64,000 nucleotides of DNA from Diabrotica undecimpunctata (Eukaryota > Arthropoda > Insecta > Coleoptera > Chrysomelidae), in NCBI RefSeq assembly GCF_040954645.1, contig NC_092809.1, positions 80,463,435-80,527,434 on the forward strand. The letters are read 5' to 3'. The notes under the pieces were generated by a model. The model was not told the DNA's origin. It was given only the letters and a program-made list of their open reading frames with translations, and made no database searches. Of the stretch, positions 1 to 64,000 are shown in pieces. Position 1 is the first letter of the stretch, and every line of letters begins with the position of its first letter. The translations under genes were made by a program, and so were the position numbers.

Positions 1-2160
1 CAAATAAAACAATTTTTAACTAATCATATTTATTAAAAATAGGAAACAATCAACCCTGCCAATGCTTTACAATGAATACAATGTGGATGATACTTATGAC
101 ATCTATGGCATCAATAGGCTGTTTGTGTGACCTCCCAATTAGACGATTAGATCCTCCTGAGAGCTGCAGTTATTCCATATGTGTATGGCCTCCCAATTAA
201 GTGGTTAGGTCCTAAAATAAAGTCAACAAATCTTCATAATACGGCCAGTAAAATGTAGAATTCGGCTAATTACTACAGCCAATAAACTAAAATACAAAAA
301 CAGCTTGTATTAGAGACATCAAAAGGGGTTTAACTTCCTTGCCATTTTACCAAATTACAATTAAACAAATAGCAGATGGCAATGATAAAATGAAATATAA
401 TTATTATTACTTAGTTAAATTTTTTGCAAGATTCCTACATACATATAATCGAAAAACGTGCTTTCGAAAGAAGTGAGATTACGAATGTTGAAAATGCTGT
501 CAGAATTATAGAATATATATTACAATGAAAGTACTCACACCAAGAGAATTCTACAGACCATAAAATGAAGCTTATAATAATTTTTGCCTTCTTATATAAA
601 TTTCAAAAACAGGCAAAAGATTATATTCCCACTACGTTAGAAAAGTTGATTGACAGAAAGTAGGGAAGAGACTAATATGAAGTTTGCACAGATGACATAG
701 GACGTAAGCTTATGATGGAGTTAGCTTTTCTGTCAACATAGAACAGAATATTTAGTCTACCGGACAGAAAAAGAGAGGGCGAATATTTATTCTACGGGAC
801 AGAAAGAGGGAGAAGAGAAAGACAGAGGGCGCCAACTACTTTTTGAATAAAAAATAGTAAAAACTAAACTGGAGATAAAGGAATTAATAAATTAGTAAAG
901 AAATTAAAATAAAATAATTTTTTAAATATTAATTAATAAAGATGTGACGTTTATAATGTTACACACTCCTACCACCCATCAGAAAAATTTCGAACACAAC
1001 TGAGAAATTTTTCTTAAAGAAAACAAGAACACAATGTTCTACCTAGGAATAAGTATATGCAGTAGTAATCTGTAGGAACAAATCAAAAATAAATACTTAT
1101 AATAAAGCAATCAAGTTAATGAATGTAATAACAAAATATGGATCATAAAAAAATTTAGAGTATAACTCAGGGAAATGAAATACTTCCCAACAAATTAAAG
1201 TATCCGTCAGACTAAAATTTGTTATATTAAAAAAAGTATCATAACAAAATAATTTTCAGATGTTAATCTGGGAAAAATAAAAAAAATTACCTAATGAATT
1301 GTAGTAGTTATTACACTGAAATGAATAATTTATCATTAATAAATTACTACAGAGAATATCTCTGGACAAATAAAAAAAATACTCAATGAATTTTAGTATT
1401 CATTAAACTGAAATTAAATAAGGTACTGTTATAAAGTAACCAGCAAAATGGTGTAGCCTAAAGTTTATAATAAAAATTTAATAATTATAATATATACAGT
1501 TTTTGAGGGAAACGCTCAGGGGAATATAAATGGATATTACCCAATGAATTTTACTATTCATCAGACTAAAAATGAGGGAGAAAATTAATTTAAATTAATA
1601 ATAAAGGGGCAATGCATCTGATATATTCAGATAGAATATTCAGATACATTGTTGAAGAATTCTGTCTTCAGAAATTCTTCTTCGGAAGTACAAGGACTTC
1701 CGTTGCAAGTATACAGTCAAATCAGGTAGGTATATAAAAATAAAGGCAAATAAGCAAAGTCACGTAAATATATAATATAGAGATCATATCTCATAGAAAT
1801 GCATAGCTAATGAACACTGCTAATGAATGAATCTCAAAAAAAATAGTACTCAGGATGACTGACTACCTAAAGTAAGGTAACAATAATATCAAAATTATAA
1901 GATGAGTAAAAGCATGTAGACATTGGGGCTATAATGTATCATTTACGTAAATAATTACATACTAGTGTAAAATTCATAAAACGTACATCAGATTACAGTT
2001 CTCAAAACATAATGTGTAAAAACGGTATGCTGTATCATAAAATGACCAAGCCACAGCAGAAAATTACATAAAACGTTATTTTCGGTTCTGTCATATCCTG
2101 AAGATCTGTCAGATAATTCAAACTAACCTAACTTTTGGCTTCTTGTTTGTTTTTGAAAAA
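1..2160. other. AT-rich non-coding stretch
   Basis: No open frame with a recognisable family appears on either strand. The stretch is strongly A+T rich and holds short degenerate repeats (listed separately at 1159-1570). A purine-rich patch lies at about 770-835. I see nothing that supports a gene, an RNA gene or the end of a defined element. Confidence 0.6.
1159..1570. repeat. degenerate tandem repeat, four diverged units
   Basis: Four diverged copies of one motif are spaced about 90-160 bp apart, near 1165-1220, 1270-1320, 1360-1415 and 1515-1570. Each has a run like CAGGGAAAT or CTGGGAAAAATA, then an A-rich spacer, then AATGAATTTTAGTATTCAT or a variant, then AGACTAAAAT or similar. The copies are too diverged to fix a unit length by eye. 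It looks like an old minisatellite or the remains of a repetitive element. Confidence 0.45.
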
Positions 2161-2161
2161 A

Positions 2162-2577
2162 ATGGATTTTGTAAATTTGTTATTACTCAATGAATTGAAT
2201 GATGTGGCAGAAAGAAATTATGTAAATGTAGAGCAACGTCAGTTACGGGACACCAGTAACCCATTTGAAATAGATAACCAGCTCTAACTAAATTGCAATA
2301 ATTAAAGGTTCTCTCCCTACTTAATTTTGTAGGAAATAGAAGTTACCAAAAATGTACTGGTAACAACCTGTTATTTTCAATGGAACAAAGTTCATTTAGT
2401 AAAGTATTAACAGAAATAGCTGCAGGATAGTGGAACACTTGGTACCAAAATGGTGAAAAAGATGAAGTACAGCATGTAGTTCTCATAGAAATGATTCCAA
2501 AGGAGGCAAATCAAAACAATGGTTGGGTGTTGGAAGCACAGAGAATAAGAAGTGTTATTGTTGCAAACTTTGTGTAG
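2162..2577 (+). pseudogene. PIF/Harbinger (HARBI1-like) transposase fragment
   Basis: An ATG at 2162 opens a 41-codon frame ending at 2287 with the motif RQLRDTSNPFEI, typical of the N-terminus of Harbinger transposases. A second in-frame piece at about 2302-2430 reads LKVLSLLNF, then SYQKCTG and LLFSMEQSSFSKVLTEI. This matches the helical region after the N-terminus in HARBI1-like proteins, where the family usually has a hydrophobic stretch and a serine-rich helix. A third piece ends with a frame closing near 2577. The expected sequence between the first two pieces is missing, there is a TAG at 2428-2430, and no catalytic DDE region is visible. It is therefore a heavily deleted, non-functional copy. 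A Myb/SANT-like fragment on the other strand at 4.3 kb may belong to the same element, because Harbinger elements carry such a second gene. Confidence 0.62.
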
Positions 2578-2579
2578 TG

Positions 2580-4060
2580 AAACAAAAGCTTATTAATATT
2601 TTCATAATTTATTTATTTCACAATGATAAATAGTGATATAGTTTTATAATCAAATAAAGTTTAGTAATATAATTTTACAATTTAGTGATATTTCATCATT
2701 TTATGATAGAGTTTTATAATCTAGTATAGTTTAGTGATATAAATGTTAATATTTCAATTAATTACAAAAAACTCAAAACAAACAATCTAAAACATATTAC
2801 TAAGTGGCTCAAAATTTTTTAAAATGTTTAGATAATACAAAGATATGCTGCAAACTGTATTATAACATATTAAATTAAAAATGTTTATATATTGTTAAAA
2901 ACAAAAACGTAAATCATGTATGTTACAATTAATTACAAAAATGACACAACACTAACAAAATAAAAATATATTACAACCTGGCTCAAAGGTTTTGAAAACC
3001 CTTAGAGAATATAAAGAAGTGTTATCGCTGCAAATGTTATGTTATAAAATATTTAAATAAAAATGTTTATCCTCAGTTTATTTTATAATTATATGATTTA
3101 TATTTATACAAACTTTGTGTTATAAAATTGTTAAATAAAAATGTTTAAAAACATAAAACCTGTATGTTACAATTAATTGCAAAAAGTTCAAAACAAACAA
3201 ATTTAAAATATATTACAAAGTAGTCCAAAATTTGTTAAAACCCTTGGAAAAATTAAAACATACAAGTAAAGAATACAATTTCAAAAATTAACACAAACCT
3301 AAAATATACCACAAAGTAAACCTACAAATACACCTAAAATATACTACTACAAAGAACAAGGTTTGTAGCACAGGCATTACAACTTTGGGTTGTAAAGAAA
3401 CTTTGTGGAACCTGACATAAAATTCATTAAGGTAGCATACCTTACATGGATAGAGCATTTCATCAGGCAAGAGGTAGGTGCAACAGTCGGAAAGGTTTTT
3501 AACAGAAGAGGGCTGATGGGACAATAAACCAGAAGAAGACCAAGACTTAGGTATCAAGACAATTTAGAGGATGATTTAAAATCTATTGGAGTTAGAATGT
3601 AGAGAAGGGTTGGTAGACACAGGGTGAATGGAGGATTGTCCTAAAGAATTATTTGCACAAGCACAGGGTTTTTACATTACAGCCCTGTTAAAGCTGGAAA
3701 CATATACTCATGTGTTGCATTGATGTTGACTAATGATAATGGTAAAACAAACTAAAATATATTACAAAATGGTCGAAATGTGCTCATAACCCTTAGACAA
3801 TATGAAGAAGGATTATTGCTGCAAACTTCCGTGTTGTAAAACAAAACAAAATAAAAATAAATTGTTAAATAAAAGTGTTTATAATTAGTATATTTCATAA
3901 TAGGTATTTATGTTACAATTAGTTACAAAATCAAAAAGAATAACACAAAGATCAAGACAAAACAAAAAATCTGAAACATATTACAAAGTGGCTAAAAAAT
4001 TTTCAGTTATAAAATTGTTAAATAAAAATGTTTATATTCAGTTTATTCCATAATTGAGAT
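2580..4060. repeat. degenerate tandem array (about 170-250 bp units)
   Basis: The same words recur several times: TACAATTAATTACAAAA, then ATATATTACAAAGTGG or a variant, then AAAACCCTTAGA, then TTGCTGCAAAC, then AAATAAAAATGTTTAT. Copies are recognisable near 2760-2900, 2930-3090, 3120-3260, 3740-3890 and 3905-4040. A LINE tail fragment interrupts the array at about 3430-3670. The first unit begins where the Harbinger transposase debris stops, so the array may be the amplified interior or end of that element. Confidence 0.5.
3430..3670 (+). pseudogene. 3' tail of a LINE reverse transcriptase
   Basis: In one frame with stop codons the sequence reads KVFNRR, then RRRPRLRYQDNLEDDLKSIG, then RRVGRHRVN. 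This is the basic C-terminal tail found in many insect LINE polyproteins (a G-R-P-R-x-R-W/Y...D-D-L-K...W-R...D-R-x-x-W pattern). Stops interrupt it at about 3533 and 3599, and a possible tryptophan codon has become a stop. Only the tail is present, as expected for a 5'-truncated insertion. The clade cannot be named from this piece. Confidence 0.5.
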
Positions 4061-4199
4061 ATAATTTTATAAAGGATATGTTTATAGAATTTTAAATAAA
4101 ACTATTGCCTTTTTAATTTTCACAGGTTGACTTCCTTTTCCTTCTGAAAAATATTATACACCATAATAAACATAATACATCAATCATTAATCTTTACCT

Positions 4200-4450
4200 T
4201 TAAAATCCAATGTATTTATAATCTGGGGCTCCCCAAGATGAATCTTTGAAATGGGTTGCCAAATCTTCCACTCATTGAACACCTAAAAATTTAGCATTTA
4301 TTAAATTTGATAGTAACAGAAATTAATTTTCTTACATGTCTTCATTGTTCTCCTGTTTTTTTTTTTAGGGCCACCGTCTACTGTATTTACCATGATAGCA
4401 AATTCCTCTCACAATTGGGCTACTTTCTTAGCCTTCCTTGACTATTTTGC
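4200..4450 (-). pseudogene. Myb/SANT-like DNA-binding fragment (possible Harbinger second gene)
   Basis: Read on the minus strand from about 4447 to 4330, one frame gives KAKKVAQL, a stop, EEFAIMVNTVDGGPKKKTGEQ, a stop, then RHV. Both stops stand where the Myb/SANT-like domains of Harbinger-associated proteins carry tryptophan (L-W-x-x-F and E-Q-W patterns), so TGG to TGA changes would explain them. A further minus-strand piece at about 4290-4205 reads EDLATHFKDSSWGAP and may be a second exon. The piece is short and broken. It could be any Myb/SANT-type domain, but a Harbinger transposase fragment about 2 kb away supports this reading. Confidence 0.4.
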
Positions 4451-5209
4451 CAGTAAGCACTATTTATTTTGAAGTCTAAAATTACTTCCAATTGCTTCCT
4501 GGTTGTTTTCTTTTTAATTGAAGCATTTAGTTTATTTTATTATAATTATAAAAAAATAGTAAATTGTTTCCACAAATTACATACAATAACATAACCTAAC
4601 TAAGAGCGAAAACGGCACCTAATTTTAGACAGCTTAAAAATTACATTTACATATAGATATATTACATATCAAGGTAGGCAACCCGTTATACGTAGTTCTT
4701 ACATCATACCGATTTGAAAATTTTTACATAAATGTGTTAAAATCGGAGTTTACAGCATGTAATTATTTCACATAAATGATACATCATAGCCCTCAATAAT
4801 ATGCAAATGTAATTATTGATAAACAACTCAAAAATATAAACTTTACTTGATATGTCAAATAAGACAAAGTTCTACACAAAAGAGATATAGTAACTGCATA
4901 AAACAAGTCCTAGAAGTTAATAATGAAAATAAGATAATGGTACATAAGAAATGTTATTCTCACTAAATATAAACCAGGGATCTACACAAAAGAATAAAGT
5001 ACTTCATAAATATAGTTTACAAAAGATAGAAGAAAACAAGTGAAAGTAGGTATACTACAATCAAGCTTCAAAGTGCCATAATTATACACCAGATTTCTAA
5101 AAGTAGATCGCATAGAATTATTTTAACTCCAATAGAAATATGAAAAAACACATCATCCAAAAAATATATATACCTACGGCATATTAATTGTCTCTAAAAG
5201 ACCAAAAAG

Positions 5210-5211
<2 letters not shown>
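4451..5211. other. AT-rich non-coding stretch
   Basis: No recognisable coding segment on either strand. The sequence is AT-rich with scattered short A runs. Nothing else supported. Confidence 0.55.

Positions 5212-5260
<49 letters not shown>
5212..5260. repeat. (TA)n microsatellite
   Basis: Uninterrupted alternating T and A for about 49 bp. It is the first of seven (TA)n tracts in the window. Several of the others adjoin insertions of TA-targeting elements. Confidence 0.95.
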
Positions 5261-5263
<3 letters not shown>

Positions 5264-6600
5264 GGATCGTTTTAGCCTGTCGCAGAAGTAATAAAAATGT
5301 CTGTTCAGATTTGCCTCAGGTAGTCAGCGGTTCTCAAATTAAAAATGTACGGTTTTCTTAATTTGATAATACATTAGTGATTTTTTTAATAAAATAACTT
5401 TATATTATGTTTTATAATAATTGAATATCATAATGTAAATTTATAAACATTGAGTATGAAATATACAGGGTCATTCACGCAACATGTTGGTTAAAAGTTT
5501 TCAAAGTTCTGGTCGTCACTGGTTTCTGCAAACTTGGAATAATGGGTTATGCAAAGCATTCTTCATTTTTTAAATATTTGCATTCTTCTAGCACTTCCGG
5601 TTGTACCGGAAGTCGCCATTAAGTTTCTTATTTTAAATAGAAACTGTGCTTTTTGTTATTTTTTTTTTAGAATCTACGTAAAATTCTGGATCGATTTTTA
5701 TTGGGATACCATTCTCTAAAAAATAGCCGTTTTTGAGATATTTAAAGTTTTTGAAAAATTTTTCATGTTACACATGCAACTTCAAAAATTAATATTGTGG
5801 TTAATATTTATGCTGAAAAAACAAAAATTCTTTTTCAGCGTGTACTAAACTCTATTTTTATTTAAGCATAAAAAAAATTGCCAATGTTAATACTGGGTGT
5901 TCAAAATTTTGTATTATATTTTTATTTTTATATATTTTATAAATATATCTATAAAAATATATATCTATATAAAACAAAGACTTATTCCTACTTCCCACAC
6001 ACACCTTCCCAAACCCACCGATGTAGGTTGTCCTCCTGCGGTACAACCTGCCCCGGCTTTCCTCCGCCCCCTGGTCTTTGGACCCAGGTAACGACTATTT
6101 CGCGGTATCCCCCGTCAGGCAATGGGAGATTTCCGTGTATCTACATTTAAGTGGTAGGTTAGCCCATTTGGCTTTATCACTACCGGTCAAAGCAATTGTT
6201 CGGCGATCTAATGATGGTTGTGTGTGCCGATACTTGCTTTCCCTTTTCTGCATCAAGTGCAGTCGAGAGCGAGCAAGCATCGAATCCTTTCATCCATCGT
6301 CTAATAACCAGTCATTCGTCCAGTCATGTCCTTAATCTACCTTACTTGCTAATCTAATTTTTTTGGTGCTTGCATTCAAGAGCGTCGTGCGGCGTGCCTC
6401 CGGCTCTCTCCTGCATGCGGTTTTTGTTTTTTTTGTTTTTTTTTTGGTGGTTGGTACCCTTTTGTGTTAATTTTTCTATCTACTTCTTAATCTATGGACA
6501 GGTATCATCACTATCTGACTCGCCATCCGATTCATCTGAATCTTCATCATTACGAATAATTAAAGGTCTTACTTCATCAATAACTTGTTCTATTTCATAT
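5261..6600. other. non-coding stretch with a GC-richer patch at 5990-6330
   Basis: No coherent protein similarity is visible; the short open frames overlap each other in several frames without family motifs. The stretch has A/T-rich parts and short words resembling repeat ends (ACAGGGTCATTC near 5466 and ACTGGGTGTTC near 5893). From about 5990 to 6330 the base composition becomes much richer in G+C. It resembles in style the untranslated leaders of the LINEs at 25.5-25.9 and 45.9-46.0 kb, and may be a fragment of a LINE leader. I could not align it to them by eye. Confidence 0.4.
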
Positions 6601-6604
6601 GACT

Positions 6605-7740
6605 CTAAAATTTTTTTTCAGTATGCTCAATACATTTCCGCCATTGTTCATCATTGACTTGGTTTAGTGCATCTTGCCAGAGTTGTAAAACGCTGGCTTC
6701 GTCGGTGGTCTTACATGCATGTTTATCATAGTAGTTTTTAGTGATGCCCCACACCAATTCAATTGGATTGTACTGGCAGGGATAGGGTGGTAGTCTTAGG
6801 ACCTCATGACCATATTTTAGTGCCATTTGGTCAACGACAAATTTTTTCTCAGTAATGTGTTCGTTGCACTTATTTAATAATTCAGCTTTTAAAACTAGAT
6901 GTTCGTGTTCTATATTTTCCTCCGACAGCGACTTTCTTAAGTCTTCTTTTTTCCAGCTGCTTGTGGGAAACTTTTCCTCCTCTCTGGTGTGATACGAAGC
7001 ATTGTCTAAGACTATTAATGACGGATTTTCCAGATTTTTTAATAATTTTTCCTCAAACCAATGTTCAAAAATATCGGCGTCCATATTTCCGTGGTAATCA
7101 TCAGTTTTTTTTTGTCGAAGAAAATATAAGACTAGCATTGGGTATAAAACCTTTCGTATTTCCTGCATGCAATATATCTTTTGCCATTACTCGCACTAGT
7201 ACTCGAATAGCATTTGGTAGAATCATCTTTCCAGGATGATTTGGTATTGTTTCCTTTCGCAAAAATCCATGTTTCGTCAAGAAACACAAATTGTCTGCAA
7301 ATTCGGAATTCTTGTTTTTTAAATAGTTTCTTATAAATGTCCACCTTTTTCCAACAACATTGGACAGCTCGCACAACACTTACGATTATTGTTTTTTTTG
7401 TATCTAAAACCCATAGCTTTTAATACTTTTGATAAACTGGTCAAACCCATATCACAAAGTTCTCTGTCCTTTATTTTTTAAATAGGTGTCTTTCTTGTAA
7501 CATGTTCTTTTGCTTTGTACATGTCATAAATGATATTTCTGATTGAGATTTTAATACCTTGTGGCAAGTCGAGGGTTTTCGGATACAAACGAATCCTTTT
7601 ATTTTCCTTACTTAATTCCTTCTCACTCATTTTGCGAACTCTTTGCAAGGTCCGTTCTGAAATTCCACAAGCTGCACTTGTCCTTTTTTGAACTGCCAGT
7701 ACTGATGTAATTGGCCCCATGTTCTCATTGGTCTCACTCG
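6605..7740 (-). pseudogene. Tc1/mariner-superfamily transposase with long D-E spacing (Sailor-like), broken
   Basis: The minus strand carries a transposase in three frames. The N-terminal part (about 7720-7480) has a helix-turn-helix-like region and ends at a stop; a continuation reads LTSLSKVLKAMGFRYKK. The middle part (about 7375-7135) holds the first catalytic aspartate in FLDETWIF. The C-terminal part (about 7168-6605) holds the second aspartate in LIVLDNASYHT and the glutamate in YNPIELVWG. About 81 residues separate D and E, far more than the 34-41 of classical Tc1/mariner enzymes. The insertion includes KKEDLRKSL and LKAELL. This resembles the DD82E group called Sailor in the IS630-Tc1-mariner superfamily (from memory; not checked). 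At least one frameshift and one stop disable the gene. I could not find convincing terminal inverted repeats. Confidence 0.7.
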
Positions 7741-7935
7741 GAGATATATAAAAGTTTTTTCAATAAATTATCATCACAAAGCATTCAATTTGCGTTTTTT
7801 CACGATTTATAAAAAAATTGTTCTGGTAGCGCTGATTTATCCTCAACTACTACAGCCGACCAGTAGGAGGTTCGGTACCACAAAGCAGGTAGAAAAGGGA
7901 AAGTATAACAGAGTGGCTGTGTAGTGGCTGAGAGC

Positions 7936-9690
7936 TGACTCCTTCTGGCAGTGGATACCCTAAAATTGGAGCAGTGATTAAATGCTTTTTTAAGGTCTCA
8001 AAAGAATTTTGGCAGTCTGTATCCAAGCAGTAGTCTCTTGCTTCCTCTGTAAGTCGCGTTAATGGCTTAGCGATATCTGCAAACTTCTTAATAAACCTCC
8101 GGTAGTAAGTATATAGTCCAAGAAAACTTCTCACTTGATGTTTGTCCGTTGGTACTGGCCATTCCTTAATGGTCACTCCTTCTTTACTGACTATATAACC
8201 CAGATAATTGACTTTACCTTGAAATAGCTCGCACTTCTTGGGGTTTAACATCAATCGGGCAGCTTTAAGTCGATTAGAAACGTTTTCTAAATTCTTCAGA
8301 TGATCTTCAAATGTCTCTCCCCAGACGATTATGTCATCGAGGTAAATCAGGCATGTTTTCCAAGATAACCCCCTCAACACATTTTTCATAAGCCTCTCAA
8401 ATGTCGCAGGAGCATTACAGAGTCCAAATGGCATAACGTTGAATTGCCACAATCCAGATCCTGTGGTGAAGGCTGTCTTCTCTTTATCTACTGTGTCCAT
8501 TTTTACCTGCCAGTATCCAGACTTCAGATCCAAAGTAGAAAACAATTTACTTCCAGCCAATGTGTCCAACGTATCGTCGATCCGAGGCAGAGGATAACTA
8601 TCTTTCTTGGTAATGTTGTTCAGCAAACGGTAATCCACACAGAACCTCGTCGTTCCGTCTTTCTTCTTAACCAGGAGCACCGGAGAGACCCATGGGCTTG
8701 TAGAAGGTTCTATCACCCCGTCTTTCTTCATTTCCTGAACAATCGTTTCGGCTTCCTCTCTTTTCGCCTGTGGTAATCGTCACGGATAGGCACTTTAAGA
8801 AGAAGAATCGTCGAGCTGGTTGACGAATTGGCTTAGCATTACCAGTATCAATTTTATGCTTAACAACGGTTGTTCTTGCCGTCTTTCTTCCTTTCGGTAC
8901 GAAAATATCACGATACTGCCGAAGAAGTTCCCTTAATTTCCTTTTCTCCATCTGATTTAGAGACTGTCCTGCAACTGCAACCATTTGGTCGAATTTGTCG
9001 TTGGAATTATCAGATGTTGTCGCCTGACGGATTATGGATGTCACAGGTACACAAGTTCCTACTTTTGTCTCTTTCTTGATGGTCACTGGGTAGTCGTTGA
9101 CATTGATAAGTCTCACAGGAATTTCTTTAGCCGAAGTCACCAATTCCTTTCCAATTATGATTCCACGGCCAACCTCATCGTCGTGGTTCCAAGGCTCCAT
9201 CATAACAGGTGTCCCTTCGTCTACAATTCCCCGTAGTCGCGCTACTATGATTGTTTCGCTTCTCGCAGGCACGACTGTATCTTCCTTAATGGCTGCTTTC
9301 ACAGTGTTATCATTATGTGGATGAAGAAATACCTCCTCGTTGCCAACTTTGATTACCTTATTCTTAAAATCCAATTGGAATCCATGCATATTCATTACGT
9401 CCATTCCCAATGTAACATCCTCTTCGATGTCAGCAACTATAACAGTATGGACGAACTTTTCTGCTCCAATTCCCAATTGTACCTGGATTTCTCCATGAAT
9501 GTTGGTATTTTCACCTGTAGCGGTCCGAAGTCGCAACCTCGTTGCGACTTCGGACTTGCGACAGTTTCTTACGGCTGTTTATAACTGTCGGGCGTATAAT
9601 GGTTTTGGTCGCTCCGGTATCCACCAACAACGTATGTCTTTTACCATTTATTTCTCCATCTACATATACACTATCTTCACGACATTTCAA
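7936..9690 (-). pseudogene. Ty3/gypsy pro-RT region, broken
   Basis: On the minus strand an aspartic protease motif, LLVDTGATKTI, lies near 9630-9600. A protease/linker frame (9536-8790) and a reverse transcriptase frame (8731-7936) follow. RT landmarks are VDYRLLN, FSTLDLKSGYWQ, the YLDD catalytic site at 8333-8344, and FLGLYTYYRRFI of the connection region. A frameshift near 8790-8730 joins the two frames, and the protease frame is broken at about 9540 by a short palindrome (see 9523-9555). RT similarity stops abruptly at about 7936. RNase H, integrase and the 3' LTR are absent, so the element is truncated there. The gag is immediately upstream on the same strand. Confidence 0.85.
9523..9555. 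repeat. perfect 15-bp inverted repeat with 3-nt loop
   Basis: GTCCGAAGTCGCAAC at 9523-9537 is followed by CTC and then by its exact reverse complement at 9541-9555. It falls between the protease active-site segment and the downstream LRTATGE segment of the gypsy element. It throws the two out of frame, so it looks like an inserted fold-back duplication and not a conserved feature. Confidence 0.9.
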
Positions 9691-9799
9691 AGAAGCTATT
9701 AGTATGAGAGGGTCTTTGGAAAAGTTCCGGGTCGAAGCTGCCCCCCTAAGGCCGACCCGTTCTAGTTTTCCTGTTGGTGAGTTTTTTGATTTGCGTCGT

Positions 9800-11049
9800 A
9801 CCTAGGGTGCTTACATGAACTTCGTACGTGTCCTATTTCGCCACAATTCCAGCATCTTATGGTCTTCGTTTTCTTGTATGTCATGCTTTTCATCATATTA
9901 ACGAGCTGGTCAAGTTTATCTTCATCTCCTTCCTCTTTTATAGTCCTAACTTTACTGTACCCGCCAGAGGCCTGCGTAGCTGACTCGTATTCGAGGGCGG
10001 CTGCATTTCATGATCACGAAGACCATCAATAAACGTTTGAACAGCCAATATTTCCATCATGTCTTCGGGAGCTGTTGGATAAGCATATCGTACTAATCTG
10101 GCAATATCTACCTCATATTCTTGAAGAGCCTCATCTTTCTTCTGTCTTCGATTTTTAAGCTGCGACTGATATACATGCTCCAAATGTTCGTGACCATGTC
10201 GCATATTTAACCTCTTCTTAAGTTGTTCGAAATCATCCGTCTCCTCTACGGCTATGGTCTGAAGCACATCTAAGGCATCTCCTCGAAGAGCGATAGTCAG
10301 GTTTACAGTCTTTTCGTTTTCAGACCATCCAGTCGCTCTTGTGGCTGATTCGAACTGTTTCATGTGGTTGTTCCATGATGATTTTCCGTCGAAAGTTGGG
10401 ACTTTAACATGAACAGAACCTCCACTTCCTTCAAATTTCGGCCGCGTTTCCAACTTACATTTCGTCTCGTCTTCTTTTATCTCTACTGTAATTGGATTGT
10501 TTCCTCTCTCTGCCGCCCTTGTTCCCTCCATCTTCCTTTCCATCTCTTTCCATATCTTTTCTTCGAAGGCCAACATATCGGCAGCAACTTGATTTTTTAA
10601 CGAAGACATTCTATCGTCGAGGGCAGACATCTCAGAAGTGACTTTAGAGATTTCCAAAGAGATGTTAGCAGAAACTTTGCTTTTCAAAGAAGAAATCTCG
10701 TTAGAAACTTTGTTTTCTACTGAAGGGATGTCGCCGGAAACTTTCGAAATATCGCTAGAAACTTTGTTTTCTAATGAAGCGATATCGCCAGAATCTTTCG
10801 AAATATCGCCAGAAACTTTGTTTTCTAATGATGCGATGTCACCAGAAACTTTGGCCACATCAGAAGAAACTTTCGAAATCGACGAGATGACAGCATCTTC
10901 AAATATATGTTTCCGGGTCAAAACCCTCTTTCCTCCAAAGCGTTATTTAGTCATTGGACTAACTTAGCCTTTTTTCCGGTAGAAACTAATTCTCTATCCT
11001 CGAGATGTCTTCTTAAATTCGTAACTGTGAGCTCATAAATCGTAGTCAT
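9800..11049 (-). pseudogene. Ty3/gypsy gag with SAP-like start, coiled coil and zinc knuckle, broken
   Basis: The likely start is the ATG at 11049-11047. The first residues (MTTIYELTVTNLRRHLEDRE, then STGKKAKLVQ) resemble a SAP DNA-binding motif. An in-frame TGA follows where an arginine would be expected. A frameshift near 10921 leads into a 327-codon frame (10921-9938). That frame opens with repeats of the type KVSGDIASLENKVS (about 10880-10690), which have heptad-like spacing, so a coiled coil is likely. It continues with a retroviral-type gag core (FDGKSSWNNHMKQFE, then ALRGDALDVLQ). A CCHC zinc knuckle (C-W-N-C-G-E-I-G-H-V-R-S-S-C) lies at 9854-9813 in another frame. The parts are in the order expected for one gag protein that binds element RNA in the particle. 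The gene is inactivated by one stop and at least two frameshifts. Confidence 0.75.
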
Positions 11050-11094
11050 TTTCACAATTTATTTTATATATTCCACTTTTTCTGACACCACCGT

Positions 11095-11543
11095 TGTATT
11101 TTTATTAAATCTAATTTATTGTCTTTATTTATTATTAAAAAGTTCTAACACTTAGTTTATTTAATCTTTATTTCCACTTATTCTAATTTATTACAGTCTC
11201 TTACACTTATTCTAATTCACTAAAAACACAATAATTTATATTAATTTATTTTACAACTTATTCGATACAACAATTTATTTTCGACTCACTGTTCTCAGCA
11301 AAGTTCCCTCTTTAAATATAAAATGCCGTTATTCGAGAGTTTCGGCGATTCCCTTCGAAGAGACGAGAAGGTCACTCATACTGGTTTTGTTCGGCCTGTT
11401 TCTGGAAATTTCGAATCGTGGGTGACCCATCAGAATTCAGGTTGGCAAACAGGTCTTTCAACTGAGCGGCGAAATTACTAGAATAGAATAGAATTAGAAA
11501 TAATATATTTACAGTGTTATGCGTCATAATATTTATCGTAACA
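11095..11543 (-). repeat. possible 5' LTR of the minus-strand gypsy element
   Basis: On the minus strand, gag is preceded by a leader holding TGGTGTCAGAAAAAGTGG (about 11091-11074), which looks like a tRNA primer-binding site. Upstream is a TATTTAAAG box near 11320-11312. A block could start with TGTTACGATAAA at 11543 and end with AATACA near 11095, giving TG...CA ends. No second LTR remains to confirm the boundaries. The block interrupts the gag fragment of another element (11545-12141), as an inserted element would. Confidence 0.4.
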
Positions 11544-11544
11544 C

Positions 11545-12141
11545 AGTAGATCACCCTGGAACGAATAGGAGAGAAAATCAGACTTCAACTTCTGCACCAA
11601 ATTAGACCAACAAGACAAACGACCCCTATTATTCATAAACCACGTAAATGCAGAATCTGTGAACAGCTCAGCTGAAGCAGCGATAAGATCATCCTCTGAT
11701 ATACCTCTAGATACCCTTAGACATTCGACACGCTCTAAAAACGAAATAACATCGATATGTTGGGAGTGGTTGAAGCAATATGGTTAACTGTAGAGTAACT
11801 GAGACAGACCTTTTAAAGGAGTGTTGATCCTTATCAATGCAACTCAGGAAGTTGACACGACCTGAAATGTGTGCTAAGCGAGACGTTAGTCTACCATATT
11901 GACTATCATGCACAGTTCCTCTAAAATCACCCATTTTCTGAGCTAAGTCATCGAGAGTCACGGATATCCCTTGCTGTTGTTCTTCGAATGGAATCGATCC
12001 AGCAGAAATTTGTGTAAAACTTCTATTGCTCTCCTCCTGTTTCAAGGCTCCACGCAAGACCTTGCGCTTTTTATCAACATTAAGTAAATCCTCAATATTA
12101 ATACCCATAATTTTGAGTTCATAATCCAACTCAGTAACCAA
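11545..12141 (-). pseudogene. gag fragment of a second LTR retrotransposon
   Basis: The minus strand codes from 12141 for a helical N-terminal part (DLLNVDKKRKVLRGALKQEE, then TLDDLAQKMGDFRG). After a frameshift near 11770 it has a typical retrotransposon gag core: DVISFLERVECLRVSRGISE, then LIAASAELFTDSAFTWF, then WSNLVQKLKSDFL. The core ends abruptly at 11545, where the putative LTR of the other gypsy element begins. A primer-binding-site-like sequence lies upstream at 12478-12495. The rest of this element is not recognisable in the window. Confidence 0.6.
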
Positions 12142-12477
12142 GTTTGTATTAATTTTATGAAAAAAAAAATTAATTCAATATAACGAATATTAAAATAATC
12201 AAAATAATCACAAATAGATCAAAATTTAAATTCAGAAAATATACTCAAACGTTGTTAAAATAAGTTCAGACCACAATAATTATTAAAATATACTAAAATG
12301 TATCAAATTGATTGTATTGTACTGTCCCAATGTATCTTAAACTACACAATCTGTATGATGGTATATTAACTGAGTACAAGTTTATCTAATATAAGTGTAT
12401 ATAGCCACGGTTACCAAATATATCTGAATATTTAAATATAATAAAACTAAAATGTAGCTTACGTTAGTAGTAAGGCC

Positions 12478-12495
12478 CCACGTTGGGCGCCAATT
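12478..12495 (-). other. probable tRNA primer-binding site of the second LTR element
   Basis: The minus strand reads TGGCGCCCAACGTGGGG, two bases after ...GGCAACA, a plausible LTR end. TGGCGCCC is typical of primer-binding sites just inside the 5' LTR of retroelements. It lies 340 bp upstream of the gag fragment and in the same orientation. Confidence 0.6.
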
Positions 12496-12498
12496 GTT

Positions 12499-13460
12499 GC
12501 CAATAAAAAAAGAAGAAAGCCAAATGTTACATACTAAAAAAGAAGCCAAGTGTTAATCTTTCAAATAGGAAATTATCATTAATGAAAATGAAGTGTAGCG
12601 AATAAGAATGTTTATGGTTAAAATAAGTTGTTGAACAACATGGAATGTAGCCAATACAAAACAATATAAAGTTTACTTGAAACACTACAATAGGCTTAGC
12701 TCAAGAGAATGAGAGTTGTGCTCAGAAAGAAGGTCGGCACGTTTGCTTGCCTGTAGCAACGTAGGGTTAGATCAATCCTAAGATGATCTTGAGATGGGCG
12801 CCAGGGTGAATTTTGAATATCACTCCAATTTGGGGTATATATAGTTATATACTAACTGAAAAATAAAAGATTATGGGAAAACAAATAAAAATCTGAAATG
12901 CTTTATACACTATATTGTAATCCTAGTTATATCCCCAAACCTGTATGTATATACACCAAACAATTACTAAAATATATTCCCAAAAATATATATTTACAAA
13001 AAACAGTTATCTAAGAGTATGAGCCAAAATATAAATATATACCAAAAAAAAAATTGATCTGCACAGTCCTCTGACAATGAGGTAAAATGGTCTGTTATTA
13101 CTGTTTGAATAACTTACATGGAGTAAATAGTAATTAAAATATCACAAAAAAATTGAATAATTATACAAATTAATAAATTAGGCAGTTTAAAAGTATGACA
13201 ATAGTTAGTTAAGCAATTGGAACAATACTACATCAATTTGACAATGTGAAGATACCTACAAATGACCATAAAATTGGATAATATATCCTGGCAACTTATT
13301 ATAAATGTTAAAATATTACTAAATTGATAAGTTCATGGGAAATATGAAATAAAAAAAAATTAAGGCAATTAAAAGGATTCAGCAAGGTGAGGGTACTATC
13401 CAGGGATTGTGCACAAACCTGTCTCCTAACCCACTTAGGCTGAAGGCCTAAGTATCCAAG

Positions 13461-13463
<3 letters not shown>
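12499..13463 (-). other. probable LTR remnant / non-coding
   Basis: From its position just outside the primer-binding site, part of this stretch should be the 5' LTR of the minus-strand element. No second copy is present to fix its outer end. There is no coding similarity on either strand. Confidence 0.35.

Positions 13464-13549
<86 letters not shown>
13464..13549. repeat. (TA)n microsatellite, left part of a split tract
   Basis: About 86 bp of alternating T and A directly against the left LTR of the gypsy element. The same repeat resumes immediately after its right LTR, so the element appears to have inserted into the tract. Confidence 0.9.
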
Positions 13550-13553
<4 letters not shown>

Positions 13554-14960
13554 ATGATATGTAAAATCGAGCAAAATATTGGTTTGTTTAAAAATATTTC
13601 AAAGTTCAAAAACATTAAAATAATTCAGATAAGTAGGATAATATCCAACAAACATTTCGGAGAAGGAAAGTTATTAAATCCTTGAATTACCTGTACCAAA
13701 CAAAATGTAAGCTTTACATCAATCATTTCTTTGTTAAACTTGAGTGACCCGCATAAGTTTAAGTGAAACAAAAGACAAATTGAAACGGGTTTTTACAAAT
13801 GCATTAGTGCAGTGATTAAAGACAATAGAAGATATTTTAGAAAGAGGTTTTTGTTAGTTTTAAGATTTATAGAAAAATATTATTTGTAAATAAGTTTTAG
13901 GAAATTTATAATTATAGGTAAAAATTTGTTTGTTATCGAAATGAAGAAATGGGGGAATTGTGACGAGTTGTGATTGGCGGAGATTGAAAAAGGTGGGATA
14001 AGTGTGTGGGAGAAAGTTTAGCGAGATTGAGGAGAGAGAAAAGATAGCAGTCAGTTGGTTTTCCAAATCTGTAAGAGGAACAAGGATTGTTCTCTGGCGG
14101 TTCCTGAGAAGTAGCAAGCAGTAGTGTTGAATGTTAGTGAGTTTTTGTGGAGTTAGTGTATCTGACAGAAGCTGGAGCAGCAAAATATTGTAAGTCATAT
14201 TTTCCTACTTATATTCCAAGAGTCACTGTTCAGGCCAACGAGAGATTCAGTTTATCGTAAAGAGAAGATATTCCAAGAGTCATTTTTCACTCGGGCCAAC
14301 GAGAGATTCAGTTTATCGAGAGGAGAAAGGCTATCATAATTTGAATGATTTGTGCTTTTGAAGGAGATCATTAAGGACGATATACTTGCAACAATCTGTT
14401 GTACGATTGCTGATTACATAGGGAGCGGTTGAGAGGAGATAATATAGTCTACAAGGAACAAGGATTTGGACCACTCATCATCAGAGAGAGATATTTTGTT
14501 TCTGCAGTTTTTTTTTCTTTTATTGATAACACAATTTTTACACGTAATTTGGAAAGGATATAAATATTTTGATTAGGAGAGTTAGAATAGTTTGGGATTT
14601 TGAGATTTCAATTAATATTGTTTGTACCATTAATTTTGATTGTTCACGTACGGAGAACAAAATTTTGAGAATCCTTATATGAGATTTGTTTATTGAAAAC
14701 TTTTGAGTGTGAATTATTTCATTATTTTTATTTCAATATATAGTGTTAGATCATATGTGTTTTTTATTATTCCGGTATTCTCTGGACCTTACCTTTCACA
14801 TGTAATAGCATAGATATTGAAGCACGAATTTAACCCTGAGATAAAAGAATTAAAATTGTGATAGAGTAATAATCATATCATTTAAATAATTTTAATTAAT
14901 CAAAAAAATTAATTAGCTAATTATTGCTTGGCGCACCAAGACTTTAAATATCACAATAAC
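13550..14960 (+). repeat. 5' LTR of the gypsy element
   Basis: 1411 bp, matching the 3' LTR throughout except for one T in the run after CTGCAG (about 14507). It begins TGTTATGATA at the edge of the (TA)n tract and ends CACAATAAC just before the primer-binding site. A pair of near-identical internal repeats, TATTCCAAGAGTCA..., occurs at about 14213 and 14270. Within each, CCAACGAGAGATTCAGTTTA is repeated. Confidence 0.95.
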
Positions 14961-14982
14961 TGGCTTCCAAAACGTGGGGCTT
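14961..14982 (+). other. primer-binding site of the gypsy element
   Basis: TGGCTTCCAAAACGTGGGGC follows the 5' LTR directly with no spacer. Position and the initial TGG fit a tRNA 3'-end-complementary primer site. I did not assign the tRNA. Confidence 0.65.
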
Positions 14983-15322
14983 CAAAATATCGCAGCTTTA
15001 CATTTGAAGGAAGGGAAAGAGATCTGGAATAAGTACAGGTGATCCAGAGATAAAAACATATAACATTGAGGGAATTTGAAAGTATTTTGACAATTTTTCC
15101 AGAGAATATAAATTTGATTTATTGATTGATCGTAGTTAGTGGATATTTACTGCTATTGAATTATTTGATTTTATTTTCTTTACCAATCATACATTTGATA
15201 TTTATTTTGAATTATTTGAATTTTACTGATTGCATATTTGATATTTGTCGTGAAAATTTAATACATTTGGGGAGAAATATTGTCGTGTTCTGAAACATAT
15301 AGAGTGTTGTAAAATTTCACAT
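14983..15322 (+). other. untranslated leader of the gypsy element
   Basis: About 340 bases between the primer-binding site and gag with no open frame of note; this is the usual position of the packaging leader. It ends in TTTGGCGGGGAC, a short word that recurs in similar form before protease (16873) and before the 3' LTR (20313). Confidence 0.5.
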
Positions 15323-16809
15323 TTGGCGGGGACAAAAACAGTAACGAAAAGAAACAACATGTCGACCACAAGGAGTCAAAGCAAAATGCAGGAAAGGAAG
15401 GAGGATAACAGAGAAGAGGAAACAATTGTTGAAGAAGGATCGGATAATGAAGGAAATGTTACAATAGTTGAGGAAAAAAAAGAATTATCAGGAATAGAGA
15501 AATTATTAGCAATGATGCAAATACAGACACAAACAATGAATGAAACATCACTAAAAATGGATAGAAATCAACAAGAAACAAAACAAACAATGGCAGAAAC
15601 AAAACAAACAATGAGCAATATAGAGCAGCGTCTGGAAAACTATGAACAGGAAATTAGAGGATGTGTTGAGGGGATAAAGAAAGAACTGATACAACAAATA
15701 GAAGAGATTAATGAAATTAAAAATGATATGAAAGAACAAGAAATGAGAATTAAAGATAATTTGGAGGAATTAGAAAGCAAACTTGAAAATGTAATGAAAG
15801 ATAGTAAGACGGTCCAGAAAAAGGAATTAGAACAGTTAGAAGAAAAATTTGAAATGGCGCTACAAGAAGACAGGAAGGAAGTAGAAAGAAGATTAAAGCA
15901 AAATGAAAAACAAATGGCAGAAATTGAACTAAGAGGGGTAGAGAGAAAAGAAGTTATCATCCATGGAACAAGCGAGGCGAAAATACAGTTTGGCGGGGAT
16001 ATTCGGAAAACACACCCAGTACCGTTTGTTAAAAATTTGAAAACCAAATTACAACATATTAGATATTTTGACGATTGCAAAGAAACAATTAGAAACCATT
16101 TGAAAGAAGGAGCAGCGTTATGGTATGAAAGCAAGGAAGATGAGTTTGAAAATTGGACAGATTTTGAAAATAAATTTCTCAACTATTTCTGGGGGAAAAA
16201 TAAACAGAGAGAAATCAACCAAGAGCTACAGAATGGAAAATATCACGAAAAAATGGGAATATCTGAAGAAAGATATGCTTTGCAGATATATAACAATTCA
16301 AAATATCTAGAATACAAATATTCTACCGAACAGCTGGTAGAAATGATCAGCAGACATTTTGAGGAAACGTTGGAAGATCACGTGATTTTGAGAAACTATC
16401 AAGATATTGATAGTTTGTGCCAATTCTTCAATTAAAAGAAGCGAAAAGAAAAGAAATGAGAAATAGAAGACAACATGACCAATATAATGGACCAGAAAGA
16501 AGGTATTCATCAAATTATGACCAGAGAAACCGACATCCCAGATCAACAAACGAATATAGGCCGAGAAATTACAATAATTACAATAGACAACAAAATTACG
16601 ATAACCGGAATGATACACAAAATAGAACAAATGAAAATCACAACAGGAATAGAGATGCACAAAATCCTCCGAATAGGAATACGAACGAACAAAGGGACGA
16701 TAGAAATAATCAGAGATTCCAACGACAAAACAGAAGAGAGATGAATCATGTAGCAATAGAAAAAGAGGAAGAAGAAGTATTCAATGAATCCAGACAGGAT
16801 TTTCAATAA
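15323..16809 (+). pseudogene. gag of the gypsy element (one frameshift)
   Basis: The first frame (15323-16435) encodes about 370 residues. It begins with a charged N-terminus, then a long Glu/Lys/Gln-rich coiled coil (about residues 50-210), including a direct repeat of the type KQTMAETKQTM. A gag capsid-like core follows: FVKNLKTKLQHIRYFDDCKE, ALWYESKEDEFENWTDFENK, ISEERYALQIYN. A one-base deletion near 16425 moves the frame. The continuation (to 16809) is rich in Arg, Asn and Gln, as a nucleocapsid would be, but has no CCHC knuckle. A more likely natural start is the ATG at 15359 (MSTTRSQSK), because the first codons sit in the GGCGGGGAC word. The stop at 16807 lies 4 bases after a possible -1 slip site. 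Confidence 0.8.
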
Positions 16810-17417
16810 GGCATCCACTAAACAAAAGTAAAAAACTCTCCGGTATATTTTGTCACCCGAGAGAGTTTATACAGTTGGCGGGAAACGAAAAACAAAATTC
16901 TAATTCCAGTCTAATTTTTTTAGATGCATTTATAAAACATAAAGCGATTAAAATTCTGATTGATTCTGGATCGGAAATTTCGTTAATCAATAAAAAACTA
17001 GTAAAAGAATTAAATATGGACAGATTTGTGTATAAGATTCCGAGGGTGGCTTTAGTGGGTGCAAATAATAAAAAATTGACGACAGTAAACGAAGGTTTAG
17101 GAGTACGGATCAGAGTGGGAGACCAATTCTATATTATGCAATGTGTGGTGATCGAAGATCTAAATCATGATATGATAGCGGGAATTGATGAATTGAGTGA
17201 AAAACATATCACCATCAATTTTTCGGAAAATCAACTGGAAATCAGAGCAGAACCAGACAACATAGAAGAAGAAAAGGAAACAGACAGGAGAAAATTTTCT
17301 GAAAGGATAAATGGACAAGAAAAACATAAAGAAATCAATATGACGGTAGAGGATAAATCGAAAGCTCAAGAAAAAAATCAATCCGAAGAGGAAAAGAGAA
17401 TAAAAAAAAAAGAATAA
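16788..17417 (+). CDS. aspartic protease of the gypsy element
   Basis: The frame is open from 16788; its first methionine-type start is at 16875, giving 180 residues. The retropepsin active site reads IKILIDSGSEISLI, with the catalytic D-S-G near residue 31. A second strand-rich part, MIAGIDELSEKHITI, follows. The protein would cut the Gag and Pol polyproteins inside the particle. It has no good start signal of its own, so expression as a Gag-Pro fusion by -1 slippage is likely. The C-terminal third is a highly charged Glu/Lys linker ending in a run of ten A residues at 17402-17411, where the pol frame begins in a different phase. Length is typical for a protease plus linker. Confidence 0.8.
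   Translation: MQTGFSIRHPLNKSKKLSGIFCHPREFIQLAGNEKQNSNSSLIFLDAFIKHKAIKILIDSGSEISLINKKLVKELNMDRFVYKIPRVALVGANNKKLTTVNEGLGVRIRVGDQFYIMQCVVIEDLNHDMIAGIDELSEKHITINFSENQLEIRAEPDNIEEEKETDRRKFSERINGQEKHKEINMTVEDKSKAQEKNQSEEEKRIKKKE
16797..16868 (+). promoter_or_regulatory. candidate -1 frameshift signal between gag and protease
   Basis: Gag ends TAA at 16807-16809. The protease frame is the -1 frame and is open from 16788, a 22-base overlap. In the overlap the gag codons read G GAT TTT (16797-16803), a heptamer of the kind used for -1 slippage. A stem follows at 16833-16843 with 16857-16868: AAACTCTC pairs with GAGAGTTT, then CGG with CCG around one bulged A. The roughly 29-base gap from heptamer to stem is longer than usual. 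A second heptamer, A AAA AAC (16830-16836), is also in the gag phase but lies beyond two gag stops. Confidence 0.35.
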
Positions 17418-20228
17418 GAGTTCGAAAAGAAAGCAGGAAAAAAAGGAAGTTATAAGCAGAAAAATGGAAGGAGCCGAAAAATGGTGCTCGGAATACCAGA
17501 TAGAAATTAAAGATAAAGAAAAAATAGAAGAAGAAATAACGGAAGAGGACAGAGAAGAAATGGCAATTATGGACGAGAATCCAGAATTTTGTGAAGAAGT
17601 AATACGGACAGTGAACACATGTGAACAAACTGAGGATGAAAGAAAAATAATGTGTGGAGAAAACATGGAGAAGGAAATAGAGAAGATTTTAGAAAATTAT
17701 GGAGATCTTATTAATGAAGAAAGCCGAGTGGCTAAAAATTATGAACATTCTTTTAAAGTTAAAAACTTAGAAAATTTTAAATCGAAAACATATCCAATCC
17801 CGTATAAATACAGGCAAAGCGTCGGACAGGAAATTGAAAATATGATCAAAGACAAGGTGATCGAAAGATGTGACTCTCCATATATCAACCCGATAGTATG
17901 CGTAAAAAAATCAAATGGTGATTTGCGATTATGTTTAGATGCAAGAAACATTAATTCGCACACAATCGCACAATACGAAGCGCCTTTGAACATAGAAGCC
18001 ATTTTTGGACGAATCACAGGATCACACATTTTCTCCAAAATCGATTTGAAACACAGTTTTTGGTTAATACCTTTGGCAGAAAAGTGTCGAAATTATACCG
18101 CTTTTTCTATCGACGGAGTGGTGTACCGATTTAGGGTAGTACCATTTGGACTACAAAGTGCATGCGCTGCTTTGGTTCGCGCATTACACACAATTTTAAA
18201 TAGGCATGGAGAATTTGTTGTACATTACATAGATGATTTATTAATTTTCTCACCGGATATAACAAGCCATCTACGACATATTCATACTGTTCTCGAAGAA
18301 CTTGATCAAGCCGGATTAAAATTAAATATTCAAAAGTGTCAGTTTTTCCAAAAAGAGGTATTGTATTTAGGATTCAAATTAGACACAAAAGGGATTAGTC
18401 TTGCAGAAGATAGAATCGAAGTCATAAACAACTACCCTAGGCCAACCAATTTAAAAACTTTGCGGGGATTTTTAGGAATGGTAAACTATTTCAAAAAGCT
18501 GATACCAGACCTCAGTACAAAAGAAATACCGCTAATAGCATTACTTAAGAAAAATGTCAGATGGAAATGGGGAACGGAACAAGAAATCGCTTTCAAACAT
18601 TTAAAAGGAGCGTTTTTCACAGCTGTAAGAGTGCACCACCCAAGATATGAGCAACCTTTCATTCTCAGGACCGATGCTTCCATAAAAAAATTTGCAGGGG
18701 TGTTATCACAGATACAAGACGATATAGAGGTGCCAATATGTTTTGTTTCCCGTGTAACCAAAACGTATGAGAGAAAATACAGCGTTACTGAATTAGAGTT
18801 TGCCAGTGTGTTATTTTGTGTAAACAAATTACGTTTTTACCTACTTGGGGCAAGATTCACCATTGAAACGGACCACGCAGCGTTGATACACATAATGAAA
18901 AATAGGTTGGTAAATAATAGAATTCATAGGGGCATTCTTTTACTCCAAGAATATGATTTTGAATTTAAATATATCAAAGGAACGGACAATATTTTGGCTG
19001 ATGCGTTGACGAGAGATAAACAATTCCGCAAAGAGGATCACAAAACTCTCCACGTAGGCATGAACATAATGAGAGAAGAAGCAGGCTTATTTTCGTTGGC
19101 CAAAATCAGGGAAAATCAGGAAGAATTGAATGAAAGAGAAAAGCAAAGGGCTGAACAAGAAAATAACCTATATTTTAAGAGGGTCGATGGTAAAGAACTC
19201 TATGTAATCACGGAGCAAATGGCAAAAGAAGTTTTTTTAAAGTTACACTGTGACAACGGACATATTGGAAGTAGAAAGGTGTGGCTTATGTTCAGGGAGA
19301 ACTACATTTGTCGACAGGACTATACAATAGCCAAAGAGGTGACTCGAAATTGTGTGACATGCCAAAAGTGTAAAAGTAGGAACTTTAAAAATGAAAACGT
19401 CACAAAAAACGTCGTAGCTCGGAAGAAACTGGATATTGTTGCTATTGATATGTTGAGCGATTTGATACCAACAACTCAAAGGAATAAACACATATTAGTT
19501 ATGGTGGACCTTTTCTCAAAATATGTTAAATTGTACGCATGCAGAACCACAAAAGGAATTGAAATACTTAGGAAGATAGACAATTTTATAGAAACGGTGG
19601 GAAGACCAGACAATATTTTATTGGACAATGCGACATATTTTAGGAACGAACGTTTTAAAAGGGAATTAAGAGAGAGGGGCATCGATACAAAATTTATAAG
19701 CATCCGTCATCCACAGAGCAACCCATCGGAGCGTTTTATACAAGAAGTCACAAATTTCTACGAATTGCCGCGGAAGAACATCATCGACATTGGGACAGAA
19801 AAGTGTTTGAGATCGAGACCTATTTGAATTGTGCTCCAAATACGGTTACCAAAGAGACGCCTTTATATATAATGAAAGGAACAATGCCTACAAGACCGTG
19901 GGAAGACACCGCCCCCAGACAATACGAAGAAGTGATCGAGTTGGTTCAAAGAAGATTGAGACGAAGTGGAGAGAAATATCTCCAAAGACAAGAGAGAACC
20001 CGAAGAAGAAGGCCGATCAAATTCCAGAAAGGAGATAAAGTCTTAGTGAAGGCACTGAGGGTGTCGAATTTACAAAATGATATTTGTGCTAAATTGATGC
20101 CGATATTTGAAGGTCCATATAGGGTCAATACGGAAAATGGGGTAAATAGTTATGAATTAGCGCACATAGAGACAGGAAATATACGGGGTATTTTTAACAT
20201 TCACGACATCTATCAATATCATGAATAG
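17404..20228 (+). pseudogene. pol (RT-RNase H-integrase) of the gypsy element, one frameshift
   Basis: The pol frame opens at 17404 inside the A10 run and overlaps the end of protease by 14 bases. The first ATG is 17464. Order: a charged linker; RT with VIERCDSPYINPIV, LDARNINSHT, FSKIDLKHSFW and the YIDD site at 18226-18237; RNase H with RTDASIKKFAGVLSQ, TELEFASV and TDHAALIH; integrase with an H-H-C-C zinc part (HCDNGHIG, CVTCQKC) and a catalytic core (AIDMLSD, LLDNATYF, HPQSNPSERFIQEV). A one-base frameshift near 19757 interrupts the integrase after the catalytic glutamate. The C-terminal part resumes in another frame (about 19760-20228) with LNCAPNTVTKETP and a basic tail with KFQKGDKVLVKA. 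All catalytic residues are visible. Confidence 0.88.
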
Positions 20229-20323
20229 ATTTTAATAACATAGTGAAATAATTTGATCCTAGAAAACTTTTGTCATTTTTAAAATTTAACAAAGAGTTTT
20301 CGGCAGATCAAATGGCGGGGATT
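20229..20323 (+). other. 3' untranslated region and purine-rich tract of the gypsy element
   Basis: Short gap between the integrase stop and the 3' LTR. It ends AATGGCGGGGATT next to the LTR start TGTTATG. The G-rich AATGGCGGGGA is the best candidate for the plus-strand primer. Confidence 0.55.
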
Positions 20324-21852
<1,529 letters not shown>

Positions 21853-22553
21853 CAGTAGACTCCCTCTATAACGAGAACTGAAATGGCAGACTAATTACCT
21901 CGTTATAAGCCGATATCGTTATATCAGACAACAATAATACTGTGCATGCATATGAATATGTAGTTTTCTAAAACATTAACTTCCTATAGTGAAACCATTC
22001 GGAGCAATATAAGATGCTAATAAATATTGTTTGAAAGGCGTTTTTGAAAAAAGTTGTTTACTTTTATTGTCAATGAAATACATTAAAACAAAAAAGAGTT
22101 TTTTTTTTATTGTCAATGATATAGATTAAAACAAAAAATCTGTACTTGCATTTTTCTCAACTACATAATGTATAAAGCCCATTTTCAAGGATAACATAAA
22201 CTATTGATTCTGCAATTGGAAGAATTCTCTCATTTTTAACTGCTTTAAATTGCTCAGTATTATTCTATTTATCATATTTTCTAAATATGTGAAACAGTTG
22301 TATTTATTGTAAAGAAGTTTATTGCGGGCGGCAGTTATATTTATTGCGGGGCCGTTTAAAAAGGTATTTATTAATAGCCACGTCCGGACCAAAAACGTAA
22401 AAAAACACGTTTTTCAATTTTATTTTCTCTCGTTATAACCAAATTTGCCTCGCTATAGAGGGTTATAGTTCAATAGAAATTTTACGGGACATCTAATGTA
22501 CCTCGTTATAAGCGAAACCTCGTAATAACCGTGTTCGTTATAGAGGGAGTATA

Positions 22554-22556
<3 letters not shown>
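21853..22556. mobile_element. MITE with pogo/Tc1-like inverted ends (copy 1)
   Basis: 704 bp starting CAGTAGACTCCCTCTATAAC and ending with the inverted counterpart (GTTATAGAGGGAGTATACTG), flanked by TA on each side. The first and last 100 bp also carry several CTCGTTATAA words in both orientations. No transposase frame is present, so it must have been moved by an enzyme encoded elsewhere. The CAG start, the TA duplication and the style of the ends fit the pogo/Tigger branch of the Tc1/mariner superfamily. A second copy in the opposite orientation is at 41100-41741. Confidence 0.85.

Positions 22557-22608
<52 letters not shown>
22557..22608. repeat. (TA)n microsatellite, right part of a split tract
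   Basis: About 52 bp of (TA)n directly after the MITE. With 13464-13549 and 21736-21852 it probably once formed one tract. Confidence 0.9.
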
Positions 22609-22613
<5 letters not shown>

Positions 22614-23339
22614 ACTAACTTAAAATTTATTCTTCCCATAAAAGTAAGATTTCAATTCTTCCCCAAAAATTAATTCCCAACTTAAAATATTTTCCTCTCA
22701 AATCAAGGTCCAAGTCTTACGATTGGAGCCGGCAGGCTACAAGAGAACAAAAAAACCTTTTTATTCTGTTTTCTTATACTTATTAGAGTTTTTGTTCAAA
22801 TAACAAAAACTAGAATATATTTGTCAATAAGTGACCTTGACTCAAATATTTAATATTTCTACACTGGAATATACTTATATGTATATAAAAAAATGACAGT
22901 TGGATATTTCTAATAAGGTGAGAAAGTTTAGATGATTGAGGACTTAACAAACTAAATAACTTCTTGGAACAACAAAAATAAAATTCTTCACATTTCCCAA
23001 AAAAATAATAAAATAACTTAAATTTCTTTCTTTTCTCCTAAGATCCTGCCTGTCATGATAACTTAACTTATCTTCTCTTCTTGAAGTTCTGTTCTAAAAT
23101 GAACAGCGTTTCCTTATTAGATAAGAAGGTTAGTTTCTCTTTCTCCTAAATGACAAGGGAATCGATTCTATTATAACAACCTACATATCGATATATTAGA
23201 AAGTATTGTAGGTTGCCTACTCTACGGCGACAAATTAGTAGGTAGTGCAGGAATTTGATTTCATTATTTGACTGTGATTTTTGCTAACGTTCGAAATGTT
23301 AGATTATGAACTTTCGTATAGTTACACAATCTCTCTGGA
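22609..23339. other. non-coding stretch
   Basis: AT-rich with no recognisable coding, RNA or repeat structure by eye. The BEL/Pao fragment begins after it. Confidence 0.5.
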
Positions 23340-23880
23340 ATGGGAAACCTAATATTTGTTTTTTTTTTAGCCAGATTGGTCCATTCCACCATAGGTCCAT
23401 CCTCACTAATTCTTTCGCTTTTATTCCTCTAGATAAATAATCTACTGGGTTTTCTTTTGTATCTACTTTAAACCAGCGATCAGGTTGTATGGTGTCTACT
23501 ATTTCCGTTACCCTGTTCGCTACAAACGTTTTTCAACTGCTTGGTTGTCCTTGTATCCACGCCAGAGTTATTGTGAAATCAGACCATGCGTATATTTCCG
23601 CATCATTGCGATTTAGTGCTTGAATTGTTCTTTTCATGAGTCTGCTAAGTAGCAATGCTGCACACAATTCTAACCTCGACAGTGTTGTTAAACCTTTAAC
23701 TGGTGCCTTTGTTTTGGCTACCATATGGCGTGTTTTTACCTCAGGAGATAATGTTCGAGTATATATTACAGCCGTAACCTTTCGTAGAGGCATCAGCCCG
23801 TGTAGTTCTACTTTCCCTGAATCGGTTAGATTATTCCACCTAGGTATTACTATCTCTTCGAGGTGTTTTAGCTATGAGTA
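23340..23880 (-). pseudogene. BEL/Pao retrotransposon RT-connection/RNase H fragment
   Basis: On the minus strand, a frame from 23793 to 23533 carries RLELCAALLLSRLMK and IYAWSDFTITLAWIQG. It is followed in another frame by FVANRVTEI, DRWFKVDTKENPVDYLSRG and LWWNGPIWL (about 23530-23370). These are the signature blocks of the BEL/Pao polyprotein between RT and integrase, where a tryptophan-rich segment follows the RNase H. Upstream, DASTKGYG is readable in a third frame near 23800. Frameshifts at about 23795 and 23530 disable it, and neither the RT active site nor the integrase is present. It is a short relic with no LTR in view. Confidence 0.8.
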
Positions 23881-23949
23881 ATACTCAATTCATCGTTTCT
23901 GATCAGAATGCTATGAGTAATACTCAATTCATCGTTTCTGATCAGAATT
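23872..23949. repeat. exact 39-bp tandem duplication
   Basis: The segment from CTATGAGTAATACTCAATTC to GATCAGAAT is present twice head to tail (23872-23910 and 23911-23949) with no visible difference in the shared part. It sits at the end of the BEL/Pao relic. Confidence 0.9.
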
Positions 23950-24534
23950 CTCCAATTATTTGTCCCAACTTATCCTTTTTGTCACAATTATTTTGGATTG
24001 CATTATCACTGGAGCAATCCATCCTAATAAATGCTGCAATATCCCCACGTAAGAGCGAAAACTGGACAAACAGAAACAGTTTTCGTTTAGGGCAAACAGA
24101 AGTCAGGTTGCAACAACAGTAGTATTTTCTAGCTATTGTAACAGTGCATCACGACTTCAGTGAATCAAACAAAAATAACAATCAAAATTCATAACCAAAA
24201 ACTATTTGTTATAACTGCTATGTTACTAACATATTTGCATTCAAAATAAAACTGGATGCTCGACTTGATGAATCGACACCAGTTACAGTTCGTTGGCTCT
24301 TAGGCACAACGACCAGTGCAGATTTCCATAAAGATGGCTCTATCCTAACCAAAAAATGGAACAGACGTGTTTAAGTTTCTGGGAGCGAAAAGGGGGGTGA
24401 TTACAGCTCAACAAAGGCGGATGGCCAACAAAGTAGCTTAAGCAAGCTTCGCTATGGTTATCCACTAGATAGATAACCAAGATAGCATCAAACAATAATA
24501 AAGTTGACTATGACAGTCAAACAATGAATTTTGG
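23950..24534. other. non-coding stretch
   Basis: No family motif in any frame. Short open frames exist here but show no recognisable similarity. Confidence 0.45.
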
Positions 24535-25420
24535 AACTTCCAACTACTGGTTGAAAATCGAACTAACACAAAAAGAAGACAAACAGGATGTCAAGAAACT
24601 TCCAGAAGGAAAAAAGAAGAACATAAATTCAAAATGTTAATACACAATTTTGGAAAAGAAGAAAGGAAACGGGTACATGGCATATAAGTCATAATTAATA
24701 CATAAACAGTTCAGTCTCAAACTAATATTTCCAAAAGAACAAAAAATCGTAACTGTCTTCCAAAGAAACAAAAAAGTTACGACAGTCCTCCAAAGGAACA
24801 GAAACATCACTACAATCTTCCAAAGGAACAAAAAAAATTATTACAGTCCGTCGTCAGTAATAAATAAATTCGTGATGTTGGATGTAACACATACCAACAA
24901 TACAACAGTAGAAGTTGAACAGTGAAACACTTTTAACACCTAATCGAATTCAACTTGGTACAAAAATTTCAATCTTAATGGCAAGAAGAGTAAAGCAGAA
25001 GAGTATATATACAAAAGAAAACTAATGCTTATCTTCCTCAGAAGCTCAACAGGTCACCTGGCGGACGAATCCAAAACTCATCGCCCTAGCCGTTCCTTCG
25101 TGATAACCAATAAGGTCAAAGATATAGTTTGGGAAGGAAATAAGAAACCACCATTAAGAGATAAACTTCATCATTTCATGAATAATAATTGAATCCAACA
25201 TCGTCGTAAAAATCACAAAGAAATGTTCACCATTCTTCAGTAAAACAGAGTCACAACAATATGAGACTTTCGATTCTTAGTGGGTCATTTAACAGCAGTA
25301 CTAGAACTATTTCAGCTGTTTAACAAACGTGGTCTTACAATCGACATACAAAACATTTTCGCAATAGGCGGCGGCAGGTACCTTCACCTATGTATAACCT
25401 ATATATAATAGCCAATGCAA
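24535..25420 (-). repeat. inverted copy of the interior of the non-coding LTR element (34690-35385)
   Basis: On the minus strand this matches 34690-35385. Shared words include TTGAAAAT(C/T)GAACTAAC, ACACAAT(T/C)TTGGA(A/G)AAGAAG, GTGGGTCATTTAAC and GGCGGCAGG, in the same order. Near 24735-24845 a roughly 32-bp motif, (A/T)CTTCCAAAGGAACA..., is repeated about four times. The block ends near the start of the R1-clade LINE. A related block follows that LINE at 29128, so the LINE probably split a single copy. Confidence 0.7.
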
Positions 25421-25930
25421 GTGTTTTTACCTCCACTTCTACTTTATCATAAACAACACATCACAAACACCACAACACATAGAAAGGCTTCTATTTTGGC
25501 GGAGGGGGGGGGGGGGTGAGAATCTTCAAAAAAACCTCTGGGAAGGTGTCCCAGGTGTGTTGGATTCGGACGATTACGCCTCACCGTAGTTGACCGCCTA
25601 CCAACTAAACTCACCCCCTCTTTCTCCAACCGACGTGCCTGGGATCGCTCTTAGCGAGCATTACCATCTGACCCGTCAGCTTTACACATAACTCCCATCT
25701 GTCGCTCACCGTTTGCGCTCCGTGATTGCCATAGCATCCCAGTCGTGCCACCCCACCCACGTCTGTACCGGACTTGGTTTGTAAGGAAACCATCCTTGTG
25801 CAGAGCGATAGGCAGGAAGGAGCGACCGCGCCGTTATTTCAACCGTCTTGAACTTAACGAGAAAGATCAGGCCACAGGTACAAGCAACTCCAGACATTCT
25901 TATTCCATTCATTTCTCCATCTACACTAGC
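25421..25930 (-). other. GC-rich LINE untranslated segment
   Basis: Part of this (25500-25710, minus strand) resembles 46484-46660 on the plus strand. Both contain GCTCGCTAAGA, GGAGAAAGAGGGGGTGAGTT, and then CAACACACCTGGGACACC before CTTCCCAGAG. A run of 13 G lies at 25504-25516. Its position downstream of the minus-strand R1-clade RT suggests a LINE 3' untranslated region, but it could be a separate fragment. Confidence 0.45.
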
Positions 25931-26231
25931 CCATTACTTAGTAATAGGCTGCTCCAAAAGGTGACACACACACCGTATACTAGATACAAGTAGAGACAAA
26001 ACAAAAAAAGCAACACGTATGTAAATTGATTTTTGTAATGCAGTCAAGTTCTTTGAGAATTCATTTAAGATTTCGGCTTCAGTAGTGGAAGCTGACTAGT
26101 GGCTCATCCCACACAGATACGACACATTAAAATAAACAGGTTACCTTCGTTGCAGTCTCCTCTCTTTCTCTTCCTTGTGTTTTATGGTTTCTGTCACAAA
26201 ACCAATGATCAAGTCAAAGATTCTTTTGTTT

Positions 26232-26890
26232 TCAATTGGACCCTTGGGGTACTCCAGCAGTCATTTTCATCTTATTTTTCTTCGATATGCATACGCTTCT
26301 TTGCGATAGGTAGTCCTTTATTATATTGGACACATATTCCGAGATACCAAGTTCGACAATCTTGTCTATGATGAGACCCCAGTTAGCTAAATTGAAGGCG
26401 TTTTTGATGTCAAATAAAACGAGAACCACCCATTTCTTTTTGCTTGTTTTCACCGCGTTTCTTATCCAGATCACGGCGTCGACTGCTGATCGACTTTTTC
26501 TGAATCCATATTGTTGGTTGGCTAGAGCTTTCTTATCTGCCAACACGCCTTCCACCCTCTTCTTGTCAAGATTCTCATAGAACTTGCCAAGGCAGTCCAG
26601 AAGGCATATTGGCTTATAAGGGGATGCTGAATCGGGGGGTTTCTCAGGCTTTAGGAGCAATGGAGCAAAATCAGATTTGCTTCCTTTAGTTCCCTGGGAA
26701 AGTCTTGCTTCCGCAGTATATTGTTATATATTTTTCTGATCAAACCTGGTTTCTCTGTTGTTGCTGTCTTCAGTGCCTCCGGTGGCAGTCCATCGGGGCC
26801 GGGAGTTTTCCCCGTCTTGAATTCTTGACCAACGGTCTTTATTTCTTCTTCTGTGAATTCCTCCCCCACCGCAGTGGAGACCTTCAAGAA
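26232..26890 (-). pseudogene. R1-clade LINE reverse transcriptase fragment
   Basis: Two minus-strand frames (26887-26651 and 26660-26232) give GKTPGPDGLPPEALK, YKPICLLDCLGK, NQQYGFRKSRSAVDA, LVLFDIKNAFNLANW and GVPQGSN. These are the fingers and palm blocks of R1/jockey-type RT; the wording SYRPICLLDTLGK...NQYGFRKGRSTVDAI is typical of the R1 clade. A frameshift near 26655 separates the frames. The catalytic Y-x-D-D block and the C-terminal part are missing, as GVPQGS is directly followed by unrelated sequence. Endonuclease and ORF1 parts lie upstream on the same strand. Confidence 0.8.
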
Positions 26891-27276
26891 GGTGTGTTCC
26901 TGTGTTCCTCCTTGATGAGGAAGAGAAGCTCCGATTCTCGTCGCTGGTCCTCGTCTAACTTGTTTGGAGCGATCATCTTTAGTGTCTTCATTGTTATTTT
27001 ATATGCGTCGCCCCATATTTTGTCTTCTAAAGCATTTATTAGGTTCTGTCGCCTTTCTTTTTTTTCTTTTTTTATTGAGTTTATTTTTTACTGTTTTGTA
27101 TACTTCTTTGAGCTCGTAGGCGCCCTGGCTTCTCGTAAAATTCCTGCGAGCTCAGAGACACTCCTCCCGTAGTCTTTCAATCGCATCCGTCCACCAGTAG
27201 GGAGTCCTTTCTTTGTTTCTTTTCTTTGCGGTGGCAACTCGACAGCGTTCTCTAGTGCTTTCTGAGTTAGTCAAGG

Positions 27277-27868
27277 TCAGATATTCTCTTTGTTTATTTT
27301 TCTGACCTCCGATAGGTACACGTGCTTATTAAATGTTTTCCCAGTATATCCTATCAGCCGTCTTATGATCGGCCCCTTTACCTTAATTGCATATGTAATG
27401 TATCGGTGGTAGGTGAATAATTGATCGTCGAGGACGTCCCAGTTATGTATTCGTCTGGATAGCCCTTCACTTGCAAGAGTTACATCAATGGAGAGCCCCA
27501 TTGTCGCGAGTTAGCATTTATATCTCCGGCATCATAATTTGCTTTTCCCTAATGGCGGTGTTCATTATTTCGTCTACTATATTCTTATATTCTCTAATCC
27601 TAATATTTGGAGATATGTAGCATGCCAGTAGGCTGAAATCCCTAATTTTTACGAGTATGTGATTCCCACCCCTAACAATACCACGGACTCCAAGATCTTT
27701 GTTTCGAAACAACACCGCCACACTTTTATTGGTGTCTTGCACCCAGCCATCGTCCGATGTAATTATTTTGTTCGGTTCGGGGACAATGAGCAGGTCTGTT
27801 TCCAACATGCAGGCTTTTGCGTGGACAAGATCGTGGGCTCTTTTCGCTCTGCCCACGTTCACCTGCAA
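27277..27868 (-). pseudogene. R1-clade LINE endonuclease fragment
   Basis: The minus-strand frame from 27868 begins MQVNVGRAKRAHDLVHAKA and TDLLIVPEPNK, the standard start of R1-clade apurinic-like endonucleases (QiNv.Ra..AhdLl). SVAVLFRNKD and YISPNIRI follow. A second frame (27501-27277) has SIDVTLASEGL and the WDVLDD...HRYITYAI end of the domain. The part with the catalytic G-D-F/W-N motif is missing or unreadable between the two frames. From about 27270 to 26890 the linker to RT is readable in broken frames (PTGGRMRLKDYGRS). Confidence 0.75.
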
Positions 27869-28079
27869 TAACCTTATACCATGAATATGAATAAATAAAT
27901 AAATAAACGTATAGATAGAAATGTGATTGTATAATTAATATGGACGGCACATGAAAGGTTAAAAGGATAAAATATATTTTATCTATGAGAAAAAATAAAA
28001 ACAAATATTAAGACGTGTGAGACATTTAAACCTATGCAACATGCATAGAACCGATGGTTGAAAGATAAAGGGCAAGAGT

Positions 28080-29020
28080 TTGTGCGCCTTGGTGAGTTGT
28101 AGAGGGGCCAACAATTATACATTGAAATTTATATCTAATACTATTTGTATGTCTATATTTACTACACTTGCCCTTTCTTCTCCCCCCATATACCAGGGCT
28201 CTGTAGGCTGGACATTTAGTTCCTGCTTGAGTTTCGCAGCTGCCCCTTTCCCTGCTAATTTTACCAATATATCTCCCCCGTTGGTTTTTTTAACTGGTCT
28301 ACTTTCAGTCCAATTTTTTCACGTCCACCTTGTGAATAATTTTCTTAATGACGTCTATATATGACATACCATCAGTACGTATCAAGGGGGGTTCTTCCCC
28401 TTTCTTTATTTTGCACGCTTCCATTCCCCTAACCAGAATCCCCCATGTGATCTCTTATCTTCTCCCTACAAATTCTAGGGCCTTTCTCATTCTTTCCTTT
28501 TCTACACTGTTACTCAAGACTACTTGCACTTGTTTAATTTTTTTCTCCCCTTGTCTGACAATTTTTATAATCTTTTCTGTCAGATTATATTCTTTGACGC
28601 CATCCCCTCCTTTATATTTTCCCAATTTGGTGACAAAGGTATACCATTTTTTCTCTACTTTGGAGATTCTTATTCTATTTTCGATAAATTCAACCTCTCC
28701 CTCTTCACATCCCTTCATAACTCCGCCAGTTCTTCCCTGACTTTTTTTATGAAATGTTCGTTTCCCTCTGCGTTGCCTCCTTTTTTTGTTATTATTAAAC
28801 AATCGGTCGTTTCAACAGTTTCCTGTAGACCTGCTTGTTCCCATTTTGTTTTTTGGTATACATCTTCTTCACACTTTTCTTTGAATATACTCTTAAAAGT
28901 TCCTCCTTTATTTATTATGTTATTTTTATCCTCTGCGTTTCTTTTTTTTTATTTTTTTTGCTCTATTTTTGTTTTTGCATTGTTCGCGTTCGCTCGCCAA
29001 TTGTCTCTCCTCTGTTTTGT
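28080..29020 (-). pseudogene. R1-clade LINE ORF1 (gag-like) fragment
   Basis: On the minus strand a Lys/Arg/Glu-rich frame (28802-28455) has the character of an ORF1 N-terminal half, with KEYNLTEKIIKIVRQGEKK and EKERMRKALEFVGRR. Downstream, near 28380-28260, broken frames read GMSYIDVIKKIIHKV and NQRGRYIGKI. This resembles the central block of R1-clade ORF1 proteins, which usually precedes CCHC zinc knuckles. The knuckles are not visible, so the segment between ORF1 and the endonuclease seems deleted. Confidence 0.55.
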
Positions 29021-29127
29021 TTAAGTTTCTGGTCTTGTTGTTAAGAGACTTGATTTCGAATACTAGTTTTTTAATTTTTATTTCTATTTCCCCCTTTGTG
29101 CCTAAGATACTTCCTAACCCTTCTATT

Positions 29128-29280
29128 TGGTCTAATAAACTATATTAGAAGACCACAAGAATGTCAACGAACGAAAGCTGCTGGGAACACTAGAAATCTT
29201 ACTTCAATAGAAACGTCCAACGATAAAAAAATCGAGGTCACGTGCCTGTACTTCCTACATGATATCTCGGGAAATAAGAA
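29128..29280 (-). repeat. fragment related to the interior of the non-coding LTR element (34440-34610)
   Basis: Read on the minus strand, this matches 34450-34605. Shared words are TCACGTGCCTGTAC, GAAAGCTGCTGGG, AATGTCAACGA and GGTCTAATAAACTAT. Together with 24535-25420 it covers neighbouring parts of that interior in the same orientation, on both sides of the R1-clade LINE. Confidence 0.65.
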
Positions 29281-30511
29281 AAAAATTTTCACAGTGCCTG
29301 GACTATGAAACTTTCCAAAAAAAAAATTATAACCGATCTCCTATATCTGTCTGACAAATTATATCCATAGATTTCAGAACGATACAGGACAACAATCCAT
29401 TTAAAATATCCAAGAGAAATAAAATCTTCATATCTCTCACGAAAATTTCACCTAGTTTTTACGTACAAATTGGGTCATCGCTCTCCTCAGCTCTATTTAC
29501 ATAAACAACAAGGAAGGTCAATGTTTGTATACCAAATAAACGATATTTATTCCTATGTTTATTTATTAACTTTTACACATTGCAAATACAGACCGATACA
29601 AAGTTCGCATCATTTTACAAAGACTGAACTATAAAAAAAATGGAAAATTACTAGCAGTCAACAGCCTCTTATGAAAAAGCCATAAGATAACTCTCATGAT
29701 TTCAGATACTTAACTTGGGTCGACTCGATTTTTCAAAAATTGGATGAAACAAAAACACAAAACAACTAAAATCTGACTGAAAATATTGTTCTGAAGCTAT
29801 TTTGAGTATGTATTTTGAATGTTTGTATTTTGAGAATGATTTCCGAAGTGGAAATTGAAACTTCAATAAACTTAATTTAACCTTTAATTGTGGCTTATTC
29901 CCATTTAAATAGTAATTAGTAGAAAATATGATAAATAAAAATGGTTCCAAACAACAGACTCAATAAACTGCACATACAGGGGTAGACAAAACACTAATAA
30001 TATTGAAAACTTGACTCTTTGAGTGAGCCACACAAAATAACGTTCTGACAACTAAATGAGAGTGCTCCTAGACAAAACTAACCAACACCTCCTGATCACG
30101 AGTATTACACTTGTGGTCATTCAGATACAAGAAAGGAAACACAAAAACACAGTCTGCTACTGCGTCTAAAATCGGTCGAATCTTCTCAACGACTCGCCAA
30201 TTGTCTCTTTTTCTCGTTCAAAATCTCCAACTAACCTGTGGTATTCTAGACACCGTCAAAGATAGGCTTAGAAGGACAAAACACAACTACACACTCTTCA
30301 GCTCAAACAAAAGTCACTTGAAAAATACACACATTTACTCGAAACGACCGACCGAACAAACAAAATTACAAAATCCGCTTATTCTGTAAAGCCTGTAAAA
30401 TCAATTAAAAATAAATGCAAAAAATAACGTTATTAAATATTACTGTTATAACCTTTAAATCATTTCAATATTAAACAAACTCTAATGTTATTAAATTGTC
30501 TGTCTGTCTAC
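29281..30511. other. non-coding stretch
   Basis: AT-rich with no family motif in any frame. Part of it may continue the repeat at 29128-29280, but I could not follow the similarity beyond about 29280. Confidence 0.45.
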
Positions 30512-30523
30512 ACACTTAAAATT

Positions 30524-31666
30524 GCTTCTTCTTCTTCCTCTTTATAAGAAATTCTGCTTGTTCATTGGCGGATTAATACCTCTATGGAAGGTCACTCCAT
30601 CTTTTATCTCTTGCTATTTTGACGACACGGGTCTCCTGCATTCTGCTTATGTGGTTATTCCATTCTTTTTTTTCTATTTTGTATCCATTCATTTATACAG
30701 TGTAAGTTACATTTTCTTCTAATGTCTTCACCTTCTTTCGATCTCTCAGCGTATTTCCTGTAATTCTTCTCAGTACTCTCATCTCTGCCGTTTTCAGTAG
30801 CCTTTGCGTTGTGGCTGTGTCGGGTATTGTTTCTGAGGCATATGTCATTATTGGTTTCACACTGGCTTTATAAATTCTTGATTTCATCTTATTGTTAATA
30901 TATCTGTTTCGCCATATAGTGTTATTAAGGCATCATGCCAGTCTATTTGCTTTTTGTACTTGATCTCTCACTTCTTTGTCCAGGTCTCCATAGTTAGACA
31001 GTGTAATTCTTAGGTATTTTATTTCCATTACTTGTTCAATACTGATGCCATCAATTTCTATTTTACATCTGGTTGGTTCTTTGCTGACTACTATTGTTTT
31101 AGTTTTCTGAGATGAAATTGTCATATTAAATTCTTTTGCTCTTATGTTAAATCTGTCGACCAGTATTTGCAGACTATCTTCATCTTGCGCTATCAATATT
31201 TCGTCGTCTGCGTAACAGAGTACTTTGATTTCTTTGGTTCTCATTCTGTATCCTCTTTCTTTGTAAACGGTTTTGATGATTTCACCATGATCAAATTGAA
31301 GAGCATGGGACTCAATGAATCCCCTTGTCTTATTTCGCTGCCTATTTCTATAGGTTCTGTAAGTTTTCCATCTATTCTGACCTCTATTTTGTTGTTTTGG
31401 TTGGTGTTTTCGATAGTTTTTATAATACGAGTATTAAGGGGAACTTCTTTATTATACAGAAGATGGATTACATCTTTGAGTCTTACCCTGTCAAACGCTT
31501 TCTTTAGGTCAATCAGAAACAGATATGCTGGTATATCATACTCCAGTGATGTCTCAGTAATTTGCTTTATAACGAATATTGCATCTGTACACGATCTTCC
31601 ACTACGAAAACCCTGTGGTTCATCTGCTAAACTTATCCTCCGATTTATTAGCATTGTTAACTTATA
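30524..31666 (-). pseudogene. 5'-truncated RTE-like LINE with 12-bp target duplication
   Basis: The minus strand reads as the second half of a LINE RT: GFRSGRSCTDAIFVIKQITE, LIDLKKAFDRVRL, RQGDSLSPMLFN, CYADDEILIAQDEDSLQ, SSQKTKTIVVSKEP, EIKYLRITLS, then PIMTYASETIPDT and VLRRITGNTLRDRK. The Y-A-D-D catalytic site is present. Frame breaks lie near 31245, 30930-30890 and 30700. ACACTTAAAATT flanks it at 30512-30523 and 31667-31678. The 3' end is a short GAA-rich tail, typical of RTE-like elements. The 5' part (endonuclease) was never inserted. Confidence 0.87.
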
Positions 31667-31824
31667 ACACTTAAAATTTGTATGTAAATATTCAATCTCG
31701 AAATATTTGCTTTCATTACCAATACATTAAATCTACATTTGTCCGTATATTAGAATACATTATTAATATACAATACATATTATCTTAATATACAACAATA
31801 CATATAAAATCATTACATTTGTGG

Positions 31825-32889
31825 TGTAACCGTTTCAAAAGATTTAAAAGAAAATCATTATAAATTTCTATTATATTTTTTAAATAAAACTAGTAACCCC
31901 ATCTATCTGTCAAGTACCTACCTGTAGCCGACTCAAGGATTCTTCTGTAATTCCCAAATATATCCGGTAGATGAGCATATTTTTCAACTTGTCACTCACG
32001 CCCAATTTCCAGAGAGCGCAAGAATAGCGTCTCGCCCTTTCCTGTTAAGAACGTCCAACCGTTAAGACGTATTTCCAAAGTGGGTCTCATTTCAGAGACC
32101 CTTATTGGAGAGGCTATAATGCTGATATTATATTTCTAATACATTGTCGCAAGATAATATTGGTATGGAGTTATTCCAGATCATGGCCCAGTAGCGGTAT
32201 CTTTTTATGGAATACCTAATCCCTCTTATCTAGGATGGTGGTGGATTGATATCGGATGTAGCCGAATCAATGGTTTATTTGGTGACTGATTAAATAAGAA
32301 AAGAAACAGAGCAGATTAAGGTTGTACCAATTTTTATTATACCTACTTTCAAGACAACAGAAATGATTATGAACTCAAAAAAATGAAAATATAGTGAAGT
32401 GATCTAATTTTATTTAAAGGTTTATTTTCTCTATTATTTATAGTTGATAAATAACTATATTATTTTCAATGTAAACAAATTTCGAAATTTGGGGTTAATA
32501 TACATATATATTCATTTACTTTATAACTAATTCTTAATTTAATGCGATACAAAGCTTTTTTGTTTATGGTAATGTAAACATAAAATAATATTTTGGTATC
32601 CCTTTGGGATGACGTAACTATTAATGTTTTCTTTTTGTTCAATACTAAGAAATAATAAAGAATAGTTTTCTTGTAAACTTTCAATAAATCTTAATTTTTT
32701 TTTGCTCTTCCCCTTCGAGGATAAACCAGGGGTGGCGTCCAATAATAAATTATAATTTCATATTATCTAATTGTGCTTGGATTTAAGATACGATATAGTT
32801 TCTATATGTTTAAGAAAACCCCGCCCAATTCTCTTCGACAGTGAGCGATTCTGGCCTTGCATATATCATTGTAGCACGGAAGTGTTACA
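31825..32889 (+). repeat. 5' LTR of the non-coding LTR element
   Basis: 1065 bp, beginning TGTAACCG and ending GTGTTACA (inverted ends). By eye it differs from the 3' copy at about four bases (near 31870, 32218, 32519 and 32543) and in two T-run lengths. Confidence 0.85.
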
Positions 32890-32892
32890 AAA

Positions 32893-32911
32893 TGGCGCCC
32901 CGACGTGTGGC
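32893..32911 (+). other. probable primer-binding site of the non-coding LTR element
   Basis: TGGCGCCCCGACGTGTGGC begins three bases after the 5' LTR. A second, similar ATGGCGCTCGCCAGTG occurs at 32951, downstream. Confidence 0.6.
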
Positions 32912-33305
32912 ATGTTTTAGATTTGCTCTATTTGTACCTTCGTTACAAAAATGGCGCTCGCCAGTGAGGCCCTTTTGAGGCTTTTGAATATTCCTGTATC
33001 TTCAGAATTTTTTTAGACTTTTATCCCTTTTCCCGAAGCCAGATATCTTTTTCAATATTATTAGTTGTTTTGTTCCCCCCTGTATGTGTAGTTTATTGTG
33101 TTTGTATGTTTTGAACCATTTTTTTGGTTAAATTGTGTATTTGCTTTTACCCAATTTTTGTCTAATCAGTTTAACTGGGGCGATTTTCATTTTCTTTTAA
33201 TTTAATCTTCGTAAAATTGCGTAGAAATATTCTCGTCGTATTTTTAATTTTGTGAAATCATAATACGTATTTGGAATGTTTATTAAGTGTGCATTTGAAT
33301 GGTCG
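32912..33305. other. interior of the non-coding LTR element, left part
   Basis: No coding similarity. T-rich on the plus strand. The SINE inserted immediately after it. Confidence 0.5.
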
Positions 33306-33314
33306 TATTTTGAA

Positions 33315-33610
33315 GGGCTTGCGTAGCGCAAGCGGTAGGATGCTTGCCTCGCAAGCCGGTGGTCCGGAGTTCGAATCCTACCGCCGGCAAGAACATCTAG
33401 ACATTTTAAAAATGTCTATAGGCCCCAGGTCGACTCAGCCTGAATAAAAATGAGTACCTTGGGTAAAACCAGGGGTAATAATAGACGGTTGAAGCGTAGC
33501 ACTGGCCATGTTACCTTCCTTGTATACCGTAGGCCCTAGATATAGCAGACTACCCTGCTATACTCCCAAAGCCGCGACAGCGGTATAAAACGGGAGACTA
33601 TTATTATTAT
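33315..33610 (+). mobile_element. tRNA-derived SINE with 9-bp target duplication
   Basis: 296 bp. The head is tRNA-like: TAGCGCAAGCGGTAGGATGC resembles an A box, a GCTTGCCTCGCAAGC anticodon-type hairpin follows, and GAGTTCGAATCC is a good B box, so RNA polymerase III transcription is expected. A non-tRNA body follows (about 33400-33590). The tail is a run of ATT triplets. TATTTTGAA lies on both sides (33306-33314 and 33611-33619). The hairpin suggests a Glu-type anticodon (CTC), but the parent tRNA is uncertain. Confidence 0.85.
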
Positions 33611-33619
33611 TATTTTGAA

Positions 33620-36015
33620 TGGTAAGATAATCGTCTGTTTATTCCCCGTCCGCCTAAGGTAAACATTCGATGTTAGAGAAATTTTGTTTACGTTCATGAA
33701 GTAAGTAATATATTTCGTTTTTTTTTTTAATGTTTAGATTGATTGAAACCTTGAATTTATTCGGGCTAATATGTCTCAACAATTTGTATAGTCCTCAATT
33801 CTTTTTCCTTGCAGTTCAGTCTTATTTGTTGATAGAACCATAATTATATTCCTCAATGTGTTTATTTTAAATAAACGAAATGGCTCTTAGCGGTTGTTAT
33901 TTGAAAAATCAATTAAGCGAATTCTATTTATGGTTTAATTTGCAGCAAACAGCTGGGAATTATATCTATATACAGGCTGTCCCGACCTACCTAATTTTAA
34001 AATGTGTTATCTGGATTTTTGCAGAATACTTACGCGAAATATCTTTGTGCGAGGATATGAAGTTGAGCTCTTTAACTTAGGATGTTTTTAATGTTTAGTC
34101 TGTTATCTGTTAAATTTTCTTTTTAATTTGTCTTTTGTTTATTTTAAAAATTTATTTTTTCATAGTTTAACTTTTTCGTACTTTGAAAAGAAAATGTTAT
34201 TTCCTGAAAAGGAAAATGCTTTCTATATTTTACAGTCCATGGTTCTTTTGTTTTGAATGTATAAGGAAGTAATGATATAACTTCGTTTCTCTCTGCCTAA
34301 GGCGTCTTTGTTGAGAATATAGAGCGGAAATATTGTTATTTTCCTTCTGTTATGTTAATTTTATATCTTTGTGTGGTCAGATGTAGTAGAAGTATGTTTT
34401 TGGTACTGGAACTTATTTTTGTTTTGTGGTTTTACCTTTTTTTTTCTCGAGATGTCCTGTAGGAGGTACAGGCACGTGACCTGTATTATTGTATCTTGAG
34501 TTATTTGCGTTGATGTCAGACTACTGGTATACCCAGCAGCTTTCTTTTTTTGTCGTTGACATTTTTGCGGTCTTCTAATAGTTTATTAGACCACATATAT
34601 CTTTTTGCTTTGAGACTTTTGGCTAAGGCTAAAAAGCTTTCATTTATTATCTTGTGTTCATGATATGGTACAAGTGAAGGTTGAAGTAGTTTGCTGTTGT
34701 CTATTGTGACTCCTTGTATATACAGAGGTGAAACAACCCGCTGCCGCCTATTGTGAATTTATCGTTTATCTTTATGTCAATGTTAAGACCACGTTTGTTT
34801 ATCAATTGAAATAGTTCTGGTACTACCGTTAAATGACCCACTGAGAATTAAAAGTTTATATTATTTTGACTCTGTTGGAGTTCTGCTAAAGAATGGTAAA
34901 CATTTCTTTGTGATTTGTATGACGACCATATTGGATTCAATTAGGTGTCAAAAATGTTTTACTATTCAACTTTTTTTATTGTTGTGGTGTGTTACATCCA
35001 ACATCACGATTTTTTATTATTGACGATGGACTGTAATATTTTTCTATTTCTTTGGAAGATTATAATGATTCTTCCGTTCCTTGTAAGTCTTATCGTAAGT
35101 TTTTGTTTCGTGGAAGACTCTTACGATTTTTTTTTTGTTTCTTTTGGAAATATTAGTTTGAAACTAAACTGTTTATGTAGCGATTGTGGCTTGTATGCCA
35201 TATACCAATTTTCTTTCTTCTTCTCCAAGATTGTGTATTAACGGTTTGGATTTATTTTCTTCTTTTGTCCTTTTGGGAGTCTTCTTGCTTGGAAATTTTC
35301 TGCTGTGATCAATCCCAGAGGATATTCTTATAGAACTATTGGCCATCCTGTCCTTCTTCTTTTGCGTTAGTTCAATTTTCAACCAGTCAGTATTTCGTCG
35401 GATAATTCAGATTTGTCTGAAACCGAATAAATCTGTTTTCTTAAAATTTTAATACCTTTCTTCTAAAATGTTCAGTCTATTCTTAATTTTTAATTTTTTA
35501 GTTGATTCCCTTTACGCCTTTGCGTACTTAATCTTTGCTACCTTCTCCAGCGACTATTCAACCCCTCCGTGGCCCGTGTACAGGAAGAGTTGCGCTAACG
35601 CGAACTTTATCCTGGAGAGGATTCGTTTCCTTTCCAAATTTTTTTGGCGTGGGGTCAGTACAGCACTGATACCCTAGTACTTAGTACATTGAATACCACT
35701 TTGCTTCGGCAAATCTGTCCCTTAGTGCTTCTTTTCCTTCAGGAAGTTGACACGTTTCAATTTTTTTTTTTTGAGCTGTCTCGACAACCCTTGTTTTATG
35801 TCGGCGGTGTTGACTATTAGTCAGGGACCATCCTGCTATAGTCAAGTGGATTAGTGGACCTATCCCTATTCCAATTAAAAATTTTGTGTATCTCAGATGT
35901 TGTCGCAAAGAGACGAGCCTCTGGAAGTAGTGTAGGAGACTCCGCACGTCGATCTCCAGAGCAACTCAGTTTGGCTCGCACCCCAGTTCGTTGAACTGTT
36001 TTACTTTTTATTATT
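33620..36015. other. interior of the non-coding LTR element, middle part
   Basis: No recognisable gag or pol. Parts recur elsewhere in the window in inverted orientation: 34690-35385 at 24535-25420, 34440-34610 at 29128-29280, and part of 34690-35050 at 44830-45080. These are therefore pieces of one repeat family. The short open frames are T-rich and without family motifs. Confidence 0.55.
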
Positions 36016-36330
36016 ATAATATTGATCTCGTTCTCGTTCAGTCTCGTTCGAACGTTCGTGTTGGAAACAAGCATCGAAGAAGTACTTGTGTATAATTATC
36101 TTATCTTTTTGTAATTAGTACCTATAATTAGTATAAGCCATTTGTTATCAAGAAAGTTAAAAACAACCGAAAAAGTGATTGTGTTCAATGATATTATAAT
36201 TATCCAACAAAGAACTAATACAAGTTTAATTACTACATTTATTAACATAAATACAAATAAAATAGTCCGGTATATTAACAAAATATGCCGGAATGTCTTA
36301 ACAATTCCTATTTGTAATTAGTGGAAAACT

Positions 36331-37715
36331 ATGGATCACCAACTAGATAACCAAGAACCAACTAGCTACCAATGCATTGAGGACATAAATCCAGCCATTA
36401 GAAAATCCTGCCTAGCCCGCACTCCTCCACCTGGAAGAAATCGAAAAGACAGTTACAACTCTCTAGATGAACAGTAGAAAAAATCTAAAATACGCAACAT
36501 CGATCTACAAACAAAATTATCAAACTTTCAAATAGAGAAACCACAAAAAAAATCTCACAGATGCAGAAGAGGTAAAAAGTGGTAGTGAATGGGTATCAGT
36601 CCACCACAAGAAACGTCAACGCAACGATGATAGTCCTGAATTGAAAAACACCAAACAAGCTACACTCAAAGATTATTGGCTAAGTAAAACTGTTCTTACA
36701 TCTAACAGATACGAGGCACTTGAAAATGATAAATCTAATGAAGAGGATGAAATGCTGGAAGAAAAAAAAGATGAACAGCCACCACCTATATTTATCCAAA
36801 ATGTTGAGTGTATCAAACCACTACAGGAATTACTACAGCAGATAACTCCAGGTAAATATACTTTAAAATGTCTTGCTAACAACCAAATTAAAGTTCAAGC
36901 TGACTCATCCAAAAACTATTCATTAATTGTAAAATCTTTAGCAGAAAAAAATACTCAGTACCATACATACCAACTGAAACAAAACCGTGGATTCCGAGTT
37001 GTTATACGTAATTTACATCCTTCAACAGATCCAGATGACATTAAAAAAGCGTTGCTAGCGCACGGACATACAGCACTGAACATCTCCAACATTAAGCAAA
37101 GAGGCACAAAGAAAGATCTGCCACTATTTAATATAGAACTGGCTATTCAAAGTAACAATAAAGATATATATGATATTACAAAATTACTAAACTCTATTGT
37201 CACAGTTGAGCCACCGCATCCGAAAAGGGAACTACCCCAATGTCAAAGATGTCAAAATTTTGGCCACACCCACAATTATTGCCACAGGAGTCCGCGCTGT
37301 GTAAAATGTGTGGGCGATCACCTATCATCTCAAAACACCATAACCAAAAAATATAAAAGATGTTCAATGTGTAAATTGTCTAGAAAATCATCCTGCCAGC
37401 TATAAGGGATGCTCAATATACAAAGAGCTACAGAAAAAAAAATTTCCAACACTTAGAGATAAAAACGCAAGTCAACCACCTCGTGCAGAATTTCCTTCAA
37501 ACACTCAACCAACTACAAGCTATGCGAAAATTGTTGCAGGAAGAGATAATAGAAATACATCTACCATAGATGAGACTTCTCATATAATAGAAACAACAAC
37601 TCCTCAACATATACAAAATAATCTAGAACTACTTGTACATAAGTTAATGGAAAGAATGGATAAGATGTTTGATCTCATAATTTCTCTGATATCTAAGCTT
37701 AACCTTCAACACTAA
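36331..37715 (+). pseudogene. jockey ORF1 (gag-like, PRE_C2HC and zinc knuckle), broken
   Basis: The likely start is ATG 36331 (MDHQLDNQEPTSYQ). A TAG stop lies at 36475 and a frameshift near 36550. The main frame (about 36560-37340) contains TLKDYWLSKT, SNRYEAL, a region like the PRE_C2HC domain (RGFRVVIRNLHPSTD, DIKKALLAHGH, LFNIELA), and then zinc-knuckle cysteines (CQRCQNFGHTHNYC, RCVKCVGDH). A second frameshift near 37350 displaces the last knuckle (CVNCLENHPASYKGC) and the C-terminal helix, which ends at TAA 37713-37715. The protein normally coats the element RNA. ORF2 starts 7 bases later. Confidence 0.82.
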
Positions 37716-37722
37716 ACTAAAG

Positions 37723-40359
37723 ATGTGCTGTTGGAATGCCAATGGTTTAACCTCTCATTTCCACGAAGTTAAAGCATTTATTTACTATCATAATCTAGAT
37801 GTTATGTTTATTTCCGAAGCACACATGACTGATAAGAGCCATTTCCATATTCTAAAATATTCAACCTATGTAACTCAACATCCATTAGGTAAAGCCCACG
37901 GAGGTACGGCAATTATTATAAGAAATAACATTAAGCATCATGAAACAAATAAAATTAGTAAAGTTAACATCCAAACCACATCAGTGTCGGTCGAAGATTC
38001 ACAAGGCTCGATTATTCTATCTGCTGTTTACTGTCCACCGAATAAAATAATTAAAGCTGATCATTTTACTGAATACTTTAAGATGCTAGGACACCGTTTC
38101 ATTTCTGCTGGAGATTATAATGCCAAACATCATAAATGGAGTTCCAGAATCGTAACCTCACGTGGACGAGAATTATTAAAAAGTATTAATGAGAATCATT
38201 TAATTCCTTTCTCTACTGGAGAGCCTACGTATTGGCCTACTGATAGACAAAAAATTCCTGATCTTATTGATTTTGCTATAGTAAAAGGAATATCACATAC
38301 TTACCTCCAAATTTCTCCTTCATTTGACCTCTCATCAGATCATTCCCCTTTCTTCATAGATCTACAAAGCCAAATTCATAACTGTTCTAAACATTTAACA
38401 CTCTCTAATAAAAGAACAAACTGGAACAGATATAGAGAAGAAATAAAAACATCCATCAATCTAAACTTGCCTCTTAAAAGTGATAGTGATATAGAAAACG
38501 CAGTTGCTCACTTAACTACAGTTATTCAGCAAGCTGCTTGGACGTCCACCCCAGAAATTTATTACAAACACAATTCCGAGTCCTATCCTGCACACATAAA
38601 TACACTCATATTGGAAAAAAGAAAACTGCGAAAGATATGGCAGCTCACTAGGCATCCAGAAGATAAAACAAATCTGAATAGAGCTTGCAGACTACTCAAA
38701 AGAAAACTGATACTGAACAAATATTTAAAGAACCTCTCACCTGCAGATGATACAAACTATTCGCTGTGGAAACTAACAAAAAAACTTAAACACAACGAAC
38801 AAATGAATATGCCAATCAGGAAACAAAATGGCACTTGGGCTAAAACTGACATAGATAAAGCATATACTTTTGCAAATCATCTATGCGAGGTATTTCAACC
38901 GCATCAGAGGGAAGTCTCAGTTGAAGAAGAACAAGCTATCCATGAAGTCGTAAATGCACCATATCAAATGGCTCCACCTATTAAACCTGTTAAGAAATCT
39001 GAAATCAAAGAAATAATTGATAATCTGGAAATTAAAAAGTCACCTGGATATGACTTAATATCTAGTTTAGTACTAAAAAATCTACCCAACGAAGGCGTAA
39101 GTTTAATTACTTATATATTTAATTCAATATTAAAAACAGGTTATTTTCCACTCCAATGGAAAGTTGCTCAAATTGTTCTGATTCCAAAACCTAATAAGGA
39201 TCACACGGAAGTATCTTCATACCGTCCTATTAGCTTGTTGCCTATTATATCTAAAGTATTTGAACGGCTTTTTCTGAGAAGACTGGAGCTTATTTTATAT
39301 GACAGTAATGTTTTACCGAATTATCAGTTTGGGTTTAGGAAACAACATGATACTATCGAACAAATTCATAGGGTGGTAAAGACTATCAGAAATTCGCTTG
39401 AACAAAAAAATTACTGTACTGCTGCATTTCTAGATGTCTCTCAAGCATTCGACAAAGTTTGGCATGTAGGTCTTATCTCCAAAATTAAATCTATATTTCC
39501 TCATCCCATAAGTTCACTTTTAAGATCCTACCTGACAGATCGATTCTTTCAAGTCAAAAGAGGTGGGGAAATCACTAACCTGTTTCCAATTTGTTCCGGA
39601 GTTCCACAAGGAAGCATACTAGGACCCACCCTCTACTTAATATTCACATCAGATCTCCCAACGACGACCAATACAACAATCGCTACATATGCCGATGACA
39701 CAGTTATCATGGCTTCAAATTCTACAGCAACTGAAGCAGCCCAGGTATTACAAAATCACCTACTTAAACTAGAGAGCTGGCTTAAGCTGTGGCGAGTCCA
39801 AGTTAACAGTTTAAAATCAACACAAATAACGTTTACTTTAAAAAAAGGTGTCGCGCCACCAGTTTCTATAAACAACACTCCACTACCAGTTAATAACGTC
39901 GTTAAATACTTAGGAATCCATTTGGATAGCAAACTTAATTGGGGCATCCACATCTGGAAGAAACGCCTTCAACTCAGCTTAATCTACAGGAAAATGTATT
40001 GGTACATGAGTCGAAAATCAAATCTTAGCCTGGAGAACAAACTTCTGATATATAAATGTATTTTAAAACCGGTATGGCAATATGCAGCACAAATCTGGGG
40101 TACAGCAAGTAATACCAACATACAAAAACTTCAACGTTTCCAATCGAAAGTACTGCGCCAGATCTGTAATGCCCCTTGGTATATCACGAACCACAGATTA
40201 CATCACGATTTACAGCTACAAACAGTTTGCGAAGCAATATCTGCTGTAAACTCTGTATACAAGAACAGACTATCCTGCCATCCAAATCCGCTGGCCACGG
40301 ATCTGCTCAACATTTCACACGTAAGAAGATTAAAACGACCAGACCCTTTGGACCTCTAG
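37723..40359 (+). CDS. jockey ORF2: endonuclease-reverse transcriptase, open
   Basis: An uninterrupted 878-codon frame. The N-terminal apurinic-like endonuclease (residues 1 to about 215) begins almost at the start with CCWNANGLTSH. It has the E of FISEAH, the D-x-N of SAGDYNAKHHKW, DLIDFAI and the SSDHSPFF end. The RT (about residues 430-700) has KKSPGYDLISS, YRPISLLPIISKVFE, YQFGFRK, AAFLDVSQAFDKVWH, SGVPQGSILGP and the catalytic YADDTVI. The C-terminal domain follows, with WQYAAQIWGTAS. It ends with LKRPDPLDL. No RNase H domain is present, as usual for jockey. The intact frame suggests a recent insertion. A functional ORF1 would still be lacking. Confidence 0.93.
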   Translation: MCCWNANGLTSHFHEVKAFIYYHNLDVMFISEAHMTDKSHFHILKYSTYVTQHPLGKAHGGTAIIIRNNIKHHETNKISKVNIQTTSVSVEDSQGSIILSAVYCPPNKIIKADHFTEYFKMLGHRFISAGDYNAKHHKWSSRIVTSRGRELLKSINENHLIPFSTGEPTYWPTDRQKIPDLIDFAIVKGISHTYLQISPSFDLSSDHSPFFIDLQSQIHNCSKHLTLSNKRTNWNRYREEIKTSINLNLPLKSDSDIENAVAHLTTVIQQAAWTSTPEIYYKHNSESYPAHINTLILEKRKLRKIWQLTRHPEDKTNLNRACRLLKRKLILNKYLKNLSPADDTNYSLWKLTKKLKHNEQMNMPIRKQNGTWAKTDIDKAYTFANHLCEVFQPHQREVSVEEEQAIHEVVNAPYQMAPPIKPVKKSEIKEIIDNLEIKKSPGYDLISSLVLKNLPNEGVSLITYIFNSILKTGYFPLQWKVAQIVLIPKPNKDHTEVSSYRPISLLPIISKVFERLFLRRLELILYDSNVLPNYQFGFRKQHDTIEQIHRVVKTIRNSLEQKNYCTAAFLDVSQAFDKVWHVGLISKIKSIFPHPISSLLRSYLTDRFFQVKRGGEITNLFPICSGVPQGSILGPTLYLIFTSDLPTTTNTTIATYADDTVIMASNSTATEAAQVLQNHLLKLESWLKLWRVQVNSLKSTQITFTLKKGVAPPVSINNTPLPVNNVVKYLGIHLDSKLNWGIHIWKKRLQLSLIYRKMYWYMSRKSNLSLENKLLIYKCILKPVWQYAAQIWGTASNTNIQKLQRFQSKVLRQICNAPWYITNHRLHHDLQLQTVCEAISAVNSVYKNRLSCHPNPLATDLLNISHVRRLKRPDPLDL

Positions 40360-40687
40360 TAAATCAGGAAAAATAGAACATAGTGTCATGGTGCGGTGAA
40401 ATAACAAGTTTCTATTCAGGTGTTTTCTAAATCTTTCCTTAATTTGTGTTTTTGCCCTGTAATTCTCATATGTGTGTCAGTGATGTTTACTTGTATTAAA
40501 CTCTGTTTGTTAAGTTCAAATTAGCTGATATATCATAGATTATTTTTATGTTATCTTTTACCTGGGTGCTCGCCACTGGGCAGCTTCCCACTATGTTATT
40601 GTACATATATTATACATATTGCTTATTGTTTATAATGAGACAGATTGCAATAAACATTGGATGTTAAATAAAAAAAAAAAAAATATA
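40360..40687 (+). other. jockey 3' untranslated region and A-rich tail
   Basis: Non-coding, ending in a run of A (about 40668-40683) and a few AT bases before the target duplication. Confidence 0.75.
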
Positions 40688-40699
40688 ATAATATTGATC

Positions 40700-41097
40700 A
40701 TTTATTGTGTTCAGTATGTCTATATATATGTCGTATTTCTTTTCGACATACATTTTATTTTTATCTTATCTTATTCTACTTCGGTATTATTTTCTTTCTA
40801 TTTTGTATTGATCGAGATCTTGAGTTTATGCTACCCCGACCAAGAACCTATATTGATTTTAAGGGTGTTTGCAAAATTTAATCTCATTTTATTTTTAGAA
40901 TGCCTTGGTAGAATGTGATATTTTTATGCTTATGTTAGTTTATATTACAATAAATTGTACATACCTTTAGTTGTCTTCAAGTGGATACAAAATTCAATTT
41001 ATCTTATTTTACGGATTTATAAATCCAAGTAATTTTTTTGGTATCTATACCAAAGATATCAAGATTCCTCTGTCTAGTTACCAATGATAGTTCATTA
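40700..41097. other. interior of the non-coding LTR element
   Basis: AT-rich, no coding similarity. It lies between the jockey LINE and the MITE. Confidence 0.5.
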
Positions 41098-41099
41098 TA

Positions 41100-41741
41100 C
41101 AGTATACTCCCTCTATAACGAACACGGTTATTACGAGGTTTCGCTTATAACGAGATACATTAGATGTCCCGTGAAATTTCTATTGAACTGTAACCGTCTA
41201 CAGCGAGGCAAATTTGGTTATAACGACAGAAAATAAGATCCAAAAACGTGTTTCTTACGTTTTTAGTCCGGTCGTGGCTATCAATAAATACCTTTTCAAA
41301 CAGCCCCTCAATAAACTTAACTGCAGCCCGCAATAAACTTCTTTACAATGAATAAATACAACTGTTTCACATCTTTAGAAAATATATGATAGAATGATAC
41401 TGGACCATTTAAAGCAGTTAAAAATAACAGAGTTCTTAAAATTGCAGAAGCAATAGTTTATGTTATCCTTAAAAATACGATTTATACATTATGTAATTGG
41501 AAAAAAATATAAGTACAGGTTTTTTGTAAAAGTAAATAACTTTTTTTCAAAAACGCCATTCAAACAATATTTATTAGCATCTTATATTGCTCCAAATGGC
41601 TTCACTATCGGAAGTTAATGGTTTAGAAAACTACAGATTCATATGTATGCACAGTATTATGATTGTCTGATATAACGAGATCGGCTTATAACGAGGTAAT
41701 TAGTCTGTCATTTCAGTTCTCGTTATAGAGGGAGTCTACTG
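41100..41741. mobile_element. MITE with pogo/Tc1-like inverted ends (copy 2, inverted)
   Basis: 642 bp starting CAGTATACTCCCTCTATAAC and ending with the inverted CGTTATAGAGGGAGTCTACTG, flanked by TA at 41098-41099 and 41742-41743. Read on the minus strand it aligns along its length with 21853-22556: same ends, and the same inner words such as CAATAAA(C/T)...TTCTTTA and CTCGTTATAAGC. It is about 60 bp shorter. No coding capacity. Confidence 0.87.
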
Positions 41742-41743
41742 TA

Positions 41744-42707
41744 GTATCTGTTTATTTGCCTAAGTTTTACTCTTAGTGTGGAGACCTTCGAATTTCGACT
41801 CTCTATTCGAAACCCCCCAAAATAATGTTTGAAAAGATTATTGCTGTCTAACATCCTATATTCTGAATGGCCAGACACTGAGGAAGGCTAGGGATGAAGT
41901 AAGCGGATTCCCGCTAGTTGACTCGTCGGAATGATAAGCCATTCATAATCGTATTTCAGTAATAAATCTAGACTAACATCCTCCCGCGTCAGGAAACTTT
42001 TTTAGTTCTCCAATACTTGTTTAGTTATGTAATCTAGAATTATTTAGACCCTACCCGAAGTTGACCCTACCCGAAGTTGACCTACCGATGTTGTCCCTAT
42101 TATAGGCGGATGATACACGTTAGTTATCACAAATTCTAGTTGTCATACTAATAACTAAACATCAGCTTTTTTTGTTTCTAAATATAGATGTGTCTTACAG
42201 AAATTCTGATGTCTACCTTTCCCAGTAAACTTATTAAGGCATGTCTTCGTAGAACTTTAATGTACCCAATTTTGAACTATTAGTAACTCTTTCCCTTTCT
42301 CTGCGTATTTCTAAATGTGTCTATAATGACGCGCTGCGTTATTACCTTATGTTATTCGTGGATTAAGTCATAGATGAAAGACTCTATGCTTCCGAACAAA
42401 CGATGACACATTTGTATTTTGTATCTTATGGCGTTAATGATACGATTGTATTATTATTCTTATGTTATTCGTGGATTAAGTCATAGATGAAAGACTCTAC
42501 GCTTCCGAACAAACGATAACATTATTTTTTTTTGTGTTTTATTGTGTTAGGTCTCATAACGACTACGCAGTAAATTATCTGTTTTGTATCTTGGTGACAA
42601 CACTAGTATGTTTTGCTATATATTACTTATGAAATTTCAAATGGTAATGTCTTAATTATATTATTTCGATTGAATGCGAGCATTTGGTCTCAAATCAAAT
42701 TTAATTT
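41744..42707. other. interior of the non-coding LTR element, right part, with short tandem repeats
   Basis: No coding similarity. A 16-bp unit (GACCCTACCCGAAGTT) is repeated at 42047-42079. A block of about 63 bp (TTATGTTATTCGTGGATTAA to CGAACAAACGAT) occurs at about 42350-42412 and again at 42461-42523. No clear polypurine tract precedes the 3' LTR. Confidence 0.55.
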
Positions 42708-43769
42708 GGTTTCAAAAGATTTAAAAGAAAATCATTATAAATTTCGATTATATTTTTTTTAAATAAAACTAGTAACCCCATCTATCTGTCAAGTACCTAC
42801 CTGTAGCCGACTCAAGGATTCTTCTGTAATTCCCAAATATATCCGGTAGATGAGCATATTTTTCAACTTGTCACTCACGCCCAATTTCCAGAGAGCGCAA
42901 GAATAGCGTCTCGCCCTTTCCTGTTAAGAACGTCCAACCGTTAAGACGTATTTCCAAAGTGGGTCTCATTTCAGAGACCCTTATTGGAGAGGCTATAATG
43001 CTGATATTATATTTCTAATACATTGTCGCAAGATAATATTGGTATGGAGTTATTCCAGATCATGGCCCAGTAGCGGTATCTTTTTATGGAATACCTAACC
43101 CCTCTTATCTAGGATGGTGGTGGATTGATATCGGATGTAGCCGAATCAATGGTTTATTTGGTGACTGATTAAATAAGAAAAGAAACAGAGCAGATTAAGG
43201 TTGTACCAATTTTTATTATACCTACTTTCAAGACAACAGAAATGATTATGAACTCAAAAAAATGAAAATATAGTGAAGTGATCTAATTTTATTTAAAGGT
43301 TTATTTTCTCTATTATTTATAGTTGATAAATAACTATATTATTTTCAATGTAAACAAATTTCGAAATTTGGGGTTAATATACATATATATTCATTTACCT
43401 TATAACTAATTCTTAATTTAATACGATACAAAGCTTTTTTGTTTATGGTAATGTAAACATAAAATAATATTTTGGTATCCCTTTGGGATGACGTAACTAT
43501 TAATGTTTTCTTTTTGTTCAATACTAAGAAATAATAAAGAATAGTTTTCTTGTAAACTTTCAATAAATCTTAATTTTTTTTTTGCTCTTCCCCTTCGAGG
43601 ATAAACCAGGGGTGGCGTCCAATAATAAATTATAATTTCATATTATCTAATTGTGCTTGGATTTAAGATACGATATAGTTTCTATATGTTTAAGAAAACC
43701 CCGCCCAATTCTCTTCGACAGTGAGCGATTCTGGCCTTGCATATATCATTGTAGCACGGAAGTGTTACA
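42708..43769 (+). repeat. 3' LTR of the non-coding LTR element
   Basis: Matches the 5' LTR closely from GTTTCAAAAG to GTGTTACA. The first seven or eight bases of the 5' LTR (TGTAACC) are replaced here by unrelated ATTTG-type sequence. Confidence 0.83.
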
Positions 43770-43773
43770 GTGG

Positions 43774-44480
43774 GACACTATCAGAGAGGGGTTTTATAAA
43801 AATGCAAGAAAACTAGGGAGAATTGAAAAAACAAATGGCAAAGGAAAAAAGGAATCTGTCTTACATTGGTAGGACTAATTGTAGGCAAAAGAAATAAAAA
43901 AAGTTGCCACTTCGGGCCCCAATTGTAACAATAAAAAAACAGGCTAGCCAAGTTGCTGGGAGACAGTTGCAAGAATATTAACAAGCCACACACGTTGGGC
44001 GCTAGTTGTAACGATTCTTACAACTAGTTGTAACTATTTAAACAGCTTATTAGAAATGAAAAATATCTAAATTTTTCAACGGAGCTTACATAGGGGTTTA
44101 CATGTGAACAAAACGTATGTCGAAATGAAATATCAAACCTTTTTGAAATATTATTTAAATATTAAAATTAACTGTATTTAAAAGAAGACAAATATGACAA
44201 TTAGCTAATCCATAAACTTATAATTTTATTTATTTATAATTTTTTAGTTTGTCATGAAAGCAAATTTTTTTATTTGAAAAAATGTTTATTTTTACTTAAA
44301 AATTTTTTAACAAAAAGTACCTTATTATATCACTCTGGCTGGTATTTCCTTTAAGAAAGTTTTTGGGATTGGAATTGAATAAAAAAAATACTGTCCCACA
44401 CATACTGTAAATGGTTTGGGGTAACCATGGAAACAACAAAATGGACATAAAATTATCTTATGTTTGATAATTGGTTCTGT
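43774..44480. other. fragments of LTR/primer-site junctions, otherwise non-coding
   Basis: Two minus-strand junctions resemble LTR ends next to primer-binding sites. One is TTGTTACAATTGGGGCCCGA near 43905-43925. The other is CAACTAGCGCCCAACGTG near 43990-44008. The second is close to the primer site at 12478. No gag or pol accompanies them. Confidence 0.4.
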
Positions 44481-44484
44481 TGGA

Positions 44485-44600
44485 CCAAATACCGATTCCA
44501 GAAGCTAGTTTCGAACCCACGACTCGCTCTCCACCAACCATCTGGCTGACGTTCGCAGTATATCCATTGGTGACTTTTTTAGCAACATCCAAAAAAGATT
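44485..44600 (-). repeat. possible tRNA-like SINE head
   Basis: On the minus strand CAGCCAGATGG is followed about 20 bases later by GTGGGTTCGAAACTAG, which fits a pol III B box (GGTTCGAAAC). Spacing and order suit a tRNA-derived SINE head. No target duplication or tail was found, so this is tentative. Confidence 0.35.
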
Positions 44601-44739
44601 GCGCATGGTATAGATCTTGGATCTCAATATTTAATTTTAAGTTTTAAATGATTTTATTTAATACGAATATATACCTATATTATATTAATCTTTTATACAT
44701 TAAGATTTATATACATAGTGAGAGCCTCTATACAGCGCC

Positions 44740-45365
44740 TCCCCCCCCCCAGACTGTAAGTCATAACAGCTATTTACACCCTGTTTTATCTATTTGTAGT
44801 GTGTAAGGTTTTTTATGTTTTGTCTAGTAGCAAACAAAAGTAATAAGCTCAAACCACAGTTTGGAAAGGAAATAAGGAACCATTAAGAAATAAAGCTCAT
44901 CAATTTACGCATGATAATTGAATATAAGATGGTTGTTAAACAAATAGCAAACAAATGTTCACTCTTTTTTAGCAAAACAGAGTCAAAATAAAAATACAAA
45001 AGACTTTGAATTCTTAGTGGGTCAATTAACAGTAGTACCAGAACTACCTAAGCTGTTTAACAAACTTGGTCTAAAAGTCGACAAACAAAACAAACTCACA
45101 ATAGGCAATTTAAATCTTTGATTTGCCAGTTTCCATTGTTAGATCCATTATAAGATTTCATAAGAAATAAACCAAAGGAAGAAAGCTTCTCAGTGACTAC
45201 TCAAGATATATTTAGGATACCAGCGAGGCAATGCGTCTTTACCTCTCTAAAGTAAAATCCTGGTTACCGGAGGTTCCCTTCGAGACCTTTAACACTTGAC
45301 CATTCACCACTTTAGCACGGATCGCGTGGTTGTGGATTATTGTTTCGAGGTTTACTCATCTGATA
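44740..45365 (-). repeat. third fragment of the repeat family of 24535-25420
   Basis: About 44830-45080 matches 25120-25370 in the same orientation: TTTGGAAAGGAAATAAG, AAATGTTCAC, CAAAACAGAGTCA, CTTAGTGGGTCA, AGCTGTTTAACAAAC. A C run (11 bases) lies at 44740-44750. It ends against the LINE endonuclease fragment. Confidence 0.6.
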
Positions 45366-46010
45366 CTAGACTTCCAAAGGAACGAAAAAAGAATCATCAC
45401 ATCTTTTAAGAAAACAGAAATTTGGTGTTCGTAAGTTTTCCCTTGTGGTGGTATCTCTGTTCTTATCTGGTGCATAGATTGCTATCACATTCAGAGGTTT
45501 GACATCCAATTTAACTTTTACACTTACTATTCTTTCAGAGATATATTTACATTCTTGTACTTGGTATAAACATTTTCTGTGTTCTAACAGGGCGACTCCT
45601 TCGGTGGCTCTGGTTTCTTTCGCAACACCACTGTAAATCATCAGATAGTCATCTAGCATAATTTGACCCTTTCTTTTTTTCTTCGTCTCTTGCAGTGCAC
45701 ATTTGTCTATATTTTTTTCTACAAGCTATTTTGTAATTTTCTGCTCTCTTGTGTTTAGAGACTTTACGTTCCAAGTACCGATGTGAAGTATATTTCTCGT
45801 TTTCCATAAATTCGTTGTCGTCTTTTTCGGGTTAGTCGTCGTAATGAAATCATTCCTTTTCCGAGGCATAATCCTGTTTCTATGAGCTGTATGGTTTTAA
45901 CGTCTATCAGTAAGGTGCTAACCTGGCTGTAGACCCCCTCCACCCTTATCCGGGCTTGGGACCGGCAACAGTTCTGTCGAGCCACCCAACAAAACTGCGG
46001 GCGAAGTTAT
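45366..46010 (-). pseudogene. 5' end of an RTE-like LINE: endonuclease N-terminal part
   Basis: The minus strand carries a GC-rich leader (about 46000-45930), then GTWNVKSLN...EQKITK near 45780-45735, and CALQETKKKRKGQIML. The frame 45659-45366 follows with MIYSGVAKETRATEGVALL, ERIVSVKVKLD and NVIAIYAPD. These are the opening blocks of the apurinic-like endonuclease of RTE-type LINEs (often annotated craniofacial development protein 2-like). The E of LQET and the Y-A-P block are present. One stop and a frame change precede 45659. The rest of the element is missing; similarity stops at 45366. Confidence 0.75.
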
Positions 46011-46431
46011 ATTCATTCATATCACACATTCATTCAGATATATTCATTATCAAGGAAATAAAAACAAAAAAGAGAAACTCAAGTTAATAGATTCTCAATA
46101 AATTTCTGAAGTCCTCCTGTAACACGAAGCTAATAAAATTAATTAGTCAATAGAAATGAGCCTTTAACTCATAAAAGTCATCTGTTTTTATGAACATAAG
46201 TGGCTATACTTTTAGGATAGCACTGATGATGAAATAATAATATATTCCTTTTATAAAGGAATTTTTAAATACATTTTTTTGATTTTGAAATACTTGAACT
46301 AAGACCAAAAGAATTTTTGGATGGTTACATAGTATAAATGGAGGTAAGAATGGACCTATCACACGGGGGTGCAGAATGAAATGAGTTGTTCTTACTGGTT
46401 TGTCTGGTAGCTATCTGTTAGTTTACGATAA

Positions 46432-46464
46432 GTGACGGTCATGACGTCCCGTCATGACCGTCAC
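46432..46464. repeat. perfect 15-bp inverted repeat with 3-nt loop
   Basis: GTGACGGTCATGACG at 46432-46446, loop TCC, then the exact reverse complement at 46450-46464. It lies next to a LINE fragment and outside any reading frame I recognise. Confidence 0.92.
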
Positions 46465-46483
46465 AAAGCACACACAGAAAGTT

Positions 46484-46830
46484 CCAGATGGGAGTAACGA
46501 TCAAAGCTAACGAACGCTATGCTCGCTAAGACCGGTGCGGGACCGGGCCCGTCAGTTGGAGAAAGAGGGGGTGAGTTTAGTGGGTAGGCAGCCGGTTACA
46601 GTTAAACGTAACCGGCAGAATCCAACACACCTGGGACACCTTCCCAGAGTTCTTTGGAATATTTTCACCCAAAAAAAAAGACCAAGGAGAGAGAGATGGG
46701 AGGACCAGGTCATGAGAGATATCAAAATTCTGAAAGTGAGAAACAGGAGGGAACTATGCACAGATCGAAATGACTGGAAGGAAATTGTAATGAAAGTTAA
46801 GTTATACAACAAAATCTGACAATGTACAAG
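46484..46830 (+). pseudogene. LINE 3'-terminal fragment (RT C-terminal tail)
   Basis: The frame 46535-46819 ends with RRERWEDQVMRDIKILKVRN and WKEIVMKVK, the basic C-terminal tail of LINE RT proteins (a G-R-P-x-x-R-W-x-D-x-V pattern followed by D-R-x-x-W). The first part (46484-46660) resembles the minus strand of 25500-25710. Only the tail is present, so the clade is uncertain. Confidence 0.5.
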
Positions 46831-47917
46831 AAGAATGCGGAGTGATTCACCGCAATTAGTGAATCTGCGAGCTCTAAGTAAGAGCGTCAAACATCCTATC
46901 AAGAATGAAAGGCCTTGATGATAAACACTAACACATTTAAAGCGGAAAATTTTTGGTTGTTCGCATGATACAATTATTAAGAACAAGATTTTTTTAGAAT
47001 GATTTTGTAATGGTGGAGGGCCTATTAGAAGTGTTATTTAAATTGTTTTGAAGCGAAGCTTTTATACTGCCATTATATTAATTTTTCTCTATAGTAAAAT
47101 GCACAGAAGAAGAATAATTAAGTTTACAACCAAATGATATTTATTTTTATATTATTAATTTAATATTTAATCTGACTTTGATGGCTCTGTTATAAGTAAA
47201 CAACGTATGCTTAGCTTAAAAATGCAAAAAAATTTATACAGCGTAACATTGTTGATATGTTAGCAGGTAGCCTTAGGAGCAAACATAATTTATTGAATTA
47301 TTTGAATATAATAGAATTTGTTTAAAATATGAATAATAAATAAATAATAAAATTACTTTATTTCATTTTAAAAATAAATTAAATTCTAAAAATACAGAAA
47401 ACCTAGTATGAAACTTCGCGTCTACTGTACCGCCTACTGTACCATCTTTTTTCTACTTTAAGTTACACTTAACTTATAAGTTAATCAATAGTCTCATAAA
47501 ATGATTTCACCACTACAAATAATACCAAAATTCAAAGATAACTTCTATTGGAACTTCAAAAAATATGAATATAGAATTCATATTTTTTGACAAACCGCGT
47601 ATATGACTGAAAAACTTTAATATTTGATGATTGTATTCCTAAATCTTCTAAATCCTATATTTTCAAACTACTTGTTTAGATCAAGTGTAACATTTATTGG
47701 CAAATATTTATTAATATATAATGTAAAGACATAATGTACTTTGTTACATAATTTTAGTTTAGTTGGACAATTTTTTGTACAAGAAAAATAAATTTTACTA
47801 CTATGGACAATACGGACAAAATATGGACAAACTTTAAAAAAAGATACAAAGCGAATTATTAAACATTTATAGAAAGATTTCATTGAACTATTAATTTCTT
47901 AGTGAAAGCAAAAAACA
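46831..47917. other. AT-rich non-coding stretch
   Basis: No coding similarity, no defined repeat by eye. Confidence 0.5.
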
Positions 47918-49120
<1,203 letters not shown>

Positions 49121-49737
49121 GTCAATATACGTTGGTGAAAGTTTATCGATTTTTAGGATTTTGTTTATTTAGCTATTAAATGCCGTTGGTGAAGTTCGTC
49201 AAGCAGTTCAAATTAATCCAGATCTTCCACCTTTGCCAGATATTAATTCATTAAACTTAGGTAAGTGCAGTACATAAATTTTCAATAATACTTAAATGTA
49301 CTTTTCTGTCAATACACTATGTATGCATATGGCAAAACATAAAATATTAACAATATATTACGAAATATTTAGTCGGAAGTCATTATTTTGAATTTCATTA
49401 TTTATTTGAAAAATCAAAATTTACTTTTAACCCTCAACCCGAAACATTGGTATAATAGGCAAAAGCCCCCGAATATCTGCTGATCCAGCAACAGTGGAAG
49501 CCTTATGCATACATCCGTTTAAATACCTTCTGAGCAGTCTATAATAAGCTAAGTCCTACAGTATCTTCGTAACTCTTATAGTGTTTGCACCGTAGTAACG
49601 GTCGTTTTGTAAACGTGCAGGTCCAGTAAGCCAAATATTTCGGATAACGGTGTTTTTTTTATGCGGTGATTACGGTGTTTTTACTTGTTACGGATTGTGT
49701 ATTGGTGAACAAAAAGGTGTTGTATTGTAGTGAGCAT
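49121..49737. other. non-coding stretch
   Basis: No family motif. TTTTAACCCTCAACCCGAAA at about 49426 could mark the end of a TTAA-type element, but I found no partner end. Confidence 0.4.
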
Positions 49738-49980
49738 GGATAGGGCAGGACCCAGCGACAATAGTCGTACTAAACCAGTAAACCTGGCGGACCCAAATTA
49801 TGCTAACAAAACGCAAGCTTGCTTCGTTCTGAAGATCAAGATTTATGTTTATCAGACCGAGAGACGGATGAGGAAACTGCAGATGTTATAGATGGCTCAG
49901 ACGAAGATCCCGACTATGTAATTCAGCAGAGTGAATCTTCTAGCGGTGAAGAATCGAATTTATATCCTGAAGTTATGTGA
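49738..49980 (+). pseudogene. unrecognised acidic N-terminal fragment, frameshifted
   Basis: An ATG at 49738 starts MDRAGPSDNSRTKPVNLADP and then runs into a +1 change near 49810. The next frame reads LRSEDQDLCLSDRETDEETA, then DGSDEDPDYVIQQSESSSGE, and stops at 49978. The Asp/Glu/Ser-rich composition is typical of N-termini of several transposases (piggyBac and others), but nothing identifies the family. No catalytic domain follows. Confidence 0.4.
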
Positions 49981-50880
49981 ATCATGTGAACATATCGAAA
50001 GAAAAAAGTAGCTTTCAGTGACAGAGGACGAACCTCCGAGAAACACAAGGACCTAAAGACATAATATTGTCAGAGGATTACCAGTCCTGACAGCGTTAAG
50101 CCGGAAAATAAGTCTTCTAAGTTAGATATTTGGAATTTGTTGATTGATAATGAGATGATATAAAAGAAATTGTAATTTGGACAAACCAAAAATTATAATG
50201 AAAGAAAAATTGTCTACTTCGACCAATACTTCCAATTACAGAAGCACAATTGTAGTTGAAATAAAGGCTTTACTGGAAATTTTTAAGTTATTTTGAATTA
50301 TAAACTATTTTCATGAGGATATGCTTCAACTATTTTCTAAAGATGTTTTGGGTTGACAAATATTTAGAATGACGAAATCTTTAAAAGAGTTCCGAAAACG
50401 ACTAGTTTTAATGAACATGTTATTGATTGTTGTCTACAAATAGTTTCTAACTTGAGTGATTTATTAATAGCGTTGTTTAGTACCAAAATAAAAGTGAAAT
50501 TTCAGACTTCATTAATCCGTAAGTCATCTTTTATTTTTATAATTGGATGTTTAGATAATTTCATTTAAATCAATTTGAAGTATAGACTTTCCTAATTGTG
50601 TGAAATAAAAGAAACATAATTGGCTCCTCACAAAAACTTATCAGTACTTTTATAATTATTATATTTCGAAGGTAGGCCATTAACTTAACATAATGATTTA
50701 AATATGCCATACATTAAATGATAAAAGGCAACCGTCAACAAATATAGACCTACAATACAGATCAGGCTTATAGACCAACAAAGAAACAAAAATTTATACG
50801 TCAGAATATTATAAGAAAGCGGTCTGATAATATTAAAATTTGAAAAAGATAGGTAGGGGAATTTTCTCTCAGGCTTGACC
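49981..50880. other. non-coding stretch
   Basis: No coding similarity; AT-rich. Confidence 0.45.
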
Positions 50881-50949
50881 CGGAAAATAAACCAGAATGC
50901 GGCGAGTAGAGCTACCAATTAAAGCATATATAAAAATAAAAACACAAAG

Positions 50950-53711
50950 ATGACACTGCGTGGTGGAGCAATACCAAAGTACAAGGAATATGATAGCAGC
51001 GAAAAAGAAATCTGGAAAAGAGAGAAACGGACAGGAAGAAGATGAAATGCTATTCGAGAGAAATGAGCTAACCAAAAAATCACCCAGCAAGGTTAGAGAC
51101 CAAAATGAAGATATGATGCAAATGATGCTTGCTTAAAAATAATTACATGATGGAGGAAATCAGAAACTTACGGAAAGAACAAAGAATCAGGTGACAGAGA
51201 AGTGAAACAAAAAATATGGAACCAGAGAAGGGTCTGAAGGAAGCAAACAAAAAAATAGTACAATTAGATAGAACCGCAAAGAAAAATAATATTAGAATTA
51301 AAGATATAATCATACAAACCAAAGATAATGAAGTAATCAAGGAAAGATTGGAACAATTTTTAGGAAGAGATCTCGATTTACACATTAAACTTGGAGGAGG
51401 AAGTGAAAAGACATTTGTGCAGCATTTTAAGATATCTCATATAAGATACAGATGCTTAAGAACAAAAGTACACTGAAAGATATTGCAGATTGCATGAAAT
51501 TTACATTGAATCGGACCTGACCAGGAAAGAGAGGGAAATTCAAGATAAAATTAGGAAAGTAGCCAAAGACGAGAGAGAAAAGGGAAACATAACGAAAGTA
51601 GGAAACATGAAACAGAAAATAAATGAGATGGAATGGAAATTAGACAGCGAGAAGGAATAATTGATTCAGGGAGGCCAAATGAGAGGAAGAAAAAGTCAGC
51701 AAAAAACCAAGAGTTCATAATATAACAGTAGATAACACCAATGGAATGGAGATGGTGCCAGAAAGAAGAAAAAGTAGTGGAAATAGCGAGTTCAAAAACC
51801 TACCAGAGCTACTAGAGCCGCGTAAAATAAACCAAGGAGAGGCCATGCAACGATTAGAGAAAGAAGAATTTCTAAATAAGCCGGGCAATGGTAATAAATG
51901 TTTAGTTTTAAGTAGTAATGAGAGTAAGATTAGGAATATAAATACTGTATTAATAATATGACTTGTGACGGGAATATGGGTATTGGGCATACTAACAATA
52001 GGGGCACAATCAAACACAATAAAAATAAGAAAGTTACAATATCTGGGACACGTAATGAGGGGACAGCCATATGAACTGCTAAGGCTGATAATACAGGGAA
52101 AGATAAGAGGAGGAAGGAGTATAGGAAGAAGAAGAGTGTCATGGTTGAAGAATTTAAGGGACTGGTTTAAATGCAGTTCTATAGAACACTTCAGAGCAGC
52201 AGTAGATAGAGTAAAGATAGTGATGATGATATCCAACCTCCGATCGGGAAACGGCACTTAAAGAAGAAGAACAATAGGGGCAATATTGTGGGAAGGGGAT
52301 ATTGGTAATGGGCATAAGAATAGTATTGAAGAGAGGGAAAAATTAAATATTAGTATTAAAAATAGACATGGTAATAAAACAAATAACGGATATAATGGTG
52401 ATCAGGGAGCATGAAATAACACTAACAATAACACTAGTAATGGAGAAGAAAAAAACGGTAAAAAGGAAATACATGATAATGAGACAAATCATAGAGGAAT
52501 AGCGACATGGAATGTTACATCTCTGACCGGCAAGGAAATAGAAGCTATAGAAGAAATGGAAAAAATGGTTCCGGAATACCATAGGGACACAGAGCAAAAG
52601 AAGAAGTCGGTATAATAGTGAATAAAAGAATAGAATTAGATAGAATCAAGGATAACAAACTACGAAGCAGTATCATCTAGAATAATTACAGACCAAATAG
52701 CATTAAATGACAATATAGGAATAATACAAATATAAGAGACAATGACAGAATTCTACAACGAAATCCAAAATGCATTAGACAAATAAAGCGACACAAGAGA
52801 AAAAATAATAATCTTAATATGATTGACGATTGGAATTCAGAAGTAGGTAAGGACGTTAATAGGGGATTAGGATATATTGGACAATATGAGGAAGAAACAT
52901 TAAATAGAAATGGAAATAAAATGCTAGAATTCTGCCAAACGAATGACCTGATAATAGAAAACACATTCGGTGAACAAAACCATTGAAGACAAATATTCAT
53001 TTGTGGCTGAAGAGAGAAATGCGAAAAGCTTAATCGACTATATAGTCTATACGAGAAATCTAGAACAAAACATTTAACGGAAAAAGAACCGGAACTGTCC
53101 ACACAACACAGGATGGTTACTGCAAAACTGGAGAATGAAAAAATAGAGGTGGAAAGAAAAGAGTACAAGAAAATAAAGGTAAACAATCTCAAGATAGAAA
53201 GTGTGCGAGAACTTTAGAAGAAGGAAACTAACAAAATATTGAGATAAATATAGCACCAAAAGGAAACATGGACAATGGAAGAAAGATGGAATACTTACAG
53301 AGAAGTGTTAAAGAAAACAACAACTGAAATGTGTGGAATCGAAAAATGTCATAATCAGTTCAAGAGGACAACATGGTGGAATAAAGAAGTGAAGGCAGAA
53401 ATAAAAAAGAAGAAAATGGCATCTAAAAATACATCGAAACGGGATTAGAAGAAGATAAAGAAAAATTTAGGCAGAGACGATTGATAAAAAAGACAGTCAC
53501 ACGAGCAAAAACAAAATCATGGAAAGAATTTGGAGGAGAACTATAAGAAGGATATGCAACAAATAATAGAAACTTTTGGGCGACAATACGACACAAGAAG
53601 GGATGAAAATGAAAGGAAATAAACGCAATAAGAGATACATTAGAGCAAACCAAATAAACCCAGAACAATTAGCTAGGGTTTGGGAAGAATATTATGAGAA
53701 AAAATTTGATA
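50950..53711 (+). pseudogene. decayed LINE (ORF1 and endonuclease part), first half
   Basis: The plus strand is a LINE in broken frames. An ORF1-like coiled coil lies near 51150-51480 (MEEIRNLRKEQRIR, EANKKIVQLDRTAKKNN, KERLEQFLGRDLDLHIKL). Then near 52495 ATWNVTSLTGKEIEAIEEME opens the endonuclease. Near 52820-52980 are WNSEVGKDVNRGLGYIGQY and KMLEFCQTNDLIIENTFGE, the D-x-N region and its C-terminal side. NAKSLIDYIVYTRN is at about 53020. RT linker sequence follows to 53711 (LARVWEEYYEKKFD). Many stops and shifts. It is interrupted by a 263-bp LINE tail at 52007 and split at 53711 by another LINE. It resumes at 55711. Confidence 0.72.
52007..52269 (+). mobile_element. 5'-truncated LINE 3' end, 263 bp, 13-bp target duplication
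   Basis: AACAATAGGGGCA stands at 51994-52006 and 52270-52282. Between them one frame reads KLQYLGHVMRGQPYELLRLI, IGRRRVSWLKNLRDWF and CSSIEHFRAAVDRVKI, the C-terminal tail of an insect LINE RT. It ends in an AAG-rich 3' tail. The family is the same type as the piece at 58017-58221. A textbook target-primed insertion of only the last 263 bases. Confidence 0.9.
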
Positions 53712-55710
53712 TATTATATATTTAGGGATTTTACAGTATTCACTGCCTTCTCTCGCTCAACCGTTTTCATCTCTCTCTGTTGTTCCATTCTCCATCGTTT
53801 AGTCCTCTCTTACTCATGGCGTCGTCTACTTCGTTCCTCCAGGATTTTTGGGGTCGTCCTCTTTTCCTCCTTCCTATGGGGCTCCATTCGGTTATTCTCT
53901 TTATCCATCTGCTGTCGCTAGTTCTTCTTACATGTCCATACCACTTTAGTCTTTTTTGTTCTATATATGTTAGTATGTCTGTTTCTATTGATGTTCTTTG
54001 CTTTATTTCGTCATTACTTCTCCTATCCATTCTTGTTACTCTGCAGCATCTTCGCAGGCATTCCATCTCTGTTGCTACTATCTTACTGCTGTTTTTCTTG
54101 TTTATGATCCAATTTTCAGCCCCATATGTCATAATACTTCGCACTAATGTTTTATAAATCTGCGTTTTGTCTTCATATTTAGGTGTCTATCCCTCTATAC
54201 TGAGTTAAGTTGTCGGATTGCTGTTCTTGTTTGTCCTAATCTTTGTGTAATTTCTTCCTCTGTTGTTGCCTTTTTCGTGATTATAAACCCCAGGTATTTG
54301 AATTTATCCTTTCCTTTGATTGTTACTTTGTCATCAATCTGTAGATCTTCTATGTCTTCTTCACTTGTAGATAGGTACTCTGTTTTCGCGAGGTTAATAT
54401 CTAGGCCAGCCTTGGTATATTCTTCTTGTAGTTTCTTCATCATGTAGCTGAGGTCGTCTTGGTCTTGTGCAATCACTACTAGATCGTCTGCAAAACTTAA
54501 CGTATATAGGTATTCGTTCCGTACCGGTACTCCCATACCTTTACATTTTCTTTTCCATGTAGTCAAGGCTTTCTCTAAGTATATTTTGAATAGGGTTGGA
54601 GATGTGGAACAATCCTGCAGAGCCCTTTTGTTGTGGTGAAGTCTCCTATGATTCTTGTTCCCATTGTAATGGACACTTTATTTTCTTTATACAGAGCTTT
54701 TGTAGCTTCTATGAATTCCGTCTGTATTTCTAATTTGTACATTGCCTCCCATAGTTCTGACCTTGGTACAGAGTCATACGCCTTTCTCAGGTCCACAAAT
54801 GCCAAGTGTATATCTCTATTTTTTGCTTTTGGCTTTTCCAACAGTTGTTTCAGTGTGTATATGTGGTCTATGCATGATCTTCCTGCCGTGAAGCCTGCCT
54901 GATCCTCCCCGATTTTGCCTTTTATCGCTTGCTCTATCTTTTCTCGCAGTATCTTCCCATATAATCTTCCTATTGATGATATTACGCTTATTCCTCTGTA
55001 GTTTTCGCATCGTTTTCTATCTCCTTTCTTAAATATAGATGTCATATATGCCGCCGTCCATTCCTTTGGTAGCTGTTCTCCATTTATGGCTTTCTGAAAT
55101 ATCCACTGTATCATCCGGTGTAATTTTTTTGATCCGTATTTTATAAGCTCAGGTGAGATGCCTCCAGGTCCCGGTGCTTTCTTATTTTTGATTGCTTTTA
55201 TGGCCGTTCTCATTTCCCTATCTGTTATTTCTATTTCTTGTTGTGGGAATCTGCTTCGTCTTCGCCTGTTTTCTTTTCCAATGAATTGTGGTCTTTGTTC
55301 TGTTAATAGTTCCTTGTAGTAGTCCTTCCATTCTTTGTCCTGTATATTTCCCAATTTAATTTTTTCTTTTGAGTTTTGTTTCAATCCTCTCAGTACTTCC
55401 CATGACTCCGAAGTTCTTGTACCTCCTATATATGTTTCAATATTTAAGCAGATTCTTTCCCATTCTTCATTCTTTTGCTGTGTTATTTGTTTTTTCACTT
55501 CTCTATCTTTTTCTCTATATTCTTTATAAACTTCATCGTTGTTTGTAGTCAGCCATTTTCTGTATAGTTGCTTTTTTTCTTGAATTATGCTTTTTGTTGG
55601 TTCATTTATTTCATAATAGTGCTGTTTATTTGTTATATGTTCTTTTTCCCCAAGGGCTTCGAATGCTGCTTGCTTTATACTCGCCTTTATATGCTCGTAT
55701 ATTTCTTTAA
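53712..55710 (-). mobile_element. 5'-truncated RTE-like LINE, 2.0 kb, 13-bp target duplication
   Basis: AAAAAATTTGATA stands at 53699-53711 and 55711-55723. The minus strand between them is a LINE RT with a single main frame break near 54570. Frame 55498-54575 has KKAPGPGGISPELIKYGSKK, NYRGISVISSIGRLYGKI, EDQAGFTAGRSCIDHIYTL and AFVDLRKAYDSVPRSELW. Frame 54566-54195 has LSFADDLVVIAQDQDDLSYM and KYLGFIITK. Frame 54144-53767 has MRSIMTYGAENWI, EMECLRRCCRVTRMDRR, LKWYGHVRR and KRGRPQKSWRNEVD. The catalytic F-A-D-D is intact. The short AT-rich 3' tail lies at 53712. The surrounding older LINE frame rejoins exactly across it. Confidence 0.93.
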
Positions 55711-56044
55711 AAAAAATTTGATACCGAAGTAATAAAGGAAGACAATGTAATAAATGAAGGCAAAGAAAACATAGAGCTAGAGCAAATTAGTAGAAAAGAA
55801 GTAATAGAAGGCTTATAAAACATAAAAATAGGCAAGGCAGGTGGAGAGGATGAAATTGAACGAAAATGGTAAAATACACGGGAGAAGAAGGAATAAACTG
55901 GCTATGGAAACTATATAAAGAGACGCGGGAAAAAACAAACAATCCCTAAAGACTGACTGAACAACATCATCGTGCCAATATACAAAAAAGGAGAAACTGT
56001 AAACTGTGACCACATGGAGCAATATATCTGTCATCAGTATATAT
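55711..56044 (+). pseudogene. decayed LINE, second half (RT start), continuing from 53711
   Basis: Continues the older LINE: FDTEVIKEDNVINEGKENIE, then RKEVIEGL, a stop, IKIGKAGGEDEIE, INWLWKLYKET and NNIIVPIYKKGETVNC. These are the first RT blocks. The segment 55830-56040 is present again at 58335-58540. Similarity ends at the centre of the perfect palindrome at 56044/56045. Confidence 0.75.
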
Positions 56045-56106
56045 ATATATACTGATGACAGATATATTGCTCCATGTGGTCACAGTTTACAGTTTCTCCT
56101 TTTTTG

Positions 56107-56112
<6 letters not shown>
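55977..56112. repeat. perfect 136-bp palindrome (68-bp arms, no spacer)
   Basis: Bases 55977-56044 are the exact reverse complement of 56045-56112; I checked the pairing from the centre (TATATATATA at 56040-56049) to the ends (AATATACA with TGTATATT). The left arm is LINE RT sequence. The right arm is the same sequence folded back, and it runs straight into a (TA)n tract. It could be a real fold-back or template-switch event at AT repeats, or an assembly/read artefact. Confidence 0.95.

Positions 56113-56177
<65 letters not shown>
56110..56177. repeat. (TA)n microsatellite
   Basis: About 66 bp of (TA)n directly after the palindrome. Confidence 0.9.
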
Positions 56178-56181
<4 letters not shown>

Positions 56182-56289
56182 TAATTATTGTTATATCATT
56201 ATAATATTGGTCAATTCATTAATGTCAGTGTCACGTTTTACGTTTTGAATCTTGACAAAGGCAAGGGTTTTCTGCCGAAACGTTGATTT

Positions 56290-58340
56290 CTATGGAAAAT
56301 AAAATCTAGTTCCACATTTATAGTAATATAATTTATTGAACCTAAACCCAAGAAAAACTAAGCATTTTTTTGCTTTCAGTAATGAATTTGGTGACCCTAT
56401 CGCATTGCTTCCCTTAATTAATCTTTTGTCTATCACTTTTTCTTCTTTTCCCGTGTTCGTTATGGTTACTCCTAAGTATTCAAATTTTGACACTTTTTCA
56501 AAACTATAGACAGTCTCTGTTCCTTTTATTTTGATATATTTGTTATTATTTGTTATGTCTCCTCTCATTTCCATATATTGCGTTTTTGTTTGGTTTATTA
56601 TCAATTCATATCTTTTCGCTTCTTCTTCAAATTTCTGGAAAATATTTTCTAAATGTTTTTTGTTTTTACTAGTTCTCTCACCACATCATCCGCGTACTGT
56701 AAAATCCGTAAAATAGTCCTGTTTGTGCCCATATTTGATCTTCTTACGATTGGTTCTAATACTAGGTTGAATAAATTCGTTGATAGCGGATCTTCTTGTT
56801 TTAAACCTCTATTCACTGTGAACCGTCTTGAAAAGCTTCATTTCATTGTTACCCTATTCATCGTGTTTCTAAGCGTCATTCTCACTAGCCTTATAAGCTT
56901 TTCTTGTATTTCTAATGTTCTCATATACATGTTGAGTCATATACTTGTTTAAAATCGGTAAATAGCATATGTAATCCTTGTTTTGTTCCTATTATTTTGT
57001 GTTAATTTTAACATACTTATTTGATCAGTAGTTGTTCTTCCTGATATAAAACCTCCCTGGTATTCTCCAAACACTTTTTTATCATATTTTATTAAATCTT
57101 TTCCTACTAATTTCTGCAAGTATTTTATAGACTACTTCTAATAGTGTTATACCTCCATAGTTTTCGCTCTCCTTTTTGTCTCCTTTTTTATAGATAGGAA
57201 AAATAAGAGCGGTATTCCATTATTTCGGCATTTCTTCGTTTTGCCGAATTATTAGTGTCAAGTGAAATATCCTTTCCTTCAATCTTCCTTAAAAATCTCA
57301 GCTGGGATACCACTTTCTCCTGCATCTTTGTTATTTTTTTGGTGTCTTATTATTTCGTTGACTTCATTCAGAGTTGGTTCCTCGCACGTTCCTTCTTCAT
57401 CTTCCAATTGCCAATTTTCATATTTCTCAAGTTCCTCTTGTTGGTCTGTATTTAATATATCTTCGAAATATTCCGCCCATCTGTTTATTGTTCTGTTGTT
57501 TCATCTAGAAATAAGCCTTCTTTGTTTCTGCAATACTGTGGATTATTCTTTGTAGTTTCTCTGGATTTCTTAAATTCTTGGTAGAAATTATTTACCTCTT
57601 TCTTTGTGTAGGCTTCTTCTATGTTTTTCAATTGCTTTTCTAGCTGTTCTTTTTTCATTTTGCCACATAGTTTTCGATCGCATTTTGGGTATTTTCTTTA
57701 TCTGTTTGTAGTTTTACCCTGTTTCTTCTTGCCAAAACATTCCTACATTCTCCATCGAACCAGTCTTGCCGTCGTTTTATATGCTCTCTTCCTATACACT
57801 TTTCCGCTGCTTCCGATATGGCTGTCTGTATGGACTGTCACTCTTCATCTATATCCTGTTTGACTGGATTCTCTAGTTTTTTATTTATTTCTTCCTCTAG
57901 TCTGTTTACAACCTGCTTTTCTCGAAGGCGCTCTAATTGGTAATTTATTCTTTTTCTAACAGGTTTTAGTATTATTGGTAGTTTTTGTTTTAGTTTTACT
58001 ATTATTAGTGTATGGTGTTCCTTCGGCTAATTCTCAACGGTAAAATCGAAGGAAAGAAATGGATAGGACGGAAGAAACTCTCTTGGTTGAGGAATTTGCG
58101 GCAGTGGACAGGTTTGACAGCGGACCAATTGCTACACATAGCGCAAGACCGAGATCAGTATAACAATATTATAAGCATGGTAGTCGCCGACGTTCCGTAG
58201 GGATATGGCACTCTAAGAAGAAGTGTATGGTCACTGTTGGTATCTGCCCCTCTGTAACTCCTGCAATCGATTATTACCTTATCATGTTTGCTTCCAATTA
58301 GGACATAATCTATCTGATTTTTTATTTGGGCAAGTTATGT
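56290..58340 (-). pseudogene. decayed LINE (end of endonuclease and RT), minus strand
   Basis: The minus strand shows, in many broken frames, the end of an endonuclease (KNQIDYVLIGSKHDKVIIDC with SDH, about 58340-58235), a linker (RRQDWFDGECRNVLARRNRV near 57780), and RT blocks. The RT blocks are GIPAEIFKED near 57300, IYKKGDKKESENYGGITLL near 57180, GGFISGRTTTDQISML near 57055, GLKQEDPLSTNLFN near 56790, the YADDV catalytic site near 56695, and KTQYMEMRGD and FEYLGVTITNTGKEEKVIDK near 56560-56440. It differs from the plus-strand LINE around it. A 205-bp LINE tail is inserted at 58017-58221. Confidence 0.72.
58017..58221 (+). mobile_element. 5'-truncated LINE 3' end, 205 bp, 10-bp target duplication
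   Basis: AGTGTATGGT stands at 58007-58016 and 58222-58231. The insert encodes LILNGKIEGKKWIGRKKLSW, LRQWTGLTADQLLHIAQDRD and the end of an RT tail, then GGGATATGGCACTCTAAGAA and an AAG tail. It is related in style to the 263-bp insert at 52007. Confidence 0.9.
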
Positions 58341-58930
58341 GGAGATGATGAAATTGAACGGAAATGGTAAAATACATGGAAGAAGAAGGAATAAACTGGT
58401 TATGGAAAATATATAAAGAGACGTGGGAAAAAACAAACAATTCCTAATTCCTAAATACCAACATCATCGTGCCAATATACAAAAAAGGAGGAAGTGTAAA
58501 CTGCGAAAACATAGAGCAATATATCTGTCATCAGTATGCTTTAAAATATATACTAAAATAGAGAAGAGACTAAGACAAGAAGTAGAAATGGAACTGGGAG
58601 AAGAACAAGCGGCATTTAGACAAAAAAGGCAGACAAATGACATGTATATCATTAGGTACCTAATAGAAACAAGCATAGGCATGAGGAGAAAACTAGTATT
58701 AGCATTCATAGACCTAAGAGCAGCATATGGCACTATAGAAAGACAAAAATTAAGATAACATGTAAAACCTCAGAATGGAAATAGTTACAACTTAGGAATA
58801 CCTGGGAAGTAGAATTACTAACGACGGAAAAATAGACTGGTAAATAGCAAATAGAGCAAAGAAATCAAACAAGTTATACTATGCGTTAGCCCCAATACTG
58901 GAATTACAATAATGGAAATTAAAATAGCTA
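58320..58930 (+). pseudogene. second copy of the decayed LINE RT
   Basis: Starts with sequence nearly the same as 55830-56040 (GEEG-type block NNIIVPIYKKG...) and extends further: LSSVCFKIYTKIEKRLRQEV, LGEEQAAFRQKRQTNDMYII and RKLVLAFIDLRAAYGTIER. Near 58795 YLGS-R-I-T-N-D-G words of the thumb follow directly, so the catalytic D-D block has been deleted. Several stops and shifts. Confidence 0.7.
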
Positions 58931-59243
58931 GCTCCAATCCGACACCCTGATGGGGTAAAAGAAAGGGGAGAAAGAAAGAAATCTTTAAAAGGTTAGAAAT
59001 ACTGCTATGTCTTTTTAAAAGATTTTAAAATATCATGGATCGCGAAGATCGAAAGAAAACTGATAGAACAGCGGCTATTTCTAAAAATTTTCAATAATTA
59101 TGTGTCTAATTGTTAGAAGCTATTTACATTGGGTTATTGTGTAACTGTTGATGAGATGCTTTAGAAGTCACTGTGGTTTTTGAATTTATACGCTCAGTAA
59201 ATCTGCAAAATACGATACGATGCCGTGAGCTCCTAATTCTATA

Positions 59244-59246
<3 letters not shown>
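58931..59246. other. non-coding stretch
   Basis: No coding similarity beyond the LINE remains; AT-rich. Confidence 0.45.
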
Positions 59247-59318
<72 letters not shown>

Positions 59319-59320
59319 TA
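59247..59320. repeat. (TA)n microsatellite
   Basis: About 68 bp of (TA)n, ending at the TA duplication of the Tc1-like transposon. Confidence 0.9.
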
Positions 59321-60735
59321 CTCAGTGACATTAGAAGTGTTACACATAGAAGGAATAATTTCTTGAACTTAATTTTTTGGCAACATGGTAGATTTACATC
59401 AAGAATGAAACGATAACGTTGTCAAGAATATTTAATAACAAGTAATCAAAAAAAAATTAATAATGTCTTTGGCGACCCCGTAGCTGAATACACTCCTGTA
59501 TACGTCTAGGCATTGACAAAATGGGATGATCGACGTCTGCCTGTCGCTCCTCGTTCCAAGCAACTTAAACTTCATGTATTAACTGTGCCAGAGTCTGTGG
59601 AAGATGGTACAAAGTGGACAGTCTCCTTCATATCATATCCCATACATGTTCGATAGGATTCAAAATATCGATAGGATAGGCCACGGCAAAACATTAGCTC
59701 CAGCTTCTTGGAGAAAGTCCATAGTTTGACGAGCAATATGGGGACGCGCGTTGTCTTGCTGAAAAAGGACGTCTCGACGGCCGTCGAGATAAGGCAGTAA
59801 AGTGTTTTGTAAGATGTCATCAACACAACGCGCAGCTGTCATATTGCATCGAATAAACACAGGTAGTGATGGGCTACCATAGGCAATAGCCCCCCAAACC
59901 ATTACTTCAACTGTTCTGTGTACATGCCTCTCAACAGCAAACCCGATATTCCGTCGCTCTCCACGGTGGCGTCTTACCATCCTACGACCATCATGCATTC
60001 CTAAACAGAATCGTGATTCATCGCTGAATGCTACATTTCGCCATTCTGTCACCCAATGCTGCCATTCTCTGCACCAATTCAAACGTTGATGACAGTGGTC
60101 CGCAGTGAAAGGAACCACTAGTCGTGGACGGAATTAAACCAGTCAAAAGGCTCGAATATGACGGTATAGTCTACGCATTTTAACAGGTCTACCTACTACT
60201 TCAAACCATTGGTCAGCAATTTGACGCGTAGTAGCAAAACGGTCTCCCAGGGCCAGTAATCTAAAGCGCCTATCTTGACGCTTTGTGGTACGCCTCTTTT
60301 AACCAGTTGATCTTCTTTGTGTTCCTCTACCTTCGTTTGTCCACACACGACAGACACGCATAACCGTCATTGCCGTACAATTAACGCGACGGTCAATTTC
60401 GCGATTAGACAAACACATATCTCTATACGCAATAATTCTTCCCTGTCAAAATCGCTAACATGGTGGTAATTTTACCGTCTTAGAACTCGAAGCATTTTTT
60501 TTACACTGAATACAATTAGACTGAGGAATAATAACTAAAAATTTCTATAAGAACCGGTTTTTACAAATCGGTCTCTTCAGAAAAAAATAAGATAAAACTT
60601 TTTTTTACAAAAAGTAGAAAAGATAAAACATTGGTATTGTTATCATAGCATGTTTTAAATATAGTCATTCTGTTGCCAAAAAATTAAGTTCAAGAGATTA
60701 TTCCTTATGGGTGTAACACATCTAATGTCACTGAG
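59321..60735 (-). mobile_element. Tc1-like DNA transposon (1.4 kb) with inverted ends and TA duplication
   Basis: Starts CTCAGTGACATTAGAAGTGT and ends with its inverted counterpart (ACATCTAATGTCACTGAG), with TA on both sides (59319-59320, 60736-60737). The similarity of the ends runs about 65 bp inward, through CTTGAACTTAATTTTTTGGC, with a handful of mismatches. It encloses a broken minus-strand transposase. Length, TA target and end structure are all typical of Tc1 elements. Confidence 0.92.
59470..60480 (-). pseudogene. Tc1-like (DD34E-type) transposase, broken
   Basis: The main minus-strand frame (60118-59660) contains RLNWCREWQHWVTEWRNVAF followed by SDESRF (first catalytic D), VMVWGAIAYGSPS, VDDILQNTLLPYLDG and VLFQQDNARPHIARQT (second catalytic D). 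A frameshift near 59665 separates these from NPIEHVWDMI (catalytic E), and an in-frame TGA follows. The rest reads LSTLYHLPQTLAQL and HPILSMPRRIQECIQLRGRQ, the usual Tc1 end. The N-terminal DNA-binding part (60480-60120) is only partly readable and contains stops. All three catalytic residues can still be seen, but the gene cannot be expressed whole. Confidence 0.85.
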
Positions 60736-60877
60736 TATATAAAAATAAATATATAAATACGGGAGGCAAATAAATATGTCTAGACATAGATAAACTGAGC
60801 AACATTTATTGTTACTTACTGGAAAAACATCCAAAATAAAATTAATATCTACCTGTACCCACACAAATTACACTTAT

Positions 60878-60909
60878 ACTGCCGTGTTAACTCAAAAGGG
60901 CGTAACTGC
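60878..60909 (+). repeat. left terminal inverted repeat
   Basis: ACTGCCGTGTTAACTC, then AAAAGGGCGTAACTGC. It pairs with 63969-64000, with one A/T mismatch at the 28th base. Confidence 0.9.
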
Positions 60910-60986
60910 AACTTTTATTAAAAACGAGTTTCATATCCCACGCGTTATTTAGTACTCTTTTCTACAAATCTACCTGGGTTTCATAA

Positions 60987-61128
60987 CCGTATCTGCAATA
61001 AAACCGGATATATACTGCTTAAATTAATAGCCGTATCTGAATTTTCTACTAAAATGTTAGCTTTAAAAGCCGCAACTGTAAATGTTAACACAAAAAGCCG
61101 TAACTAAAAAGTTTTCGGCAGATACGGC
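60987..61128 (+). repeat. subterminal repeats of the TIR transposon
   Basis: Variants of G/A-CCGTATCTG occur at 60987-60996 (CCGTATCTGC), 61031-61039 (CCGTATCTG), 61070-61079 (CCGCAACTGT), 61098-61105 (CCGTAACT), and inverted at 61118-61128 (GCAGATACGGC). The same word is part of each terminal repeat (GCGTAACTGC left, GCGTATCTGC right) and recurs at 63797-63805. Such arrays are commonly transposase binding sites; that role is inferred. Confidence 0.7.
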
Positions 61129-61151
61129 CTATTCTGTTCTTCATAATAAAT

Positions 61152-63563
61152 ATGGATAGTAATTTTGCAGAAACAACTAGTAAGTATATTTTCTACTAAT
61201 TTATATAAAAGGCTAAACAAATACAAATTGTTACCTTGTACCTATGTGTCAAGGTAAATATTTTTGGTTCTGAAGTTATTGTAAATTGATTATCTTGAAA
61301 ATAAGGTTATGTCACTTTGGTTTTCACACCAAATAGGTATTTATATTATGTATATTCTGTTAAAAACTATAAAAATAATTATTGCTTTGTCAAATTACTT
61401 GATGAAAACATTTGTTTCAGCAGAATTTAGAGGACGAGGTAAAATGTTGGTGGACCTGGCTTTAAATTCCACAGAAACAAATAAGGAGCTGTTGAATATA
61501 GCTCAGTCAGATATTGAATCTGACGTGTCTGATGACAGAGATAGAGACTATCTTCCTTCAACATCTACCTCAAGTGAAGAATTTTGGGACAGAGATAATA
61601 ACATTAGCGACCAAAATATACATATTATTAGCAATATCCTATTACAACCTACTTCAACAACGAGCTCATCAGCTATTTCGGAATTAAATTTAAACAACTT
61701 ATTGACAGATACGGAAGAACATCGTACTACCAATATTTATAACTATTTTAATAATTTAATTTACAGTATTATACAAAGCGCAATAGACAAATCAGAGAGC
61801 AAAAAATATACTAAAAAGGGACAGTTAAGAAAACGGAAAAAGATAGAAGAAAGTTTAAGTGAACGGCGTTCAATAAAAATGCAAAAGTTAGTCAATAAAC
61901 ACAAAATATCTGGAAGCTGTTTGGCTACTTGCAAGAAAAATTGCAGTAATAAAGTTTCAACTCTTCGACGGCAAGATATAAATAGGCAGTTTTGGAATCT
62001 TTCCTCCGAGGAACAGAAAGTGTTTTATTCAAGTTCCATTTTAAAGATTCCCAAAAAAAGATGCGCAACTAGAAATTCAGATAGTTCTCGGCGCTCTTTT
62101 ACATTTATCTATCAGTTAAAAGATGAAGAAGGAATACCTCAAAATATTTGTAAAGTATTTTATCTGACAACTTTAGGACATCATGAAAAAAATGATAAGC
62201 CAGTTAGAACAGCCCAATTATCGCTTAAACCTAACAAAGATAAACGAGGAGGCAGCTTAAAAAAATTTAACAGAGATTTAATCATTAGTCATATACAGTC
62301 CTTCAACCCTACGACATCGCATTATAGACGAGCACATGCTCCGAACCGTTTATACTTGCCTAGCGACATAACTATAAAACTAATGTATGAATCATTTAAA
62401 GCAAAGTACAGTATTCAATGTTCGTATTATTTATATCGTCAAATCGTTAGTGAGCTTAATATTTCATTTGCAAAGCTTGGAAACGAAGAGTGTTTCACTT
62501 GTGAAAAATACGAAATTCATACAAAAGAAAGCTCACACGTGTTAGATGACGGTCTAGTTTGTCCTGAATGCGAAACATATAAAAATCATCGAGAAAAATT
62601 TATAAAGGCCCGAGAGATGTACAACGCTGATTCCAGATCGTCGGGCGATTCTAGAGTTTATACAGCTGATCTGCAGAAGGTATGAATTTTATTTTAAATA
62701 ATATCTGTTATATTTGATCTTACACAATCTTTTTGTAGGTGATTATGCTCCCAAGATGCGATACTTTCAAAGAAATTATATTTACTCCCAGACTGATAGC
62801 CTTTAATGAGAGCTTTGTTCCAGTTGGTACTTCTAAAACTTCTACAGTTGCTGTTCTATGGCATGAAGCTATTTCTGGACGAAAAAAGGCGGATATTGTT
62901 AGCACATTTTATGCATTTTTAAACAAAATTAGGGATTCCGAAGAAGTTGTTATTTGGCTGGATAATTGTTCCGGTCAGAACAAAAATTGGTGCTTGTACA
63001 CATTTTTTGTGTATGCTGTAAACTCATTAGAATTGAACATTAGGAAAATAACTCTAAGATATTTTGAGTCAGGTCATACATTTATGGCAGCTGACTCATT
63101 TCACCATAGAGTCGAGCAATCACTAAATCGACAAGGTAAAGTTTATGACTTCGTTGATTTTGTAAATGCGGTTAAAACGTCAACACGTAATGTCGAAGTT
63201 ATCGACATGGCTTTTAATGATTTTTACAACTGGAAAGACGAATCATCTCAATATAAAATAACAAGGTTGGTCCCTCGTCCGTACCTTCAACAAATGGTGG
63301 AAGTTCAGTTCATGAGAGGTTTCCATACATTAGATTATAAAACTAGTTTTGAAGGAGAAGTCATAAGTGCCAATTTTTTAAAGGCTAATATCCAAAAAAA
63401 TGGCATTGCAAAACCACTCTCTATCTCTCAACCAAGAGGTATTACAATGGAAAGAAAACAGAATATAATCACTAAAATTGGTCAAATAATGCCCCCAAAT
63501 CGCATTACATTTTGGAAAAATATTTTTGTCAGCGAAAATGTGGACACAATAATTGATGATTAA
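61152..63563 (+). CDS. putative DDE/D-type transposase (DUF7869-like), three exons
   Basis: Model: exon 1 61152-61179 (ATG, ends in GTAAGT donor), exon 2 61421-62679 (acceptor TTTGTTTCAG), exon 3 62739-63563 (acceptor TTTTTGTAG). The joined frame is exactly 2112 bases, 703 residues. Exon 2 also reads open upstream to 61309, so exon 1 is an inference. N-terminus: acidic, Ser-rich, then a Lys/Arg-rich patch. Cys176, 180 and 184 form a C-x3-C-x3-C cluster. KVFYLTTLG is near residue 280. A C-x2-C...C-x2-C pair sits at 367/370 and 390/393, probably zinc-binding. Catalytic candidates are Asp426 in ADLQK, Asp504 in WLDNCSGQNKNW, and Asp548 or Glu555 in GHTFMAADSFHHRVE. The DLQ, D-N-C-S-G-Q-N and G-H-T blocks are the signature of a widespread uncharacterised family (from memory, DUF7869). 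The fold assignment is inference. Confidence 0.75.
62680..62738 (+). other. 59-bp intron (intron 2)
   Basis: GTATGA donor at 62680 and TTTTTGTAG acceptor ending at 62738. Without splicing, a TGA directly after GTA ends exon 2. Splicing joins DLQK to VIMLPR in phase 0, restoring the conserved block that spans the junction. Confidence 0.85.
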
Positions 63564-63725
63564 TATAATATAATAACTAGTTCGGAGTAGAAAATTAAGT
63601 ATTAATTATTTATATTTGTTTGACTGAGTATGATATTTTATTTAGTCTGTATTCTTGCTTACTTTTTTAACTTTTCCTAATTATTAAGAATAACTTACGA
63701 AATTGTAACGTTCATTTGTTTAATG

Positions 63726-63731
63726 CAATAA
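63726..63731 (+). terminator. possible polyadenylation signal of the transposase gene
   Basis: AATAAA at about 63728 in GCAATAAATATTTTC, 165 bases after the stop codon. It is the best placed candidate in the 3' region. Confidence 0.4.
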
Positions 63732-63968
63732 ATATTTTCAAAAAATCATGTAGTTACGTTCTTAATTATATAAGTACCTCATGTTAAGTGAAAAAGGCGT
63801 ATCTGTCAAAAGTGTTGTTTTCCCAAGTTGATACTCTACCAAAATCTGTCACATGATAGTATAAACCTATTTGTTAACTTCTATATGGTACAAGTCACAA
63901 ATTTTTAAAAAATCACGATTGCCTAATCAAAATCACTAAAACTGATTTTTCTCGCAAACTAGTTTAAA

Positions 63969-64000
63969 GCAGATACGCCCTTTTGAGTTAACACGGCAGT
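63969..64000 (-). repeat. right terminal inverted repeat
   Basis: Reads inverted as ACTGCCGTGTTAACTC and onward. It ends with the last base of the window. Confidence 0.9.

What the first reader, a model, noticed from the sequence alone, without database searches (positions are those of the whole stretch)
60878..64000. A complete TIR transposon built around an uncharacterised DUF7869-type protein
Matching 32-bp inverted ends enclose a single spliced gene whose product has no named function but carries three conserved acidic blocks in RNase-H-like order (DLQ; D-N-C-S-G-Q-N; G-H-T...D...E). Proteins of this family are common in insect, cnidarian and other genomes and are usually left as hypothetical. 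Here the gene lies inside what looks like its own mobile element, which would make the family a transposase superfamily. The one-transposon-one-gene layout and fully open exons are seen directly; the family name and enzyme fold are from memory and inference.
Basis: partly seen in the sequence, partly recalled or inferred. Interest (0 to 1): 0.93.

Follow-up and report, generated by a model that had tools for sequence, protein, structure and literature searches.

The report
DUF7869 gene is a transposon's transposase
A 3.1-kb jumping gene in a beetle genome carries one gene of a family that databases call 'unknown function'; copies, insertion scars and a predicted structure point to that family being the enzyme that moves such elements, with relatives in bacteria, though it may be a known group (Sola) under another label.

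Summary
A 3,121-bp element (60879-63999) has 31-bp inverted ends and one three-exon gene whose product matches Pfam DUF7869 (E 4.9e-8). Of 37 loci fetched from the host genome (the window's own among them), 27 gave two ends with readable flanks, and 23 of these have perfect 4-bp target duplications (TATW in 10 of 23; shuffled pairs mean 3.1). Empty sites exist: one letter-exact over 251 bp, one in the window itself. The model of a Photinus relative has RNase-H order; the 50 structural neighbours shown are Mos1, IstA or retroviral integrases, though Foldseek alone found nothing significant. The triad is Asp426, Asp504, Asp548; Glu555 is less conserved. Two further DUF7869 families in this genome have other ends but also 4-bp duplications. 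New here: bacterial DUF7869 genes between inverted repeats, which NCBIfam does not name. The transposase reading holds. Its novelty is doubtful: 4-bp, often AWWT, duplications and a DDD triad are features of Repbase's Sola superfamily (PMC3627910; Bao 2009 recalled). No Sola sequence was at hand, so identity with Sola (about 65%) is untested.

The parts
60875..60878 (.). left target duplication (TATA); the right copy starts with T at 64000 and is then unread (N)
60879..63999 (+). DUF7869 transposon, 3,121 bp, CTGCCG...CGGCAG
   Evidence: ends set by comparison of 37 fetched loci and their 4-bp duplications; a 99.90% identical second copy is L010
60879..60909 (+). 5' terminal inverted repeat
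   Evidence: its first 24 bases (up to 2 mismatches) are found 79 times in the genome, reversed control 0
63969..63999 (-). 3' terminal inverted repeat
60986..61128 (.). five subterminal sites (60986, 61030, 61069, 61097 on +, 61119 on -) resembling a motif of the TIRs; a further one at 63796; possible transposase binding sites (inferred)
   Evidence: pattern GSCGTAWCTG with one mismatch, 11 matches in the window against 3.6 expected (largest shuffle 9); 8 of the 11 are non-coding within the element, 1 lies in exon 2, 2 lie elsewhere
61152..61179 (+). exon 1 (inferred; start codon)
   Evidence: no homology support for this exon
61421..62679 (+). exon 2: N-terminal region with conserved Cys and His, and first catalytic Asp426 (62668-62670)
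62739..63563 (+). exon 3: DUF7869 domain with Asp504 (62961-62963), Asp548 (63093-63095) and Glu555 (63114-63116)
58017..58223 (+). copy of the repeat into which another copy of the element (L043) is inserted: an empty target site inside the window
   Evidence: 98.1% over 207 bp, no gap, across the joined flanks of L043

Best explanation
The feature is an autonomous cut-and-paste DNA transposon. Its only gene, of Pfam family DUF7869, encodes the transposase: an N-terminal Cys/His-rich and possibly helix-turn-helix part (inferred DNA binding) followed by an RNase-H-like catalytic domain with three aspartates (Asp426, Asp504, Asp548: a DD43D triad in this group, mostly DD41D in another). It would bind the inverted ends and subterminal repeats, cut the element out and join it to an AT-rich target with a 4-bp stagger, leaving a 4-bp duplication. 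The same enzyme family moves other elements in this genome and, by the same layout, insertion sequences in bacteria. Shown here: element, ends, copies, duplications, empty sites, conservation, predicted fold, bacterial relatives with inverted ends. Inferred: catalysis, end binding, present activity. Most likely name: the Sola superfamily, about 65%, untested by sequence.
Confidence: 0.92

Rival explanations
1. DUF7869 is a transposase superfamily that Repbase and ISfinder have not named, with eukaryotic transposons and a separate prokaryotic IS family.
For: No paper in the held library mentions DUF7869. Where the listed relatives have source names these are mostly 'uncharacterized', 'hypothetical', 'unnamed' or 'DUF7869 domain-containing', once 'chaperonin'. 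NCBIfam names none of 23 bacterial members. Window-family duplications fit AWWT in only 2 of 23 and family A/C in 6 of 11. Weak: a Repbase/Dfam-based survey of an aphid lists 508 Sola elements, none complete (PMC9783078, passages), while a DUF7869 cluster from another aphid holds 21 member sequences (P0113).
Against: A DDD triad, 4-bp duplications, partly AWWT sites and occurrence in bacteria and animals all fit what is said of Sola (PMC3627910; Bao 2009 recalled). Two relatives (P0001, P0002) do carry the names 'Transposase' and 'Transposable element P transposase' in UniRef, but through a joined P-element-like domain.
Confidence: 0.3
2. The DUF7869 protein is a passenger; another enzyme, for instance one of a different superfamily, moves the element.
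For: Activity was not tested; the deletion derivatives show that the ends can be moved in trans.
Against: It is the only gene seen in the element. Three families with unrelated ends in one genome and five bacterial elements share this gene, and its predicted fold is that of DDE/D integrases.
Confidence: 0.04
3. The gene is domesticated and the inverted ends are old scars.
For: Open exons.
Against: Mismatches among copies with over 2,500 aligned bases fall evenly on the codon positions (277, 274, 242); there is a near-identical second copy, with target duplications and empty sites in others.
Confidence: 0.01

Closest known systems
Sola superfamily of Repbase (Sola1, Sola2, Sola3), especially Sola2
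   Same: 4-bp AT-rich duplications; AWWT given for Sola2 in PMC3627910 (passages), against ATAT in family B (3 of 3), 6 of 11 in family A/C and AWWT flanks in bacteria (10 of 10); DDD triad and a range from bacteria to animals (both recalled from Bao et al. 2009)
   Different: No Sola sequence was compared. The window family fits AWWT in 2 of 23 and has ends CTGCCG; the Sola2 elements of slime moulds have 12-21 bp ends and carry Fanzor1 (PMC3627910), whereas here the ends are 31 bp and the element has one gene.
Tc1/mariner (Mos1)
   Same: best structural neighbour of the catalytic domain; DDD triad (recalled for Mos1)
   Different: TA 2-bp duplications in Tc1/mariner (PMC5199201, passage); no sequence match by Pfam
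Retroviral integrases and IstA (IS21)
   Different: Third acid is Asp by conservation here (Glu in integrases, recalled); no sequence match in the PDB search; TIR transposon layout
Kolobok and piggyBac
   Same: 4-bp duplications
   Different: TTAA-specific in both (PMC9587614); here none of 23 is TTAA, and there is no Pfam match to a known transposase model in the window protein

Membership tests
Pfam DUF7869 (PF25273) | profile score over the curated cut-off | tested here: met
   33.2 bits against 26, E 4.9e-8
RNase-H-fold DDE/D transposases | beta-beta-beta-alpha-beta-alpha-beta-alpha core | tested here: met
RNase-H-fold DDE/D transposases | three acidic residues on beta1, after beta4 and in the last helix | tested here: met
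   Asp426, Asp505, Asp549 of P0004 at these places, conserved in 224, 224 and 222 of 226; distances between them not measured
Cut-and-paste TIR transposons | inverted ends, constant-length target duplication, empty sites | tested here: met
Cut-and-paste TIR transposons | the encoded protein moves the element | not testable with these tools
   no assay
Sola (Repbase) | 4-bp target duplications | tested here: met
   23 of 27 perfect, 5-bp 0 of 27; families B 3 of 3 and A/C 11 of 13
Sola (Repbase) | DDD transposase (definition recalled) | tested here: met
   third residue Asp by conservation; the Glu position reads Lys in the bacterial relative L085 and Arg or Lys in families B and D; no mutant tested
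Sola (Repbase) | sequence similarity to Sola1, Sola2 or Sola3 transposases | not testable with these tools
   no Sola protein, Repbase or Dfam at hand; Yuan and Wessler 2011 not held; Bao 2009, asked for by a DOI given from memory, not held
Sola2 | AWWT target | tested here: inconclusive
   family B 3 of 3 (ATAT); family A/C 6 of 11 perfect duplications fit (AAAT 2, ATAT 1, ATTT 3; the rest ATGT 3, AAGT 1, AATA 1); bacterial flanks 10 of 10; window family 2 of 23
[quoted passage not shown]
   the two Cys between Asp504 and Asp548 are six residues apart, and there is a single His (sequence; definition)
Kolobok, piggyBac | TTAA duplications | tested here: not met
   0 of 23 perfect duplications are TTAA

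The most novel reading that the evidence does not exclude
DUF7869 defines an unregistered DDD transposase superfamily that joins a prokaryotic IS family (GGG...CCC ends, AWWT flanks) to a large eukaryotic transposon group, many of whose genes lie in animal genomes as 'uncharacterized proteins'; lineages such as the window's have moved from AWWT to other AT-centred target sites (TATW commonest).
Probability: 0.3. Interest if true: 0.85.

Novelty: new member of a known kind. Interest (0 to 1): 0.5.

Why it matters
A Pfam family of unknown function that is abundant in this beetle genome (8,786 first-look candidates, 150 scored) and met in other insects and Hydra gets a likely function: transposase. 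That would let annotators mask these genes, explains 'uncharacterized protein' models and fusions, and points to near-identical, apparently intact copies for an activity test. The bacterial elements give a prokaryotic counterpart with a simple layout, useful for biochemistry, whether or not the group turns out to be Sola.

Tried and rejected
Rejected: the true ends at 60878/64000 (those bases vary with the target). Glu555 as the third catalytic residue: E at 215 of 226, else K 4, Q 2, N 1, S 1 and 3 gaps; K in the bacterial relative L085, R or K in families B and D. It is still highly conserved, so a role is not excluded. A 3-, 5-, 6- or 8-bp duplication: 0, 0, 1 and 1 of 27. A viral, phage or plasmid home: no relative in viral contigs (the TIR 20-mer 0), phages or plasmids, at those searches' sensitivity.

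Full report
OBSERVATION. The window ends in an element with 32-bp inverted ends at 97%; the end's 27-mer has no match in 100 shuffles. Relatives without the second intron read straight across it, which supports that splice; the first exon is inferred. Pfam finds DUF7869 in exon 3 (E 4.9e-8, 33.2 bits, cut-off 26) and no known transposase family in either long exon.

HOST AND COPIES. The window lies in a genome of 1.74 Gb. Relatives annotated as Diabrotica undecimpunctata lie on contigs whose lengths equal contigs C4 and C10 of this genome, so the host is very probably that beetle (lineage); its flow-cytometry size is 1.56 Gb (PMC8982398, passage). The element matches 149 pieces. I fetched 37 loci with flanks, the window's own among them. 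Their outermost constant bases are CTGCCG...CGGCAG, so the element is 60879-63999. In 9 loci one or both ends are absent, the window copy's right flank is N, and 27 gave two ends with readable flanks. 23 of the 27 have perfect 4-bp duplications: TATT 6, TATA 4, AATT 2, TATG 2, TACA 2, CATT 2 and AGTA, GATA, TAAT, TACT, AATA one each, so A second in 22 and T third in 19; pairing left flanks with right flanks at random gives 3.1 on average and never more than 9 in 2,000 shuffles; a 5-bp duplication occurs in none. The four misses are L014, L016, L030 and L021 (the last a false pairing of ends 291 bp apart). The window copy has TATA on its left and T, then unread bases, on its right.

EMPTY SITES. 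Joined flanks of 21 of the 23 sites (L010 and nearly all of L011, an AT repeat, were left out) were searched in the genome. The site of L034 is found in a repeat family: 40 of the 42 matches reported span its join at 97-99% (13,932 candidates, 40 scored, so more are likely). Of four places fetched, L077 matches over 251 of 251, and L078 and L079 over 281 of 282 without a gap; with longer flanks L076, L078 and L079 show 3 gap openings and 97%. L025's site has relatives at 81-87% with gaps. L043's empty site is in the window itself, 58017-58223, 98.1% over 207 bp without a gap. L045 gave only an 80% match with gaps. The other sites gave none in these searches. So one unit is gained, together with one extra copy of four bases.

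AGE AND DERIVATIVES. L010 differs from the window copy at 3 of 3,121 positions and has open exons 2 and 3; L011 and L012 are 99.4 and 99.3% alike over aligned bases. 13 of the 14 long copies L011-L024 carry a segment of 106 bp (126 in L021) before the start codon that the window copy and L010 lack. Changes in copies with over 2,500 aligned bases fall evenly on codon positions (277, 274, 242), as expected after insertion. 19 copies lack the same stretch (query 414-1849); 15 of them keep both ends, 14 with perfect duplications: non-autonomous derivatives, presumably moved in trans. Ends within 2 mismatches occur 79 times, the reversed control none. Subterminal copies of an end motif may be binding sites.

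A SUPERFAMILY. In the same genome a DUF7869 search had 8,786 first-look candidates, of which 150 were scored, all 150 above the cut-off; 30 came as loci, and I examined the ends of two further families among them. A/C: ends GAAGCGTGCATTTCC, 13 loci with both ends, 11 with perfect 4-bp duplications (ATTT 3, ATGT 3, AAAT 2, AAGT, ATAT, AATA). B: ends GAATCGCAAACTGC, 2,751 bp, 3 of 5 copies with both ends in the stretch held, 3 of 3 with ATAT. The A/C protein matches the window-family profile over 503 columns (E 3.9e-38), with the three Asp aligned. A fourth group (D) was seen but its ends were not settled.

BACTERIA. A scan of prokaryote genomes gave two relatives, in Desulfocicer vacuolatum and Thiomargarita nelsonii; both are DUF7869 by Pfam (E 2.7e-18, 1.5e-21), the second split over two reading frames. 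The Desulfocicer gene, 657 codons, lies between perfect 43-nt inverted repeats, one copy in its genome. A protein search gives 551 relatives, of which 120 are listed; by my count 94 of the 120 have a longest contig under 3 kb; the few names are 'hypothetical' and, once, 'chaperonin'. 1 of 395 genomes of the phylum (by Pfam model) and 11 of 389 of the order (by protein; several are fragments) have matches. Of eight bacterial loci examined, five (L085, L086, L092, L094, L095) have inverted ends GGG...CCC and three (L093, L096, L099) showed none. With the ends set at GGG and CCC the flanks are AAAT/ATTT, ATTT/ATTT, ATTT/ATTT, AAAT/ATAT and AAAT/ATAT: two perfect direct repeats of five, and all ten fit AWWT, which 4.1% of tetramers there do. 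Against this: three of five are unequal, each has a single copy, and in L085 the inverted repeat runs on through AAAT/ATTT, so part of the AWWT signal could belong to the ends. The bacterial and animal profiles match over 505 columns (E 4.5e-22), with the three Asp aligned. NCBIfam names none of 23 bacterial members.

NAME. Repbase has 20 superfamilies with a DDD/E transposase by one account (PMC9587614, passage). TTAA speaks against Kolobok and piggyBac; the missing C(2)C against CMC and Transib (PMC12730594, passage). What fits best is Sola: PMC3627910 (passages) gives 4-bp AWWT duplications for Sola2-type elements, with ATAT, AAAT and ATTT in a slime mould; from memory, Bao and colleagues (2009) describe Sola as DDD, with 4-bp duplications, from bacteria to animals, in three groups with different ends and target preferences. 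I could not get that paper (DOI from memory) nor Yuan and Wessler 2011, and no Sola protein was available. I put identity with Sola at about 0.65. The held library has no paper that mentions DUF7869.

VERDICT. The gain over the finding is the 4-bp duplication, the empty sites, the DDD triad, the two sister families and the bacterial relatives. Whether the superfamily is new hangs on one comparison that could not be run.

Noticed in passing
window 59297-60759: A Tc1/mariner-like element with 121-nt inverted arms (79%) and TA-rich flanks lies just upstream of the DUF7869 element (the mariner label is by eye).
   Followed up: partly
L085 3772-5895; L086, L092, L094, L095: Bacterial DUF7869 genes within inverted repeats GGG...CCC and AWWT flanks: an insertion-sequence group that NCBIfam does not name.
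   Followed up: partly
P0001, P0002 (Ignelater luminosus): Gene models with a P-element-like RNase H N-domain (PF21787) in front of DUF7869: probably two transposons fused by annotation.
   Followed up: no
P0248 (Candidatus Magnetoglobus): A bacterial DUF7869 protein is named 'chaperonin' in public records, which looks like a wrong name.
   Followed up: no
window 7850-10942 (-), 15254-19827 (+), 36536-40359 (+), 54575-55786 (-): Long open frames that look like Gypsy-type and LINE-type genes (labels by eye).
   Followed up: no
L011-L024 against window 61134: 13 of 14 long copies carry about 106 bp just before the start codon that the window copy and L010 lack; these two look like a young sublineage.
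   Followed up: no
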